From NCBI GenBank assembly GCA_029834535.1, contig JAQMWT010000396.1, positions 54,255 through 118,254 on the forward strand: a stretch of 64,000 nt of DNA. Direction: 5' to 3'. Shown piece by piece: positions 1 through 64,000 of this stretch (its first letter is position 1; the number at the start of each line of letters is the position of its first letter). The translations under genes and the position numbers were made by a program. Below the pieces are notes generated by a model. That model had not been told where the DNA came from. It did no database searches and saw only the letters and a program-made list of their open reading frames with translations. The DNA is from Chrysophaeum taylorii (lineage: Eukaryota > Sar > Pelagophyceae > Pelagomonadales > Pelagomonadaceae).

Positions 1-1900
1 TTCATCAAACTCCACATTGAAAAAATCGGGCATCTGGTTCTCAGGCATAGCAAAAGAAGGCTGGCTCATCGCCACTAATGTCGTCCTCCCAAGCATCGGG
101 TGCGTCGAGTGCCGCCAAGAGATTGCGGGCAGGCGCAGGCTCGGGAGGAAGTCTTTGCCTTTTCGTGGTGGAATGCAGTCCGTGCGTAAATCGCATATTC
201 TTCCTTGAGCAAGCAACTTCCTGGCCCGAGCTCTCTGATTGGACGACAGGCAGTTGATAGTCCGAAAGTCAAGAAGGAAGGCAATCAGCTCGCGATCGTT
301 GAATTCGGAGTCGAAGTGGCGCACGTTGTTTTCATTATTCCCGCAAAAAAAACGACGCTCACATTCGAGAATAATAGCCCGCTCAAGACAGATTTTGCCG
401 GTCTCGCTGAGGTCGTCAACATCGACAGTCTCTCTCTGGTATGGATTTCGCAGTTATGTTCGGGAGATCAATGACTCTTCTAGCGTCCCAGCTCGCAGAG
501 ACTCGATCATGTTGTGCCTGATCAATGCGGCGCACCCCCCCCAGGTATAAGTGTTCACGTTGCACGAAAACAACGGCCGCATCCGTTATAGCAATAAATC
601 GCCTCGAATTCAGCCAACGCCACCCATTGCTCATCACTGATTGTCCAGGGGAGTCCAATGTTGGTAGCCGTGTACAGTTTGAGCACGTGGTGCGTACGCA
701 GCAAGGAACGAATAAGTTGGTATCGCGCCCGGAACCTCGTCTTATTGAGGTCGAGCTTGAGCTTCGGCGATTTATTTCCTCGGCTGTAATGGCAAAAGCG
801 CATGCAGATCCTTCAAACGTGTGCCGCCGTAAGAAAAGTACTTGGCTCGATCGTGGCCACCACTGTTCAGCAGCTCCTGGCCTGCTGGGAATGCATTAAT
901 CACCCGCTTGCCTCTGGATCGTGTCAAGTCGCCACACGCCGCTGCCGGTAAATATTTGAGATATCATACCATGTCACACTCGCTTCGACCTCAAAAAAAA
1001 TTTCATCGGCGACGCCGATTTGGGAGCCCGGTCTTGAATAGTGGTTGGTTGGGGCCGCCAAATCGATATCGATTCCCGCACGCTCCGCGACCACAGAACG
1101 GAGCAGGGAAGCCGTGCCGGAATCGGTTCCGTCGTCAGCTGGAACGAGGCCCACGCGGGAACACCGTCACAACGCCATTCCAATCGGGCCAGATGAAGGA
1201 TACAAGGCCAATGGCCCGTCGCTTGAACTAATCCTTGTGGACGTCCCGCCGCCGTCGTGCAGCACCTGGGCGAACGCGAAAGCCGCCGCTTCATAACACT
1301 CCGTCACGACGTGCTTCAAGATTTTCGAACAACAAAGCAAAAATATTCAGCGTCCACCCATTCATCAAACAGCACCTTTCGAGTCATGAACGAGGGCGCT
1401 TGCCTTTTCCGCCGCCGCCGCCGCGGTAATACTACGCCTCAATTATTTGGTTGCGATGATCTTCGTCGTCAGTCAAAGGTGCGCTTGGAAAAAATCCGCT
1501 GCGACGTATACACGTAGTGCCGAGCCGAGAACGCCGCCATCAGGGAAGAGTGCTTTTTTGCTTGGCTGGGCATGGCCATGAAGTATCTCGTAATATCGTC
1601 CGATTTACCCTTCGAGGCTGCTGCCACAACGCCCACGGCCGTCATAAAAAAAGCCCTCCTCCTTTTCTTGGTCTGTCTTCTGTTTCTTGGTGAGCTGTTG
1701 ACGTCCCAGCTCGTCGAATCGAATCCTCCTCCGGATGCGCAGCCTTGAAGTGGGCCGGCCCCAAGAGGGCATGGTCGTCTGTCTGCCACGTGCCTTTCTT
1801 TCTTGAAGTCTCTCGTCACCACCTTCAGGCGCTCCCAGCACCGGATACACACATGCGTCGCTGCCTTCCTACTGGTCAACGCGGTGATTTTCGTTCAGTC
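1..1900 (-). pseudogene. hAT-like transposase relic, copy a, cut by window edge
   Basis: Minus-strand reading in shifting frames gives blocks in the same order as the better preserved copy at 49.6-52.3 kb. They are QRIFSKRTFDD near 1,480, DGTDSGTASLLRSV near 1,110, LPWTISDEQW near 650, TGKICLERA near 390, NDRELIAFLLDFRT near 280, and MPDFFNVEFDE at the extreme left edge. A C-x2-C pair near 1,850 could be what is left of an N-terminal BED-type zinc finger. Frameshifts and stops separate the blocks, so no active enzyme is encoded. The C-terminal hAT dimerisation region would lie left of base 1. hAT transposases are cut-and-paste DDE enzymes; family membership here rests on the match to the 50-kb copy, which does keep the dimerisation motif. 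Confidence 0.6.
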
Positions 1901-2715
1901 GACGATCGCAGTCCCACCACCACACCTTGGAAAAAAAAAACCTGGTTGTTGATCGTCCACTTTTGGTGCCGGGTGGTGTGCTCCACGTCACAACATCGAC
2001 GTCGCAATCGGCTCGTTCTTGTGAACTTCTTCCTTCTGTTAACACCGCGTTTGAATTCCTCCTCATCATCAACATTATCCTCCACCTCCAGGTAGCGCGA
2101 CTTCGCTCATCAGACGGGGTCAGGGTCAGGCCGTCGGCCAAAGTGAATGAACGCGAAGTGAACATTGGACGAAAATTTTATGTGTTTTTTGGATCGCACC
2201 CCATTTTAGAGCCAAAAATAAGCCTCAAGCCCCCGATTAGGAACGGGTCTAAGCATTTTTTTTCACCCAGATAAAAGTCGCGCTATAATGTAATTTATGA
2301 GACTGTTTGAAATTCAACCACTGATGTTGTAGTAGTTATTAAAAGTAGCAACGGTTTATATCTAAAATCAGCCTAATAACTGGCACGTCTTTAAAGAATT
2401 TGTGCAAGATTGTTGTTGTTCAGACGACTGACTTCACAGCTAAATGTCATAAAGAAATCTACTAGCACTTTTTTAGTCAGTAACGACCGCGACTGTATGA
2501 CACTAGATCATCTTCTCGTGCGAGCGCAGCCCGATGCCCAGCGATTCTCTGTCGCGTCTCTAGCTCCGTGAACTGCTGCTCCGAAGAAGTACATAAACCA
2601 GCGTCGCATCGTCAGAGAATGCTGCTGCTGACGATAGTACGACGTCGAGGACTCGAGGAGGGCGGGTTTCCGAGGGGGTTTCCCCGACATTCGAAGAACG
2701 TCTTGCAATTCCCAG
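1901..2715. other. no gene recognised
   Basis: The left part is GC-rich and the right part (2,200-2,500) is AT-rich. No open frame on either strand shows a recognisable domain. It separates the hAT relic from the truncated chromatin-gene copy. I see no repeat or RNA gene here. Confidence 0.5.
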
Positions 2716-3337
2716 GTGCGGTGGCGATCGTGAGTGTGGATCGACGACTCTGCGACTTGGACTCCAGAAGGAGCCTCAAGCCCCGGACGTGGCTCTAGCC
2801 TTTCGAGGTCCACGTAGCTTCGCTCGCGCGGATTCATCCCGAACGATTCGCGTGGTCGAGGACCTCCAGAACCCTCGTCTCCTCGAGGTTTGCAAGACGG
2901 GAGGTGGCGTGAATGGTGGCGTACCACCTCCGACGACCGCACTTCCGCCAAGGAACTTGGAGTAAACCGCAGCAACGTGGTCCGGATGGCCAACGGCTTC
3001 CGCGCCAACGAGGTCGCCCGATTTTATCAAATCGACTTGGCGCCCGGCGTCTTCCACTGCAACAACACGTCGTTGCGTTGACTCACTGTTCACAGATCTT
3101 GCCGCGTGTTCGGGTTTGCTGTTCCCGTAATTTTCAGTTCGGTTTGTCGCGTCATAAATTTTTTTTCTTCGTCTCAACGCCGTGAGCCCGTTCGATCCCA
3201 ACGAGATCGACCGCGCTCGACTCTTGTCATCCATCCGCACGGTCTTCATCTCGAGAATCAACCCGGTATATTTCTTCTACAGACAGCGCAATTGCTATGA
3301 ACTCGTCCGACGCGACGTCATTAGCAGTCGCGTATGA
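2716..3337 (+). pseudogene. Truncated third copy of the GNAT/PHD/SANT chromatin gene (exons 8-12)
   Basis: On the plus strand this matches the 3' half of the gene at 7,040-13,450. It opens at a retained splice acceptor (CCCAG before GTGCGGTGG) and reads AVAIVSVDRRLCDLDS, parallel to AVAIANASVARVLHDFDS of exon 8. It then matches exon 9 (GFIPND, KELGVNRSNVVRMA, VARFYQIDL), exon 10, exon 11 (NAVSPFDPNEIDRARL) and exon 12 (RNCYELVRRDV beside RNRYELFLLF). Intron positions are conserved, for example an acceptor at TTCTACAGACAG before the exon-12 block. Exons 1-7 and 13 are absent and frames are broken in exon 9, so it is a pseudogene. It lies opposite in strand to the two large copies and is much more diverged, so it is an older duplicate. 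Confidence 0.75.
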
Positions 3338-6300
3338 GCGCGTCGTCACATGTTGAGCCTTAGAGGGCGTCGCAATATAATAGCTGTTTTCCTTTCCAGT
3401 AGGAGCATCTTCAGTTACCTTTTCTTCTGGGCTGTCATCATTTGTGGGTAAATTACTACGATCGACAGGGTTGATAACAACATCCACTGCATCCTGTTGT
3501 TGTTGTTGTTCATCTTGTGGAGCTTCAGGCGCTGTGTAGAAAGAAACGAGATGATGCTGCTGCAAGGTGCAGATTATTATGAAGCGATTGTGAGATAGAA
3601 AAAACAGACGGTGGGAGTGCAGTGCAACAAAGATGATTGATGGATTCCAGTACAGTAGCTGCAGCAGCATCTGTGGCTGAGAGAGGATGAGAATGGCGGA
3701 ATAATAGGCACTTGAAGTCTTGAGCTAACGCGTCAGTCAGTCAGTCATGAAGGGCAAGGTTAGGCGCGTCCTCCACTGGCGCAAGAACGGTGCTGCTTAG
3801 CGGACGGACAAAAAAACCCTTCTCTGATCTCCCGCTCGCATCTTCACATGTTTAGAAACCTATACAAAACAAAAACTTAATTTGTCGATTTCTCGAAAGT
3901 AGGTCGTGTCACTAACCTCGACTTTTGTTTCCACTCAGCCACGACATCTAGTGCCTTTTTTCTTATGCCAATCTGTGTCTCTTCGTACGCATTTAGCGGC
4001 GGCGGCGTCGAGAGGAGCATATTAGCCATAAGGTGGGGGAGCTGCAGAGTATAATGCAGTGCAGATTGTTGGCTTAATTGGATCTCAGCTAAGTGAGTAT
4101 TGTGGTTTAAAATGTTGTTGTCCCTCCCGTTCAGCAGACTTGTCTTCCAGCTTAGCATTGCGAGCAGAGCGTTAATTGTTGCTTGAGGTGAGTCCAACTT
4201 AAGTTGGAGATCTCGAGTTGCTTCTTGAATCTGTATAATGGTGGACATATCTGGGACGCAGCAACCAAGGAGAAAGGTGTAGACTAGGCGTGACACGATC
4301 ACTCGGCTCAGTAATCTGGACGAATAGAACGTTCGGATAACCAAGCGTGCTGTAGATTGCTTTTGTAGATCAGAAGCCAGAGAAGAAGCATAATCAGCGA
4401 CAGGAAGGGCAGCATGAGGTTGATCGTTCGTAACCTTTTCCTGTGTAATAAAATGTCGTGCGAACTCATCGGCGACACAATCGTGAGAATACTCTCAGGA
4501 TTACGAACAGATGCGCAGTCTGCTTCCATGGAATGCAGCAGAGTCCAATAGCAAGCCACGTGATCAAGACTAATCAACTGCTATAACATGTTCTTCTTCT
4601 TCTCAAGCGCATAAAAAAAAATCGCCCGAAAGTGTGCGTGGGGATCACGGTAACAAGATATAGGCGAAAATGATCCTCGCACGTGTCGAATAGAACACGT
4701 AAGAAGACAAAACGCCTGGGAGGAGGCGCGCAATGCGTTGTCTTTGTGACGATCGCCTTTTGTGTGTTCGGTTATAGCTGCGTTTTGCATAAGAAAGTTG
4801 TTCGCGGCGAACCGCGACAAGATGAGCTGGTATGCCGGGCGAGGCGATGATATACATTTCACGCAATAAACCTGCGCCATAACAGCAGGAAAGATAGTTG
4901 CAAACATCCCGTCAGCTGGTGCGACAGCTTGGATCCAAGTTACGCTTACGCAGAACAACGATGATATCAGATGCGGGTGGTTGGGTTCCTGCGTGGAACA
5001 AGCAGACTTAAAAATGTCTCGGAGCTACAGCAACGGGAGACAGTTCGGGTCCAGCAGTAAGGTGAAAAGCAAGAAGATCCATACCGTGAAACTCAGCCAT
5101 GTGTGAAAGGAGCCCAAGCAAATCAAACAAGAACAAGGTCTGTAGTGTTCGTCGTCCTGTGGTTTGCTCGTTTGAAGAGGATATCGACACCTGAAGTAGC
5201 TGAGCAATAGTAGGAGCATTAGCAGCTTCTGGTAATGGGAGCAGGAGTAGTAGTTATAGGCGAGGTTGATGAGGTGGATCTAGCTTGTGTATCTATCCCG
5301 ACGCGCTAAGGGAGCGCGTGGACGCATTGTTCGCGATTTCAGCACGAAATCTCTGCCAGCGCGACCCGCAAGCATGACGGGCGTGCGCTGCGCGAATATC
5401 TTTATGAATGTTCATACCGGTGAACGCAAAGTAAGATGTAAGCGAGAAAGGCTGAGTAAAGCTGACGCACACAAGAATATGCACCCAAGTGAAGTACGAA
5501 GCTGCGAGGGGGGTAGGTTAAGGTACATAACAGGGGTAAGCGTTATGTGTTTTCCTGCTGTGATTTGGGCTGGCGTAAACCAAGTAGGATCCGAAACGAA
5601 GAAAAGAGAGCTGAAAAGGAAGCCGCCTGCTGTGTTCGTGTTGCCAGATATATGATGCAAACGAATACGCTTAATATAAGCTGAACGTAATTTCGGATTT
5701 TGGACCAGCGAGCGCTTTCGCCTTATTAGTGGCACTGTTCGACAGATGAATAGCAGAAGCTGAATCACCCAAAATAAATCGGACTATTTCTGAAGAATGA
5801 CACATCCGACGGCAGGAGGTTGTCGTGGAAATCCAGTAAAAGATCTTTGCTCTTGCGGGGGGGTTGTCGCAAATAATAAGCGGGATTTGCTCAACAATGG
5901 ACAGCATCTCAGAGTTCCCAGTGACGACGAAGCAACCAAAGAGGTAAAAAGCGCACCCAGTGGTGCTTTCACCCCCTCTGTCTGTCTGCTTGTTATGATG
6001 TGGCGTTATTGACATCCACTTTAGCGACGACGACAAGAGGATCGAACATATTAGAGTCGACCTGCTTCGCAGTTTAGTCCACCATAGTAGCCAGCCAGCC
6101 AGCCAGCCAGCCATATCAGTGCGGTGCGTAGAAAGAAACCCAAGATGATCAGCCAACACAGCATTGGGTTTTGCGTGATAGCTCAACCGAAGAAGATTTT
6201 CGATTTTCGCAAGATAACCGGAGAGTGGTGGAAAGTTTGGATGTAAACGTCAGCGGAAAGACAGACGGGTCTCCGGTCTGATAGGGGAGCAGACGGCGCA

Positions 6301-6357
6301 TAGATAGGACAGGTATTCCCTTCTTCGACGAACAATAGGTCCTTTAAAGTTAAATAC
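3338..6357. other. AT-richer unassigned stretch, possible multi-exon minus-strand gene
   Basis: Composition is clearly more AT-rich than the neighbours. Minus-strand reading gives several protein-like blocks in different frames: FDPLVVVAKVDVNN near 6,030, SEMLSIVEQIPLIICDNPP near 5,880, TLQTLFLFDLLGLLSHMAEF near 5,120, VADYASSLASDLQKQST near 4,370, and IQIQEATRDLQLKLDSP near 4,200. These look like exons of one spliced, helix-rich protein, but I could not connect them with consistent splice phases and recognise no family. A (CCAG)n microsatellite lies at about 6,090-6,113. Plus-strand frames here look non-coding. Confidence 0.3.
3877..4344 (-). CDS. Hypothetical exon of an unrecognised helical protein
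   Basis: An open stretch ends at 3,877 and can be read upstream to about 4,440 in the same frame (SSLASDLQKQSTARLVIRTF). The conceptual protein is rich in amphipathic helix (IQIQEATRDLQLKL, LSWKTSLLNG, HYTLQLPHLMANML). It ends with IGIRKKALDVVAEWKQ, which faintly recalls the last helices of a TFIIS N-terminal (LW) domain. That resemblance is too weak to name it. It probably belongs with the other blocks in 3.3-6.2 kb as one spliced gene. A chance open frame is not excluded. Confidence 0.25.
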   Translation of the reverse strand: MVIRTFYSSRLLSRVIVSRLVYTFLLGCCVPDMSTIIQIQEATRDLQLKLDSPQATINALLAMLSWKTSLLNGRDNNILNHNTHLAEIQLSQQSALHYTLQLPHLMANMLLSTPPPLNAYEETQIGIRKKALDVVAEWKQKSRLVTRPTFEKSTN

Positions 6358-7002
6358 TCAACTTTCGAGGCCCCAGTGGGCCTCCAAGGCGCCGAGGACG
6401 CGGTGGATGGCGGTGGCTCCGGAGAGGGGGTAGGTGGAGATCGAGACCATGTCGAGCATGTTGTCCTCTTTGTCTATTGACCCCGAAGCCATAGCCCCGA
6501 AAACAAAGGCGACTGGACCTTCTGGCAGCGATGCGGCGAAGTGGTGCGGCGTGTAGCGCGTCCCGGCTTTAGAAAAGCCGTAGGTCGCCGTGCCCGCGGG
6601 CAAGGGAGCGGGGTTTTTAATAATTCGAAGCAGAACAGTTCCGTCCGTCGCTTTCACTTTTTTTCGCTGTAAAAGTTGTGCGAACAGACCAGCGAATCGC
6701 TTGTACGTCCTCGGAATTCGCGTCTCTGGGTGCACTTCGATCAAAACGCGCTGCCGCGTTCGGACGTAGACCCGTAGCTTGCCGGCTTTGCTCAAGGGAG
6801 AGTCCAAACAAGCCATCAACTCTTGATGGACGATGTCCGGGCGAGATTCCGATCTCCCATGCTTCGCGAGAACCGATCCGTGGTCGTCGCCGTTCAGGAG
6901 CGTTAGTTCCTTCTTGGTCTTCACGAGTTCGAGGGACGCGAGTTCCAGGATGACGTACACGGCTCGCTCATCATCGCTCCTCTTCCGCTTCTTCGACATC
7001 AT
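6358..7002 (-). CDS. EMG1: EMG1/Nep1 rRNA pseudouridine N1-methyltransferase
   Basis: The 214-residue protein is collinear with the SPOUT methyltransferase EMG1 (Nep1), which acts in the nucleolus on a pseudouridine of 18S rRNA during small-subunit assembly. Visible family signatures, in order, are LASLELVKTKKELTLLNGDDH near residue 20, SRPDIVHQELMACLDSPLSKAG near 52, RVLIEVHPETRIPRTYKRF near 85, LLRIIKNP near 125, GPVAFVFGAMASG near 165 in the cofactor region, and SISTYPLSGATAIHRVL before the C-terminal WG. Length is normal for the core enzyme and the N-terminal tail is short and basic (KKRKR). Two adjacent ATGs start the frame and I take the first. It is intronless and its stop lies about 3 kb from any other firm gene. 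The next upstream gene on the same strand ends 38 bp away, at 7,040. All conserved blocks are intact, so it should be functional. Confidence 0.95.
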   Translation of the reverse strand: MMSKKRKRSDDERAVYVILELASLELVKTKKELTLLNGDDHGSVLAKHGRSESRPDIVHQELMACLDSPLSKAGKLRVYVRTRQRVLIEVHPETRIPRTYKRFAGLFAQLLQRKKVKATDGTVLLRIIKNPAPLPAGTATYGFSKAGTRYTPHHFAASLPEGPVAFVFGAMASGSIDKEDNMLDMVSISTYPLSGATAIHRVLGALEAHWGLES

Positions 7003-7039
7003 CCGACACTTACCCTTTAAGGGTTAATTTCAACCTTTC

Positions 7040-10000
7040 TTACAATCCGACGACCCGCACCTTCTTCCTGTAGGCGGCCAGTTGAGTCTGTGCCTGCCTC
7101 CGGTTCAGTCCATGTTTCCCTATGATGACGTCGAGGTCGGCGAAGACGCCATCCTTCGGGAGACTCGTCGATGACCAAGAATGGATGGTGCTCGCAAACC
7201 ACGCCCAGAGCTCGTCCCTCGCTTCTTTCGAGATCTTGCTGGCGCGTCCCGAAGAAATTCCCGATGCACCACCAGCAGCAGCAGCAGCGGAACCAATCGC
7301 GACCGATGGTGCGGCGGACGTTGTTGCGACGGCTCCCGTCGCGGCGGTCGCTGGTTTAAGAAGCGCTCGTTTTGGTGCCCTGCAACGGACGTGACGTGTT
7401 GTTTCGTCGTCACGAGAGACGCGCGTGGGCTTCTTATTGGAAGTGACGGTCTTCGTGGCGGGCTTCTTGGAGACGGTGGGCTTCTTCGCGGCGGCTTTTT
7501 TGCCTCGAGATTGCTTCTTTTTGGAGAGCCTGACGCTCCAATTGATGCCGTTTCTTTTGCGCCCGTCGCGTCGGACTTCGCCATTCTGCTTCAAGAGCTG
7601 CTGCTTCTTGTGCTTCCTGCGCGGTGTGATGGTATAAGGTAGCACAAAAGATCATGACACCGTTTATGGTTTTACCTCTCCTCAAGGATCACGCGCGCAC
7701 GACGTTGTTTGAACAACAGGAAAAGTTCGTAGCGATTGCGCCTTTGTGAAAGAAAAAAAAATAAAAAGCGGCTTGATTGTCGATGAAAACTCCGCGAGTA
7801 TGTGAATCACAAGAGTCGCGCGCGGTCGATCTCGTTGCGTACGGCGGGATCGAACGGGCTCACGGCGTTGAGGTATCTACGCAAACGTCGTAAAATTGGA
7901 GACGACGATCACGAATTTCAGATGTTTCTCGAGAAGCACTGCAACGCACGGGATCAGCAGCCCGAGCAAGCGGCAAACGAAGATTATCTGTGAACAAGAG
8001 GATGCGCGTCGAAGATGAATCGTTGCAGGGAAAGGCAGGACGCTGGCACGAGCTAAGTCGATTTGATAAAATCGGGCGACCTTGAGGCTGTCGTTGACGC
8101 GGGAGTTGATTCCGAAGCCGTAGGCCGGCCATGCGAAGCGGACCATACTGTCGGATTTTATCCCAAGCTCCTTGGGCGTGCGGTCGTCGAACCGGTCCGT
8201 GAGGCGAACGGGTACGCCACCTCCGGCACCACCTCTCCCTTTGCAAACCTCGAGGATCGCGACGAGGATCTGCATTGCCTCGAGCACGCTCCTCGGATCG
8301 TTCGGGATGAAACCGTGTGAGCGAAGCTACGGGGATGTCGAAAAGGTTAGGTCCAAATAAGCAATAGAGTGACAGAATCTGGAAAAAACAACGACCAACG
8401 CTCCCAAAAAAATCATCATCTCGAGATTCATTCAAGACGCGGGTTGTTGTTGTCAAGGACAATCTTCTCGACGTAGATCAACACCTCGACGATCGGCCCG
8501 CGCTCCAGCACGCGCCTTTCGCGAAACAGTCCCGGTATGGTCCACTTCTGGACCTTGCGGTCCCACCCGATGCCGTTGTAGCACGTCCGGGACTTGAGGT
8601 TCCTAATGGAGTCGAAATCGTGGAGAACTCGAGCCACACTCGCGTTCGCGATCGCCACAGCACCTGCGTGGTTGGAAGATGGTCGAATTGGGGTAAAAAA
8701 AATGGAAACTACTGATGTAAGACGCTGTGCGAGTTGTTGACGATAAGTGACGCGCGCGACGTGAGGCAACATCTGCGCAGCGCGACACGAATCAGTAAGT
8801 CGAGTGAGAGAATAGCGACGCGGCCATATGGTGTCCGACATCCTCGAGCGTTGCGGTTCCGACATCCTCGAGCGTTGCGGTTGCGCCTGTGATACACGAG
8901 ACCATTCATCTGCGAGTTGAACACCACGAATGCTAGAGCAACCAAGACTCACCGGGTGCCGTGAGCTCGAGGACGCGCGCCACTTCGGGCTCGATGCTCC
9001 ACTGTTCGAGCTGCTGCCGCGCCGCCGCAAGCGTGAGCGTCTGAGCGCGAGCCCACGCTGCCTGTTGGTGGTTTTATGAAGAAGAGCTGGTGCACGAGGA
9101 TGGAGGTGGACTCTTTGGTCAGACCTTGTTGCGACGTGCTGGAGATTGTCCAATCACACTCGAAGGCTTCTTCCGGAGGTGTTCGGTGTCGACCCACCGG
9201 CGCCAGACAACGACCTGGTTCGGGACGAGGTCTTCGAGAGTCTCGGGGAACGACTGCTGCTCGTCGGTGACCATCGATGATGATGATGATAACTCGCGCT
9301 CGTGTTGTTCGCGCACGGCAATACGTTCGCGGATTTCGGTGGACGTGAGGACCTCGCCAGTAGTTTGGTTGATGCGGATGACCTTGTCGACGGGCTCCGG
9401 AGAAGGTGTCGACGAGTGGTCCTCCTCCTCTTGATCACCACGCGTTGGTTCGAAGTCGTCGTCGAAATCAAAAGCTTCGGCGGGAAGACGCGCGTACGAG
9501 CCGTCGGGGCGGCGGAGGCGATGCATCGCGAGCACCGCTTCGACGACGGCGTCCTCGAAGGCTTGCTGGGCTCCAAAGTACGTCTCGTACATGTCGAACT
9601 CTCGCCGACGTCCAATGACACGATCTCGTACGTAGCCCACCATCGTCTCCTCCTCGGACTGGTCGCGCGTCAGCTCTTGCGCTTCGAACGCAAAATAGGC
9701 ATCGAGCGAGGCCTCGTGGTCCTCGAGACTGAGTTGGTGAATCGGCACGTCGGGATCGACAGTGGACGGAAGTTCCCACGTCCCTCCTTCGAGATCGTAT
9801 ACGTGATTCCACGCGTCGCACTTCGCGATCTCCTTCTGCAAAGCCTCTCGTCGTGCCTGGAGGTCTGCCTCGCGCTGCGCGACGTACTCGGCTTTGAAGG
9901 TGCGGTAGTAGTGGTTAGCGCATTGCAGATCGGTCCGATTGCCGACTTCGCGCGCGACCAATTTCCAGTTCTTTGCGTCGTATTTCTTGACGGCAGCGAC

Positions 10001-13000
10001 AAACCGCTCATGCTCGTCGGGTGTCCAACGGATTTGAGGAGCACGGAGACCAGCGGCACGCCGACCAACACGACCACCACGGATATCTCTTCTCCCCTCC
10101 TCCTCCTCCTCCTCCTCCTCCTCTATCTCCTTTTCTTCGACACACTCCTCGTCGTCGCGATCGTCGTCACCTCTTGGCGCGTCCTCGTCTTTCGCGGTAT
10201 CAGAATCTTTGTCGTCGTCATTATCTTCCTCGTCGTCGTCTTCCTGGTCCACGAATTCCGCGGGAAAGTCTTCGACGTCTGCCATCGCGGCACGAGGACG
10301 TTCGTAGCCCATCGGCGGCTCGTTTGCGATTCGTCGATCTTCGCGAGCGCGAGCTGCCTGGACTTCGTCGACGGACTCAACCCCGTGATTTCGCTCGGCC
10401 AATTCGGGGTACGCTGTGAGCTGGTCGGGCGTATGTTGTGCGTCGAGCGACTCGGCGGCAGCAGTACTAACATCCAGTTCCAACGTGGCCGGCACGGGTC
10501 GCGGAGTTTGTTGACGAGTGTTCGCAATAGCGTCGTCTCCTTTGTCTGGAAGGAACTGGTCCATCTCTCGTCCGATGCTCTCGGAGTGAGTGTCCAGCGC
10601 AACTGGTTCACCGGCGTTCGACTCGTGGCGGTTCTGCGCGGCGACGTCACGAGTATGTTGCTGCTCGGCGGCCTCATCATCATCCGACATGGCGGCGACG
10701 ACGACAGCACCATCGACGGGAGGAACTTGGGCCTCTTGGGGGAGCGGTGTCGGTTCGTCGTTGTCCAACAACATTTCGAGATGCTCTTCGAAAGCGGGCG
10801 GCGGCGGCAAGAGCGAGGGTGGCGGGAGCGGCGGGAGACCGGCGGGGATGCGGTCGGCGTGTTCGTTCGATACCGCGGACCACGTCAAGCTCGCGGCGTC
10901 GAGGAGATGTGAAGCGTGGCGTTTCGACTCATAGTCGGACCACGGCGTCTCGAGAGCGTCGATACCGTCGCACGACACACCGAGCGATTGCAGACGACTT
11001 CGGAGGTCTCGGCGGTCGGCGAGACGCATCGGACGCGTGATTTGGGTCGAAAGAAGCATCACCGCCGGGAGCGCGCCGGGAAACTCGATCTGGGGCACGA
11101 ACAAAATGTCGGGGTCGTCGGGGTGGTGGACGATCCGAAGCTTCAAAGCAACGCCGCGGACTTGGCAAAGTACCGAACAGAACATAGCGCCCACCGGTCG
11201 CACCCCCGGAATCAAATTGAACCGCATGTAGTAGTTGAGGCAGGAGATGTGGGCGCCGTTCGAGCACAATCCGCGGCGGCCGTTGTTCGAGTAAGTATCG
11301 ATGAGGTACGCCGAGCACGCGTAGAACTCGCCTTTCCCGCCCTCGGGCGGCTTGCCGCAGATGATGCCTAGGTTGGAACGAAGTAAATAATCTGGAAACG
11401 ACGAGGACGACGCTGGGAATCGGTGAGACAGAGAAGACTCTGCGTGTTAGTTTGCCCCGCGGATGCGCGGACGATCGCGCTTCTGATGGTCTTCCGGATC
11501 TGCTGTTGCTCGCGCGGTGGTAGCAGTTCGAGCTCGTTTGTGCGCGGCACCAACGTGTAGTGGGCGAGCACGATGAAGAGTCCGGCGACGGTTTGCGGCG
11601 CGCCCACGGCGGCGGCGGCTTCGACAACAGAAGGATAGGCGATGCCATCGGGACCGACGTAGCAGTCCTCGCCGGTGATGGTTTTCTCGACGTAGAACCC
11701 CATCTCTTGGAGCCGCGCAACTATGCGAGGAACTTGGTCAAATGACGCGGACGATCGACGAGTGCTCACGCATTTGTAGCTGCGGGGAGATCGATCTTTT
11801 ACGAGACGAAAGAGTGTGACCGTACCTCGGTGAGGAGTCGCGCGCGGCGGCCGTCGACGACGTAGACGAAGACGCCGTGGGGGCGTTCGGGTCGGACTTC
11901 GGCGTTTGGGCCGGGTTCTCGCGAGACGGGTCGGCGCGGGTCGGTTTGGCTGACGCCTTCGCTGGCACGTTGCTTGGCGGCGGCGGCGCGCGTGCGGCCT
12001 CGCGAGTCGACGCGGGCCTCGACGACCGACTTCATGACGTCCTCGATGCGCGTCTCGGCCTTGAAGTGCTGGATCGGGAACTTGTCGCGTAGGGCGCCTG
12101 ATGTGTAACGGGTGAGCTGGGCGGTCACGGATACGCACGAATCTCCGGAACTGTCGAAGCTTGGAAGATGCGAAGGAAGCGCGCACAGAGCTCGGTCCAG
12201 TTTTGGGCTCGCAGCGTGTGCCTAACAGAGTAGCCCATTGGCGGCGTCGAATCGTCGGCAGCGAAGATCGGCGATTGGTTCCTGCGAAGTAACAATATAA
12301 CGCCGGTGAAGGAACGAAAGCGGCGGCGGTTCGAGGACGCGGAGAGGTTTGAACCCAGCGGCGAAGTTGTACGAGTTCTGGAGAACGATCGAGACAGACT
12401 TTTTTTCGTTGAAATGCGCGGCCTTGTTTGCGATCCAAAACGGCACGCTCGCTCGCTCGCCGAGCGTCGCGGTGAAGATCACGCTGTGGAACGAGTGGAA
12501 CGCCGCGAGCTCGAGCAGCGCGGCGATAAAACGCGTGCCTACGTAGGAGGGGCGTCGTGTAAAGAGGGGCGCGACATACTCGAGCAAATCAACGTTGACA
12601 GAGGGAAAAAGAGTATCAAAACGAGTTAGAAAAAATCGCGAATTCGACGCCAAAATATAAATTCTCACCGAGCTTGAGACCGGGCCGCTTCCTCAAGTCC
12701 GCGCGTACGACGAAGGCGTGGACGTACAAGATCTTGTAGTTGCCGTGGGGCTGGGTTGAATGCATGGCCTCGACCACGGCGATCGCGATCAGCCCGAGGG
12801 TGTCGTCGACGAGCGCGATCGCCTGAGGCACGAGAGTGGTTGTGGATCGATGCGAACACAGCAGCAGAAGGGCGAAACGTGCGGCGCGCGACGACACGGA
12901 GAGCGAAATCAGACGGTGGTGGCGGTGCGCGCTGGAGTCCGGGGGCGCGACACCCAAAAAAACAGACCCTCGGCTCACGCGAGAAGACGTGCCGCGGGAC

Positions 13001-13450
13001 GCGTGAGCGACCGCGACAACCAGCAGCAGAGTCCACCATGCAGCGCGCGACGAGGATCACGACGAGCCGCGGCGTGTGCGACAGACAACGAGGGCCTCGT
13101 CACTCTCTCGAGATACGGCCCCGCCGATTTGCCGCGCGAGCACGAAAACAACAACAACAACAACAACAGCGCGGGTGACGCACCTGGCACTCCTCGAAGG
13201 GCTTGAGTCGCCGCAGGACCATGCGGAAGTGTCGCCGGTTCCCCCAGAACGCCTGCGTGCGGGGTGACGGTAGTTCGGAGAATCGACAAGTCACCTCGGC
13301 CAGAAGCTCGACGGCCTCGCGACGGCGCGACCGCGGGAGAAGCTCGAGGCGGAGACCCAGGATCGGGATGTTCGCGGCGCGGAAGGTGTCGTCGGTGAAG
13401 AAGTGGTAGTGGACGCTCGCGCGCTTGGCGTTGGCCGCGGCGGTCGGCAT
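7040..13450 (-). CDS. Multi-exon chromatin protein, GNAT-like/PHD-like/SANT/homeodomain-like, copy 1
   Basis: I propose 13 exons: 13184-13450, 12669-12822, 12339-12538, 11803-12221, 11430-11764, 9125-11367, 8953-9061, 8461-8663, 8042-8326, 7950-7987, 7811-7876, 7676-7741 and 7040-7616. All have GT..AG introns and phases agree throughout, giving 1,653 aa. Exons 7-13 are firm, because the third copy at 2.7-3.3 kb keeps the same junctions. Exons 3-5 are less certain. Joining exons 2 and 3 gives VVRADLRKRPGLKLG then TRFIAALLELAAFHS, which resembles the acetyl-CoA motif of GNAT acetyltransferases. Exon 6 opens with CIICGKPP, CSNGAHISC and FCSVLC, a PHD-like zinc finger. A Glu/Asp-rich run precedes a SANT domain (RWTPDEHERF..KNWKLVAREVG, about residues 903-950). 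The last exon is Lys-rich and ends in a homeodomain-like helical block (ELWAWFASTI, RRQAQTQLAAYRKK). I infer a nuclear chromatin-binding and possibly acetylating role. No family name is assigned. Confidence 0.7.
7040..13450 (-). repeat. Segmental duplication, unit 1
   Basis: This block is repeated at 36,149-42,615 in the same orientation. Identity is very high from about 7,640 to 13,440, including introns. It drops sharply in the last exon (7,040-7,610), in two internal patches (about 9,810-9,950 and 10,580-10,640), and immediately upstream of the start codon at 13,450. The unit coincides with one gene. Confidence 0.95.
13145..13170. repeat. (AAC)n microsatellite in intron 1 of copy 1
   Basis: A CAA/AAC tract lies just inside intron 1. 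The matching tract in copy 2 (about 42,304-42,332) is two units longer, so this is a length difference between otherwise almost identical introns. Confidence 0.85.
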
Positions 13451-14880
13451 GGCGTGACGGTTCGTTTCGACGAGAGCTTGGTTATATGTGAACTCTGATT
13501 ATGTTGATGGCTTCGCACACAGGTCGTGTTCGCGAATCATGCAATACATCCTCAAAGTTGTATTGTCGAATTCGTTGCCGCAGATATGATGAAAGCCCGT
13601 CGTGAAGTGATTTTTGGAAGGCGTGTTTGATAGCCGTTGAAGGGGATTCGAATATTAACGACGAAGTTAATGCGAGCCGTTCAGCTGTGACTAGACCGTT
13701 CCGCCTCACCTCGCAAGGAACCAACAGAATTTCTGACTTCACAGACTTTCACTCTGGCATAGAAAGACGCGGGCTACTATCTCGTCTACACGATATGTAT
13801 GTTTGCGATGGAGGACGGCGCCTAACACGCTTGCTCCCGGCCGTCCCGGCGTGAGACGGTGCTTCCCGGCTGGCCGGTGAGCACCCGGAAAAAAAGTCCG
13901 CGCTGAGATGGGGTTCGCTCGGCGCTACAATGGTCGTCGAAGCGGAGTTGAATCGAACATTCGAGGGCTTTAGGATTCGCGATCTAACTCATAAGTAGTC
14001 TCATCTACTCCGAAAACACGTACATATCTCAATAAGAGTCTGATGTCGAGGGCAGCGTCACAGACCAACAGGTGGTGCTAGTAGTATCCATTATTACAAA
14101 GCCGAAGAAATTAGGAGGGAGGAGAGGCCGTCCGTCCCATTTTTAATGCCACGCTCGACACGGATGTTTGCGCGTCAGGATTTTACTTCACAGTTTTCGG
14201 GACGTCGTTCCTTTAGAGAACGATGGTCAAACCGAGTGACGCAAAGGACTCTACCGAACTGGTCCTGGGGGGACAGAAAACCGCCAACAAGGGAGGCTAT
14301 GGTAGAGTCGTAGGGGGGTGTCTCTCTGTGCGCCCACGACGAGTGATGGGCACCGAGTGGTCAGCGGAGAAGTCAGCGAAATACATAGGCGGCGAAAAGA
14401 GAGGCAACTTTAAGGGGTAGGTACCCTGGGCCGAGCCCAAGGAAAAGAGGTCAAGTACTTTCTTTGCAATGTCGACCGTAAGATCGAGATACGGCGACCT
14501 CCCCCGTCTCGCCGGTGGCTCGCATGACTCGATCGGCGTTGTCCCGGCCGAGAGCTCTGCGACGAGCGCATCCTCTCGATCCACATCGTGTTCCACCACT
14601 CTGCTGGGGAGCTCGACGTCTTGCGCATGAATGGGGTGTTCTTGCTTCTTAGAGTAGGCGCGACAATAAGTGTTATTAATCCCCGCCAACGGGGTTTCAT
14701 CTCGTAGGCCCCAGTTGACCTCGACTTGACCACCATCGCGAGGCGGTGACACCAAGGGGTTTTTTTTCTAGAAGAGCAAACTTCAAGGTCAAACTCAACG
14801 CCGAGGAGATCTATAAGATCTGTCGGGATACGGTTTCGTTTCGCAGAATGTTGTTCCGTGCTGGTCGTGTGTGTCGAGGA
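13451..14880. other. Upstream region of copy 1, no firm gene
   Basis: Directly upstream of the start codon the match to copy 2 falls away, apart from an island near 13,540-13,590. Between 13,640 and 14,880 I see no recognisable protein on either strand. A minus-strand frame at 14,297-14,755 is open but has no ATG start and no family features. Decayed FG-GAP coding sequence begins near 14,900. Confidence 0.4.
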
Positions 14881-14899
14881 CTGTGGTGCTCGTTTGGTT

Positions 14900-17020
14900 C
14901 TTCACTCTCATCAACGCCGCGTCCAGGGGTCGGCGGCGCCTCGGCGAGGTGGTCCAGACCCAAAAGCTGACTGGCGAGCGACGCGGGCGAGGACGACCGG
15001 TTCGGATGGGCTGTCGCAATTTCGGGTAACCTGTTGCTTGTTGGGGCAAGGGACGATGGTATCCATCGGGCGCGGCCTACGTCTTTCGGACCACCGACGA
15101 CGGCCTTTCGTGGACCCAAACCCAGAAGTTGACGGCGAGCGACGCGGCGGAGGACGACGGTCTCGGCTGGCCAATTTCGGGTAACCTCGTCGGTGTCGAC
15201 GGTGCCCGCTCTTCCGACGACGCGGCCTCCGGCGCTTCTGATTCGGGTTTACGCGTTCTTGATATCCGCGTCGACGACACCCGTCCCAACACCGAGCCCA
15301 ATTCCCGACCCAACTCGGTCGCCTTCGAAGAGTCCAGGACCGATCCCAAGGCCAGCGTCTTCGTCGCCGACGCGAGCGCCGACCGTTTATCCCGCGCCCG
15401 CTGCGGACCCGACGCGCGAGCCGACGAGGCCACCGCCGACGCGATTCCTCCTACGCCCCAGCCCACTGCAGACCCGACGCTCGAGCCGACGACGCCGCCA
15501 CCAGCGCCAGAGCCGACGGTTATTTATTGCGGAGACAAAAAGCTCCAGGACCTACGCGCGCGTGTTGTTGAGCCCAAATCCGACCGAAAAAGCTTCCTTC
15601 ACCGACGTCAACGCCGAGGCCAACGATGGCGCCTACGGGGCATATGCCCACGCACCCGTCAACATCCGCGCCATCGACGCTTCAAGCTAAGGTTTTCGGT
15701 GCCGGTGGAAGCAGTTCAAGCAGCGAAGGCAGCGGCGGTGGCAACACATATCGTGATGGCGGGCAACATCGTCGGTACTGCTGCTGCTGCTGCTCTCGCG
15801 ATCGTCGGTGGCTGCGTCCTCCTTACGGCGCGACGGAAGAGGATCCAGGCGTAGAAAGCTGCCGAGGCGGATGAGGAGGCGCTGGCCGCCGCAGGTTCCT
15901 CCTCCTCATCTCGAGGCGCGCAACCGCCAACGTCGAGCTTAAAGAGGAAGAAGAACGGCATCGAGGATTTGGTGGTTGTCAACTCCAAAATTGTCGCGGA
16001 TGCGTGGCTGACCGTGGGCGAAACGATTCCAGGGATCGCCGCACCGGTGTGCGCCACGGCAAAGGCTATCCTCGACGGCATCGCTCGCAAGGCCTCGGAC
16101 GTCAAAAAGACGGCCGGCGAGCGGGTCGCCAAGACGCTCCAAGTCCTCGAAATTCTTGCCGACAACACCGACAAGGTTCGCGAAAGCAATAACAGCGCCA
16201 AAGAGCTCGTAGCACGCCGCACGAAAGATCTCCACGGCCTGCTAATGGTGATGAAGGAGCAACTCGAATCGGTCGAAGACCGAGGGTGGTTGCGACGCAA
16301 ACGGGGGCTCGTGAACCACGGCTCCGAACTCACGGTTCTCGAAGCAGCCGTCGTCAAGTGCCTCGACGATCTTCGCTTCGAATACCAGCTGATGACCCAC
16401 AGCCACGCGAGACTCGCCGTCACTGTTGTTCACCCCATCCACGCAGGCTCCTCGAGGTGCAGAAAGAAGAAACACCCCCTGGAAGACGCGATGGTCGCCG
16501 ACGTCGTCGTGCGAGAGCAGTCGATCGACGAGGAGAGCGCCGCCGCGGTGCGCGCGAGTGCACAAAGTATCAGAGTACTTGAGATTAGCCGAGATTAGAT
16601 CGAACTGAGATCTTTTGAATCTGGCGGCAGCATGGGACGGCTTCATCGCGGCGCGTACGCGCTGAAGACAGTCGCCGTCAAACTTATTCCGCTGACTGGG
16701 CTGAGTTTGGCACGCCGTACGAAGTGGCGAGTTCACCAGCGAGCTCGCGATCGTGTTGTCGCTTCGGTCGCCGCTCGTCGTGCAGGTGTTTGGAGGAGTG
16801 GCGCGACGCCGGCGCAAATTTGCTTGCCCTCGCCAGCGCTCGAAGAAGGATTTGATTTTGATGGCGCGCAGGTTACGACCGAGCCAAAATATCTGGGTCT
16901 GGTCACTTGCCGCGAGGCTCGCGACGCAAATTTGTTGGGCGACGCGTCTACGCCAATCTCGGATGGTCGGCGACGAACCTGGCCGAGGAGGTTGCGAGGG
17001 GCAGGTCGACTGCATGAAGG
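14900..17020 (+). pseudogene. Broken receptor-like kinase: FG-GAP repeats, Pro/Thr stalk, TM, MLKL-like bundle, kinase N-lobe
   Basis: Plus-strand blocks in order are as follows. Two FG-GAP-type blades lie at about 14,958-15,240 (ASDAGEDDRFGWAVAISGN, SGAAYVFRTTDDGLSWTQ, QKLTASDAAEDDG). A Pro/Thr stalk follows at 15,260-15,520 (TPVPTPSPIPDPTRSP, PTREPTRPPP). A membrane helix lies at 15,750-15,835 (GNIVGTAAAAALAIVGGCVLL) and is followed by basic residues. A roughly 200-residue helical domain at 15,920-16,590 (IVADAWLTVGETIPGIAAPV) resembles the N-terminal four-helix bundle of MLKL-type proteins. The kinase start is at 16,601-16,800 (GGSMGRLHRGAY, TVAVKLI, SELAIVLSLRSPLVVQVFG). The gene is broken by in-frame TAG codons at 15,852 and 16,596, and by frameshifts in the FG-GAP part, the stalk and the kinase N-lobe. 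Nothing recognisable of the C-lobe remains. The family would be a surface receptor that signals through a TKL-like kinase. This copy cannot make it. Confidence 0.7.
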
Positions 17021-17049
17021 GTGTGTGTGTGTTTTTTTTTTGTGGGGTA

Positions 17050-17560
17050 GGAGGGGTGTGCCCGACGACGCGGGGCCGCCTAGTCGGGGTCATCGCCGAG
17101 TCGTGGGGCAGGCGAAGAAGAGAGGACCAAGGGCCCCGCCTTGGTAGGTCGTACGCATGCTGCCGCCGGACGTAGGTGCGGCGAAGGGTGACGTCCTGCT
17201 GGGATTTGGCGGCCTGGGTGGGGCTGCCCAGCCTCTCGGCGGCGACGTGGGTGAGGGCGGTGAGGGCACAGCGCGCCCGGGTTTCAATGCGCTGGCGATC
17301 TCCCCCCAGTCACGGTAGATAAATGCGGCGAGTTTTTTTTGGCCGCCTTGGCCGCTGTGTTCAAAGTTGGCACAGCCACGCGGGTTCGCGCGGCGATCAA
17401 CGTATTGGCGGGGGCGTGGCATGCCGCACTGGGGGCCTCGCCGAAGGCACCAAAGACGAGGCCGGCGACGGTGCCGTAGCTACGGTAGCCGCTGTCCGAC
17501 GATGGAGTGGGCGGTATAGAGCGAACCCCGTGCGCGTGACTCGGGGAGTTTTGAGGTCGT
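17050..17560 (-). mobile_element. Possible retroelement fragment
   Basis: Minus-strand reading gives YGTVAGLVFGAFGEAPSAA near 17,480 and RDWGEIASAL near 17,320. This resembles the alpha-helical tail that follows reverse transcriptase in some algal retroelements. Frames break between the blocks. It abuts the truncated kinase pseudogene, so an insertion may have removed the kinase C-lobe. The assignment rests on pattern memory only. Confidence 0.25.
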
Positions 17561-17841
17561 AGATCTTTGTCCCTAGTTGCTTGCTGGCTGGAACGATTTT
17601 GTAAAGGCGGCAGTGCCGAACTCAAAAACACACTGCATTCTTCAAGTGTGTTCTTCAACTCAAACACCGGCGACCATCCGTTCGCCGGCGCCGGCGCGAA
17701 AAAAAAATCATCCGAAGGAAGGAAGGAACAAATTTTGAATAAGGGGAAGTATTGATTTTTTCCCGGTACAAGCCAATTCCGGAACAGCAATCATATGGAC
17801 GCTGAAGGAGGGTTCTAGTCTCAGAGAGAGAGTTGTTCGTG

Positions 17842-17862
17842 ATGGGAAGGTCGACGCGGCGC

Positions 17863-17894
<32 letters not shown>

Positions 17895-18714
17895 TCAAGC
17901 CCCACCACGACGACGAGAATACCGGCTGGACGTGGAACACCTGTGGTTGCTGGTGTTTGGGGCCGCAACCGTGTCGTACGCTTTTTTGTTGCGGTCGTAC
18001 GCGTCGCCGGCGGTGGTTGACGCGAAAATTGAAGGAAATTTTCTGGGATCGCCGCGGGTTCTCGCGAGCCTCGCCGGTCCGCTGGATGGGCTCGCGTGGC
18101 GCGAGGACCACCTTTTGTTCGCCGAACCGAGGGCCAAACGGATCTGGAAGCACGAGACCGGCAGAGGTTTGATAACAATCGGTCACTCGTTGTTTCTCTC
18201 CGACGTCGACGTCCTGGACGTGTCTGGGGACCCGCTCCTACTCTCCGAGAATCGTAGCGTCACCGAAGTCAGCCCCGACGGTTCGAGGAAAGTTGTGTAC
18301 GACAATATCGACGCGAACGAGGTTCTGCGGTTCGAGGGTAAGATTTACGCGCTCGCGTCGGACGGCCTTTTTTCCGGATCTTCGAGCCACGTACCCTTCG
18401 AGAACCCGGAGGCTATGGCTGCCGCGGACGCGATTTACGTGGGCGACGCCGAGGGAATATGGCGCGTCGTCGAGGGTGTTGAAAAGCGGGGATGTGGTGC
18501 GCTCGGAGGGGTTGTGGGCCTCGCGGCGGACTCCTCTCGCCTCTACGCGGCGCGGGGGGGTTCGGTTTACGTCATGGGCCACGACTGCCGCCTCCTCGGT
18601 AGCCTCACCCTAGATGATGAGGACGACGAAATCACCGACGTCGAGGTTGGGGGGGACAACGCACTGTACCTCGCGACCCGCGAGGGCCACCTCCTCCTCG
18701 TTAAAGTTAAATAA
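17842..18714 (+). CDS. PolyQ type II membrane protein with predicted beta-propeller domain
   Basis: The protein has 290 residues. I use the ATG at 17,842, which is preceded in frame only by non-ATG codons. A short basic N-terminus (GRSTRRK) leads into a polyglutamine run coded by CAA repeats (residues 9-17). A single hydrophobic helix follows (LWLLVFGAATVSYAFLL, about 34-50), and its basic cytosolic side suggests type II topology. The lumenal or extracellular part repeats a four-strand pattern with GPLDGLAWREDHLLFAEP, VDVLDVSGDPLLLSEN, EVLRFEGKIYALASDGLF, DAIYVGDAEGIWRVV, GLAADSSRLYAARGGSVYV and TDVEVGGDNALYLATREGH. That is the rhythm of an SMP-30/NHL-like six-bladed propeller, perhaps sugar- or ligand-binding. 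No catalytic residues are identifiable. It is intronless and converges with NDUFA6, whose stop codon lies 125 bp beyond this gene's stop. Confidence 0.8.
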
Positions 18715-18719
18715 ACGAA

Positions 18720-18830
18720 TTTCGCTATCTCCTACACGCGCCGTCTGGTCCCGTCCCTCCCGGGGATGGTCGAGGTGAGTTGGGGCTTCGTCTCGTACTG
18801 GACCGTGGCTTCCTCGCGCGTTCTGCCACC
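18720..18830 (-). pseudogene. Partial duplicate of the NDUFA6 3' region
   Basis: Inside the short spacer between two convergent genes, the minus strand encodes REEATVQYETKPQLTSTI. It parallels LEEATLQYKTKAQLMTFL of NDUFA6, coded about 155 bp further right. It is followed by a decayed counterpart of the C-terminus. It has no start and is out of context, so it is a small local tandem duplication that has decayed. Confidence 0.7.
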
Positions 18831-18839
18831 TCCTCCTTG

Positions 18840-19199
18840 TTAAACAAACGGCTTATACCCGGCGTAAAAGGCGTAATTCTCGTCGCGCATCGCTTTTTCC
18901 TGCTTCAACGTGTGGTCCCGGGGTTCGAGGAAGGTCATTAACTGAGCCTTCGTCTTGTACTGGAGCGTCGCTTCCTCGAGTTCCGTCTCTGCCTTGTGGC
19001 AGAGAACACGGATCGCCCGCTCGTCATTCACCCAGGCGTTCTGCTTAAAAGCGTCGCGAACGCGACGCCGCGCGTCCGTTATGCTCATATCGAGGTCGTA
19101 CAGCACGAGGACGCGGGGCACTTCGCGGAGGATCCGCCGGAACAGGTGCAGCGCCGCCGGAGCGGCCGACGACGGCGATACTACTGCACGAAGGGCCAT
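18840..19199 (-). CDS. NDUFA6: NADH dehydrogenase (complex I) LYR subunit NDUFA6/B14
   Basis: The 119-residue protein starts at the first in-frame ATG (19,199). A frame extending upstream lacks an ATG. The family's N-terminal LYR-type motif appears as LFRRILREVPRVL near residue 20. It is followed by the conserved DMSITDARRRVRDAFKQNAWVND (about 35-58), the helix CHKAETELEEATLQYKTKAQ (about 70-90) and a C-terminal YAGYKP. Human NDUFA6 is 128 residues, so the length fits. NDUFA6 binds mitochondrial acyl carrier protein and sits on the matrix arm of respiratory complex I. The basic, Ala/Ser-rich N-terminus is compatible with import. LFR in place of the classical LYR is a conservative change. It is intronless. 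Confidence 0.88.
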   Translation of the reverse strand: MALRAVVSPSSAAPAALHLFRRILREVPRVLVLYDLDMSITDARRRVRDAFKQNAWVNDERAIRVLCHKAETELEEATLQYKTKAQLMTFLEPRDHTLKQEKAMRDENYAFYAGYKPFV

Positions 19200-19998
19200 C
19201 CTTACTACTATTCTGGTCGACGCACGCACGATCTTTACCTTCTTCTTCGATTAAACCCTCATAGGCGTTTCGTTTTTTCCGGTATAACGTATAGGGTAAA
19301 TAGAGAGATTTAATATTTGACCCTATCTACATGGTAGAGACTGCGTGCAGTCTTAGGCGTGTACAGACCATTCCGCTAGTCACACATGCTACTACACGAG
19401 GGTGTAGTAGGGCTTTAAGTCCGAACTCCATAAGGACATCATTAGGTCCCGCGTTTACACTGAGAACGAGGAACGAGAAGTCTCTGTTGATTATTAAACA
19501 GAAAACAACACCGTACCCGACGGTACGCACCTGGGGGGAGGCCTACTCCATGTTGGAAGAGAGCTTCAGTCTTCATATAGACATGAATAAGTAATTGCGG
19601 AAGGGAAAGGAAGGAAAGAGGGAAAGCCGTCGCGTATTGCGGTAAGAAAACCCTCTCGCGGAGATAGGCGTGAAAGGAGTGAGATGATGCTCCGGTGTCG
19701 TACACGTGTAGTACTCTCAGGACCCTGTGAAATAATTGTTTAAGCATAGGTAACATAACAAGTCAATTTAGGAAGATGAGGTAGGGCGAGTGTCGAGACG
19801 TTAAGATGCGGTATCCACGAAACAACATCAGACGTGTGGTCCAACTCATATCTTCCAGTTCCTTTAACTCTGGAGAGGAAGCATCATGATCTTCGGATTG
19901 GTCGTTGTTAGCCGCATTATTGTTTGTAGTAATAGCATCACCGAGGGTGACCAGGGGTGCCATAACAAAAGAGAGGAAGGACGGAGCTGCGTCCGGTG

Positions 19999-20370
19999 TT
20001 AAGGTACGTAAATCTGTTGCTGGAATAACTTGATATCCTGTGCATCAGACATAGCGGTATGTAAAGATTGAATCTCTCCTTTTAACTGGCGTAAAGATTC
20101 AACCACATTGTCGTTAGATTTTTTTTTGTCTGACGTGGACTCGGCGGATGATGGATGGAGTTTCGACTGGTGCTGGTGTTTCACCTTCAAATTAATTAAT
20201 TTATTACCCGAAAAGGCATCAATTATAGCAGAGGGATAGCCAACCTGGACTATAGATAGCACGTTTTTGAAAGCAGACTGATGCTCAGGTGAAAGTTTTG
20301 AAAAAAGTAATTTAGCATTGGCCGTACCCTCTCTCGGAAGAAGTCGCATTAAGTTGGTGAAAGACATCAT
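19999..20370 (-). CDS. Hypothetical protein segment with a coiled-coil C-terminus
   Basis: This is a 123-codon frame starting at adjacent ATGs. It contains helix-forming stretches (LLFSKLSPEHQSAFKNVLSI) and a charged, heptad-like C-terminal part (VVESLRQLKGEIQSLHTAM). Immediately upstream, in another frame, NPDELLINVLIEKLRE looks like the same protein across an intron, so the true start is probably further upstream. Its function is unknown. Base composition matches the AT-rich stretch around it rather than the GC-rich genes. Confidence 0.35.
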   Translation of the reverse strand: MMSFTNLMRLLPREGTANAKLLFSKLSPEHQSAFKNVLSIVQVGYPSAIIDAFSGNKLINLKVKHQHQSKLHPSSAESTSDKKKSNDNVVESLRQLKGEIQSLHTAMSDAQDIKLFQQQIYVP

Positions 20371-20862
20371 TCACGAAGCTTTTCAATGAGCACATTAATA
20401 AGTAGCTCATCAGGATTGGTCACGACACAGTTTTTTATCTTCAACGGACTGTAGTAATGACCAAGCCGCTACAAGAATCTCAAGATTAACGTTCGAGATA
20501 TAAGGCAGCTGTATCAAGAAGAGAGGAGCGTTGGCGTCAGGGTTGAAGATGATTTTAGAAGCATCCACGTTATGAAATAGCCATACATTTCATGGGCGCC
20601 TCTTTGAGCAGCTTGTTTGTTGATTGCAATGGACTTTCCAAGGCGGGCGGGCGGAGAATGATAGCTCTCATGTGTGCAGCTGGATCATCATTATAGCACG
20701 AAAGATGAAAAGATTGTCGACTATTTAGGATTAACGCTGTCCCGCGCAACGACAAATTACACATGACACAAATCAACAGAAAGAACGGACGCGGCGGTAC
20801 GCCAAATCAATGTGAAGCGTGTTGGTCTGACGCGAGATGGTCCTCGATGATTTTGTCAAGGC

Positions 20863-21408
20863 TCATCTTCGGTGCGAGTACGAGGGGTGCGCGTACCCAG
20901 CGTATATTGGTTTTATTATAGCATTTAGTACACGCCACGTGACAACGGCTTTAATGGGTGGGTATCGATGAAATCGAATACCCTCGTTTGTCGTCGGTAT
21001 GTTAGGCGGCGCGTTCCGGATGCGCTTCGCCTTTGCAGTTCGTGGACGATGTAGTGGACGGGTTCCTGTTGTGAGAAAGTCTGGCGAGACGCCGAAGAAG
21101 GTAGCGCAGAGGCAGGACTGGTTGACCACGTAATTGCCGAAAGCGTGTGTGACTAGCACGGTCGAACTATAGTTGTAGCGAGTAGGCCGCTTGCGCTGTG
21201 CTTTTTTCTTGGCCGACCGACCGCAAAGCCGACGCGCTCTGGTCGTCGGCGATGAGGGCTCGCACTGAGCGCACGCGGTCACCTCGAGTGCGGCGGTCCG
21301 AGCGGGGCGGACGACGCAGACGAGCCGCTCGTCTGAGACGGAAGAGAAGACGTCGAGCTCGGGCTCCGCTTCCTGCCAATGGAGGTTCGGTTCCAGTCGA
21401 GCGAGCAT
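20863..21408 (-). CDS. Hypothetical ORF, 181 aa
   Basis: The frame is opened by ATG at 21,408. The N-terminal third is acidic and hydrophobic (LDVFSSVSDERLVCVVRPA) and the middle is basic (RSAKKKAQRKRP). No domain is recognised. A second minus-strand frame overlaps upstream (21,279-21,725) and could be a preceding exon. Base composition alone could sustain such a frame in GC-rich DNA, so coding status is doubtful. Confidence 0.2.
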   Translation of the reverse strand: MLARLEPNLHWQEAEPELDVFSSVSDERLVCVVRPARTAALEVTACAQCEPSSPTTRARRLCGRSAKKKAQRKRPTRYNYSSTVLVTHAFGNYVVNQSCLCATFFGVSPDFLTTGTRPLHRPRTAKAKRIRNAPPNIPTTNEGIRFHRYPPIKAVVTWRVLNAIIKPIYAGYAHPSYSHRR

Positions 21409-21799
21409 CTATACGCTGCGCCAGGTCCGACCATCCCGATCGTCTTCGACCCGCCGACGAGCAACAAAACGGATAACGCTCTCCGCTGGCGCCATGTCGC
21501 TTGCGCGGACGTGGACCGCGCAACCCCACGTTGAATCTCCGCCTCGTCGTCATCGACCTCGGACTGCCTCGTCGTCGACGCCCGCGGCCTGCTCCAACGC
21601 GCCTGCAGGCAGAGATCCAACAGCTGCTTCTCCTGGCCTGCCGTTAGTAGTCGATCCATTCGGTTGTGCAAGTGTCCAGGTCGGCCAACGGCCGCCGCCA
21701 AAGGACCGCCATCTGCTCCTAACAACGACGGCGGCGGAACCCGACGCGACGGATCCGAGCGGAAATAAATGACCCGTCCAAACGACCCGTTTTTGGTCG

Positions 21800-23700
21800 A
21801 AAGCAGGTCATGTGGCTTACTTCTTCGACTTTTTATTTCCGCTCAGCCACAAATATAGGTCCAACATACTACACCCCAAAGCCCTATTACAACAACCACA
21901 AACCTGTGTCCAATACCGTTTTACCACAAAAAGAAACTCGAACGGCACCAACCGATAAACCCAACACCACAAATGTATCCGATACCGTTTTGCCACAGCC
22001 CCGAAACTGCGCCCGCAAAGTTTTCCGACCAATCTGTTAATTCTGTCTCCACCGAACCCTATTTCCTCTTGTCATGTCGTCACGTATGTCAATTATGCTC
22101 GTTTTCGTCTGTTAGTTCATTATGTGTTCCTTCCCCTTTGTGCCGCGCATTCCTGTGTTGATCCCTTCCACGTCGAGGCTCGGAGTCTTCTATACGCAGC
22201 GAACCAGCAGCGAAATTTGCTTCCACTCGTCTCCGTGAAGCTTTGGCGGCGTCCACAAACCCTAAACTGTCCTGGATGGCTCAACAATGCCATCGCCAAG
22301 GAATAATTATGCTCGAGGTCGCGTCTTGGATTGGTTGGGATGTTGTCCGTGGTCCACCAACTTTTACCGGAATTATCCTGTCGTTTCAAGTCCTACAAAG
22401 GTCGACTCGACTACCACGATACCTACTCGCCCGTGGCAAATATCGTGGTCACTATCCGCTTACATGTGGTGCAGTTCGCGACTGGGATCTCTCCATAAAG
22501 TCAGTTCCGCCTTCATTCAAGCACCCGTAGCTGAAGATATGTATGACTGGCCCCCTGAAGGCAACCAAAGGATGGCTCCAAGATCCTCTACAATAACTAC
22601 GCCCCTGCTGGTACGGCTGGAAACAAGATTGTCGAAACAAACTGGTGGCTCCACCTAGAGCGATTCCTTCCTTTGTGAACGATCTTATTGTGGCTTCGTT
22701 CGCAAATCTGGCAACAGCCTACGAAATCACGTTATATCGGCTGTCGTTATACGCCTTGTTTTCCAGTCGTTGATGATCTCTTCTTGTGGCTCTTTGAACC
22801 ACTATCAATCTTTCATGGCACAATTTTTTTTACGGATGTGTTGTGTTAACGATATTTTGATCTCCTTAGACTTATGTTGGTCTCCGCATTACCCGCGATC
22901 GTTCACGTCGTGCTATCGATCAGTCCCACGCTATCCGTGAGATTCTGACTGAACATCGCTATAATCAATTCGAAACCAGAAACCCGGCTCGGAAGAAGGT
23001 CTTCGTCTTTCTGCTGCAGATTGGCTTCTCCCGAACAATCTTTCGCGGCTCGTATTCCGTATCGTCGCATTGTTGGTTGGTTGGTTGGTTGTTTCTTTCT
23101 TTCTGTGATGATACGCCCTCACATCATTACGTGGACTACTACTTAATCAGTGTGCGCGACTTGCTGACAACCCTGGAAAGTTTCGTTGGCACGCAACCAG
23201 CCACTGTCTTCGATATCTCAACGGCACTACTCAAGATCTTGTTGCCATCGTCCTCTGCCGCAACTCAGACTCCAGCTGGGCTGATAACCCATTTCAACCT
23301 CCGGCTATTGTTTTACGCTTGCTGGCTCCCTCATCATTTCCTATTACTAGCAGGAATCAATATATTCTCGCCCGATCTTCTTCTTTCGAAGCTGAACTTC
23401 TCGTCTTATATACGGCCGGCCGATTGATTTCTCCTGCCTCCTCCTCACGGCTCTTTGACGATTTCAACATTCCACGTACCACTGTCCCCACGTATGTCGA
23501 CAATCAAACCACCGTTATCGCTGTCAATTTATGGCGCGTCGGACACGCCACGTCGATATTCGTTTCTGCAGCGCATACCATCGCGCCGCAATGGGATAAT
23601 GAATCTACAGCACATCCCACGCCTGGACAACTTAAGCGATATTTTTTACTGACTCGGAGCCCTGAGACTCATCTCTTCCTTCGCCTTCGCGCCCGCTTTC
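21800..23700 (+). mobile_element. Ty1/Copia retrotransposon relic, reverse transcriptase to RNase H
   Basis: Plus-strand blocks in Copia order: reverse transcriptase RLDYHDTYSPVANIVVTIR (about 22,402), VSSAFIQAPVAEDMYDWPPE (about 22,500), NKIVETNWWLHLERF (about 22,620) and a VNDILI box (about 22,840) where YVDDILI is usual. RNase H follows as SFEAELLVLYTAGRL (about 23,380) and YVDNQTTVIAVNL (about 23,493), then QLKRYFLLT near 23,635. Stops and frameshifts occur between blocks. Gag, protease and integrase are not recognisable, and I found no pair of long terminal repeats. The element is dead and truncated. Confidence 0.75.
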
Positions 23701-25474
23701 TCGTTTGCTGACTCGCTTATGTCATCATCTTCTTCCGTATTCTTGCTCCTTCCCACGTCATGACACCACTACCACCTTGCTGCTCCTTTTTTCTTTCTTT
23801 TCCGACACCCGTGTGAGTGAGCAACAACGGGTTGTGTGGGACCTGAGTCGACGACTCGTCAGAGTTGAGGTGGTGGACATCGCGGTTTTGAGCACGCAGC
23901 GAGTTTGTTTGTTGAGAGACGACCGGGTTTTCACGAGCAGGAGCACAAGTCACGCGACCTATCCACTCGCTCTTAGCCCAACAACTCCGCGGTAGAAGAA
24001 CCCGGCGGCCCGTGGCGAACGGCATGCATCCGTGTCCAGGGGGGTGCCGGAGACGTAGGCGATCCGAGCAACGAAAAAAGGCGGCTCATAACGAAGCAAA
24101 GTGCATGCCTATCTCGCTCGCTGCAATGTGGCGGCGCCCCGCTCGATTACCGCCGCTTCCGGCTCCCGCGCCGACGGCTGCGAGAGACAGCGCCCGCCAC
24201 GAGCCGCCAGCACTTTGTTGTCGACGTGATTCGCGAACGTCGGTCGGGAAAGAAGTCACGCCGACAGAAGGAAGTCAACGCAGCTGCTGCGGCCCTCCAC
24301 CTAAACAAGAGTAGTAGAAGAAAAGGCTCTAAAAGTGGTTATTCTGGAAGGGCGGCTATCACCAAACCCGCGGCGAGTCGAGGTCATGATGGAAGCCGTC
24401 AACCACCGAGACTGGAGCATGTGGCTGTACGCAGCTTGGCGGCGGCGAATACAGCAAACGGCTGCTGCTTGACCGGCCGGCTAAGTTTCTCGAATCGCGA
24501 CATCTTTCTTCGAAAGCGCGAACATCATGCTCCGCCCTCGAGATGCCTCTTTTTCTCAGCGGCGAAAACTCAGTATAAAGCGTGCGCCCGGTACGCGATA
24601 TGAGCTTGTCGAAATTAGACCCACGCAATCGCGCGATGCACCCCTTCTTACATCTCTTGCTGACGCACCCAGCTCATCCTCGGTAGCAGCCGCCTCCGTT
24701 TCAGCTCCTCGACGGCCTTCAAGGCGGTAAACGCCGCCGAGTCCGCCAAATCCACGAACGATCTCATCCCGGGCCCGGGCGCCACATCTGTGAGGCCCAA
24801 CCGACGATAGCTTCGGCACCAGGGTTCAAGCTGATCGTGTCGGTCCTCGTCGTCGTCGTCGAGCCATAAGAGCGACGCCCAGATTCCCGATCCAAAAAGC
24901 TTCATCGTGAGCCAACGGCCACCCTCGACGTCTCCGCCGCACGTTGATGTCCCAGCGCGGCAGCCTCGCCGCCCCAGAGGATCGTCTGATCCCGGCCAAC
25001 GACCAACGAGTCCGCAAACCAGGACATAACTTAGAAGCGGCGGTTTACGAGACAAGGTTGACTTTTATGTCGATAGTCTCCACAGGACAAGGCGCTGGAG
25101 GAGGGTTGATGATACCTGTTAAACGCGGGCGCGTTTTTTGCACACTGTGCTTGACCTCCTCACTAGAGTATCAATTTGAACGTCGCCGCCACCACACACG
25201 GCGATATGTCCGTCGGCGAGGTCGGCACCTTCCTCCAGGACTTCTACACTCCATTTTGAGACGGAGGAAAGTTTCCTCGTTCACAGCACGACGACGACGA
25301 TCGGGCGCCACATCATCTACGCTGTCGACTTCTTCAGTGCCAGCAGCGAGGACATCATCGCGCTTCGTCTCGAAAACGCATGCATGCTTCTAGGTCGTCG
25401 CCGCCGCTAGACTGTCTTGCTAGACTGTCTTCAAGGCCGCCACGCAACATCGCCCTACGACATCACCCTGCTGC

Positions 25475-25945
25475 TTATAAGTTGACGAGTCGATCGAAGC
25501 GGTAGCGCTGAACACGGAGAACCGAAATTGTATACAGCGCTATCACAATGAGGAGTTTCGCTGGAACGCCCAACTTCGATAGCACTACTACTACTGCGAT
25601 TCGTGCGGATACGACGACACCAAGACGCGATGTTGGAGACAACATTTTTGTGCGCGAAAAAAAAAACCTCGTCGTCATGCCGCGATAAGAAGAGCCTGAC
25701 AACGAATGGCGAGCTTTTTCTCTTCGGCGAAGTAATATAATATCACGAAGGTCGACATCCCACGGCTGTTTTTTTCTCGGAAAATCATGCGCTACAGTTC
25801 TGAGGATCACAAGCGTGTGTTCTGACGACGACCAGCGAGCACCCTCTACATGATTCTCCGCACGAACACCCGACGATGCTCCAGTAGCAGCTGAAAGAAG
25901 CGTAGTACAGAATCTCGTGATTTGACGGTACAACAACATCACCAA
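25475..25945 (-). CDS. Hypothetical ORF, 156 aa, with a hydrophobic C-terminus
   Basis: The frame ends with a hydrophobic stretch (VVVSARIAVVVVLSKL, LLIVIALYTISVL) that could form membrane helices. No family is recognised. Codon usage cannot be judged from so short a frame. It lies in a region of mobile-element-like debris, so it may be spurious. Confidence 0.15.
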   Translation of the reverse strand: MVMLLYRQITRFCTTLLSAATGASSGVRAENHVEGARWSSSEHTLVILRTVAHDFPRKKQPWDVDLRDIILLRRREKARHSLSGSSYRGMTTRFFFSRTKMLSPTSRLGVVVSARIAVVVVLSKLGVPAKLLIVIALYTISVLRVQRYRFDRLVNL

Positions 25946-27289
25946 GTAAGGCTAGCTTCGGAGCAAATTAATTATGCACAGAACAGTTGGGCATTCTTCT
26001 GAGGTGTTGAAGAGCGCGTACCATCCGGCTTGCTTGCGCAGGTCTGACAGGACGACCTATCCTGGGACAAGGTGCTCTGACGATAATCTTCCATTATCGC
26101 CCCCAAATGACATGACTCGAAGCATGTATCGAGCCGTAACACAACGTGCTAAAGGAAGCAACTTGCAGAGGTGTGAGGAGCAAGCGACGCGCGGTGGCCG
26201 AGGATGCTGCCGTGGACGCCGCGAATGCGCGCTTGAATTAGGGGTGATGTATAATTCTAGCTGTCAACCAACCAACCAACCAAAACGGTCCTTGGATCTT
26301 CGCTCCAAGATGATCGAGCAACTGGTCGTACTCATTCATCCCGAGCGCACCATGCTACCTCACTAGAGTTGAGGTTTTGCGAAGGGTTCTTCCAATGCGA
26401 CCTGCGAAGACATTTTGCGAAGACATTTTGGGATCCACAGACGCCTGCAATAGACACACCGAACCACATCGAGCGCATCCAAGGTTGCGAGAGTGAATAA
26501 TGAATGACCACATCTTCGGGCAGTTTCTAGACCCCAACGCGGACCTGCAGCTCCTAGACACAGATGTTAGTCGAGTGGAGGAAGTGCACCTCACGTTGTG
26601 ATACGACATGCCAGAAGGCAGATCCAGCCTGGTTCGAGAGCTCTAACTAAATAAATAACTAAGACTTTAGACCTCTCGCCGAACACGGGAGCCAGGCCGG
26701 ACCGACAGGAGCCAGTCCAGAATCACGGGTTTGTAGACGAGGAGCGCCGAAAGGTCAGTCGGCGGAGAGTGATCATCAGGCGGGGAGACCGCGATCTGAC
26801 GACGCTGAATATATAACTCGAGTTTTGAGCCACGCGTTAGCCGACTATACGTCTTCAATTAAAAAACGAGTGGCGGAGAGCGCGAGTTAGCTGACTATAA
26901 TACGTCACCAGCAGGCGAGGGTGACGACGAGATCTATTGCAGTCGCCTCGAGGAGGTCATTCGTTGGCTAAATGGCGATGATTCATCGAAGGAAGCAGCC
27001 CCTCGACGGAGTCAACTGACGACGCCGCCGTGCGTGAAGAGGAGCTTGACGAGATACGGCTCACGCGGCCGCGAACGTCCAGTTCGGAGACTTGGACGGA
27101 GATGACACCGATGATGGCGCGGTTGTGATCTCCAAGTCCCAGCAGTGGAACTCGATCCTGGTGGTCTTGGGGCTGCGAAAGAAAGAAAATAACTGGCGGC
27201 GCCTTGTGCGCAGCAGCAGCATAAAGCTCGACTGAATATTCATGCTATGATGCGATTGCAGCAGCTGCGGACGCTTCGAAAGTCACGCC

Positions 27290-27964
27290 GTGCACACGAC
27301 CATTTCCTTAGCACAGGCAGGCAGGCTTCGAGATGCTTTCTTCTTTGTTGTCACGACGAAGATGTTCAAAATAATCTCTCTCCGAAGCATCTTTTATGAA
27401 AGGCCGCCCCTACATTCGATTCGACGGCGGCGAAAGCAGTCAACGTCTTCGTCCGAAGACGCTGAATTGGAGGAGCGTCTTGCGGAGGAGGAGCATGTCG
27501 AGAGTCGATATCGCGAAAACTATTCCTACTTTGCGCATAGGGTGCGTGCGGCGCACGGTCCCACCGCCGGATGTACTGGAGGCCGGGCTGGAAAAAAGGT
27601 CGTCGAACTTTTCGCGAACTCGCCGCAATTGGTAAGCAGCTCTTCACCAATCAGACGTGGCGCGAATATATATCGCGGCGCCATTATTGGACACGTTCGA
27701 CGTGGGTGTCTATCAGATCACCCAGAGCTCAATTACTATTTTGTCTGGTCAAGATTACTCGTGATGGGCGTCCTGTTTTTTTTTTACTGCTGCACTATTC
27801 GTGCAGCTTCCTTCGCAGCTACTGGAAGGATACCATCATTTTCACTTGCGGCGACGAAATCTGGTGGTGGCACTCGCGTCGCACTCGCCACGTCTCTGCA
27901 TCAGCCTCGTTCGCGGATTCAACTACCGCTGAAACAACGACGTGGCGGATGTGGACAACGGTGA
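27290..27964 (+). CDS. Hypothetical ORF, 225 codons
   Basis: An ATG-started plus-strand frame contains an acidic helical piece (SSEDAELEERLAEEEHVESR) followed by a hydrophobic segment (LLVMGVLFFFYCCTIRAASF). No domain is recognised. An overlapping plus-strand frame (27,571-28,008) is equally open, so the real reading, if any, is undecided. It could belong to a decayed element. Confidence 0.2.
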   Translation: MHTTISLAQAGRLRDAFFFVVTTKMFKIISLRSIFYERPPLHSIRRRRKQSTSSSEDAELEERLAEEEHVESRYRENYSYFAHRVRAAHGPTAGCTGGRAGKKVVELFANSPQLVSSSSPIRRGANIYRGAIIGHVRRGCLSDHPELNYYFVWSRLLVMGVLFFFYCCTIRAASFAATGRIPSFSLAATKSGGGTRVALATSLHQPRSRIQLPLKQRRGGCGQR

Positions 27965-30281
27965 CCTGCAGCCGATGTACCGCGGCTGCTTCTACACTCA
28001 TAGGTTGATCGAGTAAATTCAAGTGACGACAGCTTCGTGGTATGACAGGCCGGCGCATCTATTCTTTGTTTCAACGCATCCATTCTTTGTTTTGCAACTC
28101 GGGGGATTTTGCTTCCACAAGCGAAGCAGTTCTATGTCGTCAACTCTCGCGACGATGCGAATGAGGAAGGTCGGTGTCGGTGATGACGATGCTGATATTT
28201 GCGAGTCTGATGATGTTGTCTCTTGTGGCGATCGACGCTGCCTGAGGCATTGCGCTGGTGGGGCACAGCCGAGGGATATGTCATCCCGGTTACGCAGATT
28301 TTTCAACAACTCAACGGCGGAGAAAGAAAGAATCAAATCAAACTACCGGCGTTTCATGAACAATATATCCTCAAGTGCCAACGTGCACGACGACGACGCT
28401 ATCAATTAGTCCGAGGAGTTTGCTGACTGGTGGGAGAATCAAGTCAAGGCTCTCGAATCTCGCGCCGAGACTTTTTTTTCTTCGAGCAGGATTTCTTTCT
28501 GGAAGAATGCGGGCCTCTCTTGCGCGAATATGGCAAGGAGCGGCAGGTTTTGAATATTGCATGCACAATCGCTGGTCCCCTGCGCCGCCGAACAAGCCGA
28601 CGTCCACTGTGCGTGACGAGAATGTCCGGCTCCAAGCCGAGCTACGGGAGCCCTCACGACGACTGAAGGGAGCGCCGCCTTTCAAGATCCCGCACCCCGA
28701 CTGCCGTTGGCCCGCGGCGGATCGGAGGAGCCAAGGAATGATATGGATTCGCCGTTCATCGAGGAGCATGCCGATACGTCCACTGCCACTGAAGCCGCCG
28801 CCGTCGTGGTGCCTCCGAAGGTACCACCAACCTCCTGTCGCATTACCGTGCCCGACATTCATTCATTCAGGTCGCCCGCAGTCAGAGCTGCGACACGAGC
28901 CCGAGCCTACTCCGCCTGCTGCTGCTCCCACACATAGTCTGTCCGTGCCCCGGCCAGAATCTGGCTAACAGTCATACGACGAACCCCGTATAATGTCGCC
29001 GCCGCTGTGGCAAGAAAAGCGACGACCCGATTGCTATAAAGCATGGGAACCTGGGGGTAAAGAAAAGCTCCCGCGCCTTCTGCCGCGTCGATGAAAGCGA
29101 CAGGGAGCCAGGTTTCCCCATGGCAGGCTATGAATGCACCGAATAGCTCGACTCCACTATAATCATCATTGTTCTCTTTGTTGTGTGCTTTATCATCAGT
29201 ATATACGCAACCTGTAGTAAAAACGTCGTAGGAAACGCACAGGCCGGGGGGGCTGGCACGACGGCGGGCTGATGGGGAAGGCGCGCTGAGAGGCCCGCCA
29301 CCTCCGGCGACGCGGGAAGCGGCCTAAAAATGCCGCCTTTGGCGGCGGCTTTGGCGGCGTTGAATAGAATTTTCTACAGCCCGGGTATAAAATAAAATCT
29401 GCGCCGCCGATGTGACTGACATGACAACCAACTCGTCGATATCGTCTGCGCCCCCGGGCCATACCCCGTCCCACTGCGAACGTTCCGGCTGTTCTAACCA
29501 TGGAGGCGAACAGGTGCCAACCTACGCGCCGGGAGGGTGGCGGATGCCCTCGCAAGGCTCAGGATTCATGAGGCACAGTCCTCCATCGCAACCATGCGGT
29601 CGGCGATCAGGGTGCGGGCGTTACCCAAACAACTAATCAACCGAGCATTCATTCTGGCGAGTGTACACTGTATCTCCGAAAAAGTGGCGAAGTTTCAATA
29701 CAAAACTAGTATGTGCAGGGCCTTCGCCGCGATCTCGGACCTTGATCCTCCTGGCGGCGGCGATCTGCGCGTTGCCCGGTCATCAGGCCCCTCCAGGATC
29801 TCCGAAATGCGACGAACTCAGAGAAGCTCCAGGCGTTCGCGGAGGGCTCGGCCCAGAAGACAACTTGGACGTCAATGACATCGTCTATCACATCTGGCGC
29901 CTCGGGCCGTTGGCCCGCCCTCGATGATGACTTCTAGGGCTTCTTAACTTCACAAAGTTCCCATCCATCGGCACCCTGTGTCAGATCTCCAACCAGCAGA
30001 ATGGGCTGCTCGAATTTTACGCTGCCCGCGACAAGCCTCATCCAACTCGTCGCCGCGCTCTTCGAAGTCCGCGACACCAAGTGACGCTGTCGATACGCAA
30101 TGATACGGAAACATATATATAGGCGCGCGTGCCGCCAACAAGGTATTATAAAATGCCGAATCGATGATGAGGTCCGTCGCTGGTTAGGTACGAATATATG
30201 ACTCGACCGAATATCACTACATCCCCGAGAGTGGTTTGTTTGCGCCTCATTTAAATAAAATTATCCGCTCACGAAAAAGAG

Positions 30282-33200
30282 TTATCCGCGCGCATTATTC
30301 GAAGAACGGAGTTTGCGACGGTACTCGTTGACCGGCGGGTTAGTCGTTGGCTTCCGGTGGCGCTTGGCCCCCGGCGTGTTGGTCACGTCCGTTATCTTTT
30401 TTGAATCAAACTTGGCGAGCGCCTCCTCGAGGTCGGCGATGTGGAGGCCGCGCTCGAGGATCTGCGCGTCGCGCGCGGCGCACTCGCGAGCGAGTGTTCC
30501 CTTGAGAACGTCCGTCTCGTCCTTGAGGGCGGACAACTTGCGCTTGAGGGCGACGGCCTCGCCAACCTGGCGCTCCGCGTACTTCACTTCCGCTCGACTC
30601 GCCTCTAGCGCCGCCTCTGCGATTTCCTTTGCAGCCGACGCGGCACCGAACGCCGCTGCCGACGCCTTGTCGGCGGCGTCCCGGGCCGAGGCGACTTCGG
30701 CATTTGCCTCCGCGGCGTCGGCGACCTCGCGCCGAGCAGCCTCCGCGGCGCGCTGCTTCTCGGCCAGCGCCGCGGCGAGAGCGGCCTCTCCTGCCTCGGC
30801 GGCATCGCGCTGCTTTTCGGCCTCGTGCAGCGCTTCGGTGCCAGCGGCAGCAGCCTCCGCGGCATCGGCAGCGCGCTGCTTTTCGGCCTCGAGCTCGGCG
30901 ATTGAGGCTTTCTTCTGGTCGAGAATCACAGCCTCGTACTGAGCACGTAGAGCGGAGGTGGCGGCGGCAACAGCGGCCTCGGTGGCGAGTGTGGCACGCT
31001 GCTTCTCAGCCTCGAGCTCGGCAACGGCGGCTTGGTTGTGGTTGGAAAGACTCTCCTCGTACTGAGCACGTAGAGCGGAGGTGGCGGCGGCAACAGCGGC
31101 CTCGGCGGCGAGTGCGGCGCGCTGCTTCTCAGCCGCGAGCTCGGCAACGGCGGCTTGCTTTTGATTGGATAACAAGTTCTCGTGCAGCGCCGCGGTCGCA
31201 GCGGCCGTGGCCTGTGCGGCATCGACAGCAAGTTGCTTTTGAGCCTCGAGCTCCGCGACGACGGCTTGCTTCTGGGTGGAGAGCGCGGCCTCGTGCAGCG
31301 CCGCAGTCGTAGCGGCAGTGGCCTCTGCAGCATCGACAGCGCGTTGCTTTTGAGCCTCGAGCTCAACGATGGCGGCTTGCTTCAGGTCCGAAAGTGCAGC
31401 CTCGTGCAGTGCTGCGGTCGCAGCGGCAGTAGCCTTTGCAGCATCGACAGCGCGTTGCTTTTGAGCCTCGAGCTCAACGATGGCGGCTTGCTTCAGGTCC
31501 GAAAGTGCAGCCTCGTGCAGTGCTGCGGTCGCAGCGGCAGTAGCCTGTGCAGCATCGACAGCGCATTGCCTCTCAGTTTCGAGCTCAGCGACGGCGGCTT
31601 GCTTCAGGTCCGAAAGTGCAGCCTCGTGCAGTGCTGCGGTCGCAGCGGTAGTAGCCTGTGCGGCATCGACAGCGCATTGCCTCTCAGTTTCGAGCTCAAC
31701 GACGGCGGCTTGCTTCAGGTCCGAAAGTACAGCCTCGTGCAGTGCTGAGGTCGCAGCGGCAGTAGCCTGTGCAGCATCGACAGCGCGTTGCTTCTCAGTT
31801 TCGAGCTCTGCGACGGCGGCTTGCTCCAGGTCCGAAAGTGCAGCCTCGTGCAGTGCTGAGGTCGCAGCGGCAGTGGCCTTTGCAGCATCGACAGCGCGTT
31901 GCCTCTCAGTTTCGAGCTCAGCGACGGCGGCTTGCTTCAGGTCCGAAAGTGCAGCCTCGTGCAGTGCTGAGGTCGCAGCGGCAGTGGCCTTTGCAGCATC
32001 GACAGCGCGTCGCTTCTCAGTTTCGAGCTCTGCGACGGCGGCTTGCTTCAGGTCCGAAAGTGCAGCCTCGTGCAGTGCTGCGGTCGCAGCGGCAGTAGCC
32101 TGTGCGGCATCGACAGCGCATTGCCTCTCAGTTTCGAGCTCAGCGAAGGCGGCTTGCTTCAGGTCCGAAAGTGCAGCCTCGTGCAGCGCTGCGGAGGCTG
32201 CGGCAGTGGCCTTTGCAGCATCGACAGCGCATTGCCTCTCAGTTTCGAGCTCAGCGACGGCGGCTTGCTTCAGGTCCGAAAGTGCAGCCTCGTGCAGCGC
32301 CGCGGAGGTAGCGGCAGTGGCCTCTGCAGCATCGACAGCGCGTTGCTTTTCAGTTTCAAGCTCAGCGACGGCGGCTTGCTTCAGGTCCGAAAGTGCAGCC
32401 TCGTGCAGTGCTGAGGTCGCAGCGGCACTGGCCTCTGCAGCATCGGAAGCGCGTTGCTTCTCAGTTTCAAGCTCAGCAACGGCGGCTTGCTTCAGGTCCG
32501 AAAGAGCAGCCTCGTGCAGTGCCGCGGAGGCAGCGGCAGTGGCCTGTGCGGCATCGACAGCGCGTTGCTTTTGAGCCTCGAGCTCAACGATGGCGGCTTG
32601 CTTCAGGTCCGAAAGTGCAGCCTCGTGCAGCGCCGCGGAGGCAGCGGCAGTGGCCTCTGCGGCTTCATCTACAGCGCGTTGTTTTTCAGCCTCGAACGAC
32701 GCCGCAGCGGTAGCAGCAGTGGCCTCTGCGGCGAGTGCGGCGCGCTGCTTTTCAGTCCCAAGCTCAGCAGCAGCGGCTTGGCTGTGGTCTTCGGAGAGCC
32801 TTGCCTCGTAGTGAGCACGTAGGGCCGCGGTGGCGGCAGCAGCGGCCTCCGCGGCATCGGCGGCGCGCTGCTTCTCGGCCTCGAGCTCAGCAACGGCGGC
32901 TTGCTTCAGGCCCGAAAGCGCGGCCTCGTGCAGCGCCGCGGAGGCAGCGGCAGTAGCCTCTGCGGCTTCATCTATAGCGCGTTGCTTTTCAGCCTCGAAC
33001 GACGCCGCAGCGTCAGCAGCAGTGGCCTCTGCGGCGAGTGCGGCGCGCTGCTTTTCAGTCCCGAGCTCAGCAGCAGCGGCTTGGTAGTGGTCTCCGGAGA
33101 GCCTTGCCTCGTAGTGAGCACGTAGGGCCGCGGTGGCGGCAGCAGCGGCCTCCGCGGCATCGGCGGCGCGCTGCTTTTGAGCCTCGAGCTCAGCAACGGC

Positions 33201-36095
33201 GGCTTGCTTCAGGCCCGAAAGCGCGGCCTCGTGCAGCGCTGCGGAGGCTGCGGCAGTAGCCTCTGCGGCTTCATCTACAGCGCGTTGTTTTTCAGCCTCG
33301 AACGACGCCGCAGCGGCAGCAGCAGTGGCCTCTGCGGCGAGTGCGGCGCGCTGCTTTTCTGTCCCGAGCTCAGCAGCAGCGGCTTGGCTGTGGTCTCTGG
33401 AGAGCCTTGCCTCGTAGTGAGCACGTAGGGCCGAGGTGGCGGCAGCAGAGGCCTCCGCGGCATCGGCGGCGCGCTGCTTCTCAGTTTCCAGCTCAGCCGA
33501 GGCGGCTTGCTTCAGGTCCGAAAGCGCGGCCTCGTGCAGCGCCGCGGTGGCGGCAGCAGCGGCCTCGGCGACTTCATCTACAGCGCGTTGCTTTTCAGCC
33601 TCGAACGACGCCGCAGCGGCAGCAGCAGTGGCCTCTGCGGCGAGTGCGGCGCGCTGCTTTTCAGTCCCGAGCTCAGCAGCAGCGGCTTGGTAGTGGTCTC
33701 CGGAGAGCCTTGCCTCGTAGTGAGCACGTAGGGCCGAGGTGGCGGCAGCAGCGGCCTCGGCGGCATCGACAGCGCGTTGCTTTTGAGCCTCGAGCTCAGC
33801 CGAGGCGGCTTGCTTCAGGCCCGAAAGCGCGGCCTCGTGCAGCGCTGCGGAGGCTGCGGCAGTAGCCTCTGCGGCTTCATCTACAGCGCGTTGCTTTTCA
33901 GCCTCGAACGACGCCGCAGCGGCAGCAGCAGTGGCCTCTGCGGCGAGTGCGGCGCGCTGCTTTTCAGTCCCGAGCTCAGCAGCAGCGGCTTGGTAGTGGT
34001 CTCCGGAGAGCCTTGCCTCGTAGTGAACACGTAGGGCCAAGGTGGCGGCAGCAGCGGCCTCCGCGGCATCGGCGGCGCGCTGCTTTTGAGCCTCGAGCTC
34101 AGCAACGGCGGCTTGCTTCAGGCCCGAAAGCGCGGCCTCGTGCAGCGCTGCGGAGGCTGCGGCAGTAGCCTCTGCGGCTTCATCTACAGCGCGTTGTTTT
34201 TCAGCCTCGAACGACGCCGCAGCGGTAGCAGCAGCAGTGGCCTCTGCGGCGAGTGCGGCGCGCTGCTTTTCTGTCCCGAGCTCAGCACCAGCGGCTTGGT
34301 AGTGGTCTCCGGAGAGCCTTGCCTCGTAGTGAGCACGTAGGGCCAAGGTGGCGGCAGCAGCGGCCTCCGCGGCATCGGCGGCGCGCTGCTTCTCGGCCTC
34401 GAGCTCAGCCGAGGCGGCTTGCTTCAGGTCCGAAAGTGCAGCCTCGTCCAGCGCTGCAGTGGCGGCAGCAGCGGCCTCTGCGGCTTCATCTATAGCGCGT
34501 TGCTTTTCAGCCTCGAACGACGCCGCAGCGGCAGCAGCAGCAGTGGCCTCTGCGGCGAGTGCTGCGTGCTGCTTTTCAGTCCCGAGCTCAGCAGCAGCGG
34601 CTTGGTAGTGGTCTCCGGAGAGCCTTGCCTCGTAGTGAGCACGTAGGGCCGCGGTGGCGGCAGCAGCGGCCTCGGCGGCATCGGCGGCGCGCTGGTTCTC
34701 GGTCTCGTGGTCGGCAAGCACGGCGTGCATCTGGTCGCGAAGCGCGGCCTCGCGGAGCGCGTAGGCGGCAGCGGGCTCGGCGGCGTCGCGTTGGTCCTCC
34801 TCGGCCTCGTAGTCAACAACAACAACCGCGGGTCGGCGGTGATCGCGAAGGAGAGCCGCGGCGGCCGCCGCGTCCGCCGCGTCGGCGGCGTCCGAAGCGC
34901 GTTGCATTTCAGCTTGGACCATGGCCTCGACAGCCGCAGCAGCATTCGTAGGCTGGCGAGTTTTTTTGCAAGAAAAAGATTCGACGACCAAGGCCGCTTC
35001 TCGTATCGCGGTTTCTCGGTCGATGTTTGCTCTTTCGAGGTCCGCGCGAAGCGTGGAAATCGTATCCCGCGTTTTTGCCCGGTCGTTTGCGAAATCCTCG
35101 ACGAGCGCCGAGGCCTCCGCGAGGGCGAGGGAGAGGTCGTCTTGGGATGCGTTGAAATCGACAATTCGCTGGTCTTCGAGATCCACAATCTTTCGTATCA
35201 AATCCGCGGTCAAACGAGCGGCTCTTCGGGCGACGCGAACGCGACTATAACTCGAACGCAAGAGGGCGTCCGCCCGCATCGCGCGCTTTGAGGAGGATTT
35301 TTTGGGTGGCGGGGGTTTCGCGACCATGCCTCTCGCCCGTTGCGCGAAACGGAACGTCGCGACGTCGCGCGTCGAAGCGCACGCGAGAAGAACGGAATTC
35401 GAAGACGCGAGAGAAGACCGGAGAAGACGCGTTAAAACGCTGTCGCGGAAGGGCGGCCACCCCCCCGTCGATAGGGCGGTGATGACGCGTCCGAGCGCGA
35501 GGAGGCTTCGGTTTATGAATTTCGATTCCTCCCGCGTTGCTTTTTCCGAACCCGCCAAGTCGACCATTTTGAGGTTTCCAAATTCGAAGATAAAATGCGA
35601 CCGCGAGCTCTGGCGATTCCCTTCTGTCGCAGCCACGGCGCGGCGTTCGAGGGCGAGGTTCAGCAAATTCCGCGCTTCGATTTTGCTTGCGGCGGTCACC
35701 CGCGACGGTCGTTTCACTTTTTCGTTCGTTAATAAATCAAAAATCGTTTCGTTATAAATTTCGAGAAAAGACGCTTCCGCGGAAACGATTCGGTCGATGG
35801 CGCGCTCCATGATTCCCGTCATCGTGTACGTCTTCCCCGCCCCCGTCCTGCCGTACGCCATGATGAGCGCGGGCTTCCCGGAAATCGCTTCGTCAACAAC
35901 CGCCGAAACCTCCTCAAAAACATCCTCCTGAGACCCCGGGGCCAAAACGCGGTCGAATTCGAACAACGTGGAACAACATTCGCCACCGTCGTTTCGGTTT
36001 CGGACGACGACGCCGTTCTTCTTCCCGTCTGCGACACCCACCCCTCCTGACTCCTCCGGACGAGGACGACTCCTCACGCGCAATATCGTCCGCAT
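30282..36095 (-). CDS. Giant N-terminal-motor kinesin with alanine-rich repetitive coiled-coil tail
   Basis: A single exon encodes 1,937 residues, starting at the ATG at 36,095. The motor occupies about residues 1-265. It has the P-loop GRTGAGKT, switch I NRQSSRSH, switch II VDLAGSE, the NRSLLALGRVITAL helix and PFRDSVLTRLLRSSL. The motor is about 60-70 residues shorter than usual, because surface loops between the P-loop and switch I and after switch II are trimmed. All nucleotide-contact motifs remain. Residues about 300-1,830 are a nearly uninterrupted Ala/Glu/Lys/Arg helix built from two repeat classes, of 101 and 37 residues. The C-terminus (KKITDVTNTPGAKRHRKP) is basic and resembles a nuclear-localisation or phosphorylation tail. 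It should be a microtubule motor with a very long rod. The subfamily cannot be assigned. Confidence 0.92.
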   Translation of the reverse strand: MRTILRVRSRPRPEESGGVGVADGKKNGVVVRNRNDGGECCSTLFEFDRVLAPGSQEDVFEEVSAVVDEAISGKPALIMAYGRTGAGKTYTMTGIMERAIDRIVSAEASFLEIYNETIFDLLTNEKVKRPSRVTAASKIEARNLLNLALERRAVAATEGNRQSSRSHFIFEFGNLKMVDLAGSEKATREESKFINRSLLALGRVITALSTGGWPPFRDSVLTRLLRSSLASSNSVLLACASTRDVATFRFAQRARGMVAKPPPPKKSSSKRAMRADALLRSSYSRVRVARRAARLTADLIRKIVDLEDQRIVDFNASQDDLSLALAEASALVEDFANDRAKTRDTISTLRADLERANIDRETAIREAALVVESFSCKKTRQPTNAAAAVEAMVQAEMQRASDAADAADAAAAAALLRDHRRPAVVVVDYEAEEDQRDAAEPAAAYALREAALRDQMHAVLADHETENQRAADAAEAAAAATAALRAHYEARLSGDHYQAAAAELGTEKQHAALAAEATAAAAAAASFEAEKQRAIDEAAEAAAAATAALDEAALSDLKQAASAELEAEKQRAADAAEAAAAATLALRAHYEARLSGDHYQAAGAELGTEKQRAALAAEATAAATAAASFEAEKQRAVDEAAEATAAASAALHEAALSGLKQAAVAELEAQKQRAADAAEAAAAATLALRVHYEARLSGDHYQAAAAELGTEKQRAALAAEATAAAAAASFEAEKQRAVDEAAEATAAASAALHEAALSGLKQAASAELEAQKQRAVDAAEAAAAATSALRAHYEARLSGDHYQAAAAELGTEKQRAALAAEATAAAAAASFEAEKQRAVDEVAEAAAAATAALHEAALSDLKQAASAELETEKQRAADAAEASAAATSALRAHYEARLSRDHSQAAAAELGTEKQRAALAAEATAAAAAASFEAEKQRAVDEAAEATAAASAALHEAALSGLKQAAVAELEAQKQRAADAAEAAAAATAALRAHYEARLSGDHYQAAAAELGTEKQRAALAAEATAADAAASFEAEKQRAIDEAAEATAAASAALHEAALSGLKQAAVAELEAEKQRAADAAEAAAAATAALRAHYEARLSEDHSQAAAAELGTEKQRAALAAEATAATAAASFEAEKQRAVDEAAEATAAASAALHEAALSDLKQAAIVELEAQKQRAVDAAQATAAASAALHEAALSDLKQAAVAELETEKQRASDAAEASAAATSALHEAALSDLKQAAVAELETEKQRAVDAAEATAATSAALHEAALSDLKQAAVAELETERQCAVDAAKATAAASAALHEAALSDLKQAAFAELETERQCAVDAAQATAAATAALHEAALSDLKQAAVAELETEKRRAVDAAKATAAATSALHEAALSDLKQAAVAELETERQRAVDAAKATAAATSALHEAALSDLEQAAVAELETEKQRAVDAAQATAAATSALHEAVLSDLKQAAVVELETERQCAVDAAQATTAATAALHEAALSDLKQAAVAELETERQCAVDAAQATAAATAALHEAALSDLKQAAIVELEAQKQRAVDAAKATAAATAALHEAALSDLKQAAIVELEAQKQRAVDAAEATAATTAALHEAALSTQKQAVVAELEAQKQLAVDAAQATAAATAALHENLLSNQKQAAVAELAAEKQRAALAAEAAVAAATSALRAQYEESLSNHNQAAVAELEAEKQRATLATEAAVAAATSALRAQYEAVILDQKKASIAELEAEKQRAADAAEAAAAGTEALHEAEKQRDAAEAGEAALAAALAEKQRAAEAARREVADAAEANAEVASARDAADKASAAAFGAASAAKEIAEAALEASRAEVKYAERQVGEAVALKRKLSALKDETDVLKGTLARECAARDAQILERGLHIADLEEALAKFDSKKITDVTNTPGAKRHRKPTTNPPVNEYRRKLRSSNNARG
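31150..32690 (-). repeat. 111-bp coding tandem repeats, about 13 units
   Basis: Each unit encodes 37 residues of the form HEAALSDLKQAAVAELETEK plus QRAVDAAQATAAATAAL. Unit starts fall at exact 111-bp steps, for example at 31,371 and 31,482 and on to 32,592. Most units differ only by scattered substitutions, so they were recently amplified or homogenised. Confidence 0.9.
32690..34705 (-). repeat. 303/306-bp coding tandem repeats, 7 units
   Basis: Each unit encodes about 101 residues containing HYEARLSGDHYQAAAAELG and a copy of the 37-residue motif. The LSGDHYQ marker recurs at 32,778, 33,081, 33,384, 33,687, 33,990, 34,296 and 34,602. Steps are 303 bp, with two of 306 bp caused by one added alanine codon. 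The array sits between the motor-proximal rod and the 111-bp array. Confidence 0.9.
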
Positions 36096-36148
36096 TTTCC
36101 TGGGGTCGTCGTCTAACGGTTTCAGGGTTTAGAGCTTTTTTTTGTTAC

Positions 36149-39100
36149 TTATTCATTCCTAAACCCTCTTTCTTCGTGATTTTTTTGTTTGTAGGCAGCC
36201 AACTGCGTCTGTGCCTGCCTCCTGTTGAGTTTGTGTTTCGTGATCAGGGCGTCGACCTCGGGGAAGACGCCCACCTTCGGGAAACTCGCCGATGGCCCCC
36301 ACGTGTGAATCGTGCTCGCGAACCACGCCCAGAGCTCCTCCTTTGCTTCTTTTGAGATCTTTATGGCGCGTCCCGAAGAAGCCGCTGCAGTAGGACCAAC
36401 GGGACCAATCATCACCGTTGATGCGACAGCTTCGGTGGTGGCGACGACCGCAGCGGACACAGGTTCTTCAGGCTCTCGCTTGGCCCTGCGCAGCAAACAA
36501 CGAAGGTGACGGTTTGTCGTCGCGACGCGCATACGACGAAGGCTTCTTCGACGCGGGCTTCTTCTTGAAGGCGACGGCCTTCACAGCCGACTTCTTGGAG
36601 ACGGTGGCCTTCTTCACTACTGCGGTTTTGCCTCGAGAATTCCCCTTCTTCTTCTTCTCGGAGAGCCTCTTTAGCCAGTTGATGCCGTTTCTTTTGCGGC
36701 CGTCGCGTCGGACTTCGCCATTCTTCATCAAGAGCTGCTGCTTCTTGTGCTTCCTGCGCGGTGTGATGGTATAAGGTAGCACAAAAGATATAACACACGA
36801 CACTGTTGCTGGTTTTACCGCTCCTCAAGGATCACGCGCGCACGACGTTGTTTGAACAACAGGAAAAGTTCGTAGCGATTGCGCCTGTGTGAAAGAAAAA
36901 AAAATAAAAAGCGCTTTGATTGTCGATGAAGACTCCGCGAGTATGTGAATCACAAGAGTCGCGCGCGGTCGATCTCGTTGCGTATGGCCGGATCGAACGG
37001 GCTCACGGCGTTGAGGTATCTACGCAAACGTTGCAAAATTGGAGACGACGATCACGACGACAGATGTTTCTCGAGAAGCACTGCAACGCACGGGATCAGC
37101 AGCCCAAGCAACCAGCAAGCGAAGATTATCTGTGAACAAGAGGATGTGTGTCAAAGACGAGTCATTGCAGGGAAAGGCAGGACGCTGGCACGGGCTAAGT
37201 CGATTTGATAAAATCGGGCGACCTTGAGGCTGTCGTTGACGCGGGAGTTGATTCCGAAGCCGTAGGCCGGCCATGCGAAGCTTGTCATGTTGCCGCGTCC
37301 TACCCCAAGCTCCTTGGCCGTGCGGTCGTCGAACCGATCCGTGAGGCGAACGGGTACACCACCTCCACCTTTAGGGCCACCTTTTTTTTTGCAAACCTCG
37401 AGGATCGCGACGAGGATCTGCAGGGCCTCGATCACGCTCCTCGGATCGTTCGGGATGAAACCGTGCGACCGAAGCTACGTGGATGTCGAAAAAGTTAGGT
37501 CCAAATAAGCAATAGAGTGACAGAATCTGGAAAAAACAACGACCAACACTCCAAAAAAAAATCATCATCTCGAGATTCATTCAAGACGCGGGTTGTTGTT
37601 GTCAAGGACGATCTTCTCGACGTAGATCAACACCTCGACGATCGGCCCGCGCTCCAGCACGCGCCTTTCGCGAAACAGTCCCGGTATGGTCCACTTCTGA
37701 ACCTTGCGGTCCCACGCGATTCCGTTGTAGCACGTCTGGGACTTGAGGCTTCTTATGGAATCGAAGTCGTCGAGTTGTCGACCCACACTCGCGTTCGCGA
37801 TCGCCACAGCACCTGCGCGGTTGGAAGATGGTCGAATTGGGGTAAAAATCTTGGAAACTACTGATGTAAGACGCTGTGCGAGTTGTTGACGATAAGTGAC
37901 GCGCGCGACGTGAGGCAATATCTGCGCAGCGCGACACGAATCAGTAAGTCGAGTTTTAGCATAGCGACGCGGCCATGGTGTCCGACATCCTCGAGCGTTG
38001 CGGTTGCGCCTGTGATACACGAGATCATTCATCTGCGAGTTGAACACCACGAATGCTAGAGCAACCAAGACTCACCGGGTGCCGTGAGCTCGAGGACGCG
38101 CGCCACTTCGGGCTCGATGCTCCACTGTTCGAGCTGCTGCCGCGCCGCCGCAAGCGTGAGCGTCTGAGCGCGAGCCCACGCGGCCTGTTGGTGGTTTTAT
38201 GAAGAAGAGCTGGTGCACGAGGATGGAGGTGGACTCTTTGGTCAGACCTTGTTGCGACGTGCTGGAGATTGTCCAATCACACTCGAAGGCTTCTTCCGGA
38301 GGTGTTCGGTGTCGACCCACCGGCGCCAGACAACGACCTGGTTCGGGACGAGGTCTTCGAGAGTCTCGGGGAAAGACTGCTTCTCCGCGTTGACCATCGA
38401 TGATGATGATGATAACTCGCGCTCGTGTTGTTCGCGCACGGCAATACGTTCGCGGATTTCGGTGGACGTGAGGACCTCGCCAGTAGTTTGGTTGATGCGG
38501 ATGACCTTGTCGACGGGCTCCGGAGAAGGTGTCGACGAGTGGTCCTCCTCCTCTTGATCACCACGCGTTGGTTCGAAGTCGTCGTCGAAATCAAAAGCTT
38601 CGGCGGGAAGACGCGCGTACGAGCCGTCGGGGCGGCGGAGGCGATGCATCGCGAGCACCGCTTCGACGACGGCGTCCTCGAAGGCTTGCTGGGCTCCAAA
38701 GTACGTCTCGTACATGTCGAACTCTCGCCGACGTCCAATGACACGATCTCGTACGTAGCCCACCATCGTCTCCTCCTCGGACTGGTCGCGCGTCAGCTCT
38801 TGCGCTTCGAAGGCAAAATAGGCATCGAGCGAGGCCTCGTGGTCCTCGAGACTGAGTTGGTGAATCGGCACGTCGGGATCGACAGTGGACGGAAGTTCCC
38901 ACGTCCCTCCTTCGAGATCGTATACGTGATTCCACGCGTCGCACTCCAGGTACGGTTTGTCGAAGGCCAACCACCTCGCCTTGCGTTCCTCCTCACGAAT
39001 CGCGTTTTGAATCGACTCACGCTGCGCGACGTACTCGGCTTTGTAGGTCCAGCAGTAGTGATCCTTACATTGGGCAGCAGTTCGCGTGCCGACTTCGCGC

Positions 39101-42100
39101 GCGACCAATTTCCAGTTCTTTGCGTCGTATTTTTTGACGGCAGCGACAAACCGCTCGTGCTCGTCGGGTGTCCAACGGATTTGAGGAGCACGGAGACCAG
39201 CGGCACGCCGACCAACACGACCACCACGGATATCTCTTCTCCCCTCCTCCTCCTCCTCCTCCTCCTCCTCTATCTCCTTTTCTTCGACATACTCCTCGTC
39301 GTCGCGATCGTCGTCACCTCTTGGCGCGTCCTCGTCTTTCGCGGTATCAGAATCTTTGTCGTCGTCATTATCTTCCTCGTCGTCGTCTTCCTGGTCCACG
39401 AATTCCGCGGGAAAGTCTTCGACGTCTGCCATCGCGGCACGAGGACGTTCGTAGCCCATCGGCGGCTCGTTTGCGATTCGTCGATCTTCGCGAGCGCGAG
39501 CTGCCTGGACTTCGTCGACGGACTCAACCCCGTGATTTCGCTCGGCCAATTCGGGGTACGCTGTGAGCTGGTCGGGCGTATGTTGTGCGTCGAGCGACTC
39601 GGCGGCAGCAGTACTAACATCCAGTTCCAACGTGGCCGGCACGGGTCGCGGAGTTTGTTGACGAGTGTTCGCAATAGCGTCGTCTCCTTTGTCTGGAAGG
39701 AACTGGTCCATCTCTCGTCCGATGCTCTCGGAGCGTGTCTCCAACAATACTGACATACCGGCTTTATTCAGCGACTCTTTTTGGTGTTGCGCGGCGACGT
39801 CACCAGTATGCTGCTGCTGCTGCTCAGCGGCCTCCGCATCATCCGACATGGCGGCGACGACGACAGCACTATCGACGGGAGGAACTTGGGCCTCTTGGGG
39901 GAGCGGCGTCGGTTCGTTGTTGTCCAACAACATTTCGAGATGCTCTTCGAAAGCGGGCGGCGGCGGCAAGAGTGAGGGTGGCGGGAGTGGCGGGAGACCG
40001 GCGGGGATGCGGTCGGCGTGTTCGTTCGAAACCGCGGACCACGTCAAGCTCGCGGCGTCGAGGAGATGTGAAGCGTGGCGTTTCGACTCATAGTCGGACC
40101 ACGGCGTCTCGAGAGCGTCGATACCGTCGCACGACACACCGAGCGATTGCAGACGACTTCGGAGGTCTCGGCGGTCGGCGAGACGCATCGGACGCGTGAT
40201 TTGGGTCGAAAGAAGCATCACCGCCGGGAGCGCGCCGGGAAACTCGATCTCGGGCACGAACAAAATATCGGGGTCGTCGGGGTGGTGGACGATCCGAAGC
40301 TTCAAAGCAACGCCGCGGACTTGGCAAAGTACCGAACAGAACATAGCGCCCACCGGTCGCACCCCCGGAATCAAATTGAACCGCATGTAGTAGTTGAGGC
40401 AGGAGATGTGGGCGCCGTTCGAGCACAATCCGCGGCGGCCGTTGTTCGAGTAAGTATCGATGAGGTACGCCGAGCACGCGTAGAACTCGCCTTTCCCGCC
40501 CTCGGGCGGCTTGCCGCAGATGATGCCTAGGTTGGAACGAAGTAAATAATCTGGAAACGACGAGGTCGACTCTGGGAATCGGTGAGACAGAGAAGACTCT
40601 GCGTGTTAGTTTGCCCCGCGGAGGCGCGGACGATCGCGCTTCTGATGGTCGAACGGATCTGCTGTTGCTCGCGCGGCGGGAGCAGCTCGAGCTCGTTCGC
40701 CCGCGGCACCAACGTGTAGTGGCTCAACACGATGAAGAGTCCGGCGACGGTTTGCGGCGCGCCCACGGCGGCGGCGGCTTCGACAACAGAAGGATAGGCG
40801 ATGCCATCGGGACCGACGTAGCAGTCCTCGCCGGTGATGGTTTTCTCGACGTAGAACCCCATCTCTTGGAGCCGCGCAACTATGCGAGGAACTTGGTCAG
40901 ATGACGCGGACGATCGACGAGTGCTCACGCATTTGTAGCTGCGGGGAGATCGATCTTTTACGAGACGAAAGAGTGTGACCGTACCTCGGTGAGGAGGCGC
41001 GCGCGGCGGCCGTCGACGACGTAGACGAAGACGCCGTGGGGGCGTTCGGGTCGGACTTCGGCGTTTGGGCCGGGTTCTCGCGAGACGGGTCGGCGCGGGT
41101 CGGTTTGGCTGACGCCTTCGCTGGCACGTTGCTTGGCGGCGGCGGCGCGCGTGCGGCCTCGCGAGTCGACGCGGGCCTCGACGACCGACTTCATGACGTC
41201 CTCGATGCGCGTCTCGGCCTTGAAGTGCTGGATCGGGAACTTGTCGCGTAGGGCGCCTGATGTGTAACGGGTGAGCTGGGCGGTCACGGATACGCACGAA
41301 TCTCCGGAACTGTCGAAGCTTGGAAGATGCGAAGGAAGCGCGCACAGAGCTCGGTCCAGTTTTGGGCTCGCAGCGTGTGCCTAACAGAGTAGCCCATTGG
41401 CGGCGTCGAATCGTCGGCAGCGAAGATCGGCGATTGGTTCCTGCGATGTAACAATATAACGCCGGTGAAGGAACGAAAGCGGCGGCGGTTCGAGGACGCG
41501 GAGAGGTTTGAACCCAGCGGCGAAGTTGTACGAGTTCTGGAGAACGATCGAGACAGACTTTTTTTCGTTGAAATGCGCGGCCTTGTTTGCGATCCAAAAC
41601 GGCACGCTCGCTCGCTCGCCGAGCGTCGCGGTGAAGATCACGCTGTGGAACGAGTGGAACGCCGCGAGCTCGAGCAGCGCGGCGATAAAACGCGTGCCTA
41701 CGTAGGAGGGGCGTCGTGTAAAGAGGGGCGCGACACACTCGAGCAAATCAACGTTGACAGAGGGAAAAAGAGTATCAAAACGAGTTAGAAAAAATCGCGA
41801 ATTCGACGCCAAAATAATAATTCTCACCGAGCTTGAGGCCGGGCCGCTTCCTCAAGTCCGCGCGTACGACGAAGGCGTGGACGTACAAGATCTTGTAGTT
41901 GCCGTGGGGCTGGGTTGAATGCATGGCCTCGACCACGGCGATCGCGATCAGCCCGAGGGTGTCGTCGACGAGCGCGATCGCCTGAGGCACGAGAGTGGTT
42001 GTGGATCGATGCGAACACAGCAGCAGAAGGGCGAAACGTGCGGCGCGCGACGACACGGAGAGCGAAATCAGACGGTGGTGGCGGTGCGCGCTGGAGTCCG

Positions 42101-42615
42101 GGGGCGCGACACCCAAAAAAACAGACCCTCGGCTCACGCGAGAAGACGTGCCGCGGGACGCGGGCACGACCGCGACAACCAGCAGCAGAGTCCACCATGG
42201 AGCGCACGAGGAAGAGCACGACGAGCCGCGGCGTGTGCGACAGACAACGAGGGCCTCGTCGCTCTCTCGAGATACGGCCCCGCCGATTTGCCGCGCGAGC
42301 ACGAAAACAACAACAACAACAACAACAACAACAGCGCGGGTGATGCACCTGGCACTCCTCGAAGGGCTTGAGCCGCCGCAGGACCATGCGGAAGTGTCGC
42401 CGGTTCCCCCAGAACGCCTGCGTGCGGGGTGACGGTAGTTCGGAGAATCGACAAGTCACCTCGGCCAGAAGCTCGACGGCCTCGCGACGGCGCGACCGCG
42501 GGAGGAGCTCGAGGCGGAGACCCAGGATCGGGATGTTTGCGGCGCGGAAGGTGTCTGTCGTGAAGAAGTGGTAGTGGACGCTCGCGCGCTTGGCGTTGGC
42601 CGCGGCGGCTGGCAT
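36149..42615 (-). CDS. Multi-exon chromatin protein, GNAT-like/PHD-like/SANT, copy 2 with C-terminal frame disruption
   Basis: Collinear with copy 1 at 7,040-13,450, with the same exon-intron plan. Exon 1 is 42,349-42,615 (start ATG at 42,615), the large exon 6 begins at 40,526, and an acceptor near 36,895 precedes the Arg-rich exon 12. The PHD-like and acidic parts are almost unchanged. The SANT helix-3 region differs: TRTAAQCKDHYCWTY against NRTDLQCANHYYRTF in copy 1. The following segment, up to ECDAWN, is replaced. In the last exon, copy 2 carries four extra bases relative to copy 1 near 36,500-36,530. The basic frame ends at 36,468, and the homeodomain-like block (ELWAWFASTI, RRQAQTQLAAYKQK) lies in another frame. 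Either the C-terminus is lost or a 25-nt GT..AG stretch is removed. The frame is also open upstream of the chosen ATG. Confidence 0.65.
36149..42615 (-). repeat. Segmental duplication, unit 2
   Basis: Direct repeat of 7,040-13,450, offset about 29.11 kb at the left end and 29.17 kb at the right. It lies immediately upstream, in plus-strand coordinates to the right, of the kinesin start. See unit 1 for the pattern of identity. Confidence 0.95.
42304..42332. repeat. (AAC)n microsatellite in intron 1 of copy 2
   Basis: The equivalent of 13,145-13,170, two repeat units longer. Confidence 0.85.
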
Positions 42616-43870
42616 GACTCGGTTGCAGGGCTTGGTTCTTCTGTCCACAGAGTGTTTTTGGCGGGAGTTGGCTTCGCACGGTCGTTCGCGTTTGTTCGTT
42701 ACCAGCTGCCGTTTGATGACGTCGTATACATCCTCGAAGTAGTATTGTTGAATTCGTTGCCGCAAGTGGGTCTTGAAAGCTCGTTGAACTGGACTGATTT
42801 TTGAATGATTTAGAACGCGAACCGTGATTCTAAGATATCCGTTTGTGGCCGTTGAGGAATGGTCGGAGATTGTTGCCGCGTGGTGGTGGTGTCGGGGGTG
42901 AGGGGGTGGTCTCTCGGCAGGCGCTCGCCTTCTCGCCATACCCACTCTGTTGCGGCGTCAGTGGAGGCAATAGAAGGGCCGGAGCGAGGGTCGAGAGTCG
43001 CGGCCCGTTGATAGCTTCTAGATCCGCGACTTTACTGGTGGAATCCCGTTTGTCCAAGGGACGTCTACAGCGTCGCCATTGCTCGCGAAGCCAACCTACA
43101 ACATGAAGTAGTACGCCGCAACGCGCGACGGAACACGTGTGGACAGGCCTGTTGACCAGAAATGAAACAACAACCATCGCAAGAGCAGCGTGACGACCTA
43201 GTAGGGTCCGACGTGCCCACGGGCGAGGATGTGATGGCACTACGCGGTCTCTTGACGCACGAACGCAGCTGCTCGCATCCAAACACCTCGGCGCCGCCGT
43301 TTTTGTGGTCGCGCGATGGCGCAGACCATGACAAGGGGCCTGTGGATGCTGCGTTGTGGCGAGAGACGGGGGGCGAGCTCTTCTCGTGCATCCTTCGAAT
43401 CCTGACTATCATCATCGCTCGGCCAGTCACGAGCCAACGGCGACGATACCTTGACACAGCGCGCTCGGCCATTCTCCGTCACGAGACGTCCTCCCACGGG
43501 CGAAGAGAGGGGAGGGACCCCAGCGACGTGGCTGATGGGGATCCTTTTCATACACCGCCACGTCAACACAAGAACTGCAGAGAGTTTGTCGGGAGGAAAG
43601 TAATAGTGGTCAAGAGGAACACCGGTTGTCCTCGCCACATCTTATTACCCGAGACAACCACGACGTGGAAGGTCTGCAGTCCAACGCGTGAAAAAAATCA
43701 ATCGGTCCAAGAGCGCAGACAGACTATATTGCAACCTTGGCGAAAGTAAAGGGAATCGACACGTTCTCAACAATTTAATGAGTGAAACATGAAAGTACTC
43801 AGCGTTCATTTTATGTCGTCGACGGAGACACGACGAAGCTCACGTTCTTGAGAGCAAATCGCTTTCGTCG
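42616..43870. other. Upstream region of copy 2, no firm gene
   Basis: A block near 42,725-42,775 resembles 13,540-13,590 upstream of copy 1. The remainder shows open frames on both strands without domains. The longest is on the plus strand (43,162-43,749). Confidence 0.4.
43162..43749 (+). CDS. Hypothetical ORF, 195 aa
   Basis: An ATG-started frame with a polar, Arg/Thr-rich product lacking recognisable motifs. A minus-strand frame overlaps most of it, which weakens the coding case. It is not duplicated elsewhere in the window. Its function is unknown. Confidence 0.2.
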   Translation: MKQQPSQEQRDDLVGSDVPTGEDVMALRGLLTHERSCSHPNTSAPPFLWSRDGADHDKGPVDAALWRETGGELFSCILRILTIIIARPVTSQRRRYLDTARSAILRHETSSHGRREGRDPSDVADGDPFHTPPRQHKNCREFVGRKVIVVKRNTGCPRHILLPETTTTWKVCSPTREKNQSVQERRQTILQPWRK

Positions 43871-44420
43871 ATGGAGTCATCATGAAAGGCGTGGAGATGA
43901 CTTTAAGTGTCACGTGTCTGGAGTTGAATTGGTCGTCGTGGGCAGAGCTGTACCTTTATCGACAGGTTCATCAGTTTCATTGGACGATGACGTTGGGAAG
44001 CATCCTCCTCTCATGGATGAGGTGTGTGATAGAATTTGCTCGTAAAAACGAGAGCTTGATTCTATATTACACCGGGTGTTGTACAAAACCAGGGCATTCT
44101 CGAAAATGACTCGACGTTGAGCTTACGATGGTGGTGCGGACCTCACCTCCGACGTATCCCCGTGGTCGCAAGATTTTCAAATACCTGAGCTCGGTACTCT
44201 CTCCTCACAGTTCAGGTACGGACTCTCTACTCTATCTACAAGGCACTCCGCAAGTTCTAAATACTGACGGAGGCCTGGTACATTCCCTCGCTCGAAACAC
44301 CGCGACAAATGGCGACAGACCATCAACTCGCCCTCAATCCCTCCCCGTCTGAACGCACAGTGACTCTGATTCCACGCGCCGCTGCGCTGGGATTAGCCTA
44401 CGCCCCATGCATGATTGGGC
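43870..44420 (+). mobile_element. Possible LINE-like 3' fragment
   Basis: Plus-strand pieces (FKCHVSGVEL, SSVSLDDDVG, KIFKYLSSVL) recall the post-reverse-transcriptase region of LINE elements, where a FKYLGS-type box is usual. The last 90 bases resemble 59,545-59,635, which follows a clearer reverse-transcriptase relic. Frames are broken. Confidence 0.3.
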
Positions 44421-47400
44421 TTGTATCTAGGTAGTTGTACAAATAGTGTCGTCGGTTGCCGTTATGTATATGCTAAAATTGTGTCCAATAGGGCCGCTGG
44501 GACGCGATGATGGCTGAGGTTAACCATACTGTTCAGCAGAGTTGAAATATGTTTTATGGGATCACCAACAACAACAAACAGACCAGCGCAGGATGGTTTT
44601 TAAACTTGCGATCTCGTTTAAGGTTGGAACGTAACGCTTGATGTACGAGTGTTGACAACATGCTCTGTTGAGACTGCCGTTGTTGTTTCACTGTTCGTGC
44701 TTGAAGATCTTATTGTAGTTTCTGCAGTAAGGTTGAATTTAGTGGCGGTGATGATATATCCTCCTATCCACGGGGGTATCATTCTTTGATGACGCCCTAG
44801 CCTCTTCAACGTGGTGGTCTACGTAGTTGTTTGCCGTCTGCCGCGAACGAAATGTGAGTTAGTGTAAGGCCCAGGGGCGTGCAGGCTATGAACGTGTGTT
44901 TCGTCCATAGCTTTACCGAACCTCCTCGTCGTTTGCAAGAGAGCTTTCAAAAAATACACCCCAAAAAGCTGATGGTGCGCGAGTTTTAGTTCGCTTGGGT
45001 TATTATGATGTGCGCGAAGTCGCAAAGTGATCCAAAGAAAGCGCGATCAGGCGAGGATAGATGGCGGGCTTGAAGTAATTAGAAGGACCTTTATCCCAAA
45101 GTCATCGCGAGAGAGAGCTCCTTAATTCGGGTTGAATATCGATCCGTAGACAGACACCAAGAGTACAGACGGGCCCGGTCCATGTTTCTGTCGATAGATT
45201 CGTGCGAAAGTTGTGCGGCGGTGGTCATTAGAGCCGTAGTGGTGCCCTCTGGAGAGTCGGTCGGTACCTTGCTTTACTGTCGCGCTGGGCACATTTTGCG
45301 AAGTCCCTCGTCATCTTTGAAAAGGCGTCGAGCACGCTAACATCCGACGCGTTGGACCTGGCTCTGCCCGCTTATAACTATTGTCGGGATGTGTTTTTTC
45401 GACGGACGTCAGCATCGATGTCGCACTCGTTTTTCCTTGAGGTCATACTTCTGTTCTTTCGAGGCGGGAGAGATCGCGAAGCGGCGTAAGAGGAAGTCCG
45501 TCTCACAACCTGATACTTTCACAGGCGAGCTATCGTCTGCTGTCGTCTGATGTCAGGCCAAGACACACAGTGGCAGAGTTGTGAATGGAAGAAGTCGGGG
45601 TGGTCATAACGGACCAGGAGTCGGAACGTCGACGACGCAGGGGTAGTCAGGTGAGCGCGGGTGTCGTGAACGAATCCTCGACGCTGCGGAACCTCCCCTA
45701 AAAAACGGACGTAATTATTGTTACTACTAATAATACAAAATTTCGCTATGTATTTTTAGTACGAATACAAATTTGCGGCATGTTTGGCGCTCTTATCATC
45801 GCTTTCGTGATTTTTTTTTTTTTGTGTGTCCGAAAGCTAGCCGTTGACAATTTTTTGAATTATGACGTGCGAGCCGTTGCCAACAACGGCTGAAAAAGAT
45901 TCCGAGAACGGTCGAATATGTCGTAGGCGAGCCGTGTTGACAGCTTCTACCTGCTCCATCGAAAATCACGCCGTTATGTCGGAGCCGTTGGCTTTTTCAC
46001 TTTTTCTTGAGTCTCGAGCTCTCGAACATTCCAAGAACGATGCTCATGCGTCAGATTCATAATAACGTAGCACTTCAAGGTTCGACCAATTCTTTCTTCC
46101 GAATAACGACTTCCAAGAATTCCGAGAACAATGGAAAGCCTCGAGAAAATTTTAATTGTTTCGTGGTAGCCAGTTGTCTGCGTCGATAGACTTCGCGCGA
46201 ACGCAGCAGTTCAAGTTTGGAACAGAAAGCATAGAATAAAGAGTGATGCCCACGTCTCAGGAACTCGCGGACCAGCGACGGCGTCTGCTCCAAAAAGAGC
46301 GGCGCCTGGTCGCGAGAGACACGAGCGGGCGCGCGGCGACGAGGTTGCGAGGGCGGCGAAGAACGCCAACTCGCAGGCCGCCGCGATACGAAGCCAAGAG
46401 CGCGCCTTGCGCCACGCGACCAGGCTGCGATTAGGAGGGCGGCGAAGGACGCGAACCGCATGGCCGCGAAGAGGATCCATGAGGCTGCGGTCGTCAGGAG
46501 TCGCGGCGTTGAAGCTAAACACGATGATGCGGTCGACACCACCACCGGCGAAACTGATGCGATACATGAATGCGACGATCGATGATGACAACCAGGCTGC
46601 GAGAGAGACGCAAGACGACGATGCGCTCGGCACCAGCTGCGAAAGTGATGCCGTTCATGAACTCAAGCATGACTAGGAGGCTGCGGTCGCCACGAGGGGC
46701 AAGGACTTTGAATGCAACGGCACAAAACCTGGCGACATACCAGCCACGACCCAAGCCAAAGATGGCAATGCTCTCATCACCACCGCCGAGAAAGTCACGC
46801 GGTAGATGAATTTCGGGGGGATGACAACCAGGTCGAGGTTGACAACCACGCTGCGGACCAGAAAACAAGCGCAACGCGTCGACGGCGCCACCTTCTTCGT
46901 TCTGACGATGCTGCAGCACACGAACGAAACCTCGAAGCGAGACGAGATGCTCGCATGCGTATCTGCGTTCTGACGCGAACGCTGGCGATGCTTGCGCGAC
47001 AAGCACAGTCCAAGCTCGGGCTGCGAGTAAGCGGCGGCGCCGTACTAGTCCCGCGTCTGATACGTTCGAACGCTATGCACAAAAAAAATTTTGCCTCTCG
47101 GCACGGGAAATTTCGGATTACCTCCTCGCAAGCAAGCGACGAGCCGACATGCTGGAAGCTTGTCATCGTTCGACCACATATAGTGAGTGAGTGAGTGAGT
47201 GAGTGAGTGGCCCACGAACTTTCTTTCTGCGAGGACAGATTTTGTTTTGATCGTTTTTCCTTGCAATGTGAATCAGTCCACGGCGGTGTCAGAATATGAC
47301 CGAGTTATCCTCGACGGCGCGACCCTTCAACATTTTCGAGACAACGCCGTTCATCTTGGCGCTTTGCATCTTGTCTTACGAGCATCGTCAGCTTCGCACT

Positions 47401-49550
47401 TTTAACGCAACCAGAGCTTGTTTTGCACTACCATCGCAAGAAATGCAAAACGACGCGTTTCTCGCGCGCGGAGGCCACCGACCCTTACGAAGAAGAGACC
47501 CCGAATGTCTCGAAAACTACCGACACCCAGGTACCGCGATATGCCAGGATCAACACCACTACGCCGGTTTTCGATATTTTATTGGTCGCCTGAGAGACGA
47601 AGCTACTCTCGACATGTTCTAATCCACAGAGGATAACTGGCTGAAGCCGGCAACCAAGACCGTTTGGCCGGTTTCTCGCGTAGGAGTGATGACAATGAAA
47701 TGAAGACTGTGGTTCCACCACTGTCGTCGTCATTCGATTCGTGGGGTCAGTCACCACGCGACATGCTGGAACGCATCGCCGACGCTCTTGCGACCGTCCG
47801 TCACAAGGGAACCCCACTGCTCTTTAATAACGATCACCACGAACCTCGATTTAAAGCTGAGCCTACACTCTCGACGCCATCGCCACACATCGTCGCGCGC
47901 GATGTGTGTTTGGTCAGTTCTCTGAAGGATGTGCCTGAAGAGCGTACATAGGTATTCGGGGTATCGGTGTATATCAAAAGAAGCAGCAGATGTATGGGTA
48001 CTGGAAAAAAAAAAGTCTGCGCCACTCAAACTCGTTTTTTCGGAAAGAGACGATTCAAAGCCTCGATCAATCGTCGAGAGGGCCGCTGCGCGCTGACTAT
48101 TTCCAAGCCGCGACGGGCGAGAAGCCGTTGAGTTTTGCGGACACGTCCCCCGACCATATTATTTTGTGCCGGGCTTTATACCCAGGGGCCGACGCGTTTT
48201 GCTATTATTGTCGTCGCCGCGCCTCATACTCGGCTGCCTGAACGAGTAACCGCCGGCTTCGTGTCTTTGCGCCGCAAGCCACCACCCCCAGGGGCTTGAA
48301 TGAATTGACAAAGGACCACCACGAGTGAAAAGGAAGAAAGTAAGTCACTGTCTTTGGAGGACAGAGGTAGCTGCAACGGTAGCAGCTCGTATCCCTCGGG
48401 AAGGGCACACTCTCTGTCTTGTTAGATAGGAATCTTACGTATCATCAGACACTCGTACGCGCTAAGCCCAAACCCCAACAGCTCGCCGCATTGTTTTCAA
48501 TCCGACGACTCTAGTGTCCAAGTCCCGGTTTCCCCAAAACCACTCTTAAAACTCCGACCTACCACCGTCAATGAGGTTCTCGAACGATGTCAATTTGGAT
48601 ATTCACGCCGTTCGGGCCAAGTCTCGGACACTAAGGCCGACACTCCTGAGCCTAGCGATGTTCCATGCTCCCGCAAAGAACGCCTACTTTCGATACACTA
48701 TACGGAGACTTCCTCCGAAGCTTGGCAACCTTGATAACACCACGTCGCCCTCGACTGCATCCCCCGCCACTTCTGATGATGACAAAATCCGTGTCGTCAA
48801 CAATTCAATCGCATGAATTTTGGACTGGCGCGGGTGATAAAGGCCCCACCTCCGAACCGAATACCTTCAAGGTCCGGCATTCCTCGTTTCTACAACCGTA
48901 CTCAGACCACCCCCGGCAATGGCACCCTCACCTCCACGACTCCCACTGCAAATATTGCCGATGTCCCGCCTTGTAGTACCTTCCGTACGACTGAGATATC
49001 AGACGATGTCGCCGACTACGGTTTGCAGTCGAGTCACACACCAAGATTCACTCCCTCCATGGGTGATGATGAGCAACTGCTTGATGGTGGAGCTTTATTC
49101 TGCTTCAATTGCGGATGGTTTTTAAGGCGCTCTACAGGCAGCTCACCTCCCTTGTGATACCTAGCTCAAGAAACGCCAATTATCTCGGACATGTATCGTG
49201 TCGACCGGCTAGCCATACATTCCGAGTACAGGAAACTCATGCCAAGTCGCCAACTTCTTTACCAGACACTTCCTGTTGTGGAATTCCACCTTGGATACCT
49301 ACCTTTCTGGATCCGTCGCAGACGATATTTATTATCAGGCCGCACATCAATTTCGTCGTCGTTGTGAAAGCTAAAAATGCAGCAGACACTCCTGCTGCTT
49401 ACAAGTCACGACAAGGTATTATTGCAGCGTTTTGCACCTTTACTACAGAGAAAAAAGAATAGGGTTGTAAAACAACCTTATCATTTAATAATAATCTTAT
49501 TTTACCTTTTACAAAACTTTACTACCCCTGGTCGCTCGCTCGCCTAGAGT
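44421..49550. other. Long stretch without a supportable gene
   Basis: No recognised domain on either strand. 45,690-45,850 is AT-rich. 46,240-47,000 contains degenerate internal repeats. A (GAGT)n microsatellite lies at about 47,178-47,210. 48,480-49,450 has plus-strand open frames with Pro/Ser/Thr-rich products that I cannot assign. Composition and broken frames suggest old mobile-element debris. Confidence 0.35.
47178..47210. repeat. (GAGT)n microsatellite
   Basis: About seven perfect GAGT units, flanked by unique sequence. Confidence 0.9.
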
Positions 49551-49559
49551 CAATAATGG

Positions 49560-49577
49560 TTTTACTATACCCTCGAC
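49560..49577 (+). repeat. Left 18-bp direct repeat flanking hAT copy b
   Basis: TTTTACTATACCCTCGAC matches 52,370-52,387 at 17 of 18 positions, in the same orientation, on the other side of the transposase relic. Confidence 0.6.
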
Positions 49578-49599
49578 GTGAGCTCTGGGCGTGACGTTT

Positions 49600-52323
49600 T
49601 TTTTCGTCGAGAATGTGGCTGCGAACAAAGAAATGCCGAGACCACCAGCTGCGGGAAGAAGGAGGAAGAAGCGACGAGGAATCTCTCCGGTGGCCATCCC
49701 GGCACAATCGTACCGCGATAATACACCGAAAAAAGGAGTCCCATTCCTCGAGGCGTGTGGTTGTTGCATGTCAAGAGGGCTTGACGGGCGATCCTCCTGA
49801 GAGTGCGCGAAGGAAGAAGACTCGTTGCTGCACCTACGCGAAGCGGGAGCACTTGTTACGAGTTGATCAAGTGCTACAGGAAGGGGCTTATTATCGTGGA
49901 ACACCACTGAGCCGGTGCAGCACTTCAAGCGTCGCGCAGAAATCTGAAAACGCCGCCAAAGTCGTTGAGCTTTCGATGAATAGCGCAGCAGCCGCCGCGT
50001 CTGTGCAGGCAAAGCAACGACCTTTGGGCACACTCGATGCTACTGTGGCGACTGGCGGGAAACAAGATGGCAGCAGTCACACTGGCCTTTTCATCGTGCT
50101 TCTATTAATTTGTTTGGGAACCAGCGCATATCCAAAAAACAGACATTCGACGATCCGCACTTCCACAACATGCTCCAAGAAGCCTACTTTCAACAGCTTG
50201 GCGGCGGCGTCCATTCTTTGGGCGTAACGGTCTCTTGTACTGGGTGCGACCAGAGTCCGAGAAGTTCACCCGCTTGATGAAGCAACGTCGTGGCCATCGA
50301 GACGAACGCCGCCGCCGCCCAGGGCAACAACGCCTTCGAAGCTGTTGACTTCAGTTTCATCCCGGGTGGCTGGGATCGAAACCTGGTTGTTTGCCTCGGC
50401 CTACCGCGCATCGCTGACGGGACCGCACCTACAACGGCACGGCTGTTGGAGGACGTCGCCATCTCAATCGCACCACGGGCGCTTCGTTTAAAGCAGGCGT
50501 CGCGAACGTTGTCCAGGATTTCCGCAGCACTCTCCGTTTGACATGCACAAGATCTGCGAAATCTCAAGATCGGCTTTTGGCGACCTCGTCCGCGCCAAGA
50601 AAACGAAGCCCGTCAATCCGTTCCCTGAGGGCGTCCGGGTCATGCAGCGGGCGCACAATAAGTATTTTTCGTACGTGACGCGCCTGGGTGAGCTTCACAG
50701 TCTGTGACCTCAGACAGCCTAAATTCGGGGACCTAAACGGAATTCGGCGTGGCTGCGTGCCACAGCCTGCTGCGCTCTGTGCTGAATCGACCTCTTCTTC
50801 GTCTGTAAAAGATGATCCAACATACGGTCCCTTGGCGACTGTCAGACGAGCAGTGGAAGGAGATCGTCGATTCCGAAGCGATTCTCCGGATCGCCGACAA
50901 GGCCAAAAAATTGGTCCAGCACGATGACAAATTTCTGTAGACCTGCGCCACCCCCGGCGCGAGAACGTTGTCGCAGTCGTCGACACGCCTCACCCAGTCC
51001 CCACAACTGCCACGAGCGATATGGAGCTCACACTGACGGGCAAGATCTGCATCGAGCGCGCCCCCCAGCTCGAAGCACAGAGCGGCGCTATTGTGGGAAC
51101 GAGGATGACGATCTCAATTATTGCGACTACAAAGGCCCACGGACCGCGAGCTCATCGCCACGCTCGTCGATTTTAGGACGCTCAGCTCTAAGTATCTCGG
51201 TGAAAACATCAAACATATAGCCAAGAAGCTACTCGAGCGGGTGTATGTTGAGTACGCCACGAACGCCTTTCACTATGAACGCAAGAAAAAGGACGCCAAC
51301 GAGGCTAAGGCTGCCGCGGCTCCCACGGCTACTTCCAACCTGGCCACTACTCCGGTGGACACCATGTCTGCCTCAGCTCCAGTTCGAGAAGTTTTAGACA
51401 TCGAAGATTCGAGCGAGGACGACGACGACGACGGCCAGCTCACATACTCAGCGACCTCGCTCGACGACGACGACGGCCAAGCTCACATACTCGGCGACCT
51501 CGCTCGACGACGACGACGGCCAAGCTCACATACTCGGCGACCTCGCTCGACGACGACGACGGCCAGCTCACATACTCGGCGACCTCGCTCGACGACGACG
51601 ACGGCCAGCTCACATACTCAGCGACCTCGCTCGACGACGACGACGGCCAGCTCACATACTCAGCGACCTCGCTCGACGACGACGACGGCCAGCTCACATA
51701 CTCAGCGACCTCGCTCGACGACGACGACGGCCAGCTCACATACTCGGCGACCTCGCTCGACGACGACGACGGCCAAGCTCATACTCAGCGACTGGGGTAT
51801 ACCAAAGGAAGCAGACGCCGAAGCAGCAACCGACGAGGAGCTGGTCCCGGATTTTGCGGCGGAGTTCGATGAAGTGTTCGCAGACTACTACTGGATCCGA
51901 TACGCGGTTGGGGGATCAAATGGGAAATTGAGTTCGACGAACGGAAGAAAGTCAAGAAGCTGGATCTCGTCGAGCACCTCCTACCCCTCCGTGTGGGCAA
52001 GCTCTAAAAGAAGATCGAGAAAGACAGAAAGTACGGCTACCGCTCCAAGCTGGAGATCTTCACGAGGCTCCATCGGCACCACGCTTCCTGCCGAGAGCGT
52101 CTGCGAACGAATCATCTCGGCCTGCAACATCGTTCTGACCGAGGGTAACTCGCTTTTTGGCGACGAGGAATGCGACATGCTCGTCCTCCTCTTGCGCATG
52201 AACCGCGAGTTCATGGAGTGGGCCCGAGGCAAATACGGCATTATCGCCAACGTCGGCGACGAGACCACGATCCCCGACAAAGAAAACCAAGAGGACGACA
52301 CGGACGACCCGCCGGAAGAGTAG
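49600..52323 (+). mobile_element. hAT-like transposase relic, copy b
   Basis: Plus-strand blocks across frames: KKQTFDDPHFHNMLQEAYF (about 50,137), DRNLVVCLGLPRIADGTAPT (about 50,375), MHKICEISRSAFGDLVRAKK (about 50,542), VNPFPEGVRVM (about 50,610), WRLSDEQWKEIVDSEAIL (about 50,835), LTGKICIERAPQLEAQSG (about 51,035), and RELIATLVDFRTL (about 51,147). The C-terminal LPAESVCERIISACNIVLTE with MLVLLLRMNREF (about 52,085-52,215) fits the hAT dimerisation domain. The end is acidic. Multiple frameshifts and stops make it inactive. hAT enzymes carry out cut-and-paste transposition. Copies a (1-1,900) and c (60,990-61,740) belong to the same family. Confidence 0.75.
51405..51795 (+). repeat. 42-bp tandem repeats inside hAT copy b, about 9 units
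   Basis: The unit encodes SATSLDDDDGQLTY in one frame. Unit starts are spaced 42 bp, but units containing GGCCAAGCTC instead of GGCCAGCTC are 43 bp long and shift the frame. The reading therefore moves from an acidic to an Arg-rich and back to other products along the array. Confidence 0.9.
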
Positions 52324-52369
52324 GCGGCGTGCGAATGCCATGGATTTGGCGAAGAAAAATGCATGCCTA

Positions 52370-52387
52370 TTTTACTTTACCCTCGAC
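52370..52387 (+). repeat. Right 18-bp direct repeat flanking hAT copy b
   Basis: TTTTACTTTACCCTCGAC is the partner of 49,560-49,577. A typical hAT target duplication is 8 bp, so this could be a longer fortuitous or older repeat. Confidence 0.6.
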
Positions 52388-52559
52388 TCGATAAGCACCT
52401 GGTCGCCACTTGATTTTATGGCTCTCCTTCTACTACCGATGTGGAAGTAGTCTACATTCAAACTTCGCTACACTCCTTGGCAAACTGGTTTGCATGCAAG
52501 TAGCCTGCCGACCAGATTTCTCGCAAGCTCTAGGGCGATGTTTCTAGAGGTATGCACTC

Positions 52560-53280
52560 TCCTACGTAGGTGCATGTTTTCATATGCTCCAACAACACAT
52601 CTCCTGCGGTATCTCAGGAAAAAAACCGGTGGAGAACAGAGAGCTCTTCGTCTTTGGTTTTTCCCTACAGGGAATGTTATTGTGGAACCACTCGCGATTA
52701 GTCAATTCGCGCTAACAGAGTGGACTTGTCTACCAGGATAAAAAAGATGTTGCTACTGGCAAATTTGACCCTCGAGTTGCTATGGTCGACGCTGACAATT
52801 TTCTCCATTCCTTGCACGAGAAGTCCACAACCGGTTTTATCACTTTGATTGTTTTATTTCCTAAAAAATTGCAACCAATCGTTTCGTGCTCGAAGAAGCG
52901 GAGGTCATTGCTCTAAACATTTGTGTTGATGAAGCAGTCTGGCTCCGCAAACTACTGCTTGAGCTTTTTTTCGTGGTTAATAAATCCCACATTCTTCTTT
53001 ATTAACACGATAAAGATTTTTGACGACGCAGACAACCAATCCTATTGCCGACGATATGCGTTTTTATTCGGAGCTTACCTCGGATAATGCTGCAACCGTA
53101 CATACTTCTCGATAGCTCCTCTCGCAACTAAGCCCGGTCTACGCGCTGTGGTTCAAGATTCGCGACGAGTTCTTCACGTCTGTTGTGGCAAATTATTAAA
53201 TGTGGCTGATGGGTACACCAAAAACCTCTTGCTGTCGACGTTGCTACGTTCCGTTCTCTCCTAGGACCTAGGCTAGGTGC
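52560..53280 (+). mobile_element. Ty1/Copia relic, RNase H portion
   Basis: Plus-strand blocks: HLLRYLRKKTGG (about 52,590), KSTTGFITL (about 52,825), EAEVIALNICVDEAVWLRKL (about 52,895), and LNVADGYTKNLL (about 53,195), where ADIFTKPL is usual. The order and spacing fit the RNase H end of Copia. It is degenerate, and reverse transcriptase is not visible upstream, where hAT copy b ends. It differs in sequence from the Copia relic at 21.8-23.7 kb. Confidence 0.65.
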
Positions 53281-55112
53281 GCATCATGTCACCTCCGGCT
53301 GCCAAACCAAGAAGAGACCCAATGACTAACCCTCGGGTGACCACCACCACCAAAATGTCGTTAAACTAGTCCTTATTTATCTATCACCTTGTGACCTTTT
53401 TTCGTTCCGATTTCATATGCTCGCAGTCTAGCACTTGGACTTCGCCAACCCAGTTACAGGACCACGCCTCATATAACCGAGGCATACCACTCTCCAACCC
53501 CCACTTGGAACATGCACCTCTAGGCGATACAAACCTCCACGTTCACCTTTGTATATCGTCGTCGTCATCATCATTGGAGGAGGAGGATTACATTCTCGAG
53601 AAAGTATCATCTCCCCATACTCCAAACGCCGTGCTCAACATCTTTTGCTGTCGTGGCAACACACGACGACCAACAGCTCGTGGCGACACGCAAAATTAAC
53701 CTCACACTTTTGTACCCGCGCATGCAGACTCTTTTGGACAATTTGCGGACGTGCTGAAACTAAACGTTGTTCCTCTTCTTCGAGCTGGGGAAATAAATGC
53801 GCGTGCCACGCTCTTCTTACTTGGCTGCCGTCACTCTTCCATGTCAGAGTATGGCGGATGCCCTACTTCCATCCGAGCCGGCCTCTTGTTGAGAAACAGT
53901 TTTTCGCTTTGCTCAGTGCACACTACTAACGTTGGACACCATTATTATCGAAAATGTTATGCCTAACGTGCGAGCAGCACCCGAATGAATATACACACTG
54001 CTGCACTATTAAACGTTGCATTGGCTATACTTCGGTCATTCTCGTACCTCCAACGCCTCGACCTCTGGTGATGGTACTACTAAGCATCGCAATATACCAC
54101 TTTACTTTATTTGCTCGGCGCCCCGCTGGATACTAACGATCTCGAAGGATCCACTTTTCATTGGGTAACTCTACCGCCAAACCTAGAGACGGACTGCTTC
54201 GTGCCTGACGACTTATAGCTCACGGATACCATCCCTTCGGTACCGTATCGTCCACAATCGTCGTGTACTATGGGCATACATATAAGGGTCGTGTACTATG
54301 GGCATACATATAAGGTCCGAAATCCTTGCTATCGCACGATTCTACCTCTCAAGTAGCTACGTATATATATCAGACAACTATGTCAGATGTGGTTGCCACG
54401 CTTCTTTGTTTCCTTCATGATCTCTGATTGGATATCTAACAGCGGAAACTATCTCTAACACTCTGGTCTTCATTTTCTTTTGTATCATCACGCATATTAT
54501 TATCATTATCATTCCAAGCCTTTCCCTTCTACCCATATTATTATCAACCGCCGTCTTCTGATTACAACCCTACCAATAATGAAGCCGATGATCCTTCGTC
54601 TGAACATGAGCAGAGAGAAAATGTGTTTCCTCTGTAGTCTCGCACTCCTCCTTTCTTGCTGTTCATAACTTTCATCGTTGACCGCTCTTACTAAGAAGAC
54701 TCCAACCCCAACCTAATAACTAACAAGCTTCGTTTCTTTCGACGTCGTATTCAAACGAAACAACGGCTCTTGCGTGGCTGGCTGGCCACTTCACTTCATG
54801 TGACTTCTGCAGTTCCACCACCATTTCTCAGGAGATATCCTCAGATTGCCTTGCCCATTCTAGACATCTCGAGGGGGTGTCCTACCCCCTTATTATTCCG
54901 TCCGTTGAGAATGCGATGTCTCCCTTACCCTTATTTTTTCCTCTTACTACTACGCAAACAATTAGTCCTTTTCCTCTGATTTGCCGCGCAGGCTCATCAA
55001 CATATGGTCTAGCGACGTCCCCGTAGGCCTGTAGGATGATGTACCCTTGTTCCCTGAACTTAACCTGCCAGAAGATGGTTCTTCCGTGACTTTTTTATAC
55101 TGCACCAGATAT
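53281..55112. other. No gene recognised
   Basis: AT-rich sequence with broken plus-strand frames, possibly further retroelement debris. A 25-bp segment containing GGGCATACATATAAGG is tandemly doubled at about 54,259-54,316. The last 130 bases are the 3' flank of the ankyrin gene. Confidence 0.4.
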
Positions 55113-55248
55113 TTATAAAACCTCCTTTTGATTGTGGGAAAAAAGGTCGAGGCCAGTCATAGCCTTCCATCGGCGCTGGAGGGCACTCCGCTGGTCGCGG
55201 CGGGTCGCGTCGTCGAGGAGGGCTGCCGCTTCTTCGAGGACGTCCCGG

Positions 55249-55279
<31 letters not shown>

Positions 55280-55934
55280 ACGGCGGGGATTTGAGGGGTA
55301 ATGGTTTCGATGGCACGACCCTCTTCTTTGTCATCACCAACGGTTTTGGGGTCTCGGTGGGGGTAATCGTCGTTTTCGTTCGAGGAGGACGTCTTCTTCT
55401 CCGCCGTTCCTTTCGCTCTTTCGCGCGAATCAAATCCTCCACTTCTTCCGATACCCGCATTGGCGCCTTCCGAATGCACAAAAACTCCGTCTCGCGACAC
55501 GCTTTCGCGCCGCGCTGCAACAACAGCCTCGCTAGATCCAGATTTCCCCCAACGAGATCGAGGGGAGCGTGGCCGGCCTTGTCGACGTGATTGACGTCCG
55601 CGCCGTTATCCAGAAGAAACTCGACCAGCTCAAGCCTTGCCCGCGGGCCGCACGCGGTCGACAGCGACGACTGGCCGAGCTCGTTGACATGCTGCGGATC
55701 CGCGCCGGCGCGGACAAGCATCTTGCAGAGGCGGAGATTGCGCCTGCGAACGGCATAATGCAGAGGCGTATTCTTGAAATCGTTCGAGTTTCCGATGCGC
55801 GGGTCTCCCCCTTGGCTCAGCAGCCCGTGGATCTCGATCAATCCCCCAGTCCGACACTCCTCGTACAGGGACACGCCGTCGCTGTACGGCGGCCCATACT
55901 TCGCAAACAAGTACGAATCTAATATATCCATCAT
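55113..55934 (-). CDS. Ankyrin-repeat protein with a basic and polyserine tail
   Basis: The protein has 273 residues. I use the first ATG (55,934), since the frame extends upstream only through non-ATG codons. After a short N-terminus (DILDSYLFAKYG), four ankyrin repeats are visible: SLYEECRTGGLIEIHGLLSQ, KNTPLHYAVRRRNLRLCKML, GQSSLSTACGPRARLELVEF with NGADVNHVD, and GHAPLDLVGGNLDLARLLLQ. A strongly basic segment (RKERRRRRRPPR) and a Ser/Pro-rich linker with a run of serines follow. The C-terminus has an amphipathic helix (VLEEAAALLDDATRRDQRSA). It is intronless with no obvious signal peptide, so it is probably a soluble protein-interaction scaffold that may be nuclear. Its partners are unknown. 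Confidence 0.85.
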
Positions 55935-58870
55935 TCTTTCCAACGGACCGCTGACTATTTCGACTACTACGAAAGGCTAACCTCAAAGCTTAGATTGGCG
56001 GGGCTGAGACCATGAATGGAGCAGTGGGTGTAAGGGGGTGGGGGGGGGTCTAGCCTAACCGTCCAGGCGCCGGGGGTGCAGAGAACTGGCGGCGGCCGAG
56101 AGACAGACAGACAGACGTAGGGGCAACAAGCTGGCGTTTCTGTAAGCGTCTTGGCGCTCCCTGAAGTGCGCCTGTGCGCAATGCCGCTGCCGGAGGGGCT
56201 GCACCGCCTTCGACATACCGCTGGAAGGAGACGGGCCCGCTCACGGTGGTGCACCGTGATGGAGAGACGTCGGCAGAGGCGCGTTGTCTGAGCCGCCGTG
56301 GCTGCCGCGAGGGAAGGGAAGGGATGGGGAGGGATGGGACGGGATGGGACGGGATGGGATGGGACCGGATGGGAAGGGAGGAGCACCCTCCATGAGGCCG
56401 GTGTTGATGCCAATTTGACGGGCAACACGGTGGAGAAGACCATGTAGATTGTCACTACCCTCCGCGAAATTACCAACTACAAACCCCGGCAAGCACTCGG
56501 GGTCCAAACTCCGAGAGGCGCTCCCCGCGAGGCTGCCGCAGAATTTCCTGTCCGCGTACGCAGCGTGCTGCGCGACCTATTCGCGTTGGATGTCGTTGGC
56601 CCGTTGCTCGTCGACCGGGCTCGGGGGTGCTGCCATAATTCGCGGCGGCGATCGATATTAGTGGTCGGATACCAAGACGATCGTTTTTTTTGCCCTCGGC
56701 GGAGACCGCCCGGAGTAGGCGTCGTTCCCGGTGGCTCCGCGATTGAAAAGTCAGGAACGGGCCTCGACGCGGACTCGAAAGAACGGAAAGCACGCCGGGC
56801 GAGGGGTTGGCAACGCAATTCCAGAACAACAAGCCCGAGGGCTCGACCGTGTGCCGGACGCCCCCTTCGCGCATACGAGACCACTCAACACGCAAAGCAT
56901 CGAGTCGTCGTGCATACGCAGGACCGAGCTGCGGTTGACCGAGCGCGATTGTCCGCGAGCAAGACGTTGCCGTACGGGTCGTCGAGAACCCGCTGGGTGT
57001 CTGTCGCCAAGAATGCCACGCCCCGGACAGCGGTACGCAGGCCGGCGACGGCACCCCGAAGAGGAAGTTGCCACAACGACTTCCGGCGGGAAGTCGCTGG
57101 TCGAGAATATGCCTAATCTCGGGCACGAAGGTCCACCTCGAAGCGCTCGACGCCAAGAGCCTCGCGTTGTCTCGCCACGACCCGCTGCACCTTCCCGTAC
57201 GTACGGGGCTCCGGCCGATATGTCAATGCCCGCGCATTGTACTACTGGAGCGGCCAATGGGCCCTCGTCAGGCCTCCCGGCATTAGGCTGCAAACGGCTC
57301 CAAGCGCCACAGAAGAAAAAGAAAAGAAAAGGCGAGCAAGGACGTTGGTTGGGACGCCGCAAGGGGCGAGCTCATGTTGGCTTTGTCGTCAAAAGAGCTA
57401 CGCCCCAGCAAGGGCGCGAACGCAGAAGCCGCGCACTGTGCCGCCCATTCCCGGAGAGCGGCTGAGCATGCGGGGGAGGACCGGGATAGTGACTCTACTG
57501 AAAGCCGCCGCGAGACTCACACGAGACGCAAATCTATGGGGCCGAAGAAGAAAAAAACGACCATGCTGCGTGAATCCAAGCGCGCCTTTCTTGTTCTTAC
57601 TACCTCTCGTTGCTGTGATTTAGATGACAGAACTGTATGTTGTGGGATCCGGGACGTGAATGACATTGGATATACACCCTTTTTTCCCCTGGAAACCACC
57701 GCCAAACCCAACTACGGGACATGGATGCATGCTCGTTCGTGATTGTTTACCCCACCAACTCGACCATGTCCTCGTGGGCCGTCTGGATCGCTTTTTGGAT
57801 GCAGGTGTCGCATTACCGATTCTTATCAGCGCTCGAGTGCATCGCTCGATTTTTTTTGCAGATGCGACTGACTTTTTTCGGCCGAACAATGGACGAAAAA
57901 GCCAGTCTTCGCTGTTCAAAAGCTGACCCGTGCGGCCAGGAATTGGTCGCGCCGTGCACGCGCAACCACGCGGGCTCCGCGTGCACCCAAAGGTGGAAAC
58001 AGCGGCGCGAGTGACGGCTTCTGCCTCTGCTGAACCGCACGACTCGGCTGCTTTCGGAATATTCACGGCAGCAGCATCCTCGGCGCGCCGGTTGCTCCTC
58101 ACTCCTCGGTGAGAGTTGCTCGCGAAGGGCGTGGTACAGTTAAACGAACGCTCGATCTGCTGCTCTATGATGACGCGTGACGGGCTGGGGATCGTGAGGT
58201 GGCACGAAGCGATATACGGGGAGATGGTCGGGCGTCTTAAGAGCGGCGGATTGTGCAAGGATAGGTCGTCACGCCTGACACTCCTGCGCACAAGCCGGAT
58301 GGTGCGCCCTGTTCGACACCGCAGGAGGAAAATGCCGAAGCGTTCACGTTTTGCGAAGATTTGTCACCGCCAGGACGCATAGGTCATTGAGGATATAGAT
58401 CAGCGGCCAATCCGTGATGATGAACTTGGTGCTGTACCGTCAGATGACGGACGAGATTCGTCATGCCGTGGGGCGGCGGCAGCCCAATCTTCGAGCTCCA
58501 GGAGCATCGGGCGTTCGATATGGTGGCTGGTCGTCAGAGCAAGTTTAGGATCCTCAGAACAGTAGTGCATGATATAGGGCGGAAGCACGGAATATATATC
58601 AACCTTCTTGGTATGTATTTAGCCGAAGAATACGAGGTGACCTTTCTTTCTTTCGCCCTACCTATCGCGGCGCGTGATGATCCTCCGAGGTTTTCTTTGC
58701 TCGCTCGAAAGATTGTCTTGAACATCATCATACGTCTCGGTGTCATGTCGGCCGCGCTCGAACACGAATTGCAAAGGGACATTCGGGCGGAACGGGGGAA
58801 CTGCCGACGACGTTCAGCCGGAAGATGGCATTGTGATCACGGAATGGAATTCGTGGGTTCTATTCGTTTG
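55935..58870. other. No firm gene, protein-like fragments on the minus strand
   Basis: Minus-strand pieces GVAFLATDTQRVLDDPYGNV (near 57,010), FVVGNFAEGSDNLHGLLHRV (near 56,450) and RMHDDSMLCVLSGLVC (near 56,890) look coded, but they lie in different frames with stops between them. No family is recognised. A purine-strand GGGAT/GGGAC tract lies at 56,300-56,396 and a short (GACA)n run near 56,102. Confidence 0.35.
56300..56396 (+). repeat. G-rich pentanucleotide-like tract
   Basis: GGGATGGGAC-type units repeat about a dozen times on the plus strand, giving many runs of three or more G at short spacing. This could form G-quadruplexes on that strand. Confidence 0.8.
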
Positions 58871-58879
58871 TAATATCGA

Positions 58880-59640
58880 AACGTAGCAAAACGCCTCATG
58901 ATGATAGCGTTCTGTATACAAGTGCCGTTTCCCGTCTCCGGCGCTACCGCCTCGACTCCATCATCGGCGTTAAGCAGGGTGATGTCCTAGGTCTTTTTAC
59001 GGAGGCGGCCTTGACCATTTCATGACGACGACGACGGCGGCGTGAAGGATCGGAAACCACGTTTTCAAGACGAAGCACGATGATGTACTCACGTCGCTAC
59101 AACGCGAAAAAACGCGGCACGGAGGAAGTCGAAGAGTCAGCGTTGGGGTATGGAAGTCCACGCGGGTGACCGCCAAGCAGGGAAAGAGTCGAAATCCGAG
59201 ATATTGTTTGTCGCCAAGCCAGGCATTCTTCACAATGACCCGACAACCTACGATGGGGCCGACGGCCTCCGACATACCTCCTTCGCGGTGCGGAATCATG
59301 GTGCCTAACCCAGGTTGTCTACTTCTACGATGCTGCTTTCACGCGCAGTGTGCGCGCGCGATCGATGTGCCGCGTTACTGTACGTCGCCAGCGTCATATC
59401 AAAACTTCGAACCATCTTCCCCAGCGCCTCGGCCTGGAGACTATCGACATCTACATTTCGTGCCGACAACTTAACGTTCTTACAACGAACGACCTGGTTC
59501 TACTCCCTCGCTCAAAACCGTGATGTTGCGACAAGAAATCATCTCGTCCTCCCTTTCTACCTCCCCATCTCATCGCCCGGTGACTCTAATCCCGCGCGCC
59601 ATGGCATGATTATTGGGCTGGCCTCTAGTTAGTGGTTCGT
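58880..59640 (+). mobile_element. LINE-like reverse transcriptase relic
   Basis: Plus-strand reading gives RYRLDSIIGVKQGDVLG at about 58,945, the QG box of non-LTR reverse transcriptases (GVKQGCPLSP is usual). It is followed by a MEVHAGDRQAGKESKSEILF block near 59,150, typical of the region after the catalytic core in LINE enzymes. The YADD box is not visible and frames are broken. The end shares sequence with 44,330-44,410. It is a dead fragment. Confidence 0.45.
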
Positions 59641-60985
59641 GTTATTAAACAACCTGCTCGATTACGTCTGCGAGCAAAAAAGGCCGTGGCGTATATTTAA
59701 GGAGGAGAAGAGCACGTCCAGAATTAGTACATCTTGGAGAAGTTTTTGTGCCGACATATGACGAAACAGGCGACCCTCAGTCTACTGACACAAAATAGGA
59801 AAAACTTAAAAGATTCTCAAAAAAATGTTTACGAGCGAGCGACGCGCGGGAGATAACAATTTGACAGCGTTGATTGACTACTGGCAAACACAATTCTCCT
59901 TTAATTCTGTCTCTTCAAGTAAGAAATTCTTGCAGAACGAACATATGTGCAATCTGCACCGCCGTGCGCCCCACAACTTCCGCGACAAACAGCGACGTGT
60001 CGAAAAACGTCTTTGCAGCCAGAGCTGCCCCAAGTGGGGAGCAGCCAACACGTTGATGATACCTTCGACTCGCACTGCAAGCAATATTTTTGAACTTCAT
60101 CGTACGTCGTGGGTCCTTTTGTTTCTGATTGTGATGTTCAATGTTCGCGTGCGAAGCTTTTTCATTTATGGACGTTGGGGTGGTGTATTCATTAACAAAT
60201 AACTCGTGGTGTAATAACTGCATAGCGAGTCCGCGTCAGTAAATCGCTGACTCTCTTGCGGTCCGCGTCTGAAAAAACGCCGTGGTGATTCTTTCGTTTC
60301 GGGCGATGCGCCGGCCTATAGCAAACGCAACGCTCCTGCTGACTACTGGAAGTTTAAAGCGAAGAAATAGCGTTTCTGGCGCGAGTCGATGTCGTTTGAA
60401 GTGGGCATATCATAGGCACTCGTAGTAGGGTTGCTGCAGCAGTATCAAAGTTCGTTCAACGCACGAAGCGACCCTACGCAGCACGGAACGGTCGGCATCA
60501 CGCGACAACAACACTGAACAACGTAAGGGTCATCACTTATTGTACCGAACGATCGCGCGCCAACGGGGTAGCCACGCGTCGATCAGTTGATCGTGGTATT
60601 TGCAGCGTCCGCGCGTGTCAACACCCGAGTAATAAAATTATCTGGGCGCACTCCTTACTTCAAATCATCAATGCTGCCACGAAACGTCCAATCTGTTTAT
60701 TTTTAAGGCGCGCGCGCGATATCTTGGGACATCAGAGCGCGCTTAGAAACAGCAGAATATTGTCGTCTCTCTTTGAACAGTACCCATTCTCGCAGAGAAG
60801 TCATCTTTGTGATTGCCGCGAATTGGAGAGTCTTTCTTCTTCGAGCTTCGTTGATCCACCTCTTGATCTCTTCAAGCATCAAAACCTCGTTTTGTCGACG
60901 GATCGTTGTTTTTGCGTTCGTAAAAAAAAAAATTTCCCTGATTTCTTTACTTTCCCTGTTTTACATTACTTTACTGTCGTGCCAA
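59641..60985. other. No firm gene
   Basis: AT-rich to mixed sequence. A minus-strand block near 59,930-60,060 (GRTAVQIAHMFVLQEFL) faintly resembles a single ankyrin repeat. Nothing else is recognisable. Confidence 0.35.
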
Positions 60986-60989
60986 CGCC

Positions 60990-61740
60990 GATTTAGACGA
61001 TGTCTGCGTTACGGACCCCGCATGCAACGGCCAGGCCGGGTCCTGAAGCGGAGCAGTCGCCGCCGGTGGTGTGTCACAACGTGGAGGATGAGAGCGAGGG
61101 TGATGCTGATGACGACGGTGAGGAGGAGGAGGAGGAGGACGGCAACGCCTTTCTGGTGCCCAGGGACCAGTACGGCGACAACCCACCACGAATTTAAGGG
61201 GGGCAACGTCAATTCCTCTGCTAGAGGACCAGCAGCAGCAAACTGGGGATTCAATTCGGAGGGGGCGACGCCGGAGTTAGTTCAATGTGGAGTTCGAACG
61301 CGTCTTCGTGAACTGGGTCCAGCACGCTCGCAGTACTGATTGGCCCACGCAGTTTCCTGACGACCTCTCGGAGAAATGTCTCCTAAACCATCAGGATCCC
61401 CAAGCTCCTGGACCTGATGATGGCTCAACGTCGGCAAGCTCTACGCGTGAATCGAAGGCAACCACCTTCCGGACATGGTGCGATGTTCGAAGGGCAGTAT
61501 CGGTGCGCTGCCTGCTGAGAGCTTCTGCGAGCGCATCATCTCAGTTGCCAACATCGTTATGACCGAGGGCGACGTGGAGCTTGCTTGTGTTCACCCTGCG
61601 CACGAACAAGGAATTTATTAAGTGGGCTCGAAACATGTACGGCCACATGGATCCTCAAGAAGTTGTTCAAGTCTGAGATCATTCCCCTTCGACGAAAACT
61701 TCGAAGAAGACGACGACGACGATTAGTCCACCAAAATAAC
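60990..61740 (+). mobile_element. hAT-like transposase relic, copy c
   Basis: It has an acidic N-terminal piece (EEEEEEDGNAF) and a C-terminal SIGALPAESFCERIISVANI block near 61,500-61,560, which closely parallels SIGTTLPAESVCERIISACN of copy b. A shifted KEFIKWARNMYG and a terminal acidic run follow, as in copy b. Most of the catalytic core is deleted. It could derive from an internally deleted non-autonomous copy. Confidence 0.6.
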
Positions 61741-61967
61741 CACCAAAACTTATTCCAGTCGCTCTTGACGCAGCTGTTGTTTGTGTAAGGCACGAGGTTG
61801 GCACTGGAATCGTAGCGATGCACCAAACTAATTTTCAGCACGAGCAGCCTTTACATTACTTTAAGCGACACCCCGTTGTTGTATATTGCCCGATCTTTAC
61901 TTTACGTATTACTTTATTCAAAAAGTGTGTAATGTAATGTGTCCTAACTACTAATCGACAGATGTTT

Positions 61968-62006
61968 GTCTGTCTGTCTGTCTGTCTGTTTGTTTGTTTG
62001 TTTGTC
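61968..62006. repeat. (TGTC)n(TGTT)n microsatellite, unit 1
   Basis: A tetranucleotide run at the start of Helitron-derived unit 1. The counterpart in unit 2 has the order of the two motifs partly reversed. Confidence 0.85.
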
Positions 62007-62969
62007 CCTCGATTTAGGGTAAGGATCAGGTAGGTGCGAGAGTAAGGATCAGTTAGGCGCGAGAGCCAGACAGTGATCCTCCAAGCCGTCTACGGCGACC
62101 TCGCAGACTATTTCCACGACCCGCGGCGGCTCTTTCAGCGCGCCATTCTCACGCCCCGTCGAAACGATGTTGTCGATGCTGACAACGCGCGCATGACCGC
62201 GGCCTTTTTTTCCCGCTAGGTTGGGTCGGAAGCCGACGCCTCGCTCTTTACAGTCGAGTTTTCAATTCCCTGACAACCAACGACATGCTCACTTTGATCG
62301 CGAGCTTAATGTCTTCGCAACCTCGACCCGTCGCACGGCCACTGCAACGGTACCAGATACATGATCGATCGTGTCGTTGTCACCGAGGCTCCTCCAACCT
62401 GTATCCCTTAAGGCCGGCCTACGCCAAACGATCAACAAGAGCCAGGGCCAGACGCCCCGCGAGGTCGGCGTCCTCTTTCCCAAGCCCGTCTTCTGCCACG
62501 TCCAGCTCTACGTGGCTCTCTGTCGATCGGCATCCCCGAGGATATACTCTTCTGGGTCGACGACCCACCCTACCCCACACGTGCTGCGCAATACCGATAA
62601 GCCCCCTCCCGGCGTCTACACGCGCACTGTAGGTGAACTTACTGGGACCACGTGAACTTACAGGGGTTGGAGACTGGGACTAGGTGAACTGAGTGACCAG
62701 GTGAAACTGGGACCAGGTGAACATACTGGGGTTTTTAGAGTAAAGGGTTTTTAGAGTAAACTCAAAGGTTGGCGGCGCGTGCGGATCAAAGCAGCTTAGA
62801 TTGGCGGAGGCGAGAGCGACGAGCTCAAGGGAGTTGGTGTGAGCTAGGTGAACTTACTGACCAGGTAACTAACTAAACTTATATGAAACTTACTGGGACG
62901 AGGGGGTTAGAGATTGGGACTAGGTGAACTTACTGGCCTGCACTTGTCCTAACTACTAATCGACAGATG

Positions 62970-63012
62970 TTTGTCTGTTTGTTTGTTTGTTTGTTTGTTT
63001 GTCTGTCTGTCC
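62970..63012. repeat. (TGTT)n(TGTC)n microsatellite, unit 2
   Basis: The counterpart of 61,968-62,006. It is useful as a marker of divergence between the tandem units. Confidence 0.85.
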
Positions 63013-64000
63013 CTCGATTTAGGGTAAGGATCAGGTAGGCGCGAGAGTAAGGATCAGGTAGGCGCGAGAGCCAGACAGTGATCCTCCAAGCCGTCTACGG
63101 CGACCTCGCAGACTATTTCCACGACCCGCGGCGGCTCTTTCAGCGCGCCATTCTCACGCCCCGTCGAAACGATGTTGTCGATGCTGACAACGCGCGCATG
63201 ACCGCGGCCTTTTTTTCCCGGAGACGAGGCGTCGGAGTTCTTTTCGGCTGACTAGGCTGGGTCGGAAGACGACGCCTCGCTCTTTACAGTAGAGTTTTCA
63301 ACTCCCTGACAACCAACGGCATGCTGACTTTGATCGCGAGCTTAAAGTCTTCGCAACCTCGACCCGTCGCACGGCCACTGCAACGGTACCAGATACATGA
63401 TCGATCGTGTCGTGTCACCGAGGCTCCTCCAACCTGTATCCTTTAAGGCCCGCCGACGCGAAACGATCAACAAGAGCCAGGGCCAGACGCCCCGCGAGGT
63501 CGGCGTCCTCTTGCCCAAGCCCGTCTTCTGCCACGTCCAGCTCTACGTGGCTCTCTGTCGATCGGCAACCCCGAGGATATGCTCTTCTGAGTCGACGACT
63601 CCACCCTACCCCACACGTGCTGCGCAATACCGATAAGCCCCCTCACGGCGTCTACACGCGCACTGTAGGTGAACTTACTTGGACCAGGTGAACTTACTGG
63701 GGTTGAGATTGGGACTAGGTGAATATAGTGACCAGGTGAACTTACTGGGACCAGGTGAACTTACTGGGGGTTTTAGAGTAAACTCAAAGGTTAGCGGCGT
63801 GTGCGGATCAAAGCAGCTTAGATTGGCGGAGGCGAGAGCGACGAGCTCGAAGGAGTGGTGTGAGCACGAGTGGGTTTACGCCGAACTTACTGGGGTTAGA
63901 GATTTGGACTAGGTGAACTTACTAACCAGGTGAACTTACTGAGACCAGGTGAACTTACTGTTGAGATTGGGACTAGGTGAACTTACTGGCCTGCACTTGT

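Follow-up and report, generated by a model that had tools for sequence, protein, structure and literature searches.

A duplicated Myb-domain gene

The window, by which we mean the whole stretch of 64,000 nucleotides that was analysed (55.7% G+C), contains a duplicon whose two copies lie in the same orientation at a spacing of about 29.1 kb, both with minus-strand genes. The units and their long coding exons are as follows.

7,069-13,616, minus strand: duplicon copy 1, the whole homologous unit (blastn/MAFFT against 36,190-42,803)
36,190-42,803, minus strand: duplicon copy 2, the whole homologous unit (blastn/MAFFT against copy 1)
9,122-11,368, minus strand: long coding exon of the Myb-domain gene, copy 1 (open frame; the acceptor at 11,369 was placed by eye)
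38,245-40,527, minus strand: long coding exon of the Myb-domain gene, copy 2 (open frame)

Across the core of the duplicon (8,903-13,340) we counted 119 substitutions in 4,438 aligned columns. The exon around the divergent patch described below has diverged by about 0.5% between the copies, in agreement with an earlier note on this DNA, which had called the two loci almost identical on both sides of such a patch. The proteins encoded by the long exons share 95% identity; the three gaps in the exon alignment (24, 6 and 6 bases) are all multiples of three, and the frames remain open in both copies. Gene models outside the long exon were read by eye from open frames and splice-like sites. They include an upstream gene in the duplicon (13,450-12,285, minus strand), for which a likeness to GNAT proteins, read by eye, was abandoned when no Pfam match was found. 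The last gene of the duplicon (7,000-7,720 in copy 1, 36,140-36,860 in copy 2) is open in copy 1, and the homologous frame in copy 2 shifts part-way, owing to either a frameshift or an intron. Antisense to the Myb exon, copy 1 carries a plus-strand open frame of 539 codons (9,293-10,912), probably a by-product of composition, and copy 2 a shorter one (38,416-39,753).

Elsewhere in the window we observed a kinesin motor gene on the minus strand (30,282-36,128; PF00225, E = 3.2e-43), a single open frame of 1,948 codons in which a long tail, rich in alanine and made up of internal repeats (about 72-92% alike by self-comparison), comes after the motor. A minisatellite-like tandem array with ~42-base spacing (51,420-51,792; copies about 95-97% alike) and a tandem duplication of about 1 kb (61,940-63,865; 92-97% identical) were also present.

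A divergent patch overlies helix 3 of the Myb repeat

The near-identity of the two copies is broken most strongly within the Myb repeat and the sequence that follows it.

9,902-10,030, minus strand: single Myb repeat of copy 1, residues 473-515 of P0001 (PF00249, E = 3.3e-15)
9,896-9,940 (39,043-39,087 in copy 2), minus strand: island of 15 codons encoding the cap and helix 3, NRTDLQCANHYYRTF in copy 1 against TRTAAQCKDHYCWTY in copy 2 (HMM; AlphaFold helix 62-72)
9,874-9,895, minus strand: 22 identical bases within the patch, encoding KAEYVAQ (HMM)
9,822-9,873 (38,945-39,020 in copy 2), minus strand: island in the long helix after the Myb repeat, holding a 24-base in-frame gap (HMM; AlphaFold helix 74-108)

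The patch as a whole (9,823-9,939, aligned with 38,946-39,086) contains 43 substitutions and the 24-base in-frame gap, and accounts for 43 of the 119 core substitutions. The densest 117-base window of the core held these 43 substitutions, as compared with a maximum of 14 in 5,000 permutations. A two-state HMM run on the alignment of the two copies separated a low state with 0.9% difference from a high state with 35.5% difference, and improved the log-likelihood from -1595 for a single rate to -1194 (a gain of 401), as expected of a divergence-peak pair, in which a near-identical core is interrupted by sharp islands. The permutation and the HMM together rule out an even spread of differences, and confirm the clearly different patch that had been placed at about 9,810-9,950. 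Within it, the HMM resolved two islands on either side of the 22 identical bases: 18/45 sites differ in the helix-3 island, which spans N/T to F/Y, and 26/53 in the second, the gap counted once.

PF00249 matched both copies (E = 1.1e-14 in copy 2), with scores of 56.4 bits in copy 1 and 54.6 bits in copy 2 that exceed the curated cut-off of 24.4. AlphaFold predicted the three-helix fold in copy 1 (helices 32-44, 50-57 and 62-72; mean pLDDT 67.7, and 78-90 in ten-residue blocks of residues 31-80), and a similar arrangement in a weaker model of copy 2 (helices 32-48, 50-57 and 62-72; mean pLDDT 58.1). The patch therefore covers helix 3 and runs into the helix that follows, as had been read from the sequence for SANT helix 3 and the linker after it. 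A Foldseek search with the copy 1 model returned SANT/Myb repeats as its best matches (E of about 0.01, none at or below 0.001), with a SANT domain at the top, and the best PDB sequence matches were c-Myb for copy 1 and SNAPC4 for copy 2. Each long exon contains one PF00249 stretch, and no second tandem repeat of the R2R3 or R1R2R3 MYB kind was found in the long exons or in the neighbouring open frames scanned; the count applies to the exons scanned, and further exons may carry repeats. The other searched parts of the protein gave no significant Pfam family. The gene thus resembles the c-Myb (R1, R2) and SNAPC4 repeats in its PF00249 repeat with a Trp-Trp-Tyr pattern, and differs from them in that the repeat stands alone in a protein whose remaining searched parts match no significant Pfam family.

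We aligned the two versions of helix 3 to c-Myb R2 through a shared Gln-Cys, and found that they differ at the positions equivalent to c-Myb 127, 128, 131, 132 and 135. These correspond to positions 39, 40, 43, 44 and 47, which the available part of PMC4613820 names for the R2 or R3 helix, and K128 is described as a key R2 residue in the accessible portion of PMC3240579. All five of the helix positions named in that part of PMC4613820 differ, as compared with 3/10 of the other residues of the stretch (hypergeometric p = 0.019, for a set of positions chosen post hoc, after the difference was seen). The helix residues that are unchanged are mainly fold residues. Such retention is expected between any two Myb paralogues. 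The repeat is basic in both copies (pI 9.25 and 9.04, net charge about +3), with SNAPC4, taken as a yardstick, near neutral. Judging from these sequences, the two proteins likely have different DNA targets. A role in histone or protein contact is possible as an alternative, given that the top matches of the predicted fold include SANT domains; a helix 3 unsuited to DNA contact marks a SANT rather than a DNA-binding Myb domain.

Divergent islands also occur away from the helix

The earlier note had described divergence confined to the contact helix, which our HMM segmentation does not bear out: the two copies form a mosaic in which further islands lie within the same exon, in the upstream exon and downstream.

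9,251-9,268, minus strand: coding island, VTDEQ against VNAEK (HMM)
10,586-10,678, minus strand: coding island in an acidic/Gln-rich linker, in two segments, with two 6-base in-frame gaps (HMM)
11,491-11,569, minus strand: island in the upstream exon, in three segments (HMM, one open frame)
13,003-13,058, minus strand: island in two segments, probably intronic by eye (HMM)
12,658-12,659 and 13,390-13,395: further small core islands (HMM)

Many small islands were also called at 7,588-8,858. The island at 11,491-11,569 looks coding: 8/14 of its changes are synonymous, at third positions in one open frame, and an initial assignment as intronic was dropped for this reason. When the 11 counted core islands were placed at random, at least one of them overlapped helix 3 with a probability of 0.156, and the chance for either patch island alone was about 0.02. 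Since islands survive without evident function, in the linker and where 8/14 changes are synonymous, the retention of a divergent helix may be a matter of chance.

The distribution of the islands also bears on whether the pattern is an artefact of assembly, arising from haplotype duplication or from polishing that made distinct loci alike. Our whole analysis rests on one gene pair in a single assembled sequence, which leaves room for such an error. We nevertheless regard it as very improbable: open frames are kept in both copies, with gaps that are in frame; the divergence falls in many dense islands, some of them very short; and the copies are separated by 22.6 kb of other sequence, their surroundings being joined by no other long match.

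Synonymous sites in the patch are near saturation

In the patch, dS was 1.15 and dN 0.41, giving an omega of 0.36 (95% range 0-0.85 by bootstrap, counting saturated replicates as 0). Its synonymous sites are near saturation, whereas dS outside the patch was 0.016, about 70-fold lower, and among the 645 codons that lie in none of the three coding patches there were seven synonymous and two nonsynonymous differences. We compared the patch with other parts of the locus by Fisher tests on rounded Nei-Gojobori counts. The proportion of synonymous differences (pS) in the patch, 0.57, could not be distinguished from that of the last exon in the diverged left flank described below (0.42; p = 0.33) or of the island in the acidic/Gln-rich linker (0.37; p = 0.26), and was far above that of the exon between the islands (0.017; p = 4e-16). 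The synonymous divergence of the patch is therefore old.

Diversifying selection had been proposed as one of two causes of the patch. In the form of selected point mutations that followed a recent duplication, it would be suggested by the amino acid changes, as 19/27 of the differing codons at 9,823-9,940 are nonsynonymous, eight of them in the helix-3 stretch. It is contradicted by the synonymous sites, whose dS of 1.1 in the patch stands against 0.016 in its neighbours, and we consider it the least probable of the explanations weighed here. With an omega of 0.36 and nearly saturated synonymous sites, recent positive selection is rejected, and the patch is old sequence that was moved or kept as a block, with no recent burst of selected mutations.

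The proportion of nonsynonymous differences (pN) reached 0.31 in the patch, above the 0.14 of the flank exon (p = 0.002; one flank exon was tested by codon class). This does not favour the simplest model in which the patch is a remnant of the original divergence, and would also be expected from weaker constraint or from a donor at greater distance. The ratio of nonsynonymous to synonymous differences did not differ between the patch and the flank exon (p = 0.26), and was marginally higher in the patch than in the exon between the islands (p = 0.05).

Diverged flanks indicate an old duplication

Homologous sequence continues beyond the near-identical core on both sides, and a third, partial copy lies elsewhere in the window.

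7,069-7,542, minus strand: diverged homologous left flank, last exon of the downstream gene (alignment)
13,443-13,614, minus strand: diverged right flank, upstream of the first exon (alignment)
2,713-3,303, plus strand: degenerate inverted third copy, covering only the part downstream of the Myb exon (blastn, 65-79% identity to both copies)

In the left flank 129/459 sites differ (28%), and in the right flank 72/171 (42%), the latter figure being partly near noise. The left flank is the stronger of the two, as it contains an exon that can be aligned at the protein level; the right flank is weak evidence, because 65/127 sites differ at 13,443-13,567, near noise, and homology becomes clear again only at 13,568-13,616. 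A recent duplication would end abruptly, whereas an old one that was homogenised in its middle predicts diverged flanks of this kind. From the diverged homology beyond the core we therefore conclude that the duplication is older than the identity of its core, which was homogenised later, and with such flanks no donor is needed to account for the islands.

Downstream of the Myb exon, a three-way alignment, poor in places, showed that copy 1 shares 27 sites and copy 2 shares 23 sites with the third copy. This near-equal split indicates that the downstream differences did not arise as a burst in a single copy, as expected for two old lineages, and fits remnants and imports equally. The third copy does not reach the Myb exon and so gives no polarity for the helix patch.

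No donor of the patch is found in the window

Gene conversion from another paralogue, the other cause that had been proposed, would make the patch an import: in a young or recently homogenised pair, one copy would have acquired its helix from a third Myb paralogue through a short conversion tract. The sharp edges of the patch, its near-saturated synonymous sites and its pN above that of the flank exon are all consistent with such an event, and at least one other fragment of the family exists. A donor was nevertheless absent from the 64-kb window by each of the searches made. Using tblastn with the Myb exon of each copy and with the upstream frame (E up to 1), we recovered only the two copies themselves; blastn with 7-base words (E up to 10) added the third fragment at 2,713-3,303 and nothing overlapping the patch; and the 14-mers of the patch in either copy occurred nowhere else in the window, save 11 that stem from bases shared with the other copy. 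The remaining islands would require several separate imports, whereas the old divergence already present in the flanks could supply them all. We therefore consider an import unlikely, though a block re-copied by another route could also account for the patch. As to the earlier proposal, the kind of process appears to have been right and its direction probably reversed, with the surroundings homogenised and the patch left behind, as the 28% and 42% divergence of the flanks suggests.

Discussion

The explanation that we favour, with somewhat more confidence than doubt, is that the locus is an old segmental duplicate pair, each copy with a single-repeat Myb gene, which was later homogenised over about 4.5 kb with islands of the original divergence surviving. 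An old segmental duplication would first have produced the two copies. Homogenisation, most simply by interlocus gene conversion, would then have made the core alike, and short islands would have escaped it, the largest in the core encoding helix 3 together with a portion of the following helix. The helix patch is thus probably a surviving remnant, and the other islands, too, are better read as remnants than as imports. The two proteins would recognise different DNA sites and share the rest of their sequence.

Selection may have protected the helix from homogenisation: if each helix serves a DNA target of its own, alleles that received the wrong helix by conversion would have been eliminated, leaving a divergence peak, as proposed for the red/green opsins. 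Such protection, a plausible but unproven refinement of the remnant explanation rather than an alternative to it, is in our judgement possible but tentative. The largest core island includes helix 3 almost exactly, both helices are still recognisable as Myb helices, all five helix positions named in the available part of PMC4613820 differ (p = 0.019, post hoc), and the nonsynonymous to synonymous ratio exceeds that between the islands (p = 0.05). The same ratio does not differ from that of the flank exon (p = 0.26), random placement brings at least one of the 11 core islands onto helix 3 with a probability of 0.156, and other islands lie in the acidic/Gln-rich linker and where 8/14 changes are synonymous. 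Between Myb paralogues, moreover, the surface residues of helix 3 usually vary more than core residues, which counts against selective protection. The fuller proposal, in which selection removes conversion tracts over the recognition helix and so keeps two DNA specificities, the rest of the protein being interchangeable by conversion, is slightly more doubtful still.

Divergence peaks have more than one accepted cause: the parts of PMC3924837 and PMC3728101 at hand give selection as one, and neutral suppression of conversion as another. The human red/green opsins, as described in the available text of PMC3924837, are duplicates about 24 kb apart (29 kb here) that conversion keeps alike, with a narrow divergence peak (Teshima and Innan) over function-determining residues. 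In the opsins, retention by selection is backed, in the same text, by macaque orthologues and known spectral effects, whereas in the Myb pair several islands fall outside the functional site. The Tigriopus californicus genes GOT1p1 and GOT1p2 show a similar mosaic of high and low divergence with exonic divergent islands, for which the accessible portion of PMC3728101 leaves a neutral alternative open. That system differs in encoding an enzyme, in being studied through population samples and, by the same source, in having divergent regions without fixed indels; ours is a Myb-domain protein seen in one assembly, with a 24-base gap in an island. No published Myb pair of this kind was among the literature matches listed, as far as the portions of those sources at hand go, which does not prove its absence from print. 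Searches for relatives in IMG/VR (two scans) and GTDB contigs (one scan), each with two short peptides as queries, and in phages (tblastn) gave none, a result of little weight as these collections are non-eukaryotic.

If the helix is a chance remnant, the pair still illustrates that a mosaic left by conversion may look like a deliberate exchange of helices, and that the dN/dS of such a patch tells how old the duplication is rather than whether selection acted recently. If selection protects the helix, the locus would be a small natural experiment on how two duplicates come to differ in DNA-binding specificity while conversion keeps the remainder alike. Were two specificities indeed kept by selection, the pair would parallel the opsin exon-5 case among transcription factors, its specificity residing in a 45-base module.
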